From Rhodococcus sp. 1163 (GTDB taxonomy: Bacteria > Actinomycetota > Actinomycetes > Mycobacteriales > Mycobacteriaceae), in the NCBI RefSeq assembly GCF_002091985.1, contig NZ_MKKX01000014.1:1-60912 (forward strand): a DNA stretch of 60,912 bases, written 5' to 3'. Below are positions 1-60,912 of the stretch, in pieces; within the stretch, counting starts at the first letter, position 1; each line of letters begins with the position of its first letter. The notes beneath the pieces are model-generated. The model was given only the letters and a program-made list of their open reading frames with translations. It was not told the DNA's origin and made no database searches. The position numbers and the translations under genes were made by a program.

Positions 1-2
1 AC

Positions 3-647
3 ATGCAGGAGCGCGCTGTTCTTACGCGCCAGGCCGTCATCTTGGGAGCTGCCACGAGCTTCGAAAAGTTCGGCTACTCCGCCAGCCTGGGCACCATCCT
101 GCAGCACGCCGGTGTGAGCAAAGGTGCGATGTATTTCCACTTCGCGTCTAAGGAAGAGCTCGCGCACGCGGTCATCGAAGCGCAACACGCTATGGCCATG
201 GAAGGCAACCGACTGGTGGGCACTCAGTCCGACACCGCGATCGAGATGCTGGTGCTGGTGTCCCAAGAGATGGCGCGGCAGCTCGTAACCGAGCCCATCG
301 CGCGAGGCGGCATGCGCTTGACGATGGAAATCGGGAGCATCCAGGGTCCGATAGAAAAACCGTACTTGGACTGGATCGACGCCATCAAAGAGATTGCGCT
401 GCAAGCAGCCGAGGACGGCGACATCGTCGAGGGCACCGACATCGACGCGCTGGCCCGGTTCATCGTGGGCTCGTTCACCGGAGTGCAGATTCTCTCGGAG
501 ATGTTGACCGGCAGAACCGACCTGTACGAGCGGTTGAACCAGATGTGGAACCTGGTGTTGCCGACCATTGTTCACAAGAGCATATTGGCTCACGTAATGA
601 GATTGGCCGCGCTTACACCCCGTAAATCGGAAGCGGCGAGCGCCTGA
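3..647 (+). CDS. TetR-family regulator, gamma-butyrolactone receptor-like
   Basis: A 214-residue DNA-binding regulator. Residues about 31-49 form the TetR helix-turn-helix (GVSKGAMYFHF, then SKEEL), very close to the ArpA/ScbR/CprB receptors of streptomycetes. The ligand domain also matches that subfamily: GGMRLTME, then YLDWIDA around residue 124, where the receptors keep a ligand-contacting Trp, and FIVGSFTGVQILSE. It is therefore likely a repressor released by a butyrolactone or furan signal. The ATG sits two bases from the window edge, so a slightly longer N-terminus upstream cannot be excluded, although length and alignment look complete. The only other signalling candidate in the window is the AfsA homologue 16 kb downstream; their pairing is inference. 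Confidence 0.85.
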   Translation: MQERAVLTRQAVILGAATSFEKFGYSASLGTILQHAGVSKGAMYFHFASKEELAHAVIEAQHAMAMEGNRLVGTQSDTAIEMLVLVSQEMARQLVTEPIARGGMRLTMEIGSIQGPIEKPYLDWIDAIKEIALQAAEDGDIVEGTDIDALARFIVGSFTGVQILSEMLTGRTDLYERLNQMWNLVLPTIVHKSILAHVMRLAALTPRKSEAASA

Positions 648-1003
648 CACAGTCGATGCGACGCTGCGGATATCACCGCGCACATTCATGGCGCGTCCAC
701 AACTGAGAGATTCGATTCCACGCTAAGTGCCCGATCCTGAGTGAACCGAACGCAGCACAGGCTGTTTCCTCGCCCCGAAGCACCCAGGGAGGTGGCGCGA
801 TGATCGGGTGGCAGGCGGCTGCGGGTAGTGAGCTACCGATGATGCTGCGCCACAACTGAAGCCAAGCGACAGTCCAGGGCCAGTGGCCCCCGCTCCGTGT
901 AACCATCGATACTCCGATCGCGTGGGCATTCGAACTGGGCGATATCTTCGGCTAGTCCCGGTCGATGGCCCTCGGCCGATCTGGGACACCCACCGCGCCA
1001 TTG
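648..1003. other. Intergenic region, no gene recognised
   Basis: About 356 bases between two convergent genes. Short frames on both strands have no recognisable motif or ribosome binding site, and I see no clear terminator hairpin. Confidence 0.5.
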
Positions 1004-2932
1004 TCATTCCGGGGCACCCACCGCGCTGACCGCATTTACACGCAACGTCGAACGTGTAGAAATGATCGCCGTAGCCGCGGTGAGTGCCATCGTCAGTAAC
1101 GTGATCGTTGACAAGAGAAGCCAGGGAATCGCAATGACAGGCGTGCCATAGACGCGAAACGTTGCGATCCACAGCCCGACCAGCGCAGTTTCTGCAGCGA
1201 CCACACCGAGTAGGAGTCCAATGAGCGTCGCTGACAACGTCTCCGCGACCACCGCGCCCTGAACCTGCCGCTTCGTCATGCCGGACAGTCGCAATGTAGC
1301 CAGCTCGGCACGCCGCTGCCCGATTGAAATCGCGACAGTACTCAAGACGCTGATCAGTGCGTACAGGCTTCCGAGTCCGACAATCGCCCCCATCACCGCG
1401 CGATTCTCTGCGTCTTTCGTAGATGTGTCCTTCTGCACCAAAGTTGACGGCGCGTCGATGCGGGTCGCGCCCAGCGCCGCCAACTCGGAACGCACCTGGT
1501 CAATATCGGCACCTGGCTCCAGCTGCACAAGGACGGACGTGTTCCGCTCGAGCATCGAAGTGGGAAGAATCGAGCGGTCGATATAGAACCCGTCTGATCC
1601 AGCCAGCGTTTCCGGCAAACGGGCGGCTTGGCGAAGACGGACTACCCTTCGATCGACCTGAAGCGAGATTTCGTCGTACTCACCGTTGACGGTCAGGCTG
1701 TCCAGTCCGCTACCGAACACAATCGAGTCAGGGCCGAAGTCATCGACATTGCCGAACGCAGGCTTCTGCAGCCTGGTCTGCCGAAAGCGATCCGGATCGA
1801 CCGCAACGACCGTTCCCAGGCCATCGACGGTGACGTTGTTTCGTGTGAGTGCGACCGACAGCGGTACTACCGTCTCAGGTGCAGCGACCCTGACACCCTT
1901 GATCTGATCGGCCCGATCGAAAGCAAAATCCTGTCCTGATGCGACGAGATCAGCACGAATGAGAGTCTGTTCTGTCTCTCCCGCTGCGGTCTGGGTGTCG
2001 AGGATTCCTTGCAAACCCATCACAATGCTCACCAGCACGATCATCGGCGCCGCGCACGAGGCGGTACGGCGTACCGAATCACGCAGGTTCGCAACGGCTA
2101 CCACAGGAACTGGGCGCCGAGGAGCGAGAAGAGAGATAAGGCCCGCAATAGCAGGCACGAGTAGCGGGGCGAGGCGACTCATTGCCACGGAGGCGGTGAT
2201 GATGATGCCGAGTCCTAATAGCAACGGAATGAGCATCCCTCCGCTGGTAGCGGAGAAGAACACCTGAACTCCGGTGAGCACCAGCGCAATTGCTGCGACC
2301 AACCATCGCCGCACACCCATTGCGTGCCGCTCGAGCGGGGTGCGGCGAAGTGCGTCCAACGGCCGAACTCGGGTCGCCCTCCGCGCGCTCCCCCATGCGC
2401 CGGAAACGCTGACCACTACCGCGACAACGAAGTCGAGGATGAGCACTGCGGGCGCAATGGGGGTATCGATCTCGGCCGGCAGCACACCCAAACCGGTGAG
2501 GATTGCGCCCTGAACATGAGTGAGTACGAATCCCAACATTGCTCCGATGAGGGCCCCCACTACTGCGACCAACAATGCCTCACCGAGCAGCAAACAACGG
2601 ATTTGTCCGGCAGTGACGCCCGCGATCCGGAGTGTTGCGAGGTCGTGTCGACGCTGGTCCACTGCGAAACCGATCGTCGATGCGACCACGAACACCGTCA
2701 GGAATGCTCCGAGCATGACTGTCATTCCGGTGAGGGTGTTCGCGCCGCTAGCCGCCTGACGGAAGGCCTCAGCTGCGGCCGGCATCGCGTCGAGCGGTGG
2801 TGCTGAATTTTCCACCCCAAGAATGATTGTCATCCCGGCATGCACGATTCCCACGCCGAGCGCGACGGCAACGATTGTCCCGACGAACAGAGACCAGCGA
2901 TCGAGGAAGGTGCGAGCCGCCAGCGCGATCAC
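1004..2932 (-). CDS. FtsX-like ABC transporter permease
   Basis: A 642-residue membrane protein with the two-FtsX-domain layout of MacB/LolC-type exporters. After an N-terminal membrane helix there is a first FtsX unit (GAFLTVFVVASTIGFAV, QRRHDLATLRIAG, then two helices). A large extracytoplasmic region follows, and a second FtsX unit lies near the C-terminus (LYALISVLSTVAISIG, QRRAELATLRLSGMT). The repeated QRRxxLATLR motif is the coupling segment that contacts the ATPase. It overlaps the ATPase gene by 4 bases, so the two are co-expressed and form one transporter. The substrate is unknown; family members export antibiotics, lipids or peptides. The divergent two-component system probably controls it. 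Confidence 0.9.
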   Translation of the reverse strand: MIALAARTFLDRWSLFVGTIVAVALGVGIVHAGMTIILGVENSAPPLDAMPAAAEAFRQAASGANTLTGMTVMLGAFLTVFVVASTIGFAVDQRRHDLATLRIAGVTAGQIRCLLLGEALLVAVVGALIGAMLGFVLTHVQGAILTGLGVLPAEIDTPIAPAVLILDFVVAVVVSVSGAWGSARRATRVRPLDALRRTPLERHAMGVRRWLVAAIALVLTGVQVFFSATSGGMLIPLLLGLGIIITASVAMSRLAPLLVPAIAGLISLLAPRRPVPVVAVANLRDSVRRTASCAAPMIVLVSIVMGLQGILDTQTAAGETEQTLIRADLVASGQDFAFDRADQIKGVRVAAPETVVPLSVALTRNNVTVDGLGTVVAVDPDRFRQTRLQKPAFGNVDDFGPDSIVFGSGLDSLTVNGEYDEISLQVDRRVVRLRQAARLPETLAGSDGFYIDRSILPTSMLERNTSVLVQLEPGADIDQVRSELAALGATRIDAPSTLVQKDTSTKDAENRAVMGAIVGLGSLYALISVLSTVAISIGQRRAELATLRLSGMTKRQVQGAVVAETLSATLIGLLLGVVAAETALVGLWIATFRVYGTPVIAIPWLLLSTITLLTMALTAATAIISTRSTLRVNAVSAVGAPE

Positions 2933-3693
2933 GGCGTAAGCTCCAAGTCGGTGAGAGCGGAGGCGATCTGCGTAGCGTCAGCACCGTCCAAAGTGCGAAC
3001 CAGACGGCCGTCGCGGAGGAACGCAACGTGGTCGGCGCGAGACGCTGCCTGCGGGTCGTGCGTGACCATGAGGATGGTCTGCCCACGGTCCACGAGCTCA
3101 CGAAGGAATCCGAGAACGACTGCTGCTGAGGCGCTGTCGAGGGCACCAGTGGGTTCATCGGCGAACAATATGCTGGGCTGTGTCGCCAGTGCTCGCGCAA
3201 TCGCTACACGTTGCTGCTGACCGCCCGACAGCTCCCGAGGCTTCTGACCGGTGTGTTCGGCCAAACCCAGCACCCCCAGCGCATCTCGTGCTGTTGAGTC
3301 CGCGCGCGAGGCGCCGGCCAGTCGCAGCGGGAGACTGACATTTTGCAATGCCGTCAGGGCGGCAACCAAGTTGAACTGTTGAAATACAAAGCCGATGTCG
3401 CTGCGTCGCAGGCGGGTCAGTTTGTCGTCGCTCAATGTGCTGATATCGGCACCGTTCAAAAAGACCCGGCCCGAGTCCGGGCTGTCGAGTCCTGCGGCAC
3501 AGCTCATCAGCGTGGACTTCCCGGAACCCGAAGGCCCCATGATTGCTGTCCACGACCCTCGGCGGCATCCGAGCGTGACACTGTCGAGTGCGACGAATGC
3601 ATTCGTGCCAGAACCGAAGGTGCGTGTGACTTCCTGAAGCTGCAAGACGGTATTGGACGGTTCCGGTGGGATCATTCCCCCACTGCACCGCAC
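2929..3693 (-). CDS. ABC transporter ATP-binding protein (LolD/MacB type)
   Basis: A 254-residue cytoplasmic ATPase that powers the adjacent permease. Walker A is GPSGSGKS (residues 53-60), the Q-loop follows FVFQQFN (about 103-108), the signature is LSGGQQQR (155-162), Walker B is ILFADEPTGALD (175-186), and the switch His is in MVTHD (about 212). The FQQFNL and ADEPTGALD spellings are typical of the MacB/LolD/FtsE group. The GTG at the upstream end is used here; an in-frame ATG six codons later (position 3675) is an equally plausible start. The gene is divergent from the sensor kinase, with a perfect palindrome between them. Confidence 0.92.
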   Translation of the reverse strand: MRCSGGMIPPEPSNTVLQLQEVTRTFGSGTNAFVALDSVTLGCRRGSWTAIMGPSGSGKSTLMSCAAGLDSPDSGRVFLNGADISTLSDDKLTRLRRSDIGFVFQQFNLVAALTALQNVSLPLRLAGASRADSTARDALGVLGLAEHTGQKPRELSGGQQQRVAIARALATQPSILFADEPTGALDSASAAVVLGFLRELVDRGQTILMVTHDPQAASRADHVAFLRDGRLVRTLDGADATQIASALTDLELTP

Positions 3694-3728
3694 CGCGCCC
3701 CTCGCGTCAGTCGGCCTGAACAGTCAGT

Positions 3729-3752
3729 CACGGTAGAGCTGGCTCTACCGTG
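3729..3752. promoter_or_regulatory. Perfect palindrome in the divergent ABC / two-component promoter
   Basis: CACGGTAGAGC and GCTCTACCGTG are 11-base perfect inverted arms separated by two bases. The palindrome lies in the 89-base gap between the ABC operon (minus) and the histidine kinase (plus). A binding site for the neighbouring NarL-type regulator is the simplest reading; the position suits control of both operons. Confidence 0.6.
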
Positions 3753-3782
3753 TAATCGAAGGTCGGTACCTAAAATGAATGT

Positions 3783-5048
3783 GTGAGCCAATTGTCGACG
3801 ACCTCCGCGCCGGAGACCCTCGCGCGTTGGCGTGCAGCATCGTACGTAACCGCCGCCGTGACTCGAACATTGCTGACGGTGGCTGTGGCTGCGCTGCTTG
3901 CAGCTCCGATCTTGAAGGCGGCCACCGACCGAACCCTCGGCGCAGAACGCACAGGCGCGCTCGCTGCGACAGGACTGGCCTTGCTGGGAATCGGCTTGCC
4001 GATCGTCTCGGCACTGCTGGCTCGGGCCGATTGGGCCAGTGCCGCCACGCTGCAAGACGGAGCAATGCCGAGTCGACCTGAAATTCGCCTGCGCGAGCCG
4101 AAAACGCTCGTACGCCCGCTTGCATACAGCGTTGTCGTGCTCACGCTCGGCGGTGCACTGGCGGTCTCGGGATTGCTTGCCGTGATCGGATCATTCGTCG
4201 CACTGTTCAGCCCCTATCTCGCATACACCGGGGACACCGCTGTCATCGGCCCTCTCACCATCACGACGGTGGTACAGAGCCTTGTCGCGGCCACCGTCGG
4301 TGCCTGTTTGCTTTCTTTGCTGGTGTGGGCATCTCCTCCCATTGCCCGCGCTCACGTCCGACTCGTGCGACAGGTCCTGACCCGGCCGGAGCAATGGCTT
4401 CGACACGATCTCACCGCGACGGCGCAGTCACGTGCCCGGCTGGTTCGTTCTTTCGACGTCGAGCGCCGCCGCATAGAGCGTGACCTGCACGATGCGGTTC
4501 AACCGCAGCTGCTGTCCGTGAGTATGACGTTGGGTCTCGCGCTCGCTGCATTCTCTGAAGATGCCCCCGGACGGGATGACATCGTGCGTGCGCAACAGCA
4601 AGCCCGCAAGACCCTCGATGACCTACGGAGGGTCGTGCGAAACATTCACCCCCAGGTGCTCATCGACCACGGTCTGGGTTCTGCTGTGCGGGAGATCGGA
4701 GACAATTTCTCCATCCCTGTCACGGTGGACGACCGGCTCGACCCTCGTTTGCCACCCGACATCGAGACCAACCTTTACTTCTGCGTGTCCGAACTGCTGT
4801 CGAATGTCGTCAAGCACAGCTCCGCTAGTCGTGCCGATGTCATGATTCATCGTCCTATACCGAGCCAGGTTCGCATCTGCGTTCACGACGACGGATGCGG
4901 TGGAGCCGGCGTACGGACCCGTGAATACGGCGGGCTGAGCGGGATTACGGACCGCCTCGCATCTCTGGACGGCACTCTCACCGTCGACTCACCATTCGGT
5001 GGGCCGACGAACATCACCGTCGTCATTCCGAACCCGAGAACAGTATGA
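3783..5048 (+). CDS. Sensor histidine kinase, NarL/HisKA_3 type
   Basis: A 421-residue membrane kinase. Four hydrophobic stretches are visible in the first 185 residues (about 28-45, 57-80, 113-145, 160-183). The HisKA_3 phosphoacceptor is in ERDLHDAVQPQL, His at about 236. The HATPase_c domain has an N box (SELLSNVVKHS, Asn about 341) and a G box (DDGCGGAG). No long extracellular loop is visible, so it may sense the membrane or the transporter, as BceS-like kinases do. It starts with GTG and overlaps the response regulator by 4 bases (ATGA), which implies translational coupling. Confidence 0.92.
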   Translation: MSQLSTTSAPETLARWRAASYVTAAVTRTLLTVAVAALLAAPILKAATDRTLGAERTGALAATGLALLGIGLPIVSALLARADWASAATLQDGAMPSRPEIRLREPKTLVRPLAYSVVVLTLGGALAVSGLLAVIGSFVALFSPYLAYTGDTAVIGPLTITTVVQSLVAATVGACLLSLLVWASPPIARAHVRLVRQVLTRPEQWLRHDLTATAQSRARLVRSFDVERRRIERDLHDAVQPQLLSVSMTLGLALAAFSEDAPGRDDIVRAQQQARKTLDDLRRVVRNIHPQVLIDHGLGSAVREIGDNFSIPVTVDDRLDPRLPPDIETNLYFCVSELLSNVVKHSSASRADVMIHRPIPSQVRICVHDDGCGGAGVRTREYGGLSGITDRLASLDGTLTVDSPFGGPTNITVVIPNPRTV

Positions 5049-5734
5049 CCGGCTCGAACTCTGCGGCCCACGCGTCAGCGTTACGAGTCGTCCTTGCCGA
5101 GGACAACACTTTACTGCGGGAAGGACTCCAGATGTTGTTGGAGCGCAATGGATTCGTCACCGTCGCAGCGGTCGGTTCAGCGCAGGAACTGCTGTCGGCA
5201 TGCCGACAGCATGATCCAGATCTCATCATTACAGATGTCCGGATGCCACCGGACTTCAGTTCTGAAGGTCTCGCTGCTGCCGCACAGATTCGGAAGGAAA
5301 TGCCGAATCTGCCAATCGTCGTTCTCAGCCAATACATTGAGCAGAGCTATGTTGCCGAGTTACTAGACGGCGCGGGCGAGGCCGGGATCGGCTACCTTCT
5401 GAAAGACCGCGTCAGCGATGTCCGAGACTTCGCGGACACACTCCGTCGGATAAAGTCCGGCGGCACCGTGATCGATCCCGCTGTCATCACCCACATGATC
5501 AGTCGACGTCGCAATCCATTGCAGCACCTCACACCGCGTGAACGCGACGTTCTCGCCGTTGTCGCGGAGGGACACTCCAACGCTGCCATCGCACGAATGC
5601 TGTTCATCAGCGATGCCGCTGTCGTCAAGCACGTCGGGAACATCCTGATGAAACTAGACATTCCACCGAACAGCGACCAGAACCGCCGAGTCTCAGCAGT
5701 TCTCGCATACCTTCGAGTACAGGCGCGAGAGTGA
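5045..5734 (+). CDS. Response regulator, NarL/FixJ (LuxR) family
   Basis: A 229-residue two-domain regulator. The receiver domain has the acidic pair (AEDN, about 19-20), the phosphoacceptor Asp in IITDVRMPP (about 64) and the conserved Lys in YLLKD (about 120). The C-terminal LuxR helix-turn-helix reads LTPRERDVLAVVAEG, then SNAAIARML, ending with the recognition helix around VVKHVGNI. It is the partner of the upstream kinase and probably binds the palindrome at 3729-3752 to control the divergent ABC exporter; that target is inferred from position only. Confidence 0.93.
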   Translation: MTGSNSAAHASALRVVLAEDNTLLREGLQMLLERNGFVTVAAVGSAQELLSACRQHDPDLIITDVRMPPDFSSEGLAAAAQIRKEMPNLPIVVLSQYIEQSYVAELLDGAGEAGIGYLLKDRVSDVRDFADTLRRIKSGGTVIDPAVITHMISRRRNPLQHLTPRERDVLAVVAEGHSNAAIARMLFISDAAVVKHVGNILMKLDIPPNSDQNRRVSAVLAYLRVQARE

Positions 5735-6115
5735 CTATCGGGTTGTCGCGGCGGCACCGTTGACGTAGACCTCAGTCCCGGCAGGGACAACGATCGAGAA
5801 ACTGCCCTCGCAGTACCCGATGATCCCATCGCCACAGGGTGTCCCCAGGTTCAGGCTGGTGCCATCAAGTGACCAGGCCGGTGTGTTGGCGCTCTTGACC
5901 AAAGTTTCGGTGTGCACCGTGACGACAATCTCCTCGCCGCCTGCTTGGTCCGAAGTCGTGACCGGCATGTTCGCGTTCGAATTGACGACATCTAATCGGG
6001 CCCCGGTGAACTCGAACGACTCCGTCCGTTGGTCTGTATCGGCCGAACATCCTGCCAGTAGGAATGCACCTAGCAACAACGTTCCTATCGCGCTCGCTCG
6101 AAAAGAATTTCTCAT
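5735..6115 (-). CDS. Small predicted lipoprotein
   Basis: A 126-residue secreted protein when started at the ATG at 6115 (MRNSFRASAIG). Lys/Arg, a hydrophobic stretch and the lipobox LLAGCSA follow, so it should be cleaved and lipid-anchored at the Cys. The mature part (GARLDVVNSNANMPVT; SFSIVVPAGTEVYVNG) resembles the beta-rich DUF4097-type adhesin-like fold, but this is weak. The open frame extends 27 codons further upstream without a signal-like start, which is why the shorter form is chosen. It is convergent with the response regulator and may be an accessory or target of the envelope stress system; no function is assigned. Confidence 0.65.
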   Translation of the reverse strand: MRNSFRASAIGTLLLGAFLLAGCSADTDQRTESFEFTGARLDVVNSNANMPVTTSDQAGGEEIVVTVHTETLVKSANTPAWSLDGTSLNLGTPCGDGIIGYCEGSFSIVVPAGTEVYVNGAAATTR

Positions 6116-6357
6116 AGTTCCATTCCAGTCGGAGCGCGGCGCCAGTGGCATAGGCCAGACTCGTGTATTCGAGGTAGGCCCAGCCCCACTACCCACGGCC
6201 CAAAAGGGGTCTCCGCGATGGGTGCTATGTTGCTTGGAGGCTCTTGATAATGGTCCAGAACACTTAGCGAGATTCGTGGGTTGTCAGCCACGTGAATTGC
6301 ATCAGCGATTGCACTTCCGTCTGTCTAAGGCGCAGCGGGTCCGCTGATTCTTTGCTT

Positions 6358-7089
6358 CTAGATCCCGTAGCGGGTGGTGACCCCGTCGAGCATGCACTCG
6401 AGGCCGGTCGCGAATTGCCATGCGCGGTCGTCTTTGCGCTCGGCTGTTTGCGCCCATGCCTGCATTGCAGGGAAGTTCTGGGTCTTCATCAGGTGTGTCA
6501 TCTCAGGCGCGAGGCCCTGGCGCACCTCGTCGCCGGTCTTCCATCCTTGGCCTTCCATCATCCGAATGACGGCGACCTCACCGTTCACTGCGCCCTGGAC
6601 GTAGGCATCGATGGACCGGACGACGGCCATTCTGGTGTCCGCGTCGAGGCCGAGACCGTCAAGAGCAGCCAGCGAGGACTCGACGATCACCAACCGGTTC
6701 GGGCTGGGTGTGAGCGCGGCCTCCGGAGGTAGCTGTGTGAGCCAGGGATGGCGCAGGACGAGTTCACGTGTGCGTGCTGCGTGGACTTCGAGAGTGTCGC
6801 GCCAGCCCGTGGTTCCGTCGGAGATCTCGATCTCGGCATAGACGAAGTCGCCCATGAGTTTGAGTACGTCGTCCTTACCGGAAACGTACCGGTAGGCGGC
6901 CATCGGCGCGGTGCCCATAGCGGTGGCCAGGCGTCGCATCGTGATGGCGTCGAGCCCCTCCGCGTCCGCGATCTCTACAGCGGTGGAGGCGATCTTGTGG
7001 TGAGTGAGGGACGGGCGCGGCGTCGCCGAACGGTCGAGACGTTCCCACAGGGATGCGCCATCGCCGGTTTCCGTCTTTTTTGTGGCCAC
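6358..7089 (-). CDS. TetR-family regulator with TetR_C domain
   Basis: A repressor of about 243 residues. The N-terminal helix-turn-helix reads AVEIADAEGLDAITMRRLATAMG, then TAPMAAYRYVSGKDDVLKLM, the pattern of TetR proteins that carry the tetracyclin-repressor-like C-terminal domain. The frame is open to a GTG at 7113, but AGGAGGGAGG lies eight bases before an in-frame GTG at 7089, so the latter is preferred. It is divergent from the flavin reductase and DHA2 exporter genes. The intergenic region carries repeated TACAACGT half-sites, so it very likely represses both itself and the exporter operon. Confidence 0.87.
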   Translation of the reverse strand: MATKKTETGDGASLWERLDRSATPRPSLTHHKIASTAVEIADAEGLDAITMRRLATAMGTAPMAAYRYVSGKDDVLKLMGDFVYAEIEISDGTTGWRDTLEVHAARTRELVLRHPWLTQLPPEAALTPSPNRLVIVESSLAALDGLGLDADTRMAVVRSIDAYVQGAVNGEVAVIRMMEGQGWKTGDEVRQGLAPEMTHLMKTQNFPAMQAWAQTAERKDDRAWQFATGLECMLDGVTTRYGI

Positions 7090-7119
7090 AGATGCGGCCT
7101 CCCTCCTGTTCACGACCTG

Positions 7120-7195
7120 TACAACGTATCAAAGGTATACAACGTCTCTCCATGTGTGTACGTTGTATTTTTACGAGTACAACGTACACACATGG
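7120..7195. promoter_or_regulatory. Operator array with four TACAACGT half-sites
   Basis: TACAACGT occurs at 7120-7127, 7138-7145 and 7178-7185, and its complement at 7160-7167. The last two are the core of a perfect 18-bp inverted repeat (7150-7167 and 7178-7195) with a 10-base spacer that runs into the ribosome binding site of the flavin reductase. The two pairs are each spaced 18 bases. This is a typical TetR-type control region for the divergent promoters. Confidence 0.75.
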
Positions 7196-7203
7196 AGGTT
7201 CCC

Positions 7204-7791
7204 GTGAATGACGCCCTCGCTATCGCCGTTATCGTCGCAAGCACCCGCGACGGCCGTTTCGCCCCCGTCGTCACACACTGGCTCGGCAAGCACCTGGCCC
7301 AGCGCGACGACATGACCTTCGATGTCATCGACCTGGTCGAGACGCCCGTACCCCAGGTGTTGCCCGCCTTCGGCGCGCCGCCCGCGCCCGAGACGGAGGA
7401 GATGCTCACGATGGTCTCGCCGCGGCTGAACGCCGCCGACGCGTTCGTCATCGTGACGCCCGAGTACAACCACAGCTACCCTGCGTCGTTGAAAAACGCG
7501 ATCGACTGGCACAACGAAGAGTGGCACGCCAAACCGGTCGGCTTCGTTTCGTACGGGGGTATATCGGGAGGGCTGCGGGCGGTGGAACACCTGCGGCAGG
7601 TCATGGCCGAACTCAACGCAATGACGATCCGAGAGACGGTGAGCTTCGCCGGCGGATGGCAGAAGTTCGGCGAGGACGGACAGGCCACCGATCCGGCTAG
7701 CGACACCGCAGCGAAGACGATGCTGGACCAGCTCGAATGGTGGGCGCTCGCATTACGCGACGCACGGCGCGTACGGCCCTATGCAGGCTGA
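7204..7791 (+). CDS. NADPH-dependent FMN reductase family protein
   Basis: A flavodoxin-fold oxidoreductase of about 195 residues. The N-terminal phosphate-binding strand is IAVIVASTRDGRF, and the family motif TPEYNHSYPASLKNAIDW, followed by the YGGISGG region, is intact. Such enzymes reduce FMN or quinones with NAD(P)H. GGAGG at 7194-7198 lies five bases before the GTG at 7204, so this start is preferred to the ATG at 7192, which falls inside the inverted repeat. It is the first gene after the operator and is followed by the DHA2 exporter, suggesting a quinone- or redox-drug-resistance module. Confidence 0.85.
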   Translation: MNDALAIAVIVASTRDGRFAPVVTHWLGKHLAQRDDMTFDVIDLVETPVPQVLPAFGAPPAPETEEMLTMVSPRLNAADAFVIVTPEYNHSYPASLKNAIDWHNEEWHAKPVGFVSYGGISGGLRAVEHLRQVMAELNAMTIRETVSFAGGWQKFGEDGQATDPASDTAAKTMLDQLEWWALALRDARRVRPYAG

Positions 7792-7813
7792 GACCGGTCG
7801 AGAGAGAGACGGC

Positions 7814-9370
7814 ATGTCCATGGAAACCCCACCGCACCGAGGGCTCTACCTCGGAGTCTTCGGCCTCATACTCGGCATGTTCCTGGCGATGCTCGACGGC
7901 CTTGTCGTCGGCACCGCCTTACCGACCATCGTCGGCGATCTCGGCGGACTCGACCGCCTCAGCTGGGTGGTGACGGCGTACTTGCTTGCTGCCGCCGCAA
8001 CCACACCGATCTGGGGCAAAATCGGTGATCTTTACGGCCGCAAACTCACCTTCATGATCTCGATCGCACTGTTTCTGGCAGGGTCGATGCTCGCCGGGAT
8101 GTCGGGCGATATGGACCAACTCGTCGCGTTCCGCGCCCTGCAGGGGCTGGGCGCCGGCGGCCTCATGGTCGGAGCCATGGCGATCATCGGCGTGATCCTG
8201 CCGCCGCGGGAGAGCGGCAAGGTCCAGTCCATGCTCGGCGTGATCATGCCGATCGCTTTCATCGGCGGACCGCTGCTCGGCGGTTTCCTGACCGACCAGC
8301 TGAGCTGGCGCTGGACGTTCTACGTCAACGTCCCTGTCGGGCTGATCGCACTGCTGATCGTCGGCGCCCGCATCCACCTGCATACCGAACGCATTCGCGC
8401 ACGCATCGACCTGACCGGCGCCGTGCTGCTGACCGCCTCGATCCTCGCCGCGACGCTGGTCGCCACCTGGGGCGGGAAGACATACGAATGGACGTCTCCG
8501 CTGATCCTCACGCTGAGCGTCGCAGGTGTCGGAGCGCTGGTGGGGTTCGTGTATGTCGAGCAGCGCGCAACCGAGCCGATCATCCCGCCAAAACTGTTCC
8601 ACAGCCGCAACTTCGCGATCGCGCAGATCCTGAGCTTCCTGGTCGGCGCAGCGATGATGGCACTGTCGAACTACCTGCCGCAGTACATGCAGTTCGTGCA
8701 GGGTTCGTCGCCTACAGCGAGTGGGATGCTGCTGCTGCCGCTGATGTTCGGGATGCTTACTGCCCAGCTGACGACGGGGCAACTCGTCAACCGCAGCGGC
8801 CGGCACCGCATCTACCCAATTCTCGGCGGGGCATTCCTGACTGTCGGCAGTGTCGTACTGCTCGCGCTGGACGTCGACACCCCGACTTGGACGGCATCGG
8901 GCTTGACCGTCATCGTGGGTGTGGGCTTGGGGCTGGTCATGCAGAGCACGATACTGATCACTCTCAGCAGTGCCGAGCCGCGCGACATGGGCGCAGCGAC
9001 TGGGACAGTGACTCTTCTGCGCACCATCGGCGGCTCACTCGGTGTGGCGGTGCTCGGCGCAGTCTTCGCCGGTCATCTCACCGGCGGCACCATGACGCCG
9101 GCCGAGCTGACCACCCTCGCCCCGCACGTGCGCGATGCCTTCCGCGAAGCCGTTGCTGATGGACTGCACGGTGTCGTGATCGGTGCCGCTGTGTTGGCCG
9201 CGGTGGCTTTCATGGTGTCGTGGTGGGTGCGGGAAGAGCCACTACGCGCGGGCGATGCTGTTGATTCGCCGCCCCACAGGGTGGATGCGGGCACGCCGGT
9301 AGAGGCAGAGCTGCGGTACCCGGCTCGGCCAGTGGAGGCGCATGCCGAGGAGACAGACGCGGCGAGATGA
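7814..9370 (+). CDS. MFS drug exporter, DHA2 (EmrB/QacA) family
   Basis: A roughly 518-residue membrane transporter with the 14-helix DHA2 pattern. The motifs are LDGLVVGTALPTIVGDLGG in helix 1 (motif D1), WGKIGDLYGRK in the helix 2-3 loop (motif A), and GLGAGGLMVG with FIGGPLLGGFLTDQLSWRW (motif C, typical of proton-driven exporters). The hydrophilic C-terminal tail of about 45 residues is low in conservation. The ATG at 7814 (MSMETPPH) is chosen; an upstream in-frame ATG at 7781 would overlap the flavin reductase. It is probably transcribed with the reductase under the divergent TetR repressor. Confidence 0.92.
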   Translation: MSMETPPHRGLYLGVFGLILGMFLAMLDGLVVGTALPTIVGDLGGLDRLSWVVTAYLLAAAATTPIWGKIGDLYGRKLTFMISIALFLAGSMLAGMSGDMDQLVAFRALQGLGAGGLMVGAMAIIGVILPPRESGKVQSMLGVIMPIAFIGGPLLGGFLTDQLSWRWTFYVNVPVGLIALLIVGARIHLHTERIRARIDLTGAVLLTASILAATLVATWGGKTYEWTSPLILTLSVAGVGALVGFVYVEQRATEPIIPPKLFHSRNFAIAQILSFLVGAAMMALSNYLPQYMQFVQGSSPTASGMLLLPLMFGMLTAQLTTGQLVNRSGRHRIYPILGGAFLTVGSVVLLALDVDTPTWTASGLTVIVGVGLGLVMQSTILITLSSAEPRDMGAATGTVTLLRTIGGSLGVAVLGAVFAGHLTGGTMTPAELTTLAPHVRDAFREAVADGLHGVVIGAAVLAAVAFMVSWWVREEPLRAGDAVDSPPHRVDAGTPVEAELRYPARPVEAHAEETDAAR

Positions 9371-9403
9371 TGCGGCCAGATCTGGCGCTCGCCCTTCGTT
9401 TCA

Positions 9404-9441
9404 GGGGGCCGAGGAGCAAATCCGCTGGGTCCGGAGTTAAG
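9404..9441 (+). repeat. 38-bp Tn3-family terminal inverted repeat (one end)
   Basis: A 38-base segment starts with GGGGG and ends with GTTAAG, the length and end signature of Tn3-family terminal repeats. A Tn3 transposase N-terminal remnant begins about 60 bases inside it. I did not find the partner repeat in this window, so only one end of the transposon survives here. Confidence 0.6.
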
Positions 9442-9471
9442 CGCTGAACGTGCAGCGGCGCAGACCTACAG

Positions 9472-9648
9472 GTGTTTTCAGGTCGACATGACCGATGGGG
9501 GGCGTTGTCCCGTGTTGAGTTGGAACGGTTCTTCTACCTCGATGACGAGGACCGGAAAGTGACCGCAGGTCAGGCGTCGAGATTACAACCGGTTGTTGTT
9601 CGCCCCTCAGGTCATGACGGTTCGTCAATTCGGAATGTTTCTTGGCTG
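9472..9648 (+). pseudogene. Tn3-family transposase remnant (N-terminal DUF4158 part)
   Basis: Two frames join to give the start of an actinobacterial Tn3 transposase. LSRVELERFFYLDDEDRKV lies in the frame around 9509-9565. After a frameshift near 9570, RRDYNRLLFAPQVMTV, then RQFGMFL, lies in another frame. These match the DUF4158 N-terminus of Tn3 TnpA (about 60 of roughly 1000 residues). The rest of the gene is gone: by about 9650 the sequence has become GlxA-type regulator. It sits just inside the 38-bp terminal repeat, as tnpA does in some family members. Confidence 0.6.
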
Positions 9649-10509
9649 ATCCGCTCGTTCCGGGCTTCGACTTCCGTGTCTGTGCGGAAGAGCCAGGGCA
9701 GGCGCTGTCGTCCGGGGACGGGAACTACCGTCGTCGCGCACCTGCCCCTCGGTTCGGCCGACGATGCAGATCTGGTCGCGCTCAATACGCTCCGCTCGAT
9801 CAGCCACCGTCGGATGCAGTGGTGCGGGCCGTCCGTGACGCGTATTCGTCAGGTAAGCAGCTACTTTCGTGTGCACTGTCGTATTCACGCTCGCTCATGC
9901 CGGCGTTCTCGGCGGTAGGAGGGCCGTTGCCCACTGGCGACATGAAGCGCAGATCGTCTCGAGCTTTCCGGAGGTTGTCGTCGATACCGACCTGCTCGAT
10001 CACCAAGACGGTCCCATCATCTCGAGTGCGGGCACCGCCGCTGGGATCGACGCCCTGTCTGCACTTGATTCGGACTGCCCACGGCCCGGCAATTGCCAAC
10101 CGCATTGCACGACGTATGGCGGTACCCGCCCATCGACGTGGATATCAACGTCAGTACGTCGACACCCCGGTAAGCTTCGGACCGGACCACGGGCTCCAGA
10201 ATCTCATCGACTGGATCGAAGAACACCTTGCGGACCAACTGAGCATCACCGATCTCTCTCACGTAGCGAGTGTGTCGCCGCGGACCCTCATCCGACGTTT
10301 CTCGACCGACCTCGGCACCACACCACATGACTGGTTGACTCGACGACGCGTCGCGCGCGCAAGAACTGCTCGAGCTCAGTCCGTTCTCGATCGAGGACAT
10401 TGCCGCCCGAACCGGGTTCGGGTCAGCTCCACTTCTGCGCCACCATGTCCGGCGGCTCATCGGCGTCAGTCCCAGCGAGTTCCGACGCCAATTCGCTACC
10501 GAACCGTGA
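9642..10509 (+). pseudogene. Broken GlxA/FtrA-type AraC-family transcriptional regulator
   Basis: A DJ-1/PfpI-like plus AraC regulator decayed by at least five frame changes. Reading between frames gives FDFRVCAEEPG, GTTVVAHLP..ADDADLV, PLDQPPSDAVVRAVRDAYSSG, FTLAHAGVLGGRRAVAHWRHEA, FPEVVVDTDLL, SSAGTAAGIDA, then NRIARRMAVPAHRRG, and the AraC domain QLSITDLSHVASVSPRTLIRRF. A final frameshift near 10360 leads to ELLELSPFSIEDIAARTGFGS and the terminal GVSPSEFRRQF, with a stop at 10509. The first 40-50 residues of the normal protein are missing and replaced by the Tn3 remnant. Not functional. Confidence 0.75.
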
Positions 10510-10748
10510 TTGACAGGCTTGAGTCCTGCAGCGTCGTGCAGCGTGGGGCTCATCGTGTCGACATCGCACAGGCGTCGAAGCCTGAACCGCAACCATCAAC
10601 GGCAGTCACTCCTTGGTCACTGACCATCCCCCGCACGCCGCAACAGCAGCGGGGATCTCAATACAGGAAGCCAGGTGCAGATGGCGGGACTGGACTGGAC
10701 TTGCCTAGGGCCTAAGTCCCCTTCGGCCTGCGACGGAATCTCTCCTGA
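10510..10748. other. Short region with nothing recognised
   Basis: Between the regulator pseudogene and the end of the epoxide hydrolase gene (convergent). No convincing coding sequence. Confidence 0.4.
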
Positions 10749-11933
10749 TCAGGCCGTGTATATGCCGTTGGCAGCGAGGACGGCCGAGAGGCCGTCGCGC
10801 AGGTCGTCGAGGAAATATCCGGGAGTTTCCAGCGACGGGAAATGTCCCCCGGCCTCTGGCGATCTCCAGCGGACGATGTGTCGGTATCGCTCGCTCGCCC
10901 ACGGTCGCGGGCATTTTGCGATGTCCAGCGGATAGATGGTGATCGCGGTCGGAACATCTACTCGAAGGTCGGGGTCGAGCGAATTATGGCTCTCGTAATA
11001 GATGCGCGCCGCCGAGGCGCCGGACCTTGTCAGCCAATACAACGTGACGTTGTCCAACAGAACGTCACGAGTAATTGTCTCGAAAGGACTGTCCTCGGTG
11101 TCCGTCCACTCGGCGAACTTGTCGAGGATCCACGCCAAGAGCCCGACAGGTGAGTCGACGAGGGAGTACCCGATCGTTTGCGGCCGGGTCGCTTGCTGTT
11201 TCGCGTACGCCACATGGTGCCGATTGAAATTGCTTGTGTGCTCGACCCATTCGCGTTCCGCGGCCGTCAACCCGCTCGTGGACAATCCAGGTGGTGCCTC
11301 GGCATACGTCGTGTGGATACCCAGGACATGATCAGGGAATCGGCCACCGAGGATCGTGGTGATCACACCACCCCAGTCGCCGCCGTGCGCCAAGAACTTC
11401 CGGTAGCCGAGCCTGCTCATCAGTTCGACCCACGCGGCGGCGATCTTCTCTGTCCCCCAGCCTGTATCGACAGGTTTGCCGCTGTAACCGAAGCCAGGCA
11501 GCGACGGAACGACGACGTGGAACGCAGGCGACGTCGCGTCCTTCGGATTTGCCAATTCATCTATCAGCTCGACGAATTCGACGATGCTGCCCGGCCAGCC
11601 ATGCGTCAACACCAACGCAGTGGCATCTGCTCGCGCGGATCGCCGGTGGAGAAAGTGAATTCCCAGACCGTCGATGACCGTGCGGAACTGCCCCACCTGT
11701 TCGAGGCGATTTTCGAGCAGCCGCCAGTTGTAATCGGTACGCCAGTACTCCACCAGGTCCTCGAGGTCGGAGAGTGGAACGCCCTGATCCCAGCGAGATC
11801 GGCCGGATGCAGCGGACTCGACCGTCTCTACTTCCGGAAGTCGTGCTGTGGCCAAACGGGTTCGGAGATCGTTCAGGTCGTCATCGGTCGCGAGGGAGTG
11901 GAATGCCTGGACGGAGTCCGCTAGACGGTTCAC
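10749..11933 (-). CDS. Epoxide hydrolase (EHN-type alpha/beta hydrolase)
   Basis: A 394-residue enzyme that opens epoxides to diols. The N-terminal EHN domain (DLNDLRTRLATARLPE; LVEYWRTDYNWR) leads into the hydrolase core. There HGWPGSIVEF holds the oxyanion motif, HGGDWGGVI the nucleophilic Asp, and AGGHFPSLE the catalytic His; the acid and the second Tyr lie in the cap. The length equals the family norm. The GTG at 11933 is chosen because it overlaps the stop of the upstream membrane protein (GTGA), implying translational coupling; the longer open frame has no family similarity. The Asp-dependent mechanism is family knowledge. Confidence 0.9.
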   Translation of the reverse strand: MNRLADSVQAFHSLATDDDLNDLRTRLATARLPEVETVESAASGRSRWDQGVPLSDLEDLVEYWRTDYNWRLLENRLEQVGQFRTVIDGLGIHFLHRRSARADATALVLTHGWPGSIVEFVELIDELANPKDATSPAFHVVVPSLPGFGYSGKPVDTGWGTEKIAAAWVELMSRLGYRKFLAHGGDWGGVITTILGGRFPDHVLGIHTTYAEAPPGLSTSGLTAAEREWVEHTSNFNRHHVAYAKQQATRPQTIGYSLVDSPVGLLAWILDKFAEWTDTEDSPFETITRDVLLDNVTLYWLTRSGASAARIYYESHNSLDPDLRVDVPTAITIYPLDIAKCPRPWASERYRHIVRWRSPEAGGHFPSLETPGYFLDDLRDGLSAVLAANGIYTA

Positions 11934-12319
11934 GAAGCAGCACTGTGGACAGTAGGTTGTGCGATCCGCCGCACCGCGGACAGCAGCAAAATAGCCGAAA
12001 CAGCTGTCACCAACAGCGACATCACTGGCCCGCCGAACGTAGCGAACAGAACCGCGAACGCCCACGCCGCGATCCCGGCGATCAGCAACACGACCGACGC
12101 ACTGTCACCGCTGTCGACGTGACACATTCCGATCCATATCTGCAACAGCACCAACCCGATGACCGATGCGATAGCTGCGACGACCGTGATCAAATCCCCT
12201 GCCACAGGAGCCAACTCACCAGCAGACAACACAGCGACAAGCAACCCGCACACTACGACCACCGTCCCGCTCTCGAGCCAACCTGCGCGCCGTGAAAGCA
12301 GCGGTATACGCACGTCCAT
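11930..12319 (-). CDS. Small membrane protein, four predicted helices
   Basis: A 129-residue protein that is almost entirely hydrophobic after MDVRIPLLSRRAGW. Helices lie at about 18-35, 39-60, 74-92 and 95-115, with cytoplasmic Arg near the end. The ATG at 12319 has a strong GGAGGAG seven bases upstream; the further upstream open frame is ignored. It is coupled to the epoxide hydrolase by a 4-base overlap and divergent from a CGNR regulator. No family is recognised; it may be a small integral partner of the hydrolase or simply co-regulated. Confidence 0.75.
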   Translation of the reverse strand: MDVRIPLLSRRAGWLESGTVVVVCGLLVAVLSAGELAPVAGDLITVVAAIASVIGLVLLQIWIGMCHVDSGDSASVVLLIAGIAAWAFAVLFATFGGPVMSLLVTAVSAILLLSAVRRIAQPTVHSAAS

Positions 12320-12557
12320 GTCGTTCTCCTCCACGCTGATCAATGAGCAAAATCTCGGTTCCGTGCACTCGAGCGGACTGCTTCGATGCATCCACCTGCC
12401 ATCCGTAGAAAGTGCATCGAGACTCGGACGGGCGCAACACGCAAGCGACCCGTGTACGAGCTCGAACATCTTGCGTCTCGACGACCAGACAAGCTAGAAC
12501 CAGCTTAGGCAGTTCTATCAGTCGCGGCCAGCCCAGGCAACCAGCTAAGGTGGTTCC

Positions 12558-13124
12558 ATGCGCACCGACCATCCCGACTTTCGCCTCGGGTCTGTGCTCG
12601 CGACGAGCTTCACTGCGACTCTGACCGAGCGCCGAGGCGACGCAGTCGAACGGATTCCCACCCCGCAACGACTCATCGACTGGCTGAGGGTGAGTGGGCT
12701 ATCTGTCGGATCCTGCGACAGTGACCAGCTCGACCGTGCTCGCGAGCTGAGGGAAGCAATTCACGCAACTGCAACCGCGGCAGCACTCGCGGAACCACTC
12801 CCTGAATCAGCCGTCCGGATAGTCAACGACCGCAGCACGCACGGCAGTGCGGCGGCGATCTTGACGTGCGAAGGAAAGCGGCAGTGGCAGCTCAGCTCCG
12901 CTGCGTCCATCGAGGATGCACTGGGTGTGATCGCCGCCAACACGGTTGAGATAGTCGCCGGCGAACGAGACGGGAGATTGGCCTTGTGTGCATCGCCGAC
13001 TTGCCGGGCCGCGTTTTTCGATACTAGCCAGAGCCGCACCCGTAAATGGTGCGATATGAACACCTGTGGCAACCGTCAGAAAAAGGCCCGCTTCAACGCA
13101 AACCAAGGCCGCAGCCCGACATAG
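12558..13124 (+). CDS. CGNR zinc-finger / ABATE-domain regulator
   Basis: A 188-residue putative stress-responsive regulator. Residues 1-110 carry the ABATE domain (LGSVLATSFTATL; LRVSGLSVGS; ARELREAIHATATA). The C-terminal CGNR zinc finger is complete: CASPTCRAAFFDTS, then RTRKWCDMNTCGNRQKKARF, with four Cys to bind zinc and the CGNR motif. These proteins are commonly found beside genes for detoxification or efflux. Here it diverges from the membrane protein / epoxide hydrolase pair across a 238-base gap, which suggests it controls that pair; this is inference from position. Confidence 0.88.
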   Translation: MRTDHPDFRLGSVLATSFTATLTERRGDAVERIPTPQRLIDWLRVSGLSVGSCDSDQLDRARELREAIHATATAAALAEPLPESAVRIVNDRSTHGSAAAILTCEGKRQWQLSSAASIEDALGVIAANTVEIVAGERDGRLALCASPTCRAAFFDTSQSRTRKWCDMNTCGNRQKKARFNANQGRSPT

Positions 13125-13308
13125 CCCCAAAGTCGAGCGACGATCTGTGCTGAATTCTGGCTTTTCGACCTGCGTCGTTCGCGCGTCCTACAGCAACAGG
13201 TGACCATTCACGGTTGTCGAGGATCAATGCTCAGAGGACGTCGACGATCCTGACGCAGGCGGACCGAGGATGGCGCACCGTCAGACATACGGCCAAGATC
13301 GAGAAAGC

Positions 13309-13440
13309 GATGTCGGTCGGCGGCGATCGTTCTACTCATTCGAAGCCCCTGGAATTGGCCCAGATGTGGTGGTCCTGTCCAAGTCGATCGCGGAGACGGT
13401 CCGCCGAGGGCACTCGTGTTGGTCAAACCCGGCAGTTAGC
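13309..13440 (+). pseudogene. Remnant of a class-III aminotransferase (EctB-like)
   Basis: One reading frame without a start codon gives SFYSFEAPGIGPDVVVLSKSI, split here as SFYSFEAPGIG and PDVVVLSKSIAE. This matches the pyridoxal-phosphate site of 4-aminobutyrate/diaminobutyrate aminotransferases, where Lys in LSKS forms the Schiff base. The flanking sequence on both sides is unrelated, so only about 40 residues remain. The rest of 13125-13435 shows nothing recognisable. Confidence 0.4.
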
Positions 13441-13843
13441 TAGCCGAGCGGAGGTTTGGTAGCGCAGGAAGGAGAACTTCCGCCGCGTACTGCTTTCCCC
13501 ATGCATTCAAGGCATTAACCAAGGGCTCCAACGCTTTTCCCTGCGCGGTCAACGAATACTCGACGCGCGGCGGCACCTCAGGGTACGAGGTGCGCTCGAC
13601 GATCCCGTCACTCTCCAGTTCGCGAAGTTGACGAGTAAGTACTCGCGGGGTGACAGGTCCTACGAGACGACCTAATGCTCCGTAGCGCACCGGGCCATCA
13701 AGGAGATTCTTGACGATAGTCATCTTCCACGATCCTCCAAGCACAGCAATGCTCACCTCTACCGGACACACCTCATATGCGCGCCGGACCGTCTCTCGCA
13801 CTGCATTCGTATCGTCTCCCACTGCTCCCCCACTAGTCGGCAT
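13436..13843 (-). CDS. HxlR-family transcriptional regulator
   Basis: A 135-residue winged-helix regulator. CPVEVSIAVLGGSWKMTIVKNLLDGPVRYGAL, given here in parts (CPVEVSIAVLGGSWKM; IVKNLLDGPVRY), is the HxlR signature. The recognition helix is TPRVLTRQLRELESDGIV, followed by the wing YPEVPPRVEYSLT. It diverges from the MFS gene at 13889 with only 45 bases between them, so it most likely controls that transporter. Confidence 0.92.
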   Translation of the reverse strand: MPTSGGAVGDDTNAVRETVRRAYEVCPVEVSIAVLGGSWKMTIVKNLLDGPVRYGALGRLVGPVTPRVLTRQLRELESDGIVERTSYPEVPPRVEYSLTAQGKALEPLVNALNAWGKQYAAEVLLPALPNLRSAS

Positions 13844-13888
13844 CAGTACAACGGCGGCTATAAGACAACATCGTCTATACGGACAATA

Positions 13889-15301
13889 ATGTGCATACTA
13901 CCACTTGGCGTATATATGGACTATTCATTAGACATGAGTAATGCCCGGGAGCCGACCCTGACGCCATCACCAGCCAAGTCCCACACAATGCATCCCGCAT
14001 GGCGTATGGCCGCCGTGGCCGCGGCCGCGCTGATGGCTACGGGTTCATACACCACCATCGCTGGATTGATCACCGAACCTCTGGTGGCAACCCGGGACTG
14101 GAGCCGAGGCGATATCGGTATCGCCGTCGCAATCAACATGGTTCTGTACGGAGCTGTTGCACCATTCAGCGCTGCCCTGATGGACCGCTATGGCATCCGG
14201 AAGATCGCCGTTTTCGCGCTCGTGCTGCTTGCTGGAAGCTCGACGCTCCTGGTGACTGCTACTCCGAGCGCGCGATGGTTCATCGTATGGTGGGGATTCC
14301 TCGTCGGCGTCGGCACTGGTTCCATCACAATGGTTTTCGGTGCGACCGTTGCCAATAGGTGGTTCGCGGACCGCATTGGATTGGCCACCGGTATTCTCAC
14401 TTCGGCCAGCGTCGTCGGCCAGTTCGCGATACTCCCGCTGCTATCGACACTGATGTCGCAAACAGACTGGCGAGCGCCGATCACAGTATGCGGAGCGCTT
14501 GCTGCAGGGGCCGCGGCTCTGACATTCTTCGCTCTTCGCGATCGGCCAAGCGATCTCGGTGTAACCCGGAACGGCTCCAACCCCGACCCCGACCCCGACC
14601 GCGATCTCGAAGCGAGGTCGACGACCGCGTCGGGCCAGAGCGCGCTGGCTCGCACCCTGCACATGCTACGCAACTGCGTACGCAACCCCGCGTTCTGGCT
14701 GCTTTCATTCATGTTCTTCCTGTGCGGCGCCACCACGAACGGACTTCTATGGTCCCACTTCACTCCGGCCGCACACGATCACGGAATGGCAGCGACAGCA
14801 GCCTCGAGCTTGTTGGCATTGGTTGGAATCGCGAATATCCTCGGCACAGTCTCGGCCGGGTGGCTCTCTGATCGAATGGAACCCCGCGTACTCCTTGCTG
14901 GATTCTTCCTGGTTCGCGGCTCGACACTAGCCGTCCTCCCGTTGATCTTCACCAGTCAAGTCAATCCGAGTCTCGTCGGTTTCGCCATCATGTTCGGCAT
15001 TCTCGATGTGGCCACTGTGCCGCCAACGATCGCGTTGTGCCGCCACTATTTCGGTGCTGACAGTGCGCTCGCTTTTGGCTGGGTCAACGTTGCCCATCAG
15101 ATCGGTGCCGGGGCCATGGCCGTCACTGGAAGTCTGATACGCGAATCCGCAGGGGTATACACATCCGTATGGATACTCAGTGCGTTTCTGTGCGTTGCTG
15201 CCGCCACCATGGGTGGCATGTCCGCGAAGATTCATAACAAGAATATGGGCCGAAAATGGCTCGTTACAACTACGATCACTAACTCTGACAGGTCCCGATA
15301 G
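13889..15301 (+). CDS. MFS transporter, monocarboxylate/oxalate-formate type
   Basis: A transporter of up to 470 residues with 12 predicted helices. The loop MDRYGIRKIAVF after helix 2 and the second-half LSDRMEPRVLLAGFF loop are the paired MFS motifs. GSYTTIAGLITEPLVATRDWSRGDIG near the N-terminus (read as GSYTTIAGLITEP and DWSRGDIG) fits the OFA/MCT group that moves organic acids. A roughly 30-residue Asp/Pro-rich central loop (PDPDPDRDLEARS) separates the halves. The start is uncertain: ATGs at 13889, 13916 and 13934 are in frame, none with a clear ribosome site. It is divergent from the HxlR regulator. Confidence 0.85.
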   Translation: MCILPLGVYMDYSLDMSNAREPTLTPSPAKSHTMHPAWRMAAVAAAALMATGSYTTIAGLITEPLVATRDWSRGDIGIAVAINMVLYGAVAPFSAALMDRYGIRKIAVFALVLLAGSSTLLVTATPSARWFIVWWGFLVGVGTGSITMVFGATVANRWFADRIGLATGILTSASVVGQFAILPLLSTLMSQTDWRAPITVCGALAAGAAALTFFALRDRPSDLGVTRNGSNPDPDPDRDLEARSTTASGQSALARTLHMLRNCVRNPAFWLLSFMFFLCGATTNGLLWSHFTPAAHDHGMAATAASSLLALVGIANILGTVSAGWLSDRMEPRVLLAGFFLVRGSTLAVLPLIFTSQVNPSLVGFAIMFGILDVATVPPTIALCRHYFGADSALAFGWVNVAHQIGAGAMAVTGSLIRESAGVYTSVWILSAFLCVAAATMGGMSAKIHNKNMGRKWLVTTTITNSDRSR

Positions 15302-15329
15302 CCGGAACACAGGGATACAGATAAGCGCA

Positions 15330-15357
15330 GTTATCGCACCGTCAAGATGTCTTGACG
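15330..15357 (+). repeat. Left copy of a 28-bp direct repeat with a hairpin core
   Basis: It reads GTTATCGCACCGTCAAGA and then TGTCTTGACG. The second half contains the perfect palindrome CGTCAAGA-TG-TCTTGACG. The same sequence, 24 of 28 bases identical and in the same orientation, is found at 29610-29637. It lies 29 bases after the MFS stop codon and just outside a decayed recombinase gene. It could be an attachment-site remnant or a shared terminator-like element. Confidence 0.55.
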
Positions 15358-15381
15358 TGAGGCGCGCCCTCTGGCCGGCTT

Positions 15382-16188
15382 CTATGTCAAACCACGCTCT
15401 GTAAATACCGGCTTCTGAACGGCGATCGGGTCACTCTGGTGGGTACCGCCGGACGGTCTGATGATGTGGCGACGCGGGGTATGCAGTAGAGAAACGGCCC
15501 GTGCGGTGTGCGCGCCACCCGGTTCCATATCGGCGTCGGTCGACACCGGCGGCGTCTTTGGGAGCGATGCGGATTCGGTGGCGGCCGCCGATCCACACGC
15601 TAGCGCGCCGTCGCTGGTGATGTCTGTGCGATCGAGTCCTGCAATATCCCTACAAGGCAAGCCTGCTGCAGCGAGAAGGAGAACGACGGCGTCGCGGTGG
15701 CCAAACAGTGCAGCCGTCGATCCGTATGACGCCAATCCAGACGCGATTACTTGTACTGCGTGGCACGCCGGACCACTCGGTCGCTACGCGCCGAGTCCGG
15801 TGCGATCCGGATCGCGGTGACTCGATTCGGTGCGGGCAGGACGGCCTCGAGATGAACACGATTGATCGCGAAAACCCGGCGAAGCGGAACCGAGTCGCCA
15901 GCGGGGTTCAGCGAGGGATTCCGCCAGCGTGACCGGCGATGCCGATAGCGACTCGACGTCGGCCGCGTCGCACCAGTCGGCGAACAGCGACCACTGGACC
16001 TGGAACCGCCCGTCGTGCTGCCCCGCCTCGGTAACACAGATGCGACGGTGCGGGGCGAAGGCTGACCGAATCAGACACCGCCGCCGCGAGCCGCTGCCCG
16101 CGAACCTGATGTATGCGCGTCGACGGATGGGGCAGTCAACGGTCGATCGGGATGGTGCACCACAGGCATCAGTATTGGTTTGCACCAT
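15382..16188 (-). pseudogene. Decayed tyrosine-recombinase-like gene
   Basis: Fragments in different minus frames assemble in order. ICVTEAGQHDGRFQVQWSLF then ADWCDAADVESLSASP (about 15900-16080), RRVFAINRVHLEAVLPAPNR (about 15830-15890), and LFGHRDAVVLLLAAAGLPC then RDIAGLDRTDITSDG (about 15610-15705) resemble an actinobacterial integrase/recombinase family that begins with a Cys/His-rich segment. I recognise the family from memory only. At least two frameshifts and loss of the catalytic C-terminus make it non-functional. It sits just inside the left 28-bp repeat. Confidence 0.5.
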
Positions 16189-16680
16189 CGTGTGTGTACC
16201 CGAGTATTACTCAGCGAGCTTGGCGATCGACTGCGCCCCGGGAAGTACTTGTTACATCCGAGATCGCCAATGGTCCCGGTGTTGAACGCGGTCTTGAGAT
16301 GCGCGGCATCGCCAGGGCTGACCGCTGCACTTCTCCAGACCACTGAAATGGTTCGCGGCCGCCACCGACCAACGAGGAACCCGCCGGGTTGCACAGCTCG
16401 GATCTGGCTTTTGGTGTGATCTCCGCCTCCTGTGGGCCAGACAGTGCCATTTCAGATTTCGATTGAAATTTCTTGAACCTGCCTGGGTCGCTCAGGGTCA
16501 CTTCGGGGGCGTGCATTTTCAGGATCACCGCACAAATATGGGAGATGTAGTACCGGAAGTCAGAACCGAACATGTTGCTGCGCAACAGTTTTGTGCATTC
16601 ATTCAAAAAGTGGAATTTGAGGATGCGTGTCGAGACGAGCCCGCTTTTCGGTAGATCGTTGCGCGTAGGCATGCTTGATT
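16189..16680. other. Non-coding or decayed region
   Basis: About 490 bases with lower GC than the neighbours and no frame bearing a recognisable motif on either strand. Probably decayed mobile DNA between the recombinase remnant and the promoter of the biosynthetic cluster. Confidence 0.45.
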
Positions 16681-16884
16681 GTTAGCTGAGCTAACCTTCA
16701 ATTGGTCAAGCTTACTTCCATGAGGGGTAAAGGTTAACCAAATCCGCAAGCCCAGCGCTGTGGACCATCTGGTCTCTTTGGCGTTATTTCCCTTTGACGA
16801 CCTACTCCACCGCTGTTACGGTTCGCCCATCGAATCAGGGCCCTGATATTGATAGTGTTAGAGATCTGTAACAGGGTCCTGTTA
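16681..16884. promoter_or_regulatory. Cluster of GTTA/TAAC palindromes upstream of the AfsA-like gene
   Basis: Three palindromes share GTTA and TAAC ends: GTTAGCT-G-AGCTAAC (16681-16695, perfect), GTTAGAGATCTGTAAC (16857-16872, one mismatched pair) and TAACAGG-GT-CCTGTTA (16869-16884, perfect, overlapping the previous one). GGTTAACC lies at 16732-16739. They precede the first gene of the cluster by 58 to 260 bases. They are likely operators for the cluster promoter, for example for a TetR-type signal receptor; the first also loosely recalls an iron-regulator box. Confidence 0.5.
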
Positions 16885-16941
16885 GATCTACCGGCATTGC
16901 AATCGCGAGCCCGTAGCAGTCCCTCTCCGGAAGAAGAGCCG

Positions 16942-17985
16942 ATGAGCCTGGTTGACGCCTCAGACATGATCGTTGAACAACGCCCCCTCACCGACCACAG
17001 CAGCACCGACCGCCGGCTCGTCCACCGCAGCGCTCTGAGTGAGGTGTTTCTGACAGACGCAGTAGCCGAGGACGCGCTCACGTACATTGTGGCCGCCCAG
17101 CTACCCCCGTCTCATGCTTACTTCACCGACCATCTGTCCCGTCGCGGCGGCATAGACCCACTGCTGCTACTCGAATGCTGCAGGCAGGCAGAGACGTACG
17201 TCTCGCACCGGTATTTGGACGTGCCGCTCGGGTATAACTTCATTCTTGCGTCGTGGTCGATGAGCTTCGAGAATCTTCATTATCGAAACAGGATCGAGCA
17301 GTGTGTATCTCTCCGGCTGAGTGTCCATACCGAGGTCCCGCGCTACATCGCCGGACAGCTTCGGTCCGTGACATTTCGGATCGAAATTTCGACGGCAACT
17401 GCCGTTCGGCTCGGCACCGTCGCGATGAAGGTGAAGTACACCTCCAAGGAGGTGTACCGAGCACTGCGCGAGAGCCGCAGGGGTTCTGCGCCCAAGATGA
17501 ACACAGAACTGCCGGGTGCCCGGCACGGAGTGGTGGAAGCAGTCACAGTAGGTCGGCTCTCGGCGCAGAACGTGGTGCTCTCCGACCTCAGGCACACCCC
17601 GAACGGGATCAAGGCACAGGTATGCCCCGCGTTCGACAACCCCAGCTTCTTCGATCACCCGCAGGACCACGTCCCGGCCATGGTGACTGTCGAAGCCGTA
17701 CGTCAGCTCGCACTGCTCGCCCTCGCCGACGAATGTGGTCTTTCTGCCATGCACACACAGGTCAGCGCAATCGAGGGCACCTTCTACGACTACATCGAGC
17801 TCGACACGACCACTGAGCTGACCGTCGCAGAACTCACTACACGTGTCGACACAGATCACCCCGGTGCGCTATTCCGCTCAAGGCTGCACGTGGACGTCGA
17901 ACAAGAGTCGAAGACGATGTGCCGACTGGTCATGGAACTGATCACCGCCCGAGGCTCGATCACTCCTGCGGCGATGACGGCATGA
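16942..17985 (+). CDS. AfsA/ScbA-family butyrolactone-type signal synthase homologue
   Basis: A 347-residue protein with two AfsA hotdog repeats. The first has VHRSALSEVFLTD, PPSHAYFTDHL, DPLLLLECCRQAETY and VPLGYNFIL. The second has VLSDLRHTPNG, then HPQDHVPAMVTVEAVRQLALL. These match streptomycete AfsA/ScbA, which condenses a beta-ketoacyl-ACP with dihydroxyacetone phosphate on the way to butyrolactone or furan signals. ATG 16942 is preferred over the upstream ATG at 16849 because GGAAGAAGA precedes it by four bases and the upstream part is unlike the family. It overlaps the next gene by 4 bases (ATGA) and is first in the cluster. The product structure cannot be read from sequence. Confidence 0.88.
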   Translation: MSLVDASDMIVEQRPLTDHSSTDRRLVHRSALSEVFLTDAVAEDALTYIVAAQLPPSHAYFTDHLSRRGGIDPLLLLECCRQAETYVSHRYLDVPLGYNFILASWSMSFENLHYRNRIEQCVSLRLSVHTEVPRYIAGQLRSVTFRIEISTATAVRLGTVAMKVKYTSKEVYRALRESRRGSAPKMNTELPGARHGVVEAVTVGRLSAQNVVLSDLRHTPNGIKAQVCPAFDNPSFFDHPQDHVPAMVTVEAVRQLALLALADECGLSAMHTQVSAIEGTFYDYIELDTTTELTVAELTTRVDTDHPGALFRSRLHVDVEQESKTMCRLVMELITARGSITPAAMTA

Positions 17986-19028
17986 AGATCGGCAGTCCAC
18001 TGCGCGTCGCGGCGGTTGCAGTACAGAAACCGGACACGGCGGTTACGACTACGCACGCAATCGAACTGAAGCGCACGGACGATCACGACGCCGATCGCAC
18101 CGGCATCAACGAGCTGCCGGTCTCGACAATTGCTTCCGGCCCGGATCTGGCAGTAGGTGCTGCCCGGTCCGCGTTGGCAGCTGCGCGATGGGAACCTTCG
18201 TCGCTGGACTTCATCGGGCACGCCTGGATTCACCACCAGGGTCACGACTTCTGGTCTCCGGCGCATTTCGTCGCAGACTCCCTCGGCGCACATCGTGCCA
18301 TGCCGGTCGGCATTCAACAGATGTGCAACGGCGGAGCTATGGGACTCGAACTTGCAGCGACGCGGCTGCTCGCCGACCCCACGGCACGACGCGCTCTGGT
18401 TACCACCGGAGACCGATTCGCAGACGAGGGCTTCGATCGTTGGAAAGGCGACTACGGCGTCTGGTACGGCGACGGCGGTACCGCATGCCTGCTCGAACGA
18501 GCAGACATCGTGAGCCCCCACGACGTCACGTTGCGCTCCATCGTGTCCAAGGCAATCCCCTCGGTCGAATCACTGCACCGCGGGGTCGACGAATTCACCC
18601 CCGCAGCACGCTGGCTGTCGCCAACCACTGACGTTCGACGAACCAAAAAGGGATATATCGACGCCCGCGGACTCGACGAATTCCATCGAATTTCGCGCGC
18701 TGCCCTCAGAGAGGTTGTGGCACAGGCCGTGTCAGAAGCCGGCATAACACTAGGCGACCCGCGGATCTCATCGATCACAGTTCCGCGTGTGGGCCGCACG
18801 CTGATGCAGGAAACCTACGCGAGTGCTCTCGACGGCATGACCAAATCGCACGTGAGCTTCACCGCCGCGCAGTCCGGGCATCTCGGTGCCGGAGATCTCG
18901 CAGCGAACATCGAGCACGTCGAGAGAACAGCCCCCGAACTCGACGGACACATCGGTCTATTCGTCTCGGCAGGCGGAGGATTCACCTTCACCTGCGCGGT
19001 CATCGCCTTCGGTGCAGGTGCTTGGTGA
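17982..19028 (+). CDS. Atypical ketoacyl-ACP synthase III-like protein
   Basis: A 348-residue thiolase-fold protein. The nucleophilic Cys is in IQQMCNGGAMGLEL (about 115). Where FabH has the His of HQAN this protein has VPRVGRTL, and where FabH has GNTSAAS it has GHLGAGDLA. That pattern belongs to a FabH-like subgroup of actinobacterial biosynthetic clusters, in which some members act as acyltransferases rather than decarboxylating condensing enzymes. Loss of the usual His suggests altered chemistry, such as acyl transfer or condensation without decarboxylation. The ATG lies inside the stop of the AfsA homologue, and it is coupled to the flavoprotein gene. Confidence 0.82.
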   Translation: MKIGSPLRVAAVAVQKPDTAVTTTHAIELKRTDDHDADRTGINELPVSTIASGPDLAVGAARSALAAARWEPSSLDFIGHAWIHHQGHDFWSPAHFVADSLGAHRAMPVGIQQMCNGGAMGLELAATRLLADPTARRALVTTGDRFADEGFDRWKGDYGVWYGDGGTACLLERADIVSPHDVTLRSIVSKAIPSVESLHRGVDEFTPAARWLSPTTDVRRTKKGYIDARGLDEFHRISRAALREVVAQAVSEAGITLGDPRISSITVPRVGRTLMQETYASALDGMTKSHVSFTAAQSGHLGAGDLAANIEHVERTAPELDGHIGLFVSAGGGFTFTCAVIAFGAGAW

Positions 19029-20614
19029 CCGCCCGAGTTCTGGTGGTCGGAGCTGGTCCCGTTGGTCTGACCACAGCCTGCGAACTGGCACGTCAGAACA
19101 TCGCCGTACGGATCGTCGATCGGCAGACCTCACCCTCGATTCATTCTCGCGCAGCGGTAATTTGGCCCCGCCAGCTCGAACTTCTACGTCGAATCGAAGT
19201 GACATCCGATCTCATCGGCGCAGGCCATCGCCTCGACAACGTCTCGTTCTATTCGGAAGGTAGACGCAGAGGCGGTATCGTCCTGTCCCGTCTCGAAAAC
19301 AGCATTCACCCCTATGCCATCACCATCCCGCAGAATGCCACCGAGCGCATTCTCGCTGCCAAGCTCAGGTCGTACGGCGTCGAGATCGAACGCGGAACCG
19401 AACTACTCCATATCGACAACGGGCATGACGAGCCATATGCCACATTGCGCTCGAAAGACGCTGCGCTGGAGGGCGCGTCGTTCGACTGGGTCATCGGTGC
19501 TGACGGTGCACACAGCTCAGTCCGCCGGCTGCTCGGCGTTCCCTTCACCCCGACATCGACCGATCTTCGGTTCGGCATCTGCGATGTGGCGGTTGCCGAC
19601 GGCCCCGCGAACACGGCGATGCATTACTACTACTCGCCCACGGGTGCGATCGGGCTAGCTCCGATGCGACACGGCATCTACCGAGTCGCGATGAGCGTCC
19701 CCGCGCGAACAGCCGACGGTGCAGTGCCCCCGCCGCCTGTTCGTGAGGATTTCCAACATGCACTCGATACCCGAGCACCGGGGGCCGGAACCCTCGACAT
19801 ACCAGAATGGGCTGCGGCATTCGACGTGAGGTTCGGGACAGCCGAACGCTTCCGAGAGGGTCGGTGCTTCCTGGTCGGCGACGCTGCCCACATCATGAGT
19901 CCTGCCGGCGGCCAGGGGATGAACACCGGTCTGCAGGACGCGGTCAACCTCGGTTGGAAGCTGGCCGCTGTCATCTGCGGCCACGCAGACCGTTCGCTGC
20001 TCGACACCTACGAGACCGAGAGACGCTCCGCGGCCCTTCACATCACCAGATCGACAGGGGTGCAGTTGCGTCTCGGACTGGTCGATGGACCGATTCGCAG
20101 ACGGGTCCGGGACGTCGCCATCACGCTCGCCGATCGCACCGGTGTCCTCCAACGTGTCGGGGCTCCGATTTTTTCGCAGCTCGACGTCACCTACTCGAAT
20201 GCCCGCCGACCGGCTCTCGTCTCGACCTTGGAGGTGGGAGACCGATTCCCCGCATTTGCGCCCGACCCCGCCGCGGACACTTCAGGTGAGACCGGGTCGT
20301 GGCCGACCCTCGACTGTGACCGGCTCACACTCGTACTGTGGCCCGGCGTCGACCCCATCCAGGGATGGAGCACGTTCGTTCGCGGCACGGCAGCTGCTCT
20401 CCCTGAAATCGCCTGTGTCGACGGCGGTGGAATTGGCAACAATGCCCTGACCGCTCACCTAGGCCGAAAGCCTCGCCTCTTCCTCTGCCGTCCGGATGGC
20501 CACTTGCTGATGAGATCCGCGCTCGACATACGCAGGGGCGCACAGCATGCCGTACGCACAATCGGTCCGCACACTCTGCAAGCACAGACCTCCCAGAAAG
20601 AAACCACCGCATGA
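19025..20614 (+). CDS. FAD-dependent monooxygenase (PHBH/RdmE class)
   Basis: A 529-residue class-A flavoprotein. The FAD-binding motif is VLVVGAGPVGLTTACELAR (residues about 5-23), the second is VIGADGAHSSVRRLLG, and the GD motif is FLVGDAAHIMSPAGGQGMNT, read with GLQDAVNLGWKLA after it. The C-terminal thioredoxin-like domain is typical of enzymes such as PgaE/MhpA that hydroxylate aromatic or polyketide substrates using NADPH and oxygen. GTG 19025 overlaps the previous stop (GTGA), so it is preferred over the TTG one codon earlier. It overlaps FabH by 4 bases. In the cluster it is the likely oxidative tailoring enzyme. Confidence 0.88.
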   Translation: MTARVLVVGAGPVGLTTACELARQNIAVRIVDRQTSPSIHSRAAVIWPRQLELLRRIEVTSDLIGAGHRLDNVSFYSEGRRRGGIVLSRLENSIHPYAITIPQNATERILAAKLRSYGVEIERGTELLHIDNGHDEPYATLRSKDAALEGASFDWVIGADGAHSSVRRLLGVPFTPTSTDLRFGICDVAVADGPANTAMHYYYSPTGAIGLAPMRHGIYRVAMSVPARTADGAVPPPPVREDFQHALDTRAPGAGTLDIPEWAAAFDVRFGTAERFREGRCFLVGDAAHIMSPAGGQGMNTGLQDAVNLGWKLAAVICGHADRSLLDTYETERRSAALHITRSTGVQLRLGLVDGPIRRRVRDVAITLADRTGVLQRVGAPIFSQLDVTYSNARRPALVSTLEVGDRFPAFAPDPAADTSGETGSWPTLDCDRLTLVLWPGVDPIQGWSTFVRGTAAALPEIACVDGGGIGNNALTAHLGRKPRLFLCRPDGHLLMRSALDIRRGAQHAVRTIGPHTLQAQTSQKETTA

Positions 20615-21603
20615 ACTCTGCAGCAGTCTTGAGCGGGCTGGGTCCGTGGCTACCGCCCACGGTTGTCACCAACGCCATGCTCGCCGAACGCTTCGACACC
20701 TCCGACCAATGGATCACGAGCAGGACCGGGATCGAGCAACGCCACGTCGTCACAGGCGGCCTGGCAACCAGTGACATGGCGGTCGAAGCCGGTATGCGCG
20801 CGATGAAATCAGCTGGCACCGACCGCGTCGACATGCTCATCGTCGCAACCACCACCCCGGACCGTCGTTGCCCAGCAACGGCACCCGAAGTTGCCGCAAG
20901 GCTCGGGCTGGACCGGATCGCGGCATTCGACGTTGCCGCTGTGTGCTCAGGATTCCTGTATGCCCTCAGTAGCGCCGTCGGTGCTATCGCGTCTCGGCAA
21001 GCTGACACAGTGCTGGTCATCGGGTCGGAGTCGTTCACGACACTTCTCGATCCTGCGGATCGGTCGACCAATGCCATTTTCGGTGACGGTGCCGGTGCCG
21101 CCATCGTTCGCGCGGGTGACCGAGACGAACCAGGTGCCATCCTGAGCCTCGACCTGGGCAGTGACGGGTCGCTCGCCGATCTGATCGCAGTCGGTGGGGG
21201 AGGATCGCGCACCCGTCCGGAGAATCCCGAACTCGACCCGTATTTCCGAATGCAAGGCGGCGCAGTCTTTCTCGAAGCGGTACGCAGGATGGAAGAATCC
21301 ACCCGAGCCGTTCTGGCTGCCACCGGATGGGCAACCGATGATCTCGACAGACTGGTCGGACACCAAGCCAACCTACGGATCATCACCGCGTTGGCCGAAC
21401 AACTCGACCTGCCGGCAGAGGCAGCGGTGACCAACATCGACCGAGTCGGCAACACTGCCGGCGCGTCCATCCCCATTGCCTTGGTCGACGCCGTGGACAC
21501 CGGTCGGATCAAGCCTGGCCACAAGGTAGCTCTCACCGCGTTCGGCGGGGGTGCCACCTGGGGCGCGGCAACTCTCGTCTGGCCCGAGATCGACATCATC
21601 TGA
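20611..21603 (+). CDS. 3-oxoacyl-ACP synthase III (FabH-like)
   Basis: A 330-residue condensing enzyme with the complete FabH triad: Cys in DVAAVCSGFLYAL (about 112), His in VGHQANLRII, and Asn in GNTAGASIP. The early motif SDQWITSRTGIEQRH is also canonical. It normally joins an acyl-CoA starter to malonyl-ACP to begin fatty acid or polyketide synthesis. The start codon overlaps the flavoprotein stop (ATGA). With the ACP and FabF downstream it gives the cluster its own chain-initiation system, so it is unlikely to be the housekeeping copy. Confidence 0.92.
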   Translation: MNSAAVLSGLGPWLPPTVVTNAMLAERFDTSDQWITSRTGIEQRHVVTGGLATSDMAVEAGMRAMKSAGTDRVDMLIVATTTPDRRCPATAPEVAARLGLDRIAAFDVAAVCSGFLYALSSAVGAIASRQADTVLVIGSESFTTLLDPADRSTNAIFGDGAGAAIVRAGDRDEPGAILSLDLGSDGSLADLIAVGGGGSRTRPENPELDPYFRMQGGAVFLEAVRRMEESTRAVLAATGWATDDLDRLVGHQANLRIITALAEQLDLPAEAAVTNIDRVGNTAGASIPIALVDAVDTGRIKPGHKVALTAFGGGATWGAATLVWPEIDII

Positions 21604-21652
21604 CAGCGCCGTCAAATACAGCACTCCCGACATCTCCATCGAAAGGAACATT

Positions 21653-21904
21653 GTGACCACGACCCTTACCACCCTCGGAAGTATCCTGTCGACCAAGTTC
21701 GACGCACCCGAGTCCGACCTGGTTCCCACGGTGACCTTCGAGGAACTCGGACTCGATGACTCGCTCACCCTCGTAGAACTCGCTGTGTCCATACAACGCG
21801 AAACCGGCGCACGGCTCGAAGACGGTCAACTATATCCCGACCAAACCCTCGGCGGTGCAGCAGCTCTCATCGATTCGGTACTCCTCGAATCCGTGCACAC
21901 ATGA
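21653..21904 (+). CDS. Free-standing acyl carrier protein
   Basis: An 83-residue carrier. The phosphopantetheine attachment Ser is in ELGLDDSLTLVELAV (about Ser37), with the typical acidic surroundings and a helix 2 that follows; the C-terminal helix is GGAAALIDSVLLE. It starts with GTG at 21653, preceded by GAAAGGA, and its end overlaps FabF by 4 bases. It presumably carries the chain built by FabH and FabF and delivers beta-ketoacyl groups to the AfsA homologue. Confidence 0.85.
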   Translation: MTTTLTTLGSILSTKFDAPESDLVPTVTFEELGLDDSLTLVELAVSIQRETGARLEDGQLYPDQTLGGAAALIDSVLLESVHT

Positions 21905-23133
21905 CCACTCTCCGACCCCCGAGCGTCGTCATCACTGGCATCGGCTTGCTCACCCCAGCCGGCCGCGGAGTCGAAGCCAACTGGGAACGGGTCCTCAGTG
22001 CGGTGTCCACCTCGGCCGCGGATCCCACTCTCGGTGAGGCTGCATGGGCAATGTCGTGCACCGTGCCCCATTTCGACCCCCGCCGTGAACTAGGGCCGGG
22101 AAAATCGTGGAAAGTGGACAGGTTCGCCCAGCTCGCGGTAGTCGCCGCCCGTGATGCCGTCCTCGATGCCGGACTCGACCACAAGACCTGGGACGGTGCC
22201 AGAGTTGCTGTCGTACTGGGTAACTCGCTCGGCGGTTGCACAACCTACGAAGCTCAACAAACGGTGCACGCCGACGAAGGTGCCGACCTCGTGTCACCAC
22301 TGCTCGTACCGATGTGGATGCCCAACATGGTCGCAGGATACGTAGCGATCGACATCGGAGCCCGTGGACCGAGCATGGTGACTGCAACCGCATGCGCATC
22401 AGGCACGACCGCCATCGGGACAGGACGTGACCTGCTGCGTTCCGGCACGTGCGACATCGCAGTAGTCGGCGGAGCAGAAAGCGCACTGTCGCCTACGATC
22501 ATGGCCGGTCTCGCCAGAATGGGGGCCTTGTCCACCCGCCGAGACGGCTCGGACACTGCGTCGAGGCCGTTCGACATCAGCCGAGACGGATTCGTCGCCG
22601 CCGAAGCCGCTGGAATCTTGATACTCGAACGGCAGAACGACGCCGTGGCCAGACACGCTCGTATGTACGCAGCGGTCACCGGCTACGCGGCGACCTCCGA
22701 TGCCCACCACGTCACAGCCCCCCGCCCCGACGGAGCCAGCCTCACTGCCGCCGTCCGTGCGGCAATCCGCGACGCGGAGCTCACCGAAAACGACATTGCC
22801 TACGTCAACGCGCACGGCACGTCGACCCCCCTCAACGACAAGGCCGAAAGCCAGGCGCTGCACCAAGTGTTCGGATATCGCACTGCCGTGAGTTCGACCA
22901 AGGGTGTGACGGGTCATGCACTTGCCGCTGCAGGCGCCATCGAAGCGGCGTTCACCGCGCTGGCGATACGCGACAACACCGCTCCGCCTACAGCGAATCT
23001 CGATATCCAGGATCCCGCGGTCGAGATCGATGTGATCTCCAAAACCCCGCGATCACTCGCGATCGACTCTGCACTGAGTGTGTCCGCCGGTTTCGGTGGA
23101 CACAACGCAGTGATCGCCCTGTCTGCGATCTGA
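21901..23133 (+). CDS. 3-oxoacyl-ACP synthase II (FabF-like)
   Basis: A 410-residue ketosynthase with the Cys-His-His triad: Cys in VTATACASGTTAIG (about 165), His in VNAHGTSTPLND and His in GVTGHALAAAG. The glycine-rich C-terminal SAGFGGHNAVI is intact. It elongates acyl-ACP with malonyl-ACP. No chain-length-factor partner is beside it, so it should work as a FabF-type homodimer. It is translationally coupled to the ACP gene. Confidence 0.92.
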   Translation: MTTLRPPSVVITGIGLLTPAGRGVEANWERVLSAVSTSAADPTLGEAAWAMSCTVPHFDPRRELGPGKSWKVDRFAQLAVVAARDAVLDAGLDHKTWDGARVAVVLGNSLGGCTTYEAQQTVHADEGADLVSPLLVPMWMPNMVAGYVAIDIGARGPSMVTATACASGTTAIGTGRDLLRSGTCDIAVVGGAESALSPTIMAGLARMGALSTRRDGSDTASRPFDISRDGFVAAEAAGILILERQNDAVARHARMYAAVTGYAATSDAHHVTAPRPDGASLTAAVRAAIRDAELTENDIAYVNAHGTSTPLNDKAESQALHQVFGYRTAVSSTKGVTGHALAAAGAIEAAFTALAIRDNTAPPTANLDIQDPAVEIDVISKTPRSLAIDSALSVSAGFGGHNAVIALSAI

Positions 23134-23178
23134 GTCCCGGAACCCCACGTCCACCCCGATCTACTAGGAGCCTTCGAC

Positions 23179-24201
23179 ATGCGACAACGACTGTTCACAC
23201 CACACGGACCCTCCCTGGGAGCTGTGGGCCTCGGCTGCATGGGTATGAGCTGGGGATACGCTGAATCGAGTAGAGACGACGCCGAATCGGCCGCGGTGAT
23301 CAGCGCTGCTCTCGACGCGGGTATCTCCATGATCGACACCGCCGACATCTACGGCGACGGGCACAACGAAACCGTTGTCGCCCAGGGAATCAAGGGACGC
23401 CGAGACGAGGTTTTCCTCGCCACCAAATGCGGCCTGGTCGTCGACGATCTACCTCGCAAACAAATGCACCGCGACGGCAGTCCACGCCATATCGCGGAGG
23501 CGGTGCGCGCAAGCTTGACCCGGCTCGACGTGGACAATATAGACCTGCTGTATCTGCATCGAGTCGACCCCGCAGTCCCACTCGAAGACACCTTCGGCGC
23601 AATGGCGCTGCTCGTCGAGCAGGGCTTGGTGAAGTATCTCGGCCTCTCTGAGGTGACCGTCTGGCAAGCCGGCGCGGCCAATGCGATCCATCCTGTGTCC
23701 GCTGTTCAGTCCGAGCTGTCGCTGTGGACCCGCGACGCTCTGGGGTCGGCGACCGATTCTCACGGCGCGAGCCCCGCTGCATCACCGCCGGGTGCAGGTG
23801 CCTCGGTAAGCGGCGACGTTGTAGGTTGGTGCCGCACCAACGGGGCAGCGTTCGTTCCGTTCGCACCCCTCGGGCGCGGATTTCTCACCGGGGCCGTATC
23901 GGACGGGGTGTTCGAGGACGGAGACTTTCGGGCGACCAACCCCCGCTTCGCCCGCCACGCGTTGACTCAGAACCAGCGCATCGTCGACGTGGTGACCGAG
24001 GTCGCCCACTCTATCGGTGCAACCCCTGCGCAGGTATCGATCGCCTGGACACTCGCATGTGGCGATCACGTCATCCCCATCCCGGGCACGCGCAAGCTCA
24101 CGCACCTCTCCGACAATGCCGGGGCGGCGGACATCGTTTTGAACGCAGAGGCATTGCGGGCGCTGGGCGAAGTCCCCGAGACAGTCGGATCCCGTTACTG
24201 A
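23179..24201 (+). CDS. Aldo/keto reductase
   Basis: A 340-residue NADPH-dependent reductase with a TIM-barrel fold. The catalytic tetrad is visible: Asp in MIDTADIYG, Tyr in the same motif, Lys in LATKCGL, and His in LYLHRVDP. It ends with the cofactor-binding IPIPGTRKLTHLSDN. Between SLWTRDALG and GWCRTNG there is a Ser/Ala/Gly/Pro-rich insertion of about 20 residues near the normal 190s region, absent from typical relatives. AGGAG lies eight bases before the ATG. In the cluster it would reduce a carbonyl or the double bond of an intermediate. Confidence 0.9.
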   Translation: MRQRLFTPHGPSLGAVGLGCMGMSWGYAESSRDDAESAAVISAALDAGISMIDTADIYGDGHNETVVAQGIKGRRDEVFLATKCGLVVDDLPRKQMHRDGSPRHIAEAVRASLTRLDVDNIDLLYLHRVDPAVPLEDTFGAMALLVEQGLVKYLGLSEVTVWQAGAANAIHPVSAVQSELSLWTRDALGSATDSHGASPAASPPGAGASVSGDVVGWCRTNGAAFVPFAPLGRGFLTGAVSDGVFEDGDFRATNPRFARHALTQNQRIVDVVTEVAHSIGATPAQVSIAWTLACGDHVIPIPGTRKLTHLSDNAGAADIVLNAEALRALGEVPETVGSRY

Positions 24202-24240
24202 ACGCACGAGCGCGCCGAGAAATTAGCCGGCATGTACATA

Positions 24241-24266
24241 TACTGATAAGTATCAGTACACTGATA
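24241..24266. promoter_or_regulatory. Overlapping palindromic operators before the MFS gene
   Basis: TACTGATA-AG-TATCAGTA (24241-24258) is a perfect palindrome. Its right half forms a second one, TATCAGT-AC-ACTGATA (24251-24266). A related site, ACTGAT-N4-ATCAG, with identical spacing lies at 28635-28650 just before marR. These are probable MarR-type operators controlling the exporter half of the cluster. Confidence 0.7.
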
Positions 24267-24305
24267 TAACCCAATCCGGATCGCCGTGCACCAGGAGAGC
24301 AATCG

Positions 24306-25928
24306 ATGACCACCACCAATGAACAAGCGCCTCTGCTGAGAGGCGCTTCTGCCGCGACACTGATCGCGGCGTGCATGATCGCAGTACTGTTTCCGACGTC
24401 GATCACGGGCACATCGGTTACGCTGCCTGACATTTCGAGTGACCTCGGCGGCGGAGTCGCCGGACTGCAATGGGTCGTACACGCCTACGACCTCACCTTC
24501 GCCGCGTTTCTACTGGCCATGGGATCGCTCGCCGACGTACTCGGGCGACGACGCGTCCTGATGTTCGGCTTGGCCTTGTTCGGAGCAGGATCCATCGCTG
24601 CGGCGTTGTCCTTTAACCTGCTCTTCCTCGATCTCGCGCGCGGCCTTACCGGGATCGGTGCCGCAGCGGCCTTCACCAGTGTCGCTGCCGCCCTGGCCAA
24701 CGCGTTCGATGGTGCAGCCCGCGCCAAAGCATTCGGAGTGTTCGGCACGTGCTTCGGGATCGGCCTCGCGTTCGGACCGCTCCTCGGCGGCGGTATGAGC
24801 AGCTCGCTGGGGTGGAGGTACTTCTTTGCAGTACAGGCTTTGGTAGCAATAGCCGCCTTGATTTTGAGCAGTCGCGTGACGGCGACGGCCACCGTCAGCA
24901 ACACTCGTGTCGATTGGGCCGGAACCGCCACGTTCGTCGGTGCCTTGTTCTTACTGATTCTTGCTCTCGTCGAGGGTCCACAGCTCGGCTGGGGATCGAT
25001 CGGCACCATCGCCATGTTCGTCGGTGCGGCTGCTCTGCTGGCAGCGTTCGTCATCGTCGAACATCGGCAGGCCGCGCCGATGTTCGACCTGGCTCTGTTC
25101 CGATCGCGCCAGTACGTCGCAGTGTGCCTGTCACCGGTCGCCTTGGCGTTCGGATTCGTCGCACTCTTGGTGTTTCTGCCGACCTACTTCATTGCAGTCG
25201 ACGGCCGGACACCTTGGGACGCCGGCCTTCTGATGCTCCTGCTGACCGCCCCGACGCTGGCGATGCCCGCAGTCGCCGGAAACCTCGCCGCGAAGGGCGT
25301 TACCTACCGGACACTGCTGATCACGTGCATGGTTCTGGTCGGCGGCGGAACTTTGTGGCTACTCACGTTGAGTGCCGGGATGCCGCTCTGGGAGCTGGCA
25401 GGGCCGCTCGTCGTCATCGGAATAGGTTTCGGAATCTCGAACGGAATCCTCGACGGGGCAGCAGTGAGCTCGGTTCGGCCCGAACGAGCAGGCATGGCCG
25501 CCGGCATGTTCGGAACCATGCGTATCACCGGCGAAGTGGTCGCCATCGCCGCGATGGGATCACTGATCGTCAGTCTGACGTCACGCCAACTCGGCGAACG
25601 CATCGACGGCCTCGCTGGAACGGCGTACGCGCAGGACCCGGCTGGACTCGCGAACTCGATGGCCAAGGGAGATCTCACCACGCCCGCCCAGGGACTGACG
25701 ACAGACGCACAGTCGACGTTCCATGCCTTCGCTTCGGATATCTACAGCTCGTCACTGCACCAGGTCTTCGTCATTCTGGCTGCATGCTGCCTGGTCATGG
25801 TGCCCATCCTCTGGGTTCTACTACGTGACGACAAGTCCCCCACGTCGGACGACAGTGCACCGGTTTCGGCAGCCGCGAACAGTTCCGCAGACGCCGCGCC
25901 CACCGGTCAGGTGCTCACGCATGAGTGA
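24306..25928 (+). CDS. MFS exporter, DHA2 (14-helix) family
   Basis: A 540-residue transporter. The N-terminal helix 1 ends in TSVTLPDISSDLGG, GSLADVLGRRRVLMFG is motif A, and GTCFGIGLAFGPLLGG is motif C, which marks drug/proton antiporters. About 14 helices can be drawn, with a polar C-terminal tail. AGGAG precedes the ATG. It lies right after overlapping palindromes and its last 8 bases overlap the HAD phosphatase start, so it heads a second transcription unit of the cluster. It is the probable exporter of the cluster product. Confidence 0.92.
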   Translation: MTTTNEQAPLLRGASAATLIAACMIAVLFPTSITGTSVTLPDISSDLGGGVAGLQWVVHAYDLTFAAFLLAMGSLADVLGRRRVLMFGLALFGAGSIAAALSFNLLFLDLARGLTGIGAAAAFTSVAAALANAFDGAARAKAFGVFGTCFGIGLAFGPLLGGGMSSSLGWRYFFAVQALVAIAALILSSRVTATATVSNTRVDWAGTATFVGALFLLILALVEGPQLGWGSIGTIAMFVGAAALLAAFVIVEHRQAAPMFDLALFRSRQYVAVCLSPVALAFGFVALLVFLPTYFIAVDGRTPWDAGLLMLLLTAPTLAMPAVAGNLAAKGVTYRTLLITCMVLVGGGTLWLLTLSAGMPLWELAGPLVVIGIGFGISNGILDGAAVSSVRPERAGMAAGMFGTMRITGEVVAIAAMGSLIVSLTSRQLGERIDGLAGTAYAQDPAGLANSMAKGDLTTPAQGLTTDAQSTFHAFASDIYSSSLHQVFVILAACCLVMVPILWVLLRDDKSPTSDDSAPVSAAANSSADAAPTGQVLTHE

Positions 25929-26646
25929 GCCCCAGGAGTGCATAGGCCGCAACGGAGTTGCCTTCTTCGATGTCGACGAAACACTGTTGACCATAAAAAG
26001 CATGGTCTCCTTCTACCGATACCATTGCGTGAATCTCCCAGCGGCCGAGCGACACACCCGACTCGATCGTCTCGACGACCTACTCGAATCCGGAATTCCG
26101 AGAGAACGCGCCAACACCGATTTCTATCGCCTCATCGAAGGCACGTCCGTCGCTGAGCTGGCGGAATCAGGCCGTCGATGGTTCACAGATGTTGCCATCC
26201 CAGCGCTGAACACCTCTGTCCTGACCCGGCTGCAGTCGCACAAGCAGCAGGGCCACGCCATCGTGTTGGTGTCCGGGTCGTTTCCAGCGTGCCTGAACCC
26301 TGTCTCGGCATACGTCGGTGCCGATATGATCCTTTGTTCGCGACCAGCCGTCGCCGAGGGGCGCTACACAGGCCGCCTCGCAACGCCCATGATCGGTAAC
26401 GGCAAGGCAGCTGCGGTGGCCGACATTCTCGACACGATTCCCACTTCGGCCCCGAGCTGGGCCTACGGCGACCACGAGTCCGACCTTCCGATGCTTCTGC
26501 TCGTGGACAACCCCGTCGTGGTCGGCGCCGACGCGGTGCTGAACACCACTGCTGTGCAGCGCGGCTGGGACACCATCGAAAGCACCGCCCACGGACTGCG
26601 CCCCGCCGCGGATACCGCGGCCCCGATCCCGATTGGCACCCTATGA
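25921..26646 (+). CDS. HAD-IB family phosphatase (SerB-like)
   Basis: A 241-residue hydrolase with all HAD motifs: the nucleophile and acid/base Asp in FFDVDETLLT (Asp17, Asp19), the Ser of VLVSGSFP, the Lys in GNGKAAAV, and the metal-binding AYGDHESDLPML. These enzymes remove phosphate from small metabolites such as phosphoserine. In butyrolactone and furan signal routes a phosphatase (for example MmfP, a HAD protein) dephosphorylates the AfsA-derived intermediate, so that role is proposed here. The ATG overlaps the exporter gene by 8 bases and the stop overlaps the next start. Confidence 0.88.
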   Translation: MSEPQECIGRNGVAFFDVDETLLTIKSMVSFYRYHCVNLPAAERHTRLDRLDDLLESGIPRERANTDFYRLIEGTSVAELAESGRRWFTDVAIPALNTSVLTRLQSHKQQGHAIVLVSGSFPACLNPVSAYVGADMILCSRPAVAEGRYTGRLATPMIGNGKAAAVADILDTIPTSAPSWAYGDHESDLPMLLLVDNPVVVGADAVLNTTAVQRGWDTIESTAHGLRPAADTAAPIPIGTL

Positions 26647-27878
26647 CGTCGTATTCGGCATCAGACATCGCGGACCGCATCGAAGGTGCTGCAGGTGTGA
26701 GCTCGCCTGGGCAGCCTCAGCCGCCAGGTGCAGAGTGGTTGTACCTGCGCTACCTCAACAGAGCGCACGCCATGGCCGTGAGCAGGTACGCCGACAGTGC
26801 ATCCATCGACTCCGCAATGCGCGGCGCGTGCCGGCTCACATTCGGACCGGCCCAACTCCGCGCACACCACGATCGCGACGTTCTCGCGCGGTGGTCGAAA
26901 AATCTCGACGCCGAGATCGACGGGAACGCCCGCAATCGCTCCTACAGTGCCCCGAACACCCACCCTGCCGGAGACGACGAGCAGGTCGAGCCGATGTCTG
27001 TCCGTTCGGTGGGAATCGTCGGCACAGGCATCATGGCAACGGGTATCACCCAGACCTACTTGGCAGCGGGGATAGACGTCAGCGTCGCCTCGCGGTCCAC
27101 CGAGTCGTCCGCGAAATTCAGTGCGAACCTCGACCGAGCGCTGACAAGACAACGCATCGACGACAACACCCGGGCAGCAATAACCGACCGAGTCCACGTC
27201 GCCGAGGGGTACGGACACCTTCGGACTTGTGATCTGGTGATCGAGTGTGTCGCGGAGAATTTCACCACCAAGACAGCAGTGTTTTGCGCACTCGATCGCC
27301 TGTGTCCCAGCACAACTGTCCTCGCCACAACCACATCGAGCCTGCAAATCTGCGACATCGCAGCCTTCACCGACACCCCGACGCGGGTCATCGGCATGCA
27401 CTTCTTCAACCCTGCGAACACAATGCCGCTGATCGAACTCATCGCCACCCACAAGAGCGCCCCGCGTACGATCACGATCGCCGAAAACGCCGCAAAACTG
27501 GCAGGGAAAGAAGTGGTGCGTTGCGGAGACCGTCCCGGCTTCATCGTCAATGCCCTGCTCATTCCTTACCTCAACGACGCGCTGCGCGTTCTGCGCACGA
27601 CCCGAAACGCACCTGACCTCGACTGCACAATGCGTCGCTTCGGGTTCCCCATGGGGCCCGTCGCGCTCCTCGAGCTGATCGGCCTCGACGTCGCACTCAC
27701 CATCCAGCACACCCTGAAGGCTGCATTCGGTGACGATGAGTCGGTACCGGATCCACTGCTCGCCGCGTTGGTAGAAAACAACATTCTGGGCAGGAAGAAC
27801 CGAACCACCGTCGCGGAGTTTCTGGCGGCGGCTACGCCGGCGACCGACGTGAGCAGACGATCGGTGAATAGCCTGTGA
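26643..27878 (+). CDS. 3-hydroxyacyl-CoA dehydrogenase with N-terminal extension
   Basis: A 411-residue protein. Residues from about 120 form an ordinary 3-hydroxybutyryl-CoA dehydrogenase: VGIVGTGIMATGI for NAD binding, ATTTSSLQICDIA, the catalytic His in GMHFFNPANTMPLIEL, then the 3HCDH C-terminal domain (RPGFIVNALLIPYLNDAL; GFPMGPVALLELIGLDV). The first 115 residues (LYLRYLNRAHAMAVSRYADS; SAMRGACRLTFGPAQL) look like a degenerate second copy of the C-terminal domain placed in front. An internal ATG at residue 118 would give the normal length. It overlaps both neighbours by 4 bases. It would reduce or oxidise a beta-hydroxy/keto group in the pathway. Confidence 0.85.
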   Translation: MTSYSASDIADRIEGAAGVSSPGQPQPPGAEWLYLRYLNRAHAMAVSRYADSASIDSAMRGACRLTFGPAQLRAHHDRDVLARWSKNLDAEIDGNARNRSYSAPNTHPAGDDEQVEPMSVRSVGIVGTGIMATGITQTYLAAGIDVSVASRSTESSAKFSANLDRALTRQRIDDNTRAAITDRVHVAEGYGHLRTCDLVIECVAENFTTKTAVFCALDRLCPSTTVLATTTSSLQICDIAAFTDTPTRVIGMHFFNPANTMPLIELIATHKSAPRTITIAENAAKLAGKEVVRCGDRPGFIVNALLIPYLNDALRVLRTTRNAPDLDCTMRRFGFPMGPVALLELIGLDVALTIQHTLKAAFGDDESVPDPLLAALVENNILGRKNRTTVAEFLAAATPATDVSRRSVNSL

Positions 27879-28621
27879 ACGCCCCCCTGCCGAGTTCACT
27901 GCCGCGCGTAGTCGACACAGCGGTCACTCGCCTCCTGACCGCAACGGAGCTCGTCGTCGACGGCTTCACAGCCGGAGAGCATTTCCAGACCTGGTGCTAC
28001 ATCGTCACGGACCCCGGAACATCGCAGTCCGTTGTCATCGATCCCGGCCAAGGTGCAGCTCGAGTCGTATCCGAACACCTACGGCTGCACGGGTTGGATG
28101 CAGTCGCTGTCGTGTTGACACACGGCCACATGGACCACAGCTGGGATGCGGTCCCCCTCGCATCCGAACTCGACGTACCTCTAGGTATCCATCCCGCCGA
28201 CGAGCAATCTCTGGTGAACCCCGAAGTGCTACTGCCGGAGGACTTCCCGAACAGTGCGTTGGCCGACTACCCCCGCGTCCCGGCCCGCCGCCGGCTCGAA
28301 CTCCTAGACGGAACGATAGTGGCAGTCGGAGTACTGCAGGCTCGCGTCATCAGCATCCCCGGCCACACCCCGGGGTCGGTGATGTTCTCGATCGACGCCC
28401 CGCACGCTGCTCTGTTCGCGGGAGACAGTCTCCACCATTTCGGGCCAGGACTCGCTGCACCTCCAGCCGGTGACCGCTCTACTCTGCGCAAATCGCTTGG
28501 GCGGGTTCTACCCCAACTCCCCGACACCACCGTGATCTTCAATGGCCATGGACCACAGACCTCAGCAGCCGAGTGCAGACGTCCGGCGCACAGAAAGGCA
28601 CACCAGGTATGGTCGATCTGA
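27875..28621 (+). CDS. Metallo-beta-lactamase-fold hydrolase
   Basis: A 248-residue zinc hydrolase of the glyoxalase-II-like group. The metal motif is VLTHGHMDHSWDA (HxHxDH), followed by the His in IPGHTPGSVMF, the Asp in LFAGDSLH and the final His in IFNGHGP. Such enzymes cleave thioesters or lactones. In this cluster it could release the product from the carrier, or open a lactone as AiiA-type lactonases do; the sequence does not decide. The GTG overlaps the previous stop (GTGA). Confidence 0.87.
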   Translation: MNAPLPSSLPRVVDTAVTRLLTATELVVDGFTAGEHFQTWCYIVTDPGTSQSVVIDPGQGAARVVSEHLRLHGLDAVAVVLTHGHMDHSWDAVPLASELDVPLGIHPADEQSLVNPEVLLPEDFPNSALADYPRVPARRRLELLDGTIVAVGVLQARVISIPGHTPGSVMFSIDAPHAALFAGDSLHHFGPGLAAPPAGDRSTLRKSLGRVLPQLPDTTVIFNGHGPQTSAAECRRPAHRKAHQVWSI

Positions 28622-28634
28622 CATTGTCGACCCC

Positions 28635-28650
28635 ACTGATACCCATCAGA
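28635..28650. promoter_or_regulatory. Likely MarR operator upstream of marR-type gene
   Basis: ACTGAT-ACCC-ATCAGA ends 28 bases before the MarR start codon. It repeats the ACTGAT-N4-ATCAG arrangement of the perfect operator at 24241-24258, suggesting autoregulation. Confidence 0.5.
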
Positions 28651-28678
28651 GCCCTGGCTCACAATATGAAGGCCCACC

Positions 28679-29134
28679 ATGGTGAGCAAAGCAGACAGCG
28701 CGACCATCCAAGCCGAGATCGCGGCACGCATCGGAACCGACATCAAACGGGCCGAAGTCGCGCTGATTGCTCGCAAGACCAATGCGCTGAAGCCGTTCGA
28801 TATCACTGTTCCCCAGTACGCCGCTTTGATGACGCTCTATCACTCACCAGGATCGTCGAGCGCACAGGTCGCTCGAGCATGCATGGTGACCGCCCAGACC
28901 ATGAACACAGTGTTCAAAAACCTGGAATCGAAAGGCTTGATCGTCCGCACCCCCTCCTCGGTGCATCAGAAGGTCCTCGTGACAGAACTGACGAGATCGG
29001 GGCGTGCCTTACTGATGAAAGCAGACAAGGTAGCTCGGACCATCGAGGGAGAACTTGCGGACGAATTCAGCGCCGATGAGCGAGCGGCACTACATTCACT
29101 TCTCGAACGTGCGATAAAGAACCTCAGTCGATAA
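28679..29134 (+). CDS. MarR-family transcriptional regulator
   Basis: A 151-residue winged-helix regulator. ITVPQYAALMTLYHSPGSSS, then AQVARACMVTAQTMNTVFKN, forms the helix-turn-helix, and LESKGLIVRTPSS with the HQKVLVTELTRSG wing follows; this is the canonical MarR layout. It lies 57 bases after the hydrolase gene in the same direction. Its own upstream region and that of the MFS exporter share a palindromic motif, so it probably represses the exporter unit and itself, and is released by a cluster metabolite. Confidence 0.9.
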   Translation: MVSKADSATIQAEIAARIGTDIKRAEVALIARKTNALKPFDITVPQYAALMTLYHSPGSSSAQVARACMVTAQTMNTVFKNLESKGLIVRTPSSVHQKVLVTELTRSGRALLMKADKVARTIEGELADEFSADERAALHSLLERAIKNLSR

Positions 29135-29220
29135 CGCATTGCAAGATTATCTCCTACTGAGGCCAGCCTTACGGGCAATTCATTACGACCAAAAGAGTCC
29201 TTCAACCAGATTGGACAGTT

Positions 29221-29610
29221 ATGTCGGTAATTCCGGAGTCACACGTGGATCTTCTCACCAGACCGCTGTATGCCCATCTGGCGACGATCCGTCCCGATGG
29301 GTCGCCGCAGGCCAACCCCATGTGGTTCAACTGGGACGGCACGCACATCAGGTTCACGAACACGACCACACGGAAGAAGTCCCGGAACGTCGCCCACGAG
29401 CCTCGTATTGCTTTCTCGGTCAACGACCCTGATCAGCCCTATAGGTACCTCGAAGTCCGAGGTCTTGTCGTAAATGTAGAGCCCGACCCAAACGCAGAAA
29501 TTTTCATGGCACTGGCAGATCGGTACGACCTGGCAATGTCTGGCCCGCCGGGTGACGCACCCGACCGGGTCGTGTTCGTTGTCGAACCAACTTCGGTCAG
29601 TTATCAATAG
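29221..29610 (+). CDS. PPOX-class F420/FMN-dependent enzyme
   Basis: A 129-residue split-barrel flavoprotein. YAHLATIRPDGSPQANPMWF is the start of the pyridoxamine-phosphate-oxidase-like fold, RFTNTTTRKKSRNV the cofactor-phosphate binding segment, and RYLEVRGLVVNVEPD the next strand pair. In actinobacteria such short PPOX proteins (TIGR03618 type) often use F420 or FMN to reduce unsaturated bonds. It is the last gene before the right 28-bp repeat. It could reduce an enone or butenolide in the pathway, but a general redox role is equally possible. Confidence 0.85.
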   Translation: MSVIPESHVDLLTRPLYAHLATIRPDGSPQANPMWFNWDGTHIRFTNTTTRKKSRNVAHEPRIAFSVNDPDQPYRYLEVRGLVVNVEPDPNAEIFMALADRYDLAMSGPPGDAPDRVVFVVEPTSVSYQ

Positions 29611-29637
29611 TTACCGCACCGTCAAGAAGAGTTGACG
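29610..29637 (+). repeat. Right copy of the 28-bp direct repeat
   Basis: It reads GTTACCGCACCGTCAAGA and then AGAGTTGACG, 24 of 28 bases identical to 15330-15357 and in direct orientation. Here the hairpin arms shrink to CGTCAA/TTGACG. It begins at the last base of the PPOX stop codon and closes the biosynthetic region. Confidence 0.55.
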
Positions 29638-30020
29638 AATTAGTTCCGAAGCCGAGCTCAAGTTTCTTCGATCTTTTCGCCTGATTGATCAAACTCGGCA
29701 CGGCAATCGACCCTGTGGACAGCGAGGTTTACCTGACATCCGAAGTGGTCGTTGCAGTCTGCAGGGTGTGATGTGAGACGTACCGGTGACGGTGAACATA
29801 CGCCGAGCCACGGCCGGACTGTAGGTGGGGGATCGCGCTTTTGAGTTGCAGATGGTGTGGATGGCCTGCTGAACTCAACATGAAGATTTGGTACCGACCT
29901 TCGTTCCATCCCAAGGCCTGGCTTGCCAAAATGGCACGTCCAATTTTCCTATCAAGCTTGTGGTTGTCACCTGGTAGAGCGCCGAGTCGCGCCGCCTCGA
30001 CATTGGTCCACTCCACGTTG
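29638..30020. other. Intergenic region with no recognised gene
   Basis: About 380 bases between the right repeat and the end of the Abi-like gene. Only short, motif-free frames are present on both strands. Confidence 0.45.
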
Positions 30021-30845
30021 TCACGGTGGGAGAACCTTGGAAATTGCAGGCTTGATTTCCTTGTCAGCGTAGAAAGCGATGTAGTCAATTGGTCGGAAGT
30101 TTCGCCCAGGTGGGCAGATGTAAATCGAGCTGTTCTCGTAAAGCGCCCATGCCGAGGTTGCAGGAACCACCAGCGTGTCGAGAGGGGTGACGGGGCGGTC
30201 CCGATACAGGTTGGTGACTCGTTCTCGTTGGACCAACCATGCACGGGCAGACGGGCTGATCCACTCTGTGAGGGTAAGCATCTCTTCAAGTTGAAAAAGA
30301 ACGTCCTGCGCGAGCAGCGAGTCGTGGTGCGCAAGACGGTTCCGGAATGGTCTCAGGCGTTCTAGCAGGGTCATCACGTTCTTACGGCGACCGGCCGCCG
30401 TGCCCGGCAACGCAGCGCTGAGTGCAGCTCGCCACAGATCTTCGTGTTTGGGGCCGAAGAGCTGCGTCCAGAAGCCGAATGAAAGGCCAGCGATAATCTG
30501 ACCGCGCGAGTCTCGACCGTGGCTGATGTTCCTCAATCGGAGGCGTGTGGCCTCGACACTAGTTGTGATGGCGTCGTAGGACGTCCCCGTCACGTACGGG
30601 GTCATGAACCATGGGATCTTGCGCCTGTCTTCTTCGGCGTACTTGTGCAGTTCCCGGTCGATCGCGTTTCGCAACATCACCTCGACGTAGGCCACCACTT
30701 CCATACATGCCGCGGATATCGCGGTGTTCCATGCGTAGAGTTCTAGCGCCAGATCGGTGTCGCCATTGCTTTCCTTCAGGTAAGGATCAAGTCGCTCAGC
30801 GGTAAGAAGCGCGACGAGCTCATCACCGGTACTGGCACCGCTCAC
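30021..30845 (-). CDS. Abi-family protein with HEPN-type motif
   Basis: A 274-residue protein of the Abi_2 (AbiD/AbiF-like) abortive-infection group. The N-terminal part has the usual LELYAWNTAISAACMEVVAY, then VEVMLRNAIDREL. The middle has GLSFGFWTQLFGPKHEDLW, and the HEPN ribonuclease motif RPFRNRLAHHDSLL (R-N-x-x-x-H) is intact. Members are thought to act as RNases that halt phage-infected cells. There is no antitoxin gene immediately beside it; the next gene is 146 bases upstream on the same strand. Its place next to an integrase and IS elements fits a mobile defence gene. Confidence 0.85.
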   Translation of the reverse strand: MSGASTGDELVALLTAERLDPYLKESNGDTDLALELYAWNTAISAACMEVVAYVEVMLRNAIDRELHKYAEEDRRKIPWFMTPYVTGTSYDAITTSVEATRLRLRNISHGRDSRGQIIAGLSFGFWTQLFGPKHEDLWRAALSAALPGTAAGRRKNVMTLLERLRPFRNRLAHHDSLLAQDVLFQLEEMLTLTEWISPSARAWLVQRERVTNLYRDRPVTPLDTLVVPATSAWALYENSSIYICPPGRNFRPIDYIAFYADKEIKPAISKVLPP

Positions 30846-30991
30846 TCGATCGATGCTATCGTGACTGTCGAACGCCCCAGGAACGCCTCTACCTCGTGTA
30901 TGCGACCTGGGGTTCCTTTCGTTCCGGTACTCGCGGTCATGAGTGCGTTCCTGTCTGTTGAGGTCGAAGTCTCGGCGGGTCTTTAGGTTAA

Positions 30992-32125
30992 TCAGCTACT
31001 GTGTGTTGCAGATCTTCGTCTGCGAGCTTTCTCCAGGATCGTGTGCGCTTCCTTGACGACCTTGGGATTGTGCATCCTATTGGTGACAGCTTCCTGCTTA
31101 GCAACGCCAGCGCTGTTGCACATCAATCCGGTCACCACGAACAACAGCTGCGCATCGGCGGTAAGGTCCGCGTCGAGAAGCTTCTCACCTTCGATGATCC
31201 GCAAAAGATGTCGGCGTCGTTCACGACTCAGGTCCGGTCGTGCGGTATCCGATGTGCCCGCGAACTCTCGCTCCGTCGACCGGTGAGGAAGATTTGGCCC
31301 AGGGATCGCGCCACGGCGACCAGGTGAAGTCGGTGCGAGGAATCCGCGTCGCCGAGCTGCTGAGATCCAGTCCCGCACAGTTGGTTCTGGTCGATCAAGT
31401 GAGTTGGCCAGGCGTCCAATAGCACCTTTACCAGCTGACGATTCGTCGATGTAGCCCTGTGCGACTTCGATGAGGACCTCGTCACTGACCGTTGGACGGC
31501 CGCGCCGGCGCTGGCCTATTGCCGATGTCGTTTCCAATGCCTTGCGTTGTTCGTTGGTGAGTTCGTTTGCCATCAGGTCTGGACCACCGAGAACTCGAAC
31601 CCCGTCTGTGCGCCATGAATCGTCTGGTAAGTCACGCTCGAGGCGAGCGATGATCTCTCCCAGTGGGATCCTGCGCAGTACGTCGCTGGTTATGAGCAAG
31701 GGCGGCTCTTCGTAGTCGTTGTCGTCGGGTAGTTCATCTGGGTGTCTGTAGTTGCCATCGTCGTCATGGCACCCCCAGTCGCTGCGAAATAGCTCCAGTT
31801 CTGCAATTTCTAGGCCGTGACCACGATTGATCACCACTGCATATACAAGGATTGGAAGGTCCTCGGAATGATAGACAATGTCACATACGTACCCGCGACC
31901 TCGGGGTTTTTCTTTGATGTAGATCTCAAGCCGATTGGTCGGCCAGTCTTCGTCGTTGTCAACGTTCGCAGTGTCGTCACCTGACTGGGGACCGAAGCCC
32001 ATGTCGAAGAAAGAGCCCTTCGTAAGATCGAGCAGTTGCCCAATTCGACTGCGCCCGTACGACAGATCCCGAACTCTCGGGTCTGGGTGTGTGAGGAAGT
32101 CAATCGAGCCTTCTTCTGTGGTCAT
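30992..32125 (-). CDS. Hypothetical protein with C-terminal helix-turn-helix
   Basis: A 377-residue protein that I cannot assign to a named family. The first 190 residues are acidic (SGDDTANVDNDEDWP; DDDGNYRHPDELPDDNDYEE) with a beta-rich LPILVYAVVINRGHGLEIAE core. From about 200 the protein turns basic: RRRGRPTVSDEVLIEVAQGY, then GRLANSLDRPEPTVRDWISAARRRGFL is a clear helix-turn-helix resembling replication/regulatory proteins of actinobacterial mobile elements. It lies between the Abi-like gene and the integrase on the same strand and probably belongs to the same element. Confidence 0.6.
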   Translation of the reverse strand: MTTEEGSIDFLTHPDPRVRDLSYGRSRIGQLLDLTKGSFFDMGFGPQSGDDTANVDNDEDWPTNRLEIYIKEKPRGRGYVCDIVYHSEDLPILVYAVVINRGHGLEIAELELFRSDWGCHDDDGNYRHPDELPDDNDYEEPPLLITSDVLRRIPLGEIIARLERDLPDDSWRTDGVRVLGGPDLMANELTNEQRKALETTSAIGQRRRGRPTVSDEVLIEVAQGYIDESSAGKGAIGRLANSLDRPEPTVRDWISAARRRGFLAPTSPGRRGAIPGPNLPHRSTEREFAGTSDTARPDLSRERRRHLLRIIEGEKLLDADLTADAQLLFVVTGLMCNSAGVAKQEAVTNRMHNPKVVKEAHTILEKARRRRSATHSS

Positions 32126-32345
32126 GAGACCACAATAAACCAGCCGGATCGCGAAGTAGATGGGAAAACATACGAGTTAGCCAGCAGATTTACTCATTAG
32201 GTTTCGACAGAAACCGTGCATTACTGCGGTCCACCTCAATCCAGCAGTCAGGATTCGGCGTATCTGACGGCACTCGCCAAAAATGAGATCGGACGGACCT
32301 CAAAGCTTGGCCATGAGAAAGGGGCTCTACCCTTCAATTAACCGT

Positions 32346-33521
32346 CTAGAGCCCAATGTTGTTGACGGCGTTACCTACCAGGGGTGCGTGTTCGCGGCGA
32401 TAAACCTCGACGGAGTCGAGACGGGAGTGGCCCGTTTGGCGAGCGATCGCGGAGCCGTCGGCACCGTTGCGAGTTCCTTGGGTGACGAAACCAGCACGCA
32501 GGGAATGTCCACCGAGTTTGGTCAGCGCGGTGGGATCGAAGCCGGCGTGGTCGGCACGGCGGCGTATGGTCTGGTGAATCGCAGCTCCGGACAACGGAGT
32601 GACTCCAAGGTTTCCGTTCTTCGCGATCGCGCGAAACATCGGTGCTAGTGCGGCGGTGCGCGGGACTCCCCCACGGCATACGTGTGCCACGAACGGTTCC
32701 CCCGTGCGCAGCAGCCGGATAACAGAGGGGCGGCCGCCAGCGTCGAATGCGGCGATGACCTGTATCCAGCGGACGTAGGCGCAGGGTGGGCACGTTTCGT
32801 GAGACTCGGTGTACGGCAGGGCTTTGACCGCTCCTCTGCCCTCCTGGTCGGTCTTAGACTTGCGCAGTCGGATGTGGAGGCCGTCGTGGCGGTGCACGGT
32901 GACGTCCCCGCAAACCAGGTCGGAAAGTTCACTGCGTCGGAAGGCACCGGCGAACCCGAGCAGCAGGATCGCAGAGTCCCGGCGTTCGAGTACCTCATCG
33001 GCCCAACCGCGGCACCGCTTCCTCGCGGTCTCGACAAGGAGTTTGATGTCGTCCACCAACAACGGATCCCGTGGGGTGCGGGGTCGGTCCCCCGCCGCGG
33101 CGTACTCCCGCCGGATTCCGGACAGGGTCGCGGTGACGAGTTCGTGCGCGGACGGCGAGAGGTGTCCGGTGGTGCGGTGCTTAAAGTTGATGGCCGCGAT
33201 CCAGGTGCCGAAGGTGGCGACGGCGTAGACCCGCTCCCCAGTTTCGGTGCGGGTGTCGGCGGCGTCGACGAGGTAGGCGGCGACGGTGATCGGGTGCGCC
33301 GGCAGCGTCACGTGACCATTCGACGCGCACCAGTTGGTGAAGCGTCTCCACGCGGCGGAGTACGTCTTGCGGGTTCCCTCGGAGCGGGAGGACTGCACCG
33401 CGCTCGCGATCCGCTTCGCGACGGCGGGCGGGATCTCCGGCTCGACGGCCACCGACCTGTCACCCTCGGGGAGGCCGGCGGCAGTGATCACCGCGGGTGT
33501 TCGGGCTTGCCACAAGTCCAT
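32346..33521 (-). CDS. Tyrosine-type site-specific integrase
   Basis: A 391-residue recombinase from the ATG at 33521 (MDLWQARTP). The N-terminal SAM-like domain contains GTRKTYSAAWRRFTNWCASN. In the catalytic domain the first Arg is in AFRRSELSDL, the Lys in RLRKSKTDQEG, HxLR is LGGHSLRAGF, the last His/Trp position is TGHSRLDSVEVY, and the Tyr follows as VEVYRREHAP. All catalytic residues appear present, so it may be active. A 14-codon upstream extension of the frame is ignored. It probably mobilises the Abi and hypothetical genes. Confidence 0.9.
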   Translation of the reverse strand: MDLWQARTPAVITAAGLPEGDRSVAVEPEIPPAVAKRIASAVQSSRSEGTRKTYSAAWRRFTNWCASNGHVTLPAHPITVAAYLVDAADTRTETGERVYAVATFGTWIAAINFKHRTTGHLSPSAHELVTATLSGIRREYAAAGDRPRTPRDPLLVDDIKLLVETARKRCRGWADEVLERRDSAILLLGFAGAFRRSELSDLVCGDVTVHRHDGLHIRLRKSKTDQEGRGAVKALPYTESHETCPPCAYVRWIQVIAAFDAGGRPSVIRLLRTGEPFVAHVCRGGVPRTAALAPMFRAIAKNGNLGVTPLSGAAIHQTIRRRADHAGFDPTALTKLGGHSLRAGFVTQGTRNGADGSAIARQTGHSRLDSVEVYRREHAPLVGNAVNNIGL

Positions 33522-33563
33522 GTCGGCAGCGTAACGCAGGTCACCGACGCGTCTGCAGAACAA

Positions 33564-33862
33564 AACCGTGCTGAACTGGTGTTTCTTGCAAGATGGTGCG
33601 GAAAATGCAATTTACGTCGGCAACTTCCAACCAGCCGAACCAATTTACAATTGACGTATCCCTGCCTCCTCGTAGCCGATAGCAGTAACGCAGAAGAGCC
33701 CGCAACACTTCGATTTTTCCGGGCGCGACCAGTTCGTTTAACGTCTACTCGCTGCGTTTAACCCTGATACGGAGATCAGCGGGTTTCAAGGAGATAGTTT
33801 CATCGACGCGCAGCTCATATCCTGGGTGCGGGGCGAAATCGCGCTCTCGCACAATTAAGGCC
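33564..33862. other. Region between integrase and IS left end
   Basis: About 300 bases with no gene. It holds a short direct repeat CGTTTAAC (in GTTTAACGTCTACTCGCTGC and again in GCGTTTAACCC, about 33735-33765), which may belong to the attachment site of the neighbouring integrase. Confidence 0.35.
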
Positions 33863-33903
33863 TGATCTGCCGCGAGGATTTCGGACAATGGAGATGATTA
33901 ATC

Positions 33904-34113
33904 TCAGGCCGCGATCGCGGGCTGCCGATAACTGTAGTGGACGTCGTTCGGGGATCGGTACCCGATTGCCGAATGCCGGCGTCGTGAATTGTAGAACCCC
34001 TCGATGTATCTGATGATGTCCTGTCGCGCTGTGTCTTTCGTGGAATAGATCGTCCGATAGACGCACTCGTTCTTGAGGGCCGCGAAGAAACTTTCCGCCA
34101 TACTGTTGTCCCA
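33904..34113 (-). pseudogene. C-terminal part of IS3 transposase orfB
   Basis: It encodes WDNSMAESFFAALKNECVYR, then FYNSRRRHSAIGYRSP, the end of an IS3 DDE transposase with the last catalytic Glu in KNE. The matching N-terminal part is at 37518-38201. Joining 37518 directly to 34113 restores the standard GVCWDN reading in frame, so the gene was split by the insertion at 34114-37517. Confidence 0.85.
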
Positions 34114-34116
34114 ACA

Positions 34117-34129
34117 TTGACCGGCTAAT
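34117..34129 (+). repeat. Left terminal inverted repeat of the Tn554-like element
   Basis: TTGACCGGCTAAT is the exact complement of 37502-37514. Confidence 0.8.
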
Positions 34130-34165
34130 AATGGGTGTTGCTCCGCCGCTGGCGGGAAGAATGGT

Positions 34166-34462
34166 TCATCGATTGCGTGGGCTGAGTCGGCGGAGTCGTT
34201 CTTCGTGTGCAGTCACGGTGCTGGCAAGTGTTTCGACGATGCTGCGCAGTTGTGCGACTTCGGTTGCAAGGCCGGTGAGGGTGCGGGCGTCGGTCTGTCG
34301 CGTTCGGTGATCGTCGATGACAGCGCGGAGTTCGCGGTTGCGGTAGAGCGTGGCTCGTGCGATCTGCGCCGCTTCGGCGACGGCGGTGAAGGTGACCGGT
34401 GATCCGGTGGTGGTGAGATCGATGCAGACTTGTTCGACGCGGCGCAGGTGGTCTCGGGTCAT
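34166..34462 (-). CDS. TnpC-like accessory protein (DUF6262)
   Basis: A 98-residue basic protein. MTRDHLRRVEQVCIDLTTTG, then FTAVAEAAQIARATLYRNREL, is a helix-turn-helix, followed by a coiled-coil-like TEVAQLRSIVETLASTVTAHE. This is the third protein of Tn554-type elements, which assists orientation or efficiency of transposition. The ATG overlaps the stop of tnpB (ATGA), which selects this start over the longer frame. Confidence 0.78.
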   Translation of the reverse strand: MTRDHLRRVEQVCIDLTTTGSPVTFTAVAEAAQIARATLYRNRELRAVIDDHRTRQTDARTLTGLATEVAQLRSIVETLASTVTAHEERLRRLSPRNR

Positions 34463-36372
34463 GCGCTCTTCGATCGGGAGAGGAGCATGTCGAGTCGTGC
34501 GACGAGTGCATGGTGCCGCTCTGCTTCTGCGATCCATCCTCGCTTCTCGGCATCAGCGGCGAGGTCGGCAGCATCGAGCCGTTGAGCGGCAAGGACGCCG
34601 AGATGCGTTGAGTCGGTGTGGAAGCTGGGGCAGTTCTCGCAGATGTTGGCGTAGGGACACGAGCCTTGCGCCGGAGCGCGGAGGCAGTAACCGCCGGCCA
34701 ATCGCGATTTGATCAATGGGGTGTCTTTCCATTCGCCGCTGCTGATGTCGGTCAGTGGAAGTTGCGGTCTGTTGGTGGGCATCGGCCCGATGTGGCTTTT
34801 CGCTAGGTCGAGGGCTCGCTCGTATTCCGTGCGGACGGTGCTGTCGAAGAGGTGCGCGTACCGCAAACTCATCTGGGTCGAGACGTGGCCGAGCAGGGCC
34901 ATCAACGCTTGCAGCGAGACGCCTGCGTTGATCAGGGCGGTGGCGTAGGTGTGTCGGAGTTGGTGCGGGGTGATGTGTCCGAGACCGGCGATGGCGGCTG
35001 CACGGTTCAATTCTGCCCGTACTGCGTTCTGGGACAGTCGCTTCCCGTGGTGGGTGAACAGGAAGTCTGCTGGCGCACCGGTGCGGGGGTGGCTCATGAG
35101 CCGGCCGGGTGAACGGGTGGCGGTGATGCGATCGACGAGGGTGAGCACTTCTTCGCCGAGTGGCACCATGCGCTCGGAGTCGAGCTTTCCCAGCGGCACC
35201 TTCAGCCAGGATCCTTGCCCCGGTATCTCGTGGACACAGTCGAGTTCGAGGTCGAGCAGTTCACCGATCCGCAGTCCGCAGGCGCGTTGAACCAGGAGTG
35301 CGTCGGCCGCAAGCCGATACGGTGAATCCGATAGTGCAACAGTGAGTTTGCGGTCGGCATCAACGGGAAGATACCGCGGTAGAAACCGTTGCTGTCGGGG
35401 GAGGTCGTCGCGGAAGATCAGTCGACGCGACGGAACGTCGTCCCAGCCCCATTCGGTGATCTCGGCGAAGAAGTTGCCGACTGCGTGTACTCGTCTGATG
35501 CGGTCGGCGACAGTGATCGGTGCACCGGTGGCGGAGTTGACGGCGCTGGTCAGCGAGGTGAGGAACGGTTCGATGTGCCGGCGGCGGTCCAACGAGTTCA
35601 GCGATGCGATGTCGGGGTCGACGGCGGCGAGGTAGCGGCCGAAATGCGCAAGCCGGGTCGCGAGGCTGCTGACCGTCTTCGCGACGCAGGTGGCGCGTTT
35701 GCGCTCGAGGTATGCCACGAACGCCGGCCGCAGAGCTGCTGGGACGTCGGCCATGCGCCGCTCGAGTGTCGACGCGATCATCGACGGCGGCGCCGGGGAG
35801 TCGAGAACACCGAGGTGGAAGAGGATCTGGCGGGCACTGTGCATGGTGCTGCGGTAGTGCTTGGCGCCTCGCCCGGTGTTGCGTTCTCGATCGTCGCAAG
35901 CCCGCAGTAGATCCCGTAGGTCTCGTTCACTCAAATCCAGTAGTGGTCGCCCGGTTTCGATGAGCAGTCGGGCGATGATCTGTGACCCGATCGCGGACGA
36001 GACACGTTCGGAGAAGCCCAGTTGAGTTGCGGCAGCGATGAACTGATCGAGGTCTGGTTGCAAGGCGCTGTCGGTGAGTTCGTGCCAGAGGCTGGCCAGT
36101 TTGCGGTGCACGAGGTAGTCGTACCCCGGGTGCAGTCGCCTGCTGACCATGAGGAAGGTGATGAACGGCCTAGTGGATCCGTTCGCCGACAACTTTTCGC
36201 CAAGTGGCACGGCAGTCCAGGCTGTGACGTCGGGCCACCGGCGCAGGAACGATCGGGCGGCTTGGGTGTAGGCGGAGTTGCCGCGTTGGCGACGTTGCAG
36301 GTGCTGCAGGTAGGCAGCGTAGATTGCCTCGGGTGGTTCAGGTGTGGGTGCGTAGTCGGGTGCGAGCTGCAT
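34459..36372 (-). CDS. TnpB-like tyrosine recombinase of Tn554 type
   Basis: A 637-residue recombinase, much longer than ordinary integrases, as TnpB of Tn554 is. The catalytic domain lies at about 330-540: Arg in ACGLRIGELLDLEL, His-x-x-Arg in TPHQLRHTYATAL, His in LLGHVSTQMSLRY, and the Tyr in that segment. The C-terminal about 90 residues hold a Cys cluster (GYCLRAPAQGSCPYANICENC), probably zinc-binding, seen in this family. It overlaps tnpA by 35 bases and tnpC by 4. Confidence 0.88.
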   Translation of the reverse strand: MQLAPDYAPTPEPPEAIYAAYLQHLQRRQRGNSAYTQAARSFLRRWPDVTAWTAVPLGEKLSANGSTRPFITFLMVSRRLHPGYDYLVHRKLASLWHELTDSALQPDLDQFIAAATQLGFSERVSSAIGSQIIARLLIETGRPLLDLSERDLRDLLRACDDRERNTGRGAKHYRSTMHSARQILFHLGVLDSPAPPSMIASTLERRMADVPAALRPAFVAYLERKRATCVAKTVSSLATRLAHFGRYLAAVDPDIASLNSLDRRRHIEPFLTSLTSAVNSATGAPITVADRIRRVHAVGNFFAEITEWGWDDVPSRRLIFRDDLPRQQRFLPRYLPVDADRKLTVALSDSPYRLAADALLVQRACGLRIGELLDLELDCVHEIPGQGSWLKVPLGKLDSERMVPLGEEVLTLVDRITATRSPGRLMSHPRTGAPADFLFTHHGKRLSQNAVRAELNRAAAIAGLGHITPHQLRHTYATALINAGVSLQALMALLGHVSTQMSLRYAHLFDSTVRTEYERALDLAKSHIGPMPTNRPQLPLTDISSGEWKDTPLIKSRLAGGYCLRAPAQGSCPYANICENCPSFHTDSTHLGVLAAQRLDAADLAADAEKRGWIAEAERHHALVARLDMLLSRSKSA

Positions 36373-37420
36373 CGAATTCCGCCTTGACGTGCGTCGGAGC
36401 GAGGTGAATGTATCGAGCGGTGGTGTCGACGTGCGCGTGGCCGAGCAGTGCTTGCATCACTGCCAGGTCCACACCGGCCTCGGCCATGGCTGTGCCGAAG
36501 GTGTGACGAAGCGCGTGTGGGTGTCCGGCGAGAACTCCGGATTTGATGCGGTGATATCGGAAGATGGTGCGCAGTCCCGCAGCGGTGAGTGGTTGACCCC
36601 GGTTGGGCCCTTTGGCGACGAGAAACAAACGTGAACAGGGTGATTCGGGCCGTTCGGTGAGCAGATAGGTTTGAATCAGACCTGCGACTTCGATGTCGAG
36701 TGGGACGCGACGCTCTTTGCTGCCTTTACCGAGCACCCGCACCCATCTGGTGCCGATGTCGATATCGGTGACATCGAGGGTCAGGACCTCACCGGATCGC
36801 AGGCCCGACAACAGCATCAGCCCTGCGATGCATCGGTCCCGCCATGTCCGCAGACTCGAGACCAGGTCGGTGGTCTCTCGGCGGTCGAGTGCTCTGGGGA
36901 GGACGCGTTGTTGGCGCAATCGAAGGGCGGATCGTTTCTTGGGCCTGATTAGATGCCCAAGAAGAGCGTTGCGTTCCTCGGCGCTCACTCGCCGGGCCTC
37001 ACGCCCACTCGGGATGGGGCTGCGAAGCTCGGGTTCACGCATCGACCGGAAGGCGAACATGCCGGTCAGGGCCGCGAGTCGGTGATTAATGGTGGTCGCG
37101 GAGTATCGATCGAGTCGCTTTCCGGTCATCGACAGGACATTGGCGGGCCGACCGGTGATCGGGGTGGTGCGGCAGTACCGCATGAAATCGAGAACAGTCT
37201 CCACTGTTACTGCGGCGAGGTCAGCGTCCTCGGTGTCGAGCCAGCGACAGAACGCCAGCAGGTCGTAACCGTAGGCACGGACGGTGCGCGGTGAGTAGTT
37301 GCGGTCGGCGAAATAGCCGAGGTACTCATTGACCAACACGAATTTACCGGCACCGGGCCCCGCCAGGGTCCAGGCGACGTCGGTCCCAGGTTCCAGACGC
37401 AGCGTGGGCTGATTCGTCAT
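36338..37420 (-). CDS. TnpA-like tyrosine recombinase of Tn554 type
   Basis: A 360-residue recombinase from the ATG at 37420 (MTNQPTLRLEPG). The N-terminal core-binding domain contains YFADRNYSPRTVRAYGYDLL. Catalytic residues are Arg in LLSGLRSGEVLTLDV, Lys in GKGSKERRVPL, HALRHTFGTAMAEAG, LLGHAHVDTTARY and the Tyr at the end of that motif. It is first of the three co-transcribed recombination genes. Confidence 0.9.
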   Translation of the reverse strand: MTNQPTLRLEPGTDVAWTLAGPGAGKFVLVNEYLGYFADRNYSPRTVRAYGYDLLAFCRWLDTEDADLAAVTVETVLDFMRYCRTTPITGRPANVLSMTGKRLDRYSATTINHRLAALTGMFAFRSMREPELRSPIPSGREARRVSAEERNALLGHLIRPKKRSALRLRQQRVLPRALDRRETTDLVSSLRTWRDRCIAGLMLLSGLRSGEVLTLDVTDIDIGTRWVRVLGKGSKERRVPLDIEVAGLIQTYLLTERPESPCSRLFLVAKGPNRGQPLTAAGLRTIFRYHRIKSGVLAGHPHALRHTFGTAMAEAGVDLAVMQALLGHAHVDTTARYIHLAPTHVKAEFDAARTRLRTHT

Positions 37421-37501
37421 GAGACAGGTGTAACCCCAACGTCGTACGCAAGCAAGCACAATGCGGATCGGCGTGTCGCTCCGGCGGTAACAATTCGATG
37501 G

Positions 37502-37514
37502 ATTAGCCGGTCAA
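37502..37514 (-). repeat. Right terminal inverted repeat of the Tn554-like element
   Basis: ATTAGCCGGTCAA is the exact complement of 34117-34129. Confidence 0.8.
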
Positions 37515-37517
37515 CAG

Positions 37518-38201
37518 GCACACCCCGGTCCGCCCCATGGACGACCGCATCCCCAGCGAGCTCACCGAAGCCCGGTAGGCCCGCGATGCGTAGACACTGC
37601 CGCGATCGGAGTGGAAAATCGCTCCCGGCTCGATCAAGGTCGTCAATGCCGCATTCGTCAACGCCGCCGCGACGAGTTCGGTGCGCATATGGTCCGCGAT
37701 CGACCAGCCCACGACTTTGCGGGAGTAGCAGTCGATGACCGTCGCGAGATATACGAACCCCTGCCAGGTGTGAATGTAGGTGATGTCGCCGACAAACTTG
37801 ATCCCGGGCCGATCAGCGGAGAAGTCGCGCACGAGCAGATCCGGCACGACCGGCTCGCTGTTCGGGTCGGAGGCGGTAGTGACCCGGAACGGCCGCGGTT
37901 GGCACGGCGCGAGGTCCTCGTCGCGCATGATCGACCGGACCAGTTCCGGGGAGCACTCGATGCCGGCTGCACGCAGATCTGCGTGGATGCGGCGGTATCC
38001 GTACGTGCCGTGCGACAGATCGAAGAACACCCGAATATGTTGCGCAAGAATATCTCTGCGAATCGCAGTTGCTGATTGCGGCCGGCTTTTCCAGTGGTAG
38101 AAACCGGAGGTGGAGACCTCGAGCCAGCGGCAGCGGTCGGTGATCGGTACTACCGCGGAATCGGCCGCGACATAGGAATCGATGAACTCGTACTTCGCCA
38201 C
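37518..38201 (-). pseudogene. N-terminal part of IS3 transposase orfB (split)
   Basis: It encodes about 228 residues of an IS3 DDE transposase: the HTH_21 segment YGYRRIHADLRAAGIECSP, the first catalytic Asp in FVGDITYIHTWQGF, and the second in IFHSDRGSVYASRAY. It stops in foreign sequence (LLTG) just after GRTGVC because of the Tn554-like insertion. Its GTG overlaps the orfA stop by one base and lies in the -1 frame relative to orfA. Confidence 0.88.
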
Positions 38202-38509
38202 TACCGTGGCTCCCGTGCAAAGTACGAGGCTGCTTTTTTCAGGAAGGCTGCCTCGGCTCGAAGTTCTCGATTCTCACGTTCGAGCTGGGCGAGGCGTGCT
38301 CGTTCGGTGAGGGTGAGTTCGGTGTCCGGGCCGCCGCCGTGGGTGTCACGGTACTTCACCAACCATCGGCGCAGACTGTCGTCACCGACGTTGTAGGCCT
38401 TGGCGACTTCGCTGATCGGCTTGGAGAAGTCGATGACCTCTCGGCACAGTTCGTCCTTGAACTCGGGACTGAACGATCGACGCGATCTGCTCATGCTGGA
38501 CTGGCTCAT
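38201..38509 (-). CDS. IS3-family transposase orfA
   Basis: A 102-residue helix-turn-helix protein: FSPEFKDELCREVIDFSKPI, then SEVAKAYNVGDDSLRRWLVK, and a leucine-zipper-like ARLAQLERENRELRAEAAFL. An A6G slippery run on the minus strand (38233-38239, in LKKAA) would allow -1 frameshifting into orfB, whose frame stays open across the junction; that is how IS3 elements make their fused transposase. The gene is intact but the element cannot make a full transposase. Confidence 0.88.
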   Translation of the reverse strand: MSQSSMSRSRRSFSPEFKDELCREVIDFSKPISEVAKAYNVGDDSLRRWLVKYRDTHGGGPDTELTLTERARLAQLERENRELRAEAAFLKKAASYFAREPR

Positions 38510-38556
38510 TTCGGTAGATCCCTATTCTAAGCGGGTCCACTGTCCGAAATCCCTGG

Positions 38557-39138
38557 GCCGATCACCTCGCTCTGTCTGGCCTGCGACGTGGCGAGGTCTG
38601 TGGGCTCAGGTGGGCGGATGTAGACCTCGCCAATTCTTGTCTGACAATAGGTAACAATCGGGTCATAACATCTGATGGCCGAGTTGTTGAGCACGCTACT
38701 AAAACCAGGAAGTCGCAACGGAAGCTACCGCTAACAGACGACCTACATGCTGCGCTCACCCGAGCCAAGGCCTGCCTTCGAGTTGACCGCAAAGTCCAGG
38801 GCGAAGACTTCGGACCGGGTACACACGTCGTGTCGGACGAGGTCGGTTTCCCGATCCGTCCTGACGTGCTTGCTGCGCGCTGGGAGCGAATTACGAAACT
38901 GGCGGGCGTCAGCCCGATCCGCTTTCACGACGCTCGACATACGTGTGCGACGCTCATGCATCTTGAGGGTGTTCCCGTTGTAGTCATCGCGGCGTGGCTG
39001 GGTCACGCGGACGCCAGCTTCACAATGCGGACGTACGTGCACAGTCAGAACGACGCACTGTTAAATGCCGCGACGATGTACTCCAAAGTGTTCAAGAAGC
39101 CATCCAACCCAAACGTCCTAGACTCCGACAATCCTTGA
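38557..39138 (+). pseudogene. Truncated tyrosine integrase (C-terminal catalytic part)
   Basis: One open frame from the IS right end encodes DHLALSGLRRGEVCGLRWAD, then NRVITSDGRVVEHATKTRKS, IRFHDARHTCATLMHLEGV and AAWLGHADASFTMRTYVHSQ. Thus Arg, Lys, HxxR, His and Tyr are all present, but the N-terminal domain and start codon are gone. The sequence left of the IS does not supply the missing half, so rearrangement followed or accompanied the insertion. It lies 360 bases from the tRNA-Pro gene, a typical integration target. Confidence 0.8.
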
Positions 39139-39445
39139 CCCCAAAGGCGGACGGGCTGAGATCCACTGCTGACAGGTGGAATGCATGGTCTGTCAAGCCC
39201 AACGACCGAATGATGAAACTCGGTCTAGCTCGTCTGGGCAGTTAATTTCCAGCAAATCGCCACTCTCTTGAAATCTGCGCACGTACTAGGCGGTACATCC
39301 ACGTCCAATACAAGCGCATCGGCCGCGAAAACATCACCAGAGAGGTGGTCTCGGAGCTCGAAGTGACCGGATGTCCACATGGATCCAGGAACGTAGTTAC
39401 GAAGGAGTTGTGACAACTCGTGACACCGAGCCCATTTTCGGCCAA
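39139..39445. other. Region between truncated integrase and tRNA terminator
   Basis: About 300 bases with no recognised gene; probably the old end of an integrated element. Confidence 0.4.
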
Positions 39446-39479
39446 GAAAAGGCGGCTTCGGATTTCTCCGAAACCGCCT
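39446..39479 (-). terminator. Rho-independent terminator after tRNA-Pro
   Basis: On the minus strand AGGCGG-T-TTCGG pairs with CCGAA-G-CCGCCT around a short AT-rich loop, followed by TTTTC. It lies 21 bases beyond the tRNA 3' end. Confidence 0.75.
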
Positions 39480-39500
39480 CTGACCTGTACCTCATTACTG

Positions 39501-39574
<74 letters not shown>

Positions 39575-39659
39575 CCGCGCCCCGTAAGGCGCTTGATGAG
39601 AGTACCTCAGCCCCGCCTCTGAGCGGAAATCGCCTGCTCAGGGGCGGGGCCCGGTGGGA

Positions 39660-41102
39660 TCAGCGCTTGTGACCCTTGCCTGGCCGTTCGCGTTTTTCGC
39701 GGATACGGACCGAGACGCGGACTGGGCTGCCGTCGAAGTTGAACTCTTCACGGAGGCGACGTTCGATGAAGCGTCGGTATCCGGCCTCGAGGAAGCCGGT
39801 GGTGAAGAGCACGAACGTCGGTGGACGCGTCGTCGCCTGGGTGGCGAACATGATGCGCGGCATACGGCCACCACGCATCGGCGGCGGGGTGGCCGCCACA
39901 ACTTCCTTGAGCCAAGTGTTGAGGCGTCCGGTCGGCACCCGCTTGTCCCAGGACTCCAGTGCAGTCTCGAGCGCGGGAACGAGCTTCTGGACTGCGCGGC
40001 CCGTCTGAGCCGAAATGTTGACGCGCTGTGCCCACGGCACACGAGCGAGATCGCGATCGATCTCCTTCTCGAGCATCTGGCGACGGTCGTCGTCGACGAG
40101 GTCCCACTTGTTGAACGCCAACACGAGCGCACGACCAGCGTCGGCGACCATGCTGAGGACACGAAGGTCCTGCTCGGAGATCACTTCGGAGGCGTCGATG
40201 AGCAAGATTGCGACCTCGGCGGCCTCGATGGCCGACTTGGTGCGCAACGACGCGTAGAACTCGGCACCACTGGCGTGACTGACGCGCTTACGCAGACCTG
40301 CAGTGTCGACGAATCGCCAAGTTTTGCCGCCCAATTCGACCAACGAGTCGACCGGGTCGACAGTAGTTCCGGCCACCTCGTGGACTACGGAGCGCTCGTC
40401 ACCGGACAGCTTGTTGATGAGTGAGGACTTGCCTACGTTCGGCTTACCGACAAGTGCGACGCGACGCGGTCCCCCACCGGGGATTCCCTCGCGAGGAGTC
40501 TCCGGCAACGCGTCGAGAACACGATCGAGCATGTCTCCGGTTCCGCGGCCGTGAGTAGCCGAAACCGCCAGCGGCTCACCGAGGCCCAGCGACCACAGGG
40601 CAGCGACCTCGGACTCGGTGCGACCGTCGTCGACCTTGTTGGCTATCAACAGGACCGGCGTCTTCGAGCGCCGAAGCACCCGGGCGACAGCCTCGTCGGT
40701 TGTGGTGGATCCGACACGCGCATCGACGACCAGGAGGATCGCGTCAGCAGTCTTCATCGCCAGTTCTGCTTGGCGGGCAACGGATTGCTGCAGGCCCTTG
40801 GCGTCGGGTTCCCAACCGCCGGTGTCCTGCACCAGGAAACGGCGTCCGGCCCAGTTCGCCTCGTAGGAGACGCGGTCCCGCGTCACCCCTGGCACGTCCT
40901 CGACCACTGCTTCACGACGGCCGATGATGCGGTTGACGAGAGTGGACTTGCCCACGTTGGGACGTCCGACCACCGCGAGGGTAGGAACGGCGACTTGTAC
41001 TTCGCCATCCTCGCCTTCACTGAGGTCGACCATCTCCCATTCGCCCTCGTCGCTCCAGACGCCGTCGCCGGCTGTTTCGGAGCCGTAGGATTCTTCGGTC
41101 AC
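39660..41102 (-). CDS. der: Ribosome biogenesis GTPase Der (EngA)
   Basis: A 480-residue GTPase for 50S subunit maturation. It has tandem G domains. The first (from about residue 37) has [31 protein letters not shown] and NKVDD; the second has [32 protein letters not shown] and NKWDL. A C-terminal KH-like domain follows ([20 protein letters not shown]). The acidic 35-residue N-terminal tail is usual in actinobacteria. It overlaps cmk by 4 bases and is last in the xerD-der gene series. Confidence 0.97.
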
Positions 41103-41785
41103 TGCATTGCTCCAGTTCTCTCGCTGACGACCTGGAGCAATGCGGCGACAACGCCGTCCATGTCCAGTTCGCTCGTATCCACGATCACGGAGTCTTCGGC
41201 GGGCCGCAAAGGAGATACGGCGCGGGTGGAATCAGCATGATCACGGCGTTGGACGTCGGCGAGGACTGCTTGATAGTCGTCGCCCCGTCCTTCGGTGGTG
41301 TTCTGTTTGTTTCGACGATCGGCGCGGGCCTCGGGCGAGGCAGTCAGAAAGACCTTGACGTGCGCGTCGGTCAGCACGACTGTCCCGATGTCCCTGCCCT
41401 CCACGACGATTCGCGGTTGGGCCGAAGAGATTTCACGTTGCATCCGTACGAGAATGTCCCGCACACGTGGAACTGCGGACACAGCCGAGACCGCTTGGGT
41501 CACAGCAGCTCCGCGAATCTCGGAGGTGACGTCTTTGCCGGCCAACGTCACTGCTTCGACGGCCGGATCGGTGCCGATGTCCAACGGCAGGGTCTCGACG
41601 ACGTCGGCGACCTTGTCTGCATCGGACGGATCGATACCGGCCCGCAACACCCACACCGTCGCTACGCGGTACATCGCCCCGGTGTCGAGGTATCGAGCGT
41701 CGAGCGCAGAGGCCAACCGTCGTGAGACCGTCGACTTCCCGGTTCCCGACGGCCCGTCCATCGCAATGACGAGACTGTCCATCAC
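41099..41785 (-). CDS. cmk: Cytidylate kinase
   Basis: A 228-residue kinase that phosphorylates CMP and dCMP with ATP. P-loop [20 protein letters not shown] near the N-terminus; [17 protein letters not shown] binds [23 protein letters not shown] and [15 protein letters not shown] form the lid region. It overlaps both neighbours by 4 bases in the rluB-cmk-der unit. Confidence 0.97.
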
Positions 41786-43044
41786 AGCCCGACCGACTCG
41801 TAGAGCTTGCCGATCTCTCCACGACCGAGGACCCGCAGCGTTCCTGGGCGCTGATCACCAAGGGCGATGTTGCCGACGTCGGTGCGCACGAGACGTCCGA
41901 CGGGGTAACCGACCTTCTCGAACATGCGCCGCACGATGTGCTTGCGACCCTCGTGCAGGGTGACACGTACGAGCGACTTGCCTTCGTTGACGTCGAGGAG
42001 TGAGTAACCGTCGACCTTGACGGGGCCGTCGTCGAGAACGACACCCGAACGCAGCTGCTTGCCTACATCGCGCGGGATGGTTCCGAACAATGTGGCGAGG
42101 TAGGTCTTCGATACCTCGTACGACGGGTGCATCAGGCGGTGAGCAAGATCACCGTCGTTGGTGAAGAGAAGAAGGCCCTCGGTGTCGGCATCGAGGCGTC
42201 CGACGTGGAACAGTCGCTGCCCCGCCTGAACGCGTTCGGAGACGATATCGCCGACGCACGGACGTCCCAGATCGTCGGACATCGTGCACTGCCATCCACG
42301 CGGCTTGTTCATCGCGAGGTGGACGAGCTCTTCCTTGACGACGACTCGGGTGCCGTCGACGCGGACGACAGCGACGTCCGGATCGATACGGATCCCTTGC
42401 TCGGTGACGATGCGTCCGTCGACCTCGACACGGCCGTCGGCAATCAGTTCTTCGGCTGCGCGGCGTGACGCCACACCGGCCTGAGCCAGAACCTTCTGCA
42501 GACGAACGCCTTCACCGCGGGGCACATGGCGCCGTTTGGTGTCAGGTTCGATGTACTGATGCTTCGCGGGCTTCGCGTTGCTGATCGTCGTCGTCGGAGT
42601 CTGCTTCTTCTGCGGCTTCGGCGGCTTGGGGCGCGAGGGCTTCTTACGCGGAACCGCATCGTTACTGCGATCGTTGATGCCCGTCTCGACAGACTTGTCC
42701 TCGAACGCGGGATCCACGAAAGGCTTGTTCACATACGGTTTGCGCTGCTCAGCAGGCTTACGTTGCCCAGTAGGTCGCCCTGAACCGCGAGGCGAATCCT
42801 CTCGGCGCCCACTCGAAGCGCCGCGTGGCCCCTCGTCACGACGTCCCGAAGCACCGCGTGGAGCTTCGTCCCGACGTCCTGAGGCTCCGCGTGGAGCTTC
42901 GTCTCGGCGTCCCGCACCGCGGGGCGCGTCGCCGGTGCGGCGACCATCCCGAGGGCTTTCCGACCTACCTGCGGCCGGCTTCCGACGGGGATCTTGTCTT
43001 TTACTTCTGTCCGGTGTGCCATCACGGCGAGCGGGCTTGTTCAC
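41782..43044 (-). CDS. rluB: 23S rRNA pseudouridine synthase, RluB/RsuA family
   Basis: A 420-residue enzyme. The S4 RNA-binding domain ([32 protein letters not shown]) starts near residue 180. The catalytic domain has the nucleophilic Asp in [19 protein letters not shown] and the C-terminal [20 protein letters not shown]. The first 175 residues are highly charged and repetitive, with four to five copies of [15 protein letters not shown] units followed by Lys/Pro-rich sequence; this is an actinobacterial addition of unknown role, likely disordered and RNA-binding. Confidence 0.93.
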
Positions 43045-43057
43045 TTCTTGTTACCTA

Positions 43058-43750
43058 TCAGTCGTCCGAGTCGAGCTCGGATACCGGATCGGGTTTCGAT
43101 CCGCGGTTCTTGGTGGAGCGTAAAACTCTCGGTTCGGTGTCCATGCTGTCGCTGATCTCGTCGATCAGATCCACACCTGGCAGCAACGGTGCCAGCGGCG
43201 GGAGGTCCGTCAGCGATGCCAACCCGAGCCGTTCGAGGAACAACTCGGTAGTCGAATACATGGTGCCGTTCGTTTCCGGATCCACTCCAGCTTCCGAAAT
43301 CAGTCCGCGCGCGAGCAAGGTGCGCATCACTCCGTCTACATTGACTCCTCGCACAGCACTGACTCGCGAGCGCGTCAACGGTTGACGATATGCGATAACG
43401 GCCAGAGTCTCCAATGCCGCGCGTGTGAGTTTCGACCGAGCGCCATCGAGAAGAAGCCGTTCGACATACGGCGCGTAAGCCGTGCGGGTGTAGAAACGCC
43501 ATCCGTCGCCTGCATAGCGTAGATCGATTCCACTGCCTCGTTCGGTCAGTTTCTCGGCCATCCGCGTCACCATCAGCTTCACCCGACGTGCTTCGCACCC
43601 GACGGCCGACGCCAACTGCTCGTTCGACGCCGGCGAGTCGACTACCAACAGGACGGCTTCGAGTGCGGCCTCGAGCGTCGCGTCGTCCAGCTCTTCGTCG
43701 GACTCGAGGCCCGTCGACTGTTCACTCTCGGAAAGCTCTTTCTCATCCAT
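43058..43750 (-). CDS. scpB: Segregation and condensation protein B
   Basis: A 230-residue winged-helix subunit that works with ScpA and SMC in chromosome condensation. ALEAVLLVVDSPASNEQLAS opens the first winged helix, and ALETLAVIAYRQPLTRSRVS, then RGVNVDGVMRTLLARGLI, is the typical second. The acidic N- and C-terminal tails are variable. It overlaps scpA by 8 bases. Confidence 0.95.
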   Translation of the reverse strand: MDEKELSESEQSTGLESDEELDDATLEAALEAVLLVVDSPASNEQLASAVGCEARRVKLMVTRMAEKLTERGSGIDLRYAGDGWRFYTRTAYAPYVERLLLDGARSKLTRAALETLAVIAYRQPLTRSRVSAVRGVNVDGVMRTLLARGLISEAGVDPETNGTMYSTTELFLERLGLASLTDLPPLAPLLPGVDLIDEISDSMDTEPRVLRSTKNRGSKPDPVSELDSDD

Positions 43751-44582
43751 AGTCCACCGCTGACACGAGCACTCCGTCCACCTTCTCCGTACCGGTCCAG
43801 CTCACCGACAACTCCCCCAGCGGCTCGGGCTGCTCGAATACGATGACCTGTTCACGGAACAGCTCGAGCAACGCAAGAAAACGCGCAATGATCTCGACGG
43901 GGTATTCGCAGCCCTCGATGATCTCGCCGAACGTCACCCACTGCCCCGGGCTCTTCCCCTGAAGAAGATTCATCACCCACGTGGCCTGCTCCGGCACCGA
44001 CACCGCGTGCTGATGAATGTGATCGAGACCTACCTGCGGAATCGGCTTCGGCCGGAACGCCGTCGCCGCAATATCGGCGAAACGAGCCGGATCGACGCCG
44101 AGCAAAACTTCCGGAATCAGATCCGCGAAACGGTCCTCGACGGACACCGACCGCGGATATCGACGCAGTGCGGCGGCTTCGAGCTCAGCGAACAGCATTG
44201 CTACCTGCTTGTACGCGCGATATTGCAGGAGCCGGGCGAACAGCAGATCACGAACTTCGAGCAAGGCGAGGTCCTCGGCATCCTCGACATCACCGGACGG
44301 CAGCAGCCGCGCCGCCTTGAGGTCGAGCAACGTGGCTGCGACGACGAGAAATTCCGTCGTCTGATCGAGGTCCATCTCTTTGCCGAGCGACTTGGTGAAC
44401 GCGATGAAATCGTCTGTGACGGTGTGTAACGCGACCTCGGTGACATCGAGGCGATGCTGACTGATCAGAGTCAACAGCAGATCGAACGGTCCTTCGAAGT
44501 TGAGCAACCGAACACGAAATCGCGAGGGATCCTCCCCACCTGGAACCTCGATCGGAGCGTCGCCGGGGGTGGCGGCAGACAC
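43743..44582 (-). CDS. scpA: Segregation and condensation protein A
   Basis: A 279-residue kleisin that bridges SMC heads and ScpB. RVRLLNFEGPFDLLLTLISQ, then HRLDVTEVALHTVTDDFIAF, is the N-terminal ScpA motif, and the C-terminal winged helix carries TFGEIIEGCEYPVEIIARFL. The frame is open further upstream, into parA, but GTG 44582 falls two bases after the parA stop and removes only non-conserved residues, so it is preferred. Confidence 0.93.
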   Translation of the reverse strand: MSAATPGDAPIEVPGGEDPSRFRVRLLNFEGPFDLLLTLISQHRLDVTEVALHTVTDDFIAFTKSLGKEMDLDQTTEFLVVAATLLDLKAARLLPSGDVEDAEDLALLEVRDLLFARLLQYRAYKQVAMLFAELEAAALRRYPRSVSVEDRFADLIPEVLLGVDPARFADIAATAFRPKPIPQVGLDHIHQHAVSVPEQATWVMNLLQGKSPGQWVTFGEIIEGCEYPVEIIARFLALLELFREQVIVFEQPEPLGELSVSWTGTEKVDGVLVSAVDYG

Positions 44583-44584
44583 GA

Positions 44585-45673
44585 TCAGGGACCGGACCGA
44601 TATATCACCTCTCGGGCCAGAGCCCGATAGGCTTGGGCCCCTGCCGATTTCGGTGCCCACGTGGTGATCGGCTCGCCTGCGACGGACGTCTCCGGGAAAC
44701 GCACGGTCCTGGTGATCACTGTGTCGTACACGACATCGCCGAACACCTCGACCACCCGCGTCATCACCTCTCGCGAGTGCAGAGTGCGGGCGTCGAACAT
44801 GGTGACCACGATGCCGGCGAGCTTGAGCCGTGGATTGAGCCGATCACGAACCTTTTCGACGGTGTCGTTGAGCAGTGCCAATCCGCGCAGGCTGAAGTAC
44901 TCGCATTCCATCGGAATCAGAACTTCGTCGGCACACGTCAATGCGTTGACGGTGAGCAAACCGAGCGAGGGCTGGCAGTCGATCAACACGTAATCGTAGC
45001 GATCGAGAATCGGATGAAGTACCCGTCCGAGAGTCTGTTCGCGACCGACCTCGGTGACCAACTGAATCTCGGCCGCCGACAGATCGATGTTGCTCGGCAA
45101 CAGATCGAGATTCTCCACGCGTGTGCGCATCAGGACGTCGTCGGCGGACACTTTCGGTTCGACGAGGAGGTTGTAGACCGTGAGATCGAGCTCGTGGTGC
45201 GCAACACCCAACCCTGCAGACAGTGCACCCTGCGGGTCCAGATCGACCAGAAGCACTCGACGACCGTAAGCAGCCAGCGAGGCACCCAGATTGATGGTCG
45301 ACGTCGTTTTGCCGACGCCACCCTTCTGGTTGCACATCGCGATGATCTTCGCCGGTCCGTGACTGCTCAGTGGCTGCGGTTCGGGAACCGGTCTGGTCTT
45401 GCGACCGGTGGGGCCGAGAGTGTCGACAGGAGGGATGACGTCCTTGCTCTCACGAGCGGACTCGGGCTGCCGGGTATGAAAGAGAGCTCCTTCGCTTGAT
45501 GAATGGAGCGGGGTGAGCCCGTCGGGCGTTGCCTCGTAGGACCTGTTCGAAGACGCTGTCGACGGCGGAGCGACCGGAGCCTGCTCGCCCCAGGTCCGTC
45601 CAAAACCTGACTCCGCCGCTGGCGGCTGCGGTGTCGACACGTTCCAGCGCTCCCCTGTCCGTTCGTTGATCAT
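44585..45673 (-). CDS. ParA/Soj-family ATPase
   Basis: A 362-residue ATPase. After a 90-residue Pro/Ser-rich N-terminal region, the deviant Walker A is IIAMCNQKGGVGKTTSTINLGA, read as MCNQKGGVGKTTSTINLG. Walker A' is RVLLVDLDPQGALSAGLG and Walker B is DYVLIDCQPSLGLLTVNAL. ATG 45673 (MINERTGERW) has GAGGCGAA upstream. It precedes scpA as in mycobacteria (Rv1708). Whether it acts in chromosome partition or in positioning other complexes is not clear; the main parAB is usually near oriC. Confidence 0.92.
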   Translation of the reverse strand: MINERTGERWNVSTPQPPAAESGFGRTWGEQAPVAPPSTASSNRSYEATPDGLTPLHSSSEGALFHTRQPESARESKDVIPPVDTLGPTGRKTRPVPEPQPLSSHGPAKIIAMCNQKGGVGKTTSTINLGASLAAYGRRVLLVDLDPQGALSAGLGVAHHELDLTVYNLLVEPKVSADDVLMRTRVENLDLLPSNIDLSAAEIQLVTEVGREQTLGRVLHPILDRYDYVLIDCQPSLGLLTVNALTCADEVLIPMECEYFSLRGLALLNDTVEKVRDRLNPRLKLAGIVVTMFDARTLHSREVMTRVVEVFGDVVYDTVITRTVRFPETSVAGEPITTWAPKSAGAQAYRALAREVIYRSGP

Positions 45674-45773
45674 GTATTCGCCTCGTGCCTGAGGGCACAA
45701 AAGATGAAATACGCTCCCAAGAACGTACCGCGTGGCACTACAGCAGTATCGCCGGACACGCACAAACATGTCT

Positions 45774-46688
45774 TCACCTCGCGCGGGGATGAGCTCCCGC
45801 CCACACTTCCCGCAGCGTATTCACCGTCACGAGCGTGTAGATCTGGGTTGTGGTGACCGAGGCATGACCGAGAAGCTCCTGCACCACACGGACATCTGCC
45901 CCGCCGTCGAGCAGATGCGTTGCGAAGGAGTGTCTCAGGGTGTGCGGAGAGACCGCTGTCGCGATGCCTGCACGCTCGGCTGCCGTATGTAACACCTGCC
46001 AGGCACTCTGCCGCGACAACCGACCACCACGAGCGTTGAGGAACAACGCAGGAGTCGACTTCGTCGCCAGAGCGGGCCGCCCTCGAACAAGGTACGCGTC
46101 CACAGCCTCGATAGCGGGTCGGCCTACCGGTACCAGCCGCTGCTTGTCACCTTTGCCGTGAAGCAGCACCGATCGCGTGTCGGTGTCCACATCGTCGACG
46201 TCGAGACCTACCGCTTCGGAAATGCGGGCACCGGTCGAGTACAGCAACTCGAGGATCGCCTTGTCACGCAAACCACGAGGGGCATCCGCACCCTCGGCGG
46301 AGGCCGATTCGAGAATCGCGATCACTTGGTCGAGTGGAAGCGACTTCGGCAGCCGACGACTCGGGGTCGGCGGCTTGACGGCACTGGCCACGTCCGAAAT
46401 GGTGAAGCCCTCCGCGGCCGCGAATTTATGAAACCCACGAACCGCAATGAGCGTCCGTGCTGCCGAACTTGCAGCCAACGGTAGGAACTCGTCCCCACCT
46501 CGCCGCAGATACAAGACGAATTCGGTCACATCCGATTCGGATACCTTGGCCAAATCGTCGATGCCGTGGGCACTGAGAAACACCTCGTATCGCCGAAGGT
46601 CTCGGCGATACGAGGACAGAGTGTTCTTCGCCGACCCACGCTCGACCTCGAGGTGATCGAGATAGGTCGAAATCTGTTCACTCAGCAC
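45774..46688 (-). CDS. xerD: Tyrosine recombinase XerD
   Basis: A 304-residue recombinase that resolves chromosome dimers at dif with XerC. The N-terminal [20 protein letters not shown] domain is followed by Arg in [17 protein letters not shown], Lys in [34 protein letters not shown], and [16 protein letters not shown], with Tyr in the last motif. GTG 46688 lies five bases after the NUDIX stop and gives the standard length; the longer open frame is ignored. Confidence 0.96.
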
Positions 46689-46693
46689 GACGA

Positions 46694-49209
<2,516 letters not shown>

Positions 49210-49223
49210 TCAGTACCGAAATT

Positions 49224-50171
49224 TCATCGAGCCGGTGCACCGACGGTGACGGCCGTCGAGTTCGGGCCGGTCCCGTATCGGCCCGCGGCTCCATCCAGCT
49301 GTTCCTGCAATGCCAGCGCCGTGGTGATTCGGCCGGCTTCCCTGTCCACGTTGTCCACCGTGCTCACCGCTGCGGACAACGCCGAGTCCGCGCGCACCAC
49401 AGCTACCGGCCCGTTGCCCTCTGCTGCTCCGGAACGGCCGGCCAGTACTACACCTGCACCCCTGGCGTCGAGCCCGCCGGTAAAGCGCGCGACGATCGCA
49501 CCGCGGTTCCCGTCCTCGGCACCCGCATCGCCTGCTCCGGTCACGACGACCGCCAGCTGGGCGGGGGCCACTGCACCGTTGTCGTATGCAATGAAACCTC
49601 CACTGCGCAGCGTTTCGAGTGCCAGTGCAAGTTCCTCCGGGGTGGACTGAGGCTCGGCGGTCTGGGCATCGAGCAGCAGTACCGATCCCATCAGGTCGCC
49701 CGCCATGCTGCCCTGGTCGACAGATCCGGTGCGCAACTGAGTACCGGCAGGCACGACATTGGTCAGTCGAGTACGAAGATCGTCACCGCTCGCTGCGGTG
49801 ACGAACGAATCCGTCAACGACACCCGGCCCGTCACAGCCGCTCCCGACGCCTCTATCGAACGAGTAACCCCGTCGACGTCGCCTGGATCCGCGTCTGGCG
49901 TGGTTATCACCACCACGCTGCGACTCGCCAACGCGTCGCGTACGACGCGGCCCGACACCGCCGCATCGAATCCATCTGCCGAGTTGAGCTGCTCGCCGAG
50001 CTGATTGTTCGTACTTTGTAGCGAATTCACCTCGGTCTCGAGGTCGGTCTTGTCGTCACGAAGTCCCGACACGAGACCACTGGACAACAAACCCGACCCG
50101 AGCACCACTCCGATAGCCAACGCGATGAAAATCGCTGCGATCGAAATGGCATGTTGGCGCATAGAAATCAC
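49224..50171 (-). CDS. mctB: Copper-transport outer-membrane protein MctB family
   Basis: A 315-residue protein homologous to Rv1698. It begins ISMRQHAISIAAIFIALAIG, a single N-terminal membrane helix, followed by a coiled coil (DDKTDLETEVNSLQSTNNQL) and a long Ala/Gly/Thr-rich domain. In M. tuberculosis the protein is linked to copper export through the mycolate outer membrane. GTG 50171 overlaps the steA stop (GTGA) and matches the mycobacterial start; an ATG three codons later is possible. Its presence supports a mycolate-bearing host. Confidence 0.88.
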   Translation of the reverse strand: MISMRQHAISIAAIFIALAIGVVLGSGLLSSGLVSGLRDDKTDLETEVNSLQSTNNQLGEQLNSADGFDAAVSGRVVRDALASRSVVVITTPDADPGDVDGVTRSIEASGAAVTGRVSLTDSFVTAASGDDLRTRLTNVVPAGTQLRTGSVDQGSMAGDLMGSVLLLDAQTAEPQSTPEELALALETLRSGGFIAYDNGAVAPAQLAVVVTGAGDAGAEDGNRGAIVARFTGGLDARGAGVVLAGRSGAAEGNGPVAVVRADSALSAAVSTVDNVDREAGRITTALALQEQLDGAAGRYGTGPNSTAVTVGAPAR

Positions 50172-51352
50172 GCCAGCAACCCCTGAACCCACGTTGCGAA
50201 GCGGTTCCACACGTCGATAGTCCAGTCCAGGACTTCACTGCCCATATTCGACACGACCAAAGCAACGATGACAGCAACCAGCGCGGCGAGAATCAGTAAC
50301 GCAACAGCGCCACCCGATACGCGACTGCGGTACAGCGTCGCAACAGCCTTCGAGTCGACGAGCTTGGCACCGACCTTCAACCGTGTCATGAACGCCGCCG
50401 GGTTGGTGTTTCGCCGGCCACGATCGAAGAATTCGTCGAGGCTGGCAGGGCTTCCGACGGTCACGATCAGCGACGCGCCGTGATGGTCGGCCAGCAACAA
50501 CGCCAAGTCGGCAGGCGCACCAGTGGCGGGGAACGTCATGGCTCCGATGCCGAGATCCTGGATGCGTTCGAGTCCGTTCGCATGCCCGTCCGAGTCAGCC
50601 GGAAGCACCACTTCTGCACCGCATTTGAGCGTCTGCGCACTGATGTCATCAGGATCGCCGACGATGAGATCCGGCTTGTGCCCAGCCTTCATCGCGGTGT
50701 CGGCGCCTGCGCCGACACCGATGATGATCGGCGAATACTCTTTGATGAACGGCTTGAGCGCCTTGAGGTCTTCGGCATGACCAGGTCCGTCTGCTACCAC
50801 GACGACGTGCCGGTCCTGCAAGTCGAGCTCGATGTCCGGGACACCGACGCCGTCGATGAGCAACGGGCTCTCGGTTCGGATGAACTCGATCGTGTTGCCG
50901 GAGAACGCTTCGAGATGGTCTACCAAGCCGGTCTTTGCCTCGATCATCCGATCGGAAATCTCTGCTTCACTCTGCTCGTCGCCTTTGGCGAGACGACGAT
51001 CACCGGTGTACACGCCGCCCTCGTTCAGGCGAATCTTGCTGCCGTCCTTGATCTTTTTGAACACCTCGGTGCCGGTGGAGTCGATCAAGGTAATTCCGTT
51101 GGCGACGATCACCTCCGGGCCCAGGTTCGGGTAGCGACCCGAAATGGAAGGCGACGCGTTGACTACCGCCAAGACGCCCGCAGCAACCAGGGCGTCAGCA
51201 GTAAGTCGATCCAGGTCGAGTTCGTCGAGGACGACGATGTCCCCCGGTCCCACCCGCTTGAGCAGTTTCGACGTGTTGCGATCGACCCGGGCGATACCAC
51301 TTATTCCGGGCAGCGAGTCCTGAGTTCGTGATAACAGAGCCGGCATCTTCAT
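50168..51352 (-). CDS. steA: Putative cytokinetic ring protein SteA
   Basis: A 394-residue protein of the SteA family (Rv1697), related in its core to thiamin pyrophosphokinase. ISGRYPNLGPEVIVANGITL, GVYTGDRRLAKGD and IIIGVGAGADTAMKAGHKPD, then LIVGDPDDIS are recognisable. A single membrane helix lies near the C-terminus (GGAVALLILAALVAVIVALV). In corynebacteria SteA and its partner SteB affect division. The start MKMPALLSR at 51352 matches the mycobacterial protein. The overlapping mctB-like gene occupies the steB position. Confidence 0.9.
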   Translation of the reverse strand: MKMPALLSRTQDSLPGISGIARVDRNTSKLLKRVGPGDIVVLDELDLDRLTADALVAAGVLAVVNASPSISGRYPNLGPEVIVANGITLIDSTGTEVFKKIKDGSKIRLNEGGVYTGDRRLAKGDEQSEAEISDRMIEAKTGLVDHLEAFSGNTIEFIRTESPLLIDGVGVPDIELDLQDRHVVVVADGPGHAEDLKALKPFIKEYSPIIIGVGAGADTAMKAGHKPDLIVGDPDDISAQTLKCGAEVVLPADSDGHANGLERIQDLGIGAMTFPATGAPADLALLLADHHGASLIVTVGSPASLDEFFDRGRRNTNPAAFMTRLKVGAKLVDSKAVATLYRSRVSGGAVALLILAALVAVIVALVVSNMGSEVLDWTIDVWNRFATWVQGLLA

Positions 51353-51560
51353 GAGTCCCATGATGGGTGCTTCGATGGGCACCATGAAGGAGGCGCGCCG
51401 AAACAGATACCACACCGTCCACACGATTCACACACGCACCAGCTGATCTTACGTCCAGAAGCTGCGATCAGGTCGGTTTCGAGCCGATATTCAACCCCTG
51501 CGCCCTCAAGAATAAGTAAATTCGGGCAAGGTGAGACCTCATCGATCTCGTCGCATCCGG

Positions 51561-53327
51561 CTAGTCCGCACGCTCGGCGCGCGCAGTGGCCAACAATTCT
51601 TCGGCATGAGCTCGACCGGTCTCGGTGTCGTCCAACCCGGCCAGCATTCGGGCCAGTTCGACAACGCGCTCCGGAGCGGACAGTGATTTGACTCCACTGT
51701 TGGCCGCGCCTCGACGCGAATCGGCCTTGTCCACCACGAGATGAGTGTCGGCGAAAGCTGCAACCTGCGGCAAGTGCGTCACCACGATCACCTGGTGTGT
51801 GCGAGCCAACCTTGCGAGCCGTCGGCCTACCTCGACGGCTGCGCGACCGCCGACTCCTGCGTCGACCTCGTCGAAGACCATCGTTGCGCCCTTGTCCGAT
51901 CCAGCGAGGACGACTTCCAACGCCAACATTACGCGCGAAAGCTCACCTCCCGATGCGCTCTTGCTGATGGGTAGAGCTTGCGCACCGTCGTGCGCGGACA
52001 ATTTGAACTCGACTTCGTCCACACCATTCTGACCGGCATGCAGCTCTTTGCCTGCGATGTTCAGCGGTGCGTTGTCTTGCGGACCTGCGACTGCAGCACG
52101 CAGATCGAGTTGCAGCTTCGCCTTACCCATCGCCAGACCGGCAAGCTCGACGCTGACTGCCTTCGCAAGTTTTGCGGCGGCCTTGCTCCGTGCCGAGGTG
52201 AGTTTGGTTGCGGCTGCGGCCACCTCGGCAGCTGTCTCGTCCACTCGTCCCGACAGATCTGCCAACGTAGTGGCGGAGACGTCGATGTGTAGCAGTCGCT
52301 CCCGTGCGTCGTTCGCCCATGCGATGACGCCATCGACGTCGGCGGCGTATTTCCGCGTCAACCCTTTGAGCTCGGATTGGCGGTTGAGCAATGTTTCCAG
52401 GGCGCTCGGATCGGACGGCAAGTCCGACAGATATGCAGTGAGATCCGCACCGATGTCGGTGACTACAGCCATGGCTTCGTTCAGCCGGGGAAGCAGATCG
52501 GTCAACGCAGCGTCGTCGGAACCCTCGAGCTGCGTGCGGGCCTCACCGAGCAGATGGAGAGCCGACATCGCCCCGCCCGTGTCCTCGACAGCACCGACCA
52601 GCGCGACACCCGCGCCTTCGGCAGATTCACGCAGCGAGTCGAGGTCGCCGAGTCGGCGGACATCGGCCGCGATGGTCAGATCTTCTTGTGGCTCCGGCGC
52701 CACGCCGTCGATCTCTTGGATGCCGAACTGCAATCGATCCGCCTCCTGAGCGAGCTCTCGGCTCCGCTCGGTCCGGTCGATCAATTCGTTCCGAGCAGCC
52801 AACCAGGCGGTGCGGGCAGACCGGTACTTCTTGAGCAGACCGGAGACGGACTCGCCCGCAAAACGGTCGAGAGCCTCGAGTTGGCGATCGGCACGCAGAA
52901 GCCGTAGCTGATCGTTCTGACCGTGCACGGTCAGCAACGGATCGGTGAACCCGGACAACACCGCGGCGGGAACGCTCCGTCCGCCCAGGTGCGCACGCGA
53001 TCTGCCGTCTGCGTTCACAGTGCGCAACGCGATGATCGAGTGGTCCTCGTCGCGCTGAGCACCAGCCGACTCGAGGACCTTCTCGACCTCGTCGACAACC
53101 TGCGCCGAGGCGGTTTCGGTACTGAACCGACCTTCTACGACTGCCCGATCGGCACCGATCCGCACCCGCCCGGCATCAGCACGTGCGCCGGACAACAGAT
53201 GCAAACTGGTGACAACCATCGTCTTACCGGCACCCGTTTCGCCGGTGAGCACGGTCAGTCCTTCATGGAATTGTGCACTTGCGGCAGAAATGACACCGAG
53301 ACTGTCGATTCGAATCTCTTCGAGCAT
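51561..53327 (-). CDS. recN: DNA repair protein RecN
   Basis: A 588-residue SMC-like ATPase for double-strand break repair. Walker A is VLTGETGAGKTMVVTSLHLL near the N-terminus; long coiled-coil arms follow; the C-terminal half has the signature SGGELSRVMLALEVVL and Walker B TMVFDEVDAGVGGRAAVEVG, ending with QVIVVTHLPQVAAFAD. Four bases separate it from the NAD kinase gene, so they are co-transcribed. Confidence 0.97.
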   Translation of the reverse strand: MLEEIRIDSLGVISAASAQFHEGLTVLTGETGAGKTMVVTSLHLLSGARADAGRVRIGADRAVVEGRFSTETASAQVVDEVEKVLESAGAQRDEDHSIIALRTVNADGRSRAHLGGRSVPAAVLSGFTDPLLTVHGQNDQLRLLRADRQLEALDRFAGESVSGLLKKYRSARTAWLAARNELIDRTERSRELAQEADRLQFGIQEIDGVAPEPQEDLTIAADVRRLGDLDSLRESAEGAGVALVGAVEDTGGAMSALHLLGEARTQLEGSDDAALTDLLPRLNEAMAVVTDIGADLTAYLSDLPSDPSALETLLNRQSELKGLTRKYAADVDGVIAWANDARERLLHIDVSATTLADLSGRVDETAAEVAAAATKLTSARSKAAAKLAKAVSVELAGLAMGKAKLQLDLRAAVAGPQDNAPLNIAGKELHAGQNGVDEVEFKLSAHDGAQALPISKSASGGELSRVMLALEVVLAGSDKGATMVFDEVDAGVGGRAAVEVGRRLARLARTHQVIVVTHLPQVAAFADTHLVVDKADSRRGAANSGVKSLSAPERVVELARMLAGLDDTETGRAHAEELLATARAERAD

Positions 53328-53330
53328 TCT

Positions 53331-54296
53331 CTACCTCGCCCTCCCCCGCCATCCCTTGACGGGCAAGGCAAACTTCGTAACCATTCGATCCGCGAAAGGT
53401 GCCGAATCGAGTCGAACCCATTTGATCGGCTCGGCGCCCCGGATCACCTCGACGCGTCCACCCGCCGGCAGCGTCAGAGTTCGTCTGCCGTCACAGAAGA
53501 CCAGCGCTTCATGACCGCCGACGTCCGTCTCGACGGCAATGAAGGAATTGGGACTGGTCACCAACGGCCGCGCAAACAACGCATGTGCATTGCTGGGGAC
53601 CACAAGAATTGCTTCCAGTTCCGGCCACACAACTGGCCCGCCTGCCGAAAATGCGTACGCAGTGGAACCTGTCGGAGTGGAGATCAGTACGCCGTCACAG
53701 CCGAACGCCGATACCGGACGGTCGTCGACCTCGAGTACCACCTCGAGGACACCGAGCCGCGAACCGTTTTCGATGCTCGCTTCGTTCAGTGCCCATCCTC
53801 GTTCGACGACCTGATCGCCGACGCGAATGTTTATATCGAGAGTCATCCGATTCTCGATTCGATAGTCACCGCTCACGACGCGAGCCAGCGCGTCCTCTAG
53901 ATGGTCCGCCTCTGCCTCGGCGAGAAAACCGATACGCCCGAGGTTGATCCCGAGTACGGCGATGGACGCCGCACGAGCGAGTTCGGCCGCACGGAGAAAC
54001 GTACCGTCGCCTCCAAGCACCAGCACCAATTCACAACCCAGTGCAGCATCGGGGCCGAACTCGACTACCTGTAGCTCGAACTCCTCCACCAATGCAACCT
54101 CGGCTTCACGTACCCCGGAAGCCTCGATGCGCGTCGAATGCACCTCATCGACGAGCACCCGCAATCTGATACCAGCTTCGCCGAACACCTTCGCGACTCG
54201 AAGCGCGGTCTCGGCGATATCGGGCCTGCCCGGGTGGGCAACCAGCAATACCTCGCGAACCGGCGCAGGCTGCACTGTCGGATCTGGCGTCGTCAC
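53331..54296 (-). CDS. nadK: NAD kinase
   Basis: A 321-residue kinase that makes NADP from NAD with ATP or polyphosphate. The GGDG motif is in [20 protein letters not shown], with the NE/D pair and substrate motif in [20 protein letters not shown]. Family length and order with tlyA and recN are conserved across actinobacteria (ppnK, Rv1695). Confidence 0.97.
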
Positions 54297-54354
54297 CGTG
54301 GTCCCTCTGTTGTCGTGGGCCCGTGCCAGTGTCCCCTGGCGGCGCTTCGCACTG

Positions 54355-55185
54355 TCACTGTGGCCCTTCTTCGACTGCGCGCTGCACCAGCGCTGCAGTG
54401 TCGTCGCGCACAGACTCGCCCGGGTGCACGACAGACTGCGATCGTAACCACAAAAAATACTCGACGTTGCCCGACGGCCCCGGAAGCGGACTTGCCGTCA
54501 CTCCTTGCAGGCGGAGACCCAGCGCAGCCGCCGCTTCGGCGACATCGACGACGGTCTCGGCCCGCAGTGCAGGATCACGAACGACCCCTCCCGATCCGAC
54601 ACGGTCCTTACCGACTTCGAACTGAGGCTTGACCATCAACGCGAGGTCGGTTTCCGGGCCGGCGCAGGCGACGAACGCCGGTAAAACGAGCTTGAGCGAA
54701 ATGAACGACAGGTCGGCCACGATGACCTCCACCGCACCACCGATCGTCTCTGAGTCGATGGAACGTACGTTGGTTCGATCGACTACATGGACACGTTCGT
54801 CGGACTGCAACCGCCACACGAGCTGGCCGTATCCGACGTCCACCGCGACGACCTCACGCGCACCTCGACTCAACAGGACATCGGTGAAGCCACCCGTGGA
54901 TGCCCCGGCGTCGAGACAGCGTTTTCCTGCGACGGAGAATCCTGACTGTTCGAACACCTCGAGCGCACCCAACAACTTGTGGGCACCACGCGAGGCCCAA
55001 TTCGTTTCGTTGTCCTCGACGGTGACGAGCAATGGTGTGCCCGGCTCGATTGCCGTTGCCGGTTTGGTGGCTACGGTGCCGGCAATCTTGACCCGACCGG
55101 CCTCGATGAGGTCGACTGCATGTTCACGTGAGCGAGCCAATCCTCGACGTACGAGTTCGGCGTCGACGCGTGCGCGCCGCGCCAC
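54355..55185 (-). CDS. tlyA: 16S/23S rRNA 2'-O-methyltransferase TlyA
   Basis: A 276-residue methyltransferase that methylates ribose in both rRNAs and is required for capreomycin sensitivity in mycobacteria. The S4 domain [20 protein letters not shown] is followed by SAM binding in [20 protein letters not shown], the catalytic K-D-K-E set including [13 protein letters not shown] and [11 protein letters not shown], and [13 protein letters not shown] 55185 lies one base after the stop of the upstream small gene and removes a non-conserved extension. Confidence 0.95.
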
Positions 55186-55186
55186 G

Positions 55187-55408
55187 TCAGCTCTTGTCCA
55201 CTGCAGACAGTGCCTGAACCAGAACTTCGTGTGCGTGGTCCAGAATCTGCGCATGCGTATTCAAATCACCGGATATAGCGTCCGTCGAGGGTAGTCGAGC
55301 CAACAACTCGTCGACCTCCGCTTCGACGACGCTCGGATCGACTGCGGGCATATCGGCTCGACCGTCGTGCTGACGGTGTTGCCCTGGGAGTGGAATCGAC
55401 GCGCTCAT
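55187..55408 (-). CDS. Conserved small hypothetical protein
   Basis: A 73-residue acidic helical protein (DPSVVEAEVDELLARLPSTD; THAQILDHAHEVLVQALSAV). It occupies the position of Rv1693 between the HAD phosphatase and tlyA in mycobacteria, and is probably translated together with tlyA. ATG 55408 (MSASIPLPG) is chosen over an upstream GTG-like frame. No function known. Confidence 0.7.
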   Translation of the reverse strand: MSASIPLPGQHRQHDGRADMPAVDPSVVEAEVDELLARLPSTDAISGDLNTHAQILDHAHEVLVQALSAVDKS

Positions 55409-55466
55409 CGTCGTCAACGCTATCGGATCGCCCCGACACCCGCCCGCCCGCATCGAGAACGAAGGA

Positions 55467-56471
55467 TCAGGCAGCCAGTCGCTCTCGAAGGCTGTCCACC
55501 CCGTGACCGACGACCGAGATCGTGTCCCAGTCCGTCGTTACCTCACTCGGCGATCCCCACACAGCGTGCGCGACGGCAAGAAGACCGTCCAGCGGATCCA
55601 CTTCGGATGTGCCGTCGTGAGTCACCGTCAGAACCCCATGTTCGACGTGTACCGACCAGCCTGGCTTGGGCCCGACCGCGGATTCGGCCGGCGGCCGGTT
55701 GAGAGCTTCGAGGTCGAATCCGATGTGTGTCGGACGCTCCGACGGAACCGCACGAATAGCGTCCAGGGCAGTACTGACCCCGGTCAGCACGAGCAACGAC
55801 GGTATATCCGCCGCATTGGCACCAGCGATGTCGGTATCGAGACGATCCCCCACCACCAGGGGACGCTCCGCGGAGCTCAAACGAATCGCATCGTGCATTA
55901 TCGGGGCAGCAGGCTTACCTGCAACCAGAGGCTCGACACCTGTCGCCCAGCGAACTGCGGCGACCATCGATCCGTTCCCCGGCGCCAACCCCCGCTCGGT
56001 GGGCAGCGTCGCATCGACGTTCGTAGCCACCCACAGGGCGCCCGCGCGTATGGCGAAGGTCGCTTCGGCCAAGCTGGACCAATCGGTCGTCACGCTGTGC
56101 CCCTGGACGACAGCACGTACCGAGGCATCAGCAGTTCGAACTGGTACCAGACCAACCTGTGTGATCTCTGCTTCGAGGGCAGCCGTCCCGACGACGACGA
56201 CCGAAGAACCGGACTCGACTCGGTCGGCCAACATTCTGGCCGCCACTTGCGCACTGGTCACCACGAAATTCTCAGAGGTCTCGAAGCCCAATTCACGGAG
56301 ATGAACAGCGACGTCGGACGGTGAGCGGCTCGCGTTGTTGGTGACGAAGAACTGCTTCTCCGTCCCTCGACCGAGGGCCTCGACAGCTCCCACGATGGGG
56401 TGCTTACCTTGGTAAACGGTGCCATCGAGATCGAGCAGAAGAACGTCGTGATCTTGTCGAAGGGTCCTCAC
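55467..56471 (-). CDS. HAD-IIA family phosphatase (Rv1692-like)
   Basis: A 334-residue NagD-type phosphatase. The nucleophile Asp is in LLLDLDGTVYQGKHP, the Thr motif in FFVTNNASRSPSD, the Lys in LVAGKPAAPIM, and the metal Asp in VVGDRLDTDIAGAN. The mycobacterial orthologue hydrolyses glycerol 3-phosphate during lipid recycling. A C-terminal domain of about 60 residues follows. GTG 56471 overlaps the TPR gene stop (GTGA), which fixes the start. Confidence 0.92.
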   Translation of the reverse strand: MRTLRQDHDVLLLDLDGTVYQGKHPIVGAVEALGRGTEKQFFVTNNASRSPSDVAVHLRELGFETSENFVVTSAQVAARMLADRVESGSSVVVVGTAALEAEITQVGLVPVRTADASVRAVVQGHSVTTDWSSLAEATFAIRAGALWVATNVDATLPTERGLAPGNGSMVAAVRWATGVEPLVAGKPAAPIMHDAIRLSSAERPLVVGDRLDTDIAGANAADIPSLLVLTGVSTALDAIRAVPSERPTHIGFDLEALNRPPAESAVGPKPGWSVHVEHGVLTVTHDGTSEVDPLDGLLAVAHAVWGSPSEVTTDWDTISVVGHGVDSLRERLAA

Positions 56472-57355
56472 TGCCCATCGCCGGACAACTCGGCCACCCG
56501 CTCTTCTGCATCGGTGTCGCCCTCGACGTCGGCGGCCGCCGAATTCAGGAACCACGTGACACCCTCGGCAACACGACCTGCCGCAACAAGCGCATCGGCG
56601 TAGACGTAAAACAGGCGAGCTGCTGCAGTTCCCGATCTAGAAGCATCGAGGTCCGGAGTCTGCAGAGTAACGACAGCCTGGTCGAACTGACTCAAATCCA
56701 TCCGTGCACCGGCCACGACGATCCGAAGCTCCGACGCTTCGTCACCCGTCAACTGACGTGCCTCATCACTGCGACCGAGTTCGATAGCGCGTTCGGGCCT
56801 TCCGAGACCACGTTCACAATCTGCCATGACGGCCACATGGCCTGGCCCGCCAGCCATTCTCCGAGCAGCGCGCAGCTCCGAAAGGGCCTCGGCCCATTCA
56901 CCGGCGTGATAAGCGGTCAGACCTGCTGTTTCGCGCACTACCGCTACGCGACCGGCACGCTGGCGAGCCGCGCGGGCGTGCAAAAGTGCAAGTTGAGGAT
57001 CGTCGTCTACGAGGCGACTCGCCATCACAAGGTGCCGTGCGACAGCAGTTGCGTTGCTCTTGTCCAAGCTGAGGAGATCGCGACGAACTGCCGGCTCCAA
57101 CTGTCCAGCCTCGACCTCGTCAGGTAGGTCCGGTTCTTCGGGTCGAGGCGGACGACGGTCGGTAGAGCCGCCACCGGAACGGCGGTCAGCGGTGAATCCG
57201 CCTTCTCCTCCGCGACGACGCGGGGGGCCATCGTTTCGACGATTGTCGTTGCGTCCGCTCGCCGGCCGTCCGCTGTTATCGGATCGTCCGGCGCCTTGGG
57301 ATCCGCCATTGCGGGGCTGTCCTTGCGAGCGGCGGTCGTTGCTGTCTTCCGGCAC
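56468..57355 (-). CDS. Tetratricopeptide repeat protein (Rv1691-like)
   Basis: A 295-residue protein. The first 85 residues are low-complexity Arg/Gly/Asn/Asp-rich (NGGSQGAGRSDNSGRPASGR; RRRGGEGG). The remainder is TPR-like helical repeats (LALLHARAARQRAGRVAVVR; AYHAGEWAEALSELRAARRM; ERGLGRPERAIELG). GTG 57355 is preceded by GAGGAA at five bases; an upstream ATG in the same frame lacks a ribosome site. It probably serves as a protein scaffold. It heads the conserved gene series. Confidence 0.88.
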   Translation of the reverse strand: MPEDSNDRRSQGQPRNGGSQGAGRSDNSGRPASGRNDNRRNDGPPRRRGGEGGFTADRRSGGGSTDRRPPRPEEPDLPDEVEAGQLEPAVRRDLLSLDKSNATAVARHLVMASRLVDDDPQLALLHARAARQRAGRVAVVRETAGLTAYHAGEWAEALSELRAARRMAGGPGHVAVMADCERGLGRPERAIELGRSDEARQLTGDEASELRIVVAGARMDLSQFDQAVVTLQTPDLDASRSGTAAARLFYVYADALVAAGRVAEGVTWFLNSAAADVEGDTDAEERVAELSGDGQ

Positions 57356-57413
57356 AGCGGTTCCTCTCGGTCGTACGCGTTGCATCATGAAATCAGATGT
57401 AGTTGTGAAAACA

Positions 57414-57446
57414 GAAAAAGGGGACCCACCGTGGGTGGGTCCCCTT
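57414..57446 (-). terminator. Rho-independent terminator of the rRNA operon
   Basis: Perfect 13-base arms AAGGGGACCCACC and GGTGGGTCCCCTT surround a 3-base loop; on the minus strand the stem is followed by TTTTC. It sits 14 bases beyond the 5S gene. Confidence 0.9.
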
Positions 57447-57459
57447 GATCATAAACTGT

Positions 57460-57578
57460 GTTCGGCGGTGTCCTACTCTCCCACACCCTGTCGAGTGCAG
57501 TACCATCGGCGCTGGAGGGCTTAGCTTCCGGGTTCGGAATGGGACCGGGCGTTTCCCCTCCGCTATGGCCGCCGTAAC
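57460..57578 (-). rRNA. rrf: 5S ribosomal RNA
   Basis: Minus-strand gene of about 119 bases starting GTTACGGCGGCCATAGCGG and containing the conserved CCCATTCCGAACCCGGAAGC and TGGTACTGCACTCG segments, with complementary ends GTTACGGCGGC/CGCCGAAC. It follows the 23S gene by about 135 bases, as usual in actinobacterial rrn operons. Confidence 0.95.
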
Positions 57579-57712
57579 TCTATGAAACAGTTACACACGG
57601 AACACAACGAACCATTCACACATAACGGTGAATGAAGTTGGCTCATTCAATTTTGTAATACTGAAACGTGTGCTGTTTCAGATATTGCACAGTGGACGCG
57701 TAGCTTCTTTGT

Positions 57713-60869
<3,157 letters not shown>

Positions 60870-60912
60870 AAGATGCTCGCGTCCACTGTGCAATTCTCAA
60901 ACAACACACACA

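Follow-up and report, generated by a model that had tools for sequence, protein, structure and literature searches.

AfsA enzymes are known mainly as signal makers that borrow their acyl chain. In the window analysed here (60,912 nucleotides of Rhodococcus sp. 1163, contig NZ_MKKX01000014.1), an AfsA gene shares an operon with genes for chain-building enzymes, which raises the question of what such an operon makes and how it reached this genome. The answer that we favour, as a reading somewhat more probable than its opposite, is that the operon, with AfsA and its own FabH, ACP and FabF, lies in a site-flanked unit of 14.3 kb, that its predicted product is a butenolide-type metabolite and not a standard gamma-butyrolactone (GBL), and that the unit was likely inserted by the neighbouring recombinase.

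The gene set and its limits

The earlier note had described eleven genes at 16942-28621, and all eleven were confirmed at these positions. The start/stop overlaps it reported were found at 7 of the 10 junctions (4, 7 or 8 bases), the other three being gaps of 45, 49 and 104 bases. Its gene calls held for all eleven genes except in one respect: for the first "KAS III-like" protein, the prediction is now acyl transfer instead of condensation. The gene set extends to 29,610, with MarR and PPOX genes following the MBL gene in the same direction. The features are as follows.

15330..15357, + strand: recombination-type site on the left, GTTATCGCACCGTCAA-GATGTC-TTGACG, where the 98.99% identical block begins
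16834..16884: two palindromes (16834-16847 and 16869-16884) 5' of AfsA, tentative candidate MarR operators
16942..17985, + strand: AfsA-family protein, PF03756 in two hotdog stretches (Pfam scan)
17982..19028, + strand: KAS III-fold protein, Cys115-His300-Asp305, predicted ChlB3-type acyltransferase (domains and residues)
19022..20614, + strand: FAD-dependent monooxygenase (FMO) of the rifampin-monooxygenase/polyketide-oxygenase group
20611..21603, + strand: FabH (KAS III) (domains; Cys, HQAN and GNT motifs by eye)
21653..21904, + strand: ACP, start GTG at 21653, DSL phosphopantetheine motif by eye
21901..23133, + strand: FabF-type ketosynthase (domains; Cys and both His motifs by eye)
23179..24201, + strand: aldo/keto reductase (AKR)
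24241..24266: palindromes 5' of the MFS gene, tentative candidate MarR operator
24306..25928, + strand: MFS transporter, predicted exporter
25921..26646, + strand: HAD-IB phosphatase
26643..27878, + strand: 3-hydroxyacyl-CoA dehydrogenase (HCDH)
27875..28621, + strand: metallo-beta-lactamase-fold (MBL) hydrolase, glyoxalase II-like
28679..29134, + strand: MarR regulator
29221..29610, + strand: PPOX-class oxidoreductase, TIGR03618 (F420-type)
29610..29637, + strand: recombination-type site on the right, GTTACCGCACCGTCAA-GAAGAG-TTGACG, where the identical block ends
30021..30845, - strand: Abi-like protein between the site and the recombinase (PADLOC PD-T4-5 model, E 9e-12; Pfam Abi_2 below cut-off)
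32346..33563, - strand: tyrosine recombinase, the proposed enzyme for these sites; translation probably starts at Met 15 of the frame

The N-terminal extension of HCDH resembles, by eye, the remnant of a second half. The palindromes are tentative candidates for MarR operators and may be due to chance; one matching 16869-16884 in quality was present in 26 of 200 shuffles of 15350-16941.

As set by the two direct copies of the site and by the ends of the 99% identity with a second species, the natural unit spans about 15330-29637 rather than 16942-28621.

A site-flanked unit shared by two species

The unit is bounded by direct copies of the 28-bp motif GTTAYCGCACCGTCAA-N6-TTGACG, which consists of 6-bp arms and a variable 6-bp spacer, the left arm being extended by 10 bp. 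Its counterpart in Rhodococcus sp. G-MC3 forms a 14,305-base alignment that is 98.99% identical and starts and ends at the sites, the right site of G-MC3 having no TTGACG arm. Meanwhile, the nearby chromosome blocks shared by the two genomes are mostly 75-84% identical, and the recombinase gene is 80% identical. From this difference in identity it follows that the unit likely moved between species as one piece, so that the whole set would have been passed on as a single unit.

To relate the motif to the recombinase, matches to the site core were counted in the genus. For this, 51 of 53 motif rows were entered (two from other families were left out), together with 53 of 69 recombinase rows; weak, fragmentary and non-genus rows were excluded, and a reading of the list showed that the count of nearby sites was unaffected. 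Twenty-three of the 51 core matches lie at most 50 kb from a related tyrosine recombinase, 19 recombinase genes being involved, and all 23 have one fixed arrangement, on the 3' side of the recombinase gene and in the opposite orientation. For the other 28, the contig carries no entered recombinase, or the nearest is more than 50 kb away. Seen from the recombinase side, no site was found within about 50 kb for 10 of the 30 rows at 74% identity or above and for 20 of the 23 more distant rows.

The shared block could also be due to homologous recombination or to another element, with the 28-bp end motif a coincidence, for example a regulator site. The motif is indeed short and, being partly an inverted repeat, resembles such a site, and more than half of the core matches have no entered recombinase nearby. 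An empty insertion site was not seen either: none of the 40 other genomes holds the full left flank, the best partial match being 428 bases at 65%. However, both limits of the identity fall at the motif, which occurs nowhere else in the window (0.02 expected), the nearby copies share their fixed arrangement in every case, and the motif has 53 matches in 41 genomes as compared with 4 for the backwards pattern. We therefore regard coincidence as very unlikely and retain the site-flanked unit.

The neighbouring recombinase and its likeness to integrons

The protein at 30995-32125 beside the recombinase gave no Pfam, NCBIfam or PADLOC match and had no relative at E 1e-10 in the 40 other genomes. 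A recombinase of the resident type adjoins anti-phage genes at two other loci.

The arrangement resembles an integron in that a tyrosine recombinase stands beside sites of the same direction with accessory genes between them; the 23 nearby sites all lie in this way on one side of the recombinase gene. It differs in the integrase, as the sole integron-named model, NF040815 (XerA/integron-integrase), matched at 35 of 220 bits, and in the captured unit, which is a 14-kb operon here. The recombination site of integrons is a long attC, whereas the site here has 6-bp arms and a variable 6-bp spacer, with 10 bp added to the left arm. We recognised no such site-recombinase system among the papers listed in a literature search. 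Taken as a prediction, the arrangement is read as an integron-like capture of a whole pathway.

A bolder form of this reading gives Rhodococcus its own integron-like system, consisting of the recombinase and 28-bp GTTACCGCACCGTCAA-N6-TTGACG sites, which would collect accessory genes including anti-phage genes. It would have captured a complete 13-gene pathway as one cassette, passed between species, in which AfsA, fed by its own fatty-chain synthase, would make an acylated hydroxy-butenolide. We hold this version as a possibility, somewhat short of an even chance.

Dedicated chain-building enzymes

The cluster FabH and FabF are second copies, with 38% identity to the FabH and 35% to the KasA-type enzyme of the host. 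They are far closer (53-61%) to their counterparts in the 31 other AfsA loci that hold both, which supports the proposal of the earlier note that a dedicated acyl chain is built here. The description of the locus as self-contained goes too far: FabG, a dehydratase and an enoyl reductase are all missing from the cluster genes, and a reduced chain would therefore need host enzymes. The chemistry of the side chain is not readable from the sequence.

The KAS III-fold protein is probably an acyltransferase

The KAS III-fold protein carries Cys115, His300 and Asp305, and the corresponding residues of ChlB3 are Cys113, His296 and Asp301 (PMC9573744), with the same His-Asp spacing of 5. Among 120 aligned rows (one of the 120 homologues, shorter than 325 aa, was left out), the Cys is kept in 112 and the His and the Asp in all 120. 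The position aligned with the DpsC His is held by an Arg (Arg269), invariant in 120 of 120 rows. These residues indicate that the protein is probably not a ketosynthase but an acyltransferase of the ChlB3 type. The Cys-His-Asp set is thus shared with ChlB3 and CerJ, which transfer methylsalicyl to an ACP and malonyl to a sugar, respectively (PMC9573744); the invariant Arg269 is a mark of the group of the window protein.

The protein might instead be a priming ketosynthase like DpsC, the operon making a small type II polyketide, with AfsA as the releasing enzyme and the polyketide ring as the substrate of FMO and AKR. DpsC is the top structure match in a sequence search (E 1.3e-41), ahead of ChlB3 (E 4.8e-32), the FMO matches polyketide oxygenases, and the motifs of FabF are those of a real ketosynthase. 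Nevertheless, the His-Asp pair is like that of ChlB3, a Cys replaces the DpsC Ser and the invariant Arg stands at the DpsC His; moreover, a second KS (chain-length factor), a cyclase and an aromatase were not found among the genes scanned. This alternative is unlikely. The idea that both KAS III-like proteins start chains was likewise dropped, as the residues speak against the first, although DpsC stays its top structure match.

AfsA and the butyrolactone-signal question

The AfsA residues E78 and R254 are invariant in a 20-row alignment and match catalytic residues of ScbA. Against the ScbA/BarX equivalog model, the protein scores 184 bits, below the cut-off of 200. A search of the structure database with the AfsA sequence gave no match at E 0.001. 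An AvrD-family (MmyD-type) synthase had no match among the eleven genes at the same E value; the synthase here is PF03756.

The locus might still make an ordinary GBL signal, the extra genes merely supplying a special acyl chain. Both hotdog stretches are present in AfsA, HAD, AKR and PPOX could serve as the usual phosphatase and reductases, and in Rhodococcus jostii GblA takes part in making a butyrolactone-like signal (PMC5735094). However, AfsA lies outside the tree group that comprises the 341-aa Rhodococcus type and 21 of the 26 loci lacking such neighbours, in a quick tree with flagged long branches, in which no experimentally characterised signal synthase was placed by name and rows below 200 aa were to be dropped. 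A Pfam scan of 18 neighbouring reading frames found no TetR-type receptor gene; the regulators in the frames scanned are of the MarR, HxlR and ABATE/CGNR types. Finally, the FMO, the KAS III-fold acyltransferase and the exporter are not known to take part in the short GBL route. An ordinary signal is thus decidedly unlikely, and the tree position, the model score and the scan of the neighbouring frames bear out the earlier view that this is not just a standard butyrolactone locus, in the sense that it is probably not a standard signal locus.

Relatives in other genomes

AfsA loci found elsewhere were searched by bit-score limits for marker genes located anywhere in each fetched locus; one of 101 loci was left out for want of an AfsA match (tblastn). 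In 72 AfsA loci, FabH and FabF were each matched in 33 (both in 32), the KAS III-like protein in 31, AKR in 30, and FMO and HAD in 29 each. All six occur together in 17 of the 72, namely in one near-identical copy, that of Rhodococcus sp. G-MC3, which is included in both counts, and in 16 Streptomyces loci. The system had been taken for a one-off of a Rhodococcus-like host; with relatives so widespread, this reading was rejected and a unique Rhodococcus system is ruled out.

Gene order is nearly the same in nine Streptomyces loci, and six Streptomyces loci of the family have PPOX homologues of 59-65% identity. HCDH was found in just 10 of the 72 loci, and MarR and MBL were matched in few. The smallest relative, in Cellulomonas cellasea, has AfsA, FMO, HAD and MarR at 44, 55, 54 and 68% identity. 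On the quick AfsA tree, with its flagged long branches, the window is nearest Cellulomonas, where no chain enzymes matched. The six-gene label needs 9 changes on this tree, which points to repeated assembly, loss or movement of the set. Closer relatives occur among metagenome proteins (AfsA at 60%, the KAS III-fold protein at 73-74%). A plasmid-borne close copy was considered and rejected: among the 158 plasmid records with an AfsA relative, no relative reached 60% identity.

Proposed pathway and comparison with known systems

The gene complement of a phosphorylated butenolide synthase pathway is present: the AfsA domain, a supply of ACP-bound 3-ketoacyl chains and a phosphatase. Judged from the genes, the product is most likely a phosphorylated butenolide made by AfsA and then dephosphorylated, oxidised and perhaps acylated. 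FabH would start and FabF lengthen the 3-ketoacyl chain on the cluster ACP, any full reduction being borrowed from the host. AfsA would condense this chain with dihydroxyacetone phosphate (DHAP) to a phosphorylated 2-acyl-3-hydroxymethyl butenolide, although a different ketose or triose could take the place of DHAP. The HAD enzyme would strip the phosphate and the FMO would oxidise the enolic ring; AfsA, HAD and FMO would form the part common with the smallest relative, in Cellulomonas. AKR, the 3-hydroxyacyl dehydrogenase and the PPOX enzyme may adjust the oxidation state, the KAS III-fold acyltransferase may pass on an acyl group from an ACP, with a hydroxyl or a second carrier as the acceptor, and the MBL enzyme may act as a thioesterase or lactonase. 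MFS would export the product and MarR would sense it. The neighbouring tyrosine recombinase would have inserted the whole unit at a 28-bp site.

We recognised no characterised cluster of such make-up, or its product, in the open-licence literature, where a published one may be missed. Salinipostin (spt) clusters of Salinispora and relatives have an AfsA homologue with its own ketosynthase genes and add phosphotriester enzymes. No such enzymes were seen in the window, which was set against spt by description alone.

The gladiostatin PKS has a C-terminal AfsA-like phosphorylated butenolide synthase domain, which condenses ACP-bound 3-ketothioesters with DHAP in vitro, a phosphatase step being proposed (PMC7756379). 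The two systems have in common, by prediction in the case of the window, an AfsA-family enzyme that accepts a 3-ketoacyl chain from its dedicated ACP and condenses it with DHAP, and putative phosphatases in the cluster. Gladiostatin is made by a modular trans-AT PKS to which the AfsA domain is fused (PMC7756379), whereas the window has a free AfsA and stand-alone FabH, ACP and FabF, plus the KAS III-fold acyltransferase, FMO and AKR. The gbl cluster of R. jostii RHA1, gblA-gblR-gblE, shares the AfsA-family protein and the genus, but is a signal locus with a divergent TetR receptor and an epimerase-type enzyme, and the genes named include neither an ACP nor a ketosynthase (PMC5735094). In the methylenomycin (mmy) cluster, the butenolide synthase is fed by its own MmyC and MmyA (acetoacetyl-MmyA), a flavin monooxygenase is present, and regulatory furans are made by MmfL, an AfsA homologue; the difference is that MmyD, its proposed butenolide synthase, resembles AvrD and is considered to use a pentulose (PMC12593393). 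A further island was rejected as a counterpart, since its synthase is of the different, MmyD/AvrD type (PMC11195616).

The family with AfsA and the chain trio is found in numerous Streptomyces and, as a partial set, in less common actinomycetes. With AfsA in one operon with its own chain trio, an acyltransferase and oxidases, this conserved family would yield new butenolide compounds. If our reading is true, the site-flanked unit is a concrete case of the transfer of a whole pathway between species via site-specific insertion beside a resident recombinase.

Gene Content and Junctions of the Operon

Every gene that the earlier note had assigned to the operon was found where it had been placed, and a MarR gene followed by a PPOX oxidoreductase gene lies beyond them. 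The refined starts are most likely GTG 21653 for the ACP gene and ATG 25921, 8 bases within the MFS gene, for the HAD phosphatase gene. The consecutive overlaps of the AfsA, KAS III-like, flavin monooxygenase (FMO) and FabH genes comprise 4 or 7 bases, and overlaps of 4 bases join ACP to FabF, HAD to 3-hydroxyacyl-CoA dehydrogenase (HCDH) and HCDH to MBL hydrolase. The intergenic gaps are 49 (FabH–ACP), 45 (FabF–aldo/keto reductase, AKR), 104 (AKR–MFS), 57 (MBL–MarR) and 86 bases (MarR–PPOX). Two further observations were made in the window:

26643–27878: HCDH; by eye, its N-terminal ~117 aa resemble what is left of another dehydrogenase half, and both halves are apparently present, again by eye, in the 592-aa relative from Streptomyces antnestii
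30995–32125 (-): 377-aa protein with no family matches and no homologue at E 1e-10 in 40 other genomes

Dedicated Chain Building and Likely Chemistry

Outside the cluster, the host genome encodes one further FabH (38% identical to the cluster FabH), a KasA-type enzyme (35% identical to the cluster FabF) and two proteins whose open frames span 1666 and 3117 aa and which, judging by size, we take to be Pks13 and FAS I. In contrast, FabH and FabF of the 31 other AfsA loci holding both, which include Streptomyces, Nocardia, Williamsia and Dactylosporangium, are 53–61% identical to those of the window, which supports the earlier proposal of a dedicated acyl chain. Outside these loci and the copy in Rhodococcus sp. 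G-MC3, FabH matches occur at three loci (37, 38 and 57%) and FabF matches at ten (28–46%, and 59% in one); the 57% and 59% matches belong to L048, a locus at which the contig ends. No FabG-type ketoreductase, dehydratase or enoyl reductase was found among the window's genes. Read by eye, a Nocardia relative has an SDR resembling FabG, and the S. antnestii relative has FabD-like and carboxylase-like proteins upstream.

The solved structures nearest in sequence to the KAS III-fold protein (17982–19028) are DpsC at the top, ChlB3 and, lower, CerJ. For ChlB3, PMC9573744 gives Cys113, His296 and Asp301; the counterparts in the window protein are Cys115, His300 and Asp305, and the His–Asp spacing is identical. 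In the 120-row alignment, made up of the window protein and all but one of the 120 listed homologues, the first position holds Cys in 112 rows, Ser in 7 and Arg in 1, the His and Asp are each present in 120/120, and all 120 have Arg at the position aligned with a DpsC His. Because of this ChlB3-like residue set, its spacing and the invariant Arg, we predict from sequence that the protein performs acyl transfer rather than chain start, although DpsC itself, as the top structure match, speaks against acyl transfer.

According to PMC7756379, an AfsA-like domain condensed 3-ketothioesters with DHAP in vitro and released them from ACP, and phosphatases were proposed for the following step. Since a Cellulomonas cellasea locus holds relatives of AfsA, FMO, HAD and MarR (44, 55, 54 and 68% identity to the window), we suggest that the AfsA product may be the substrate on which FMO and HAD act, and that the gene set may be under MarR control. 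The roles of MBL, HCDH and PPOX are guesses from their families.

Distribution of AfsA Loci

With each species represented by a single genome, the scan yielded 72 AfsA loci in addition to the window; their flanks extended to at most 10 kb, and some were shortened by contig ends. FabH and FabF occur together in 32, with the KAS III-like protein as well in 21 of these. FabH, FabF, KAS III-like, FMO, HAD and AKR are all present in 17 of the 72, namely the near-identical G-MC3 copy (L032) and 16 Streptomyces loci, so the impression of a unique system in the earlier note is not supported. Across the 401 genomes searched in this family, identity to the KAS III-fold protein exceeds 43% in G-MC3 alone (99%). 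Nine Streptomyces loci share the single-strand order AfsA, KAS III-like, FMO, FabH, FabF, AKR, HCDH, HAD, and six of them also show an ACP match between FabH and FabF:

L035, L036, L038, L039, L041, L043, L046, L047, L049

The window differs from them in having MFS after AKR and in the swapped HAD and HCDH.

In the AfsA tree, built from 101 rows by a quick method and with flags on several long branches, one group unites the 341-aa Rhodococcus type with 21 of the 26 rows that lack neighbours of this kind. The window AfsA stands apart from it, which supports the idea of a non-standard product. The other five of these 26 rows are:

Two rows from Erwinia
L045 and L055, placed among FabH+FabF loci
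L073, on a contig of only 3.3 kb

The all-six-gene label needs 9 changes on this tree; therefore, the set has been repeatedly gained, lost or moved.

Further AfsA-family proteins were seen at these loci:

L036, 19946–20947 (-): second, distant family member (25% identical) adjoining the S. antnestii cluster, perhaps its signal synthase
L077 and L102: Erwinia loci; a FabF-type protein and an aldo/keto reductase lie close by in L077

Recombination-Type Sites and the 14.3-kb Unit

The alignment of window 15326–29628 with the G-MC3 contig (NZ_JASISW010000028.1, 57,319 bases) covers 14,305 bases at 98.99% identity, and the motif AGTTAYCGCACCGTCAAGA marks both ends of this block. The full site consists of GTTAYCGCACCGTCAA, six variable bases and TTGACG, with the inverted repeat CGTCAA/TTGACG. 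The relevant features are:

15330–15357: left site
29610–29637: right site
32346–33563 (-): tyrosine recombinase proposed to act on the sites
34459–38201 (-): a tandem pair of tyrosine recombinase genes plus a gene for an rve-domain transposase, between that recombinase and tRNA-Pro
39500–39574: tRNA-Pro; in G-MC3 and a second genome (G003), the recombinase lies ~0.4 kb or less from tRNA-Pro

The 19-base core, with at most 2 mismatches, matched 53 times in 41 genomes, versus 4 times for the pattern read backwards. Of the 51 matches entered in the comparison with recombinases, 23 have a homologue of the window's enzyme no more than 50 kb away (19 recombinase genes from 13 genomes, including that of the window), and all 23 are 3' of it on the opposite strand. 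The remaining 28 are farther away or on recombinase-free contigs, and a few resemble coding sequence by eye. A site within ~50 kb accompanies 20 of the 30 entered recombinases with at least 74% identity and 3 of the 23 more distant ones. This arrangement of sites and a ~405-aa tyrosine recombinase is seen in 13 genomes of the genus (the window and regions L162–L178), and some loci have sites in same-direction pairs or rows.

Protein scans found anti-phage genes in two of the three other site regions covered: the Lamassu proteins LmuA and LmuB in L164 and a restriction-type ATPase in L167. The one protein scanned in L165 gave no anti-phage match. In the window, the interval from the right site to the recombinase contains an Abi-like gene. 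Some genes between the sites of another genome (G012) look metabolic by eye.

The recombinase genes of the window and G-MC3 are 80.2% identical, and chromosomal positions 39405–57160 align in blocks at 75–84%, except for one 79-base block (89%) and the last, at 5S rRNA (90%). No empty site was found in the 40 other genomes. At the right site, the window and G-MC3 sequences diverge directly after the left arm, as strand exchange at the spacer edge would predict. The right arm of this site is lost in G-MC3. In our view, the likely site-bounded movement of a whole pathway is the most surprising part of the findings.
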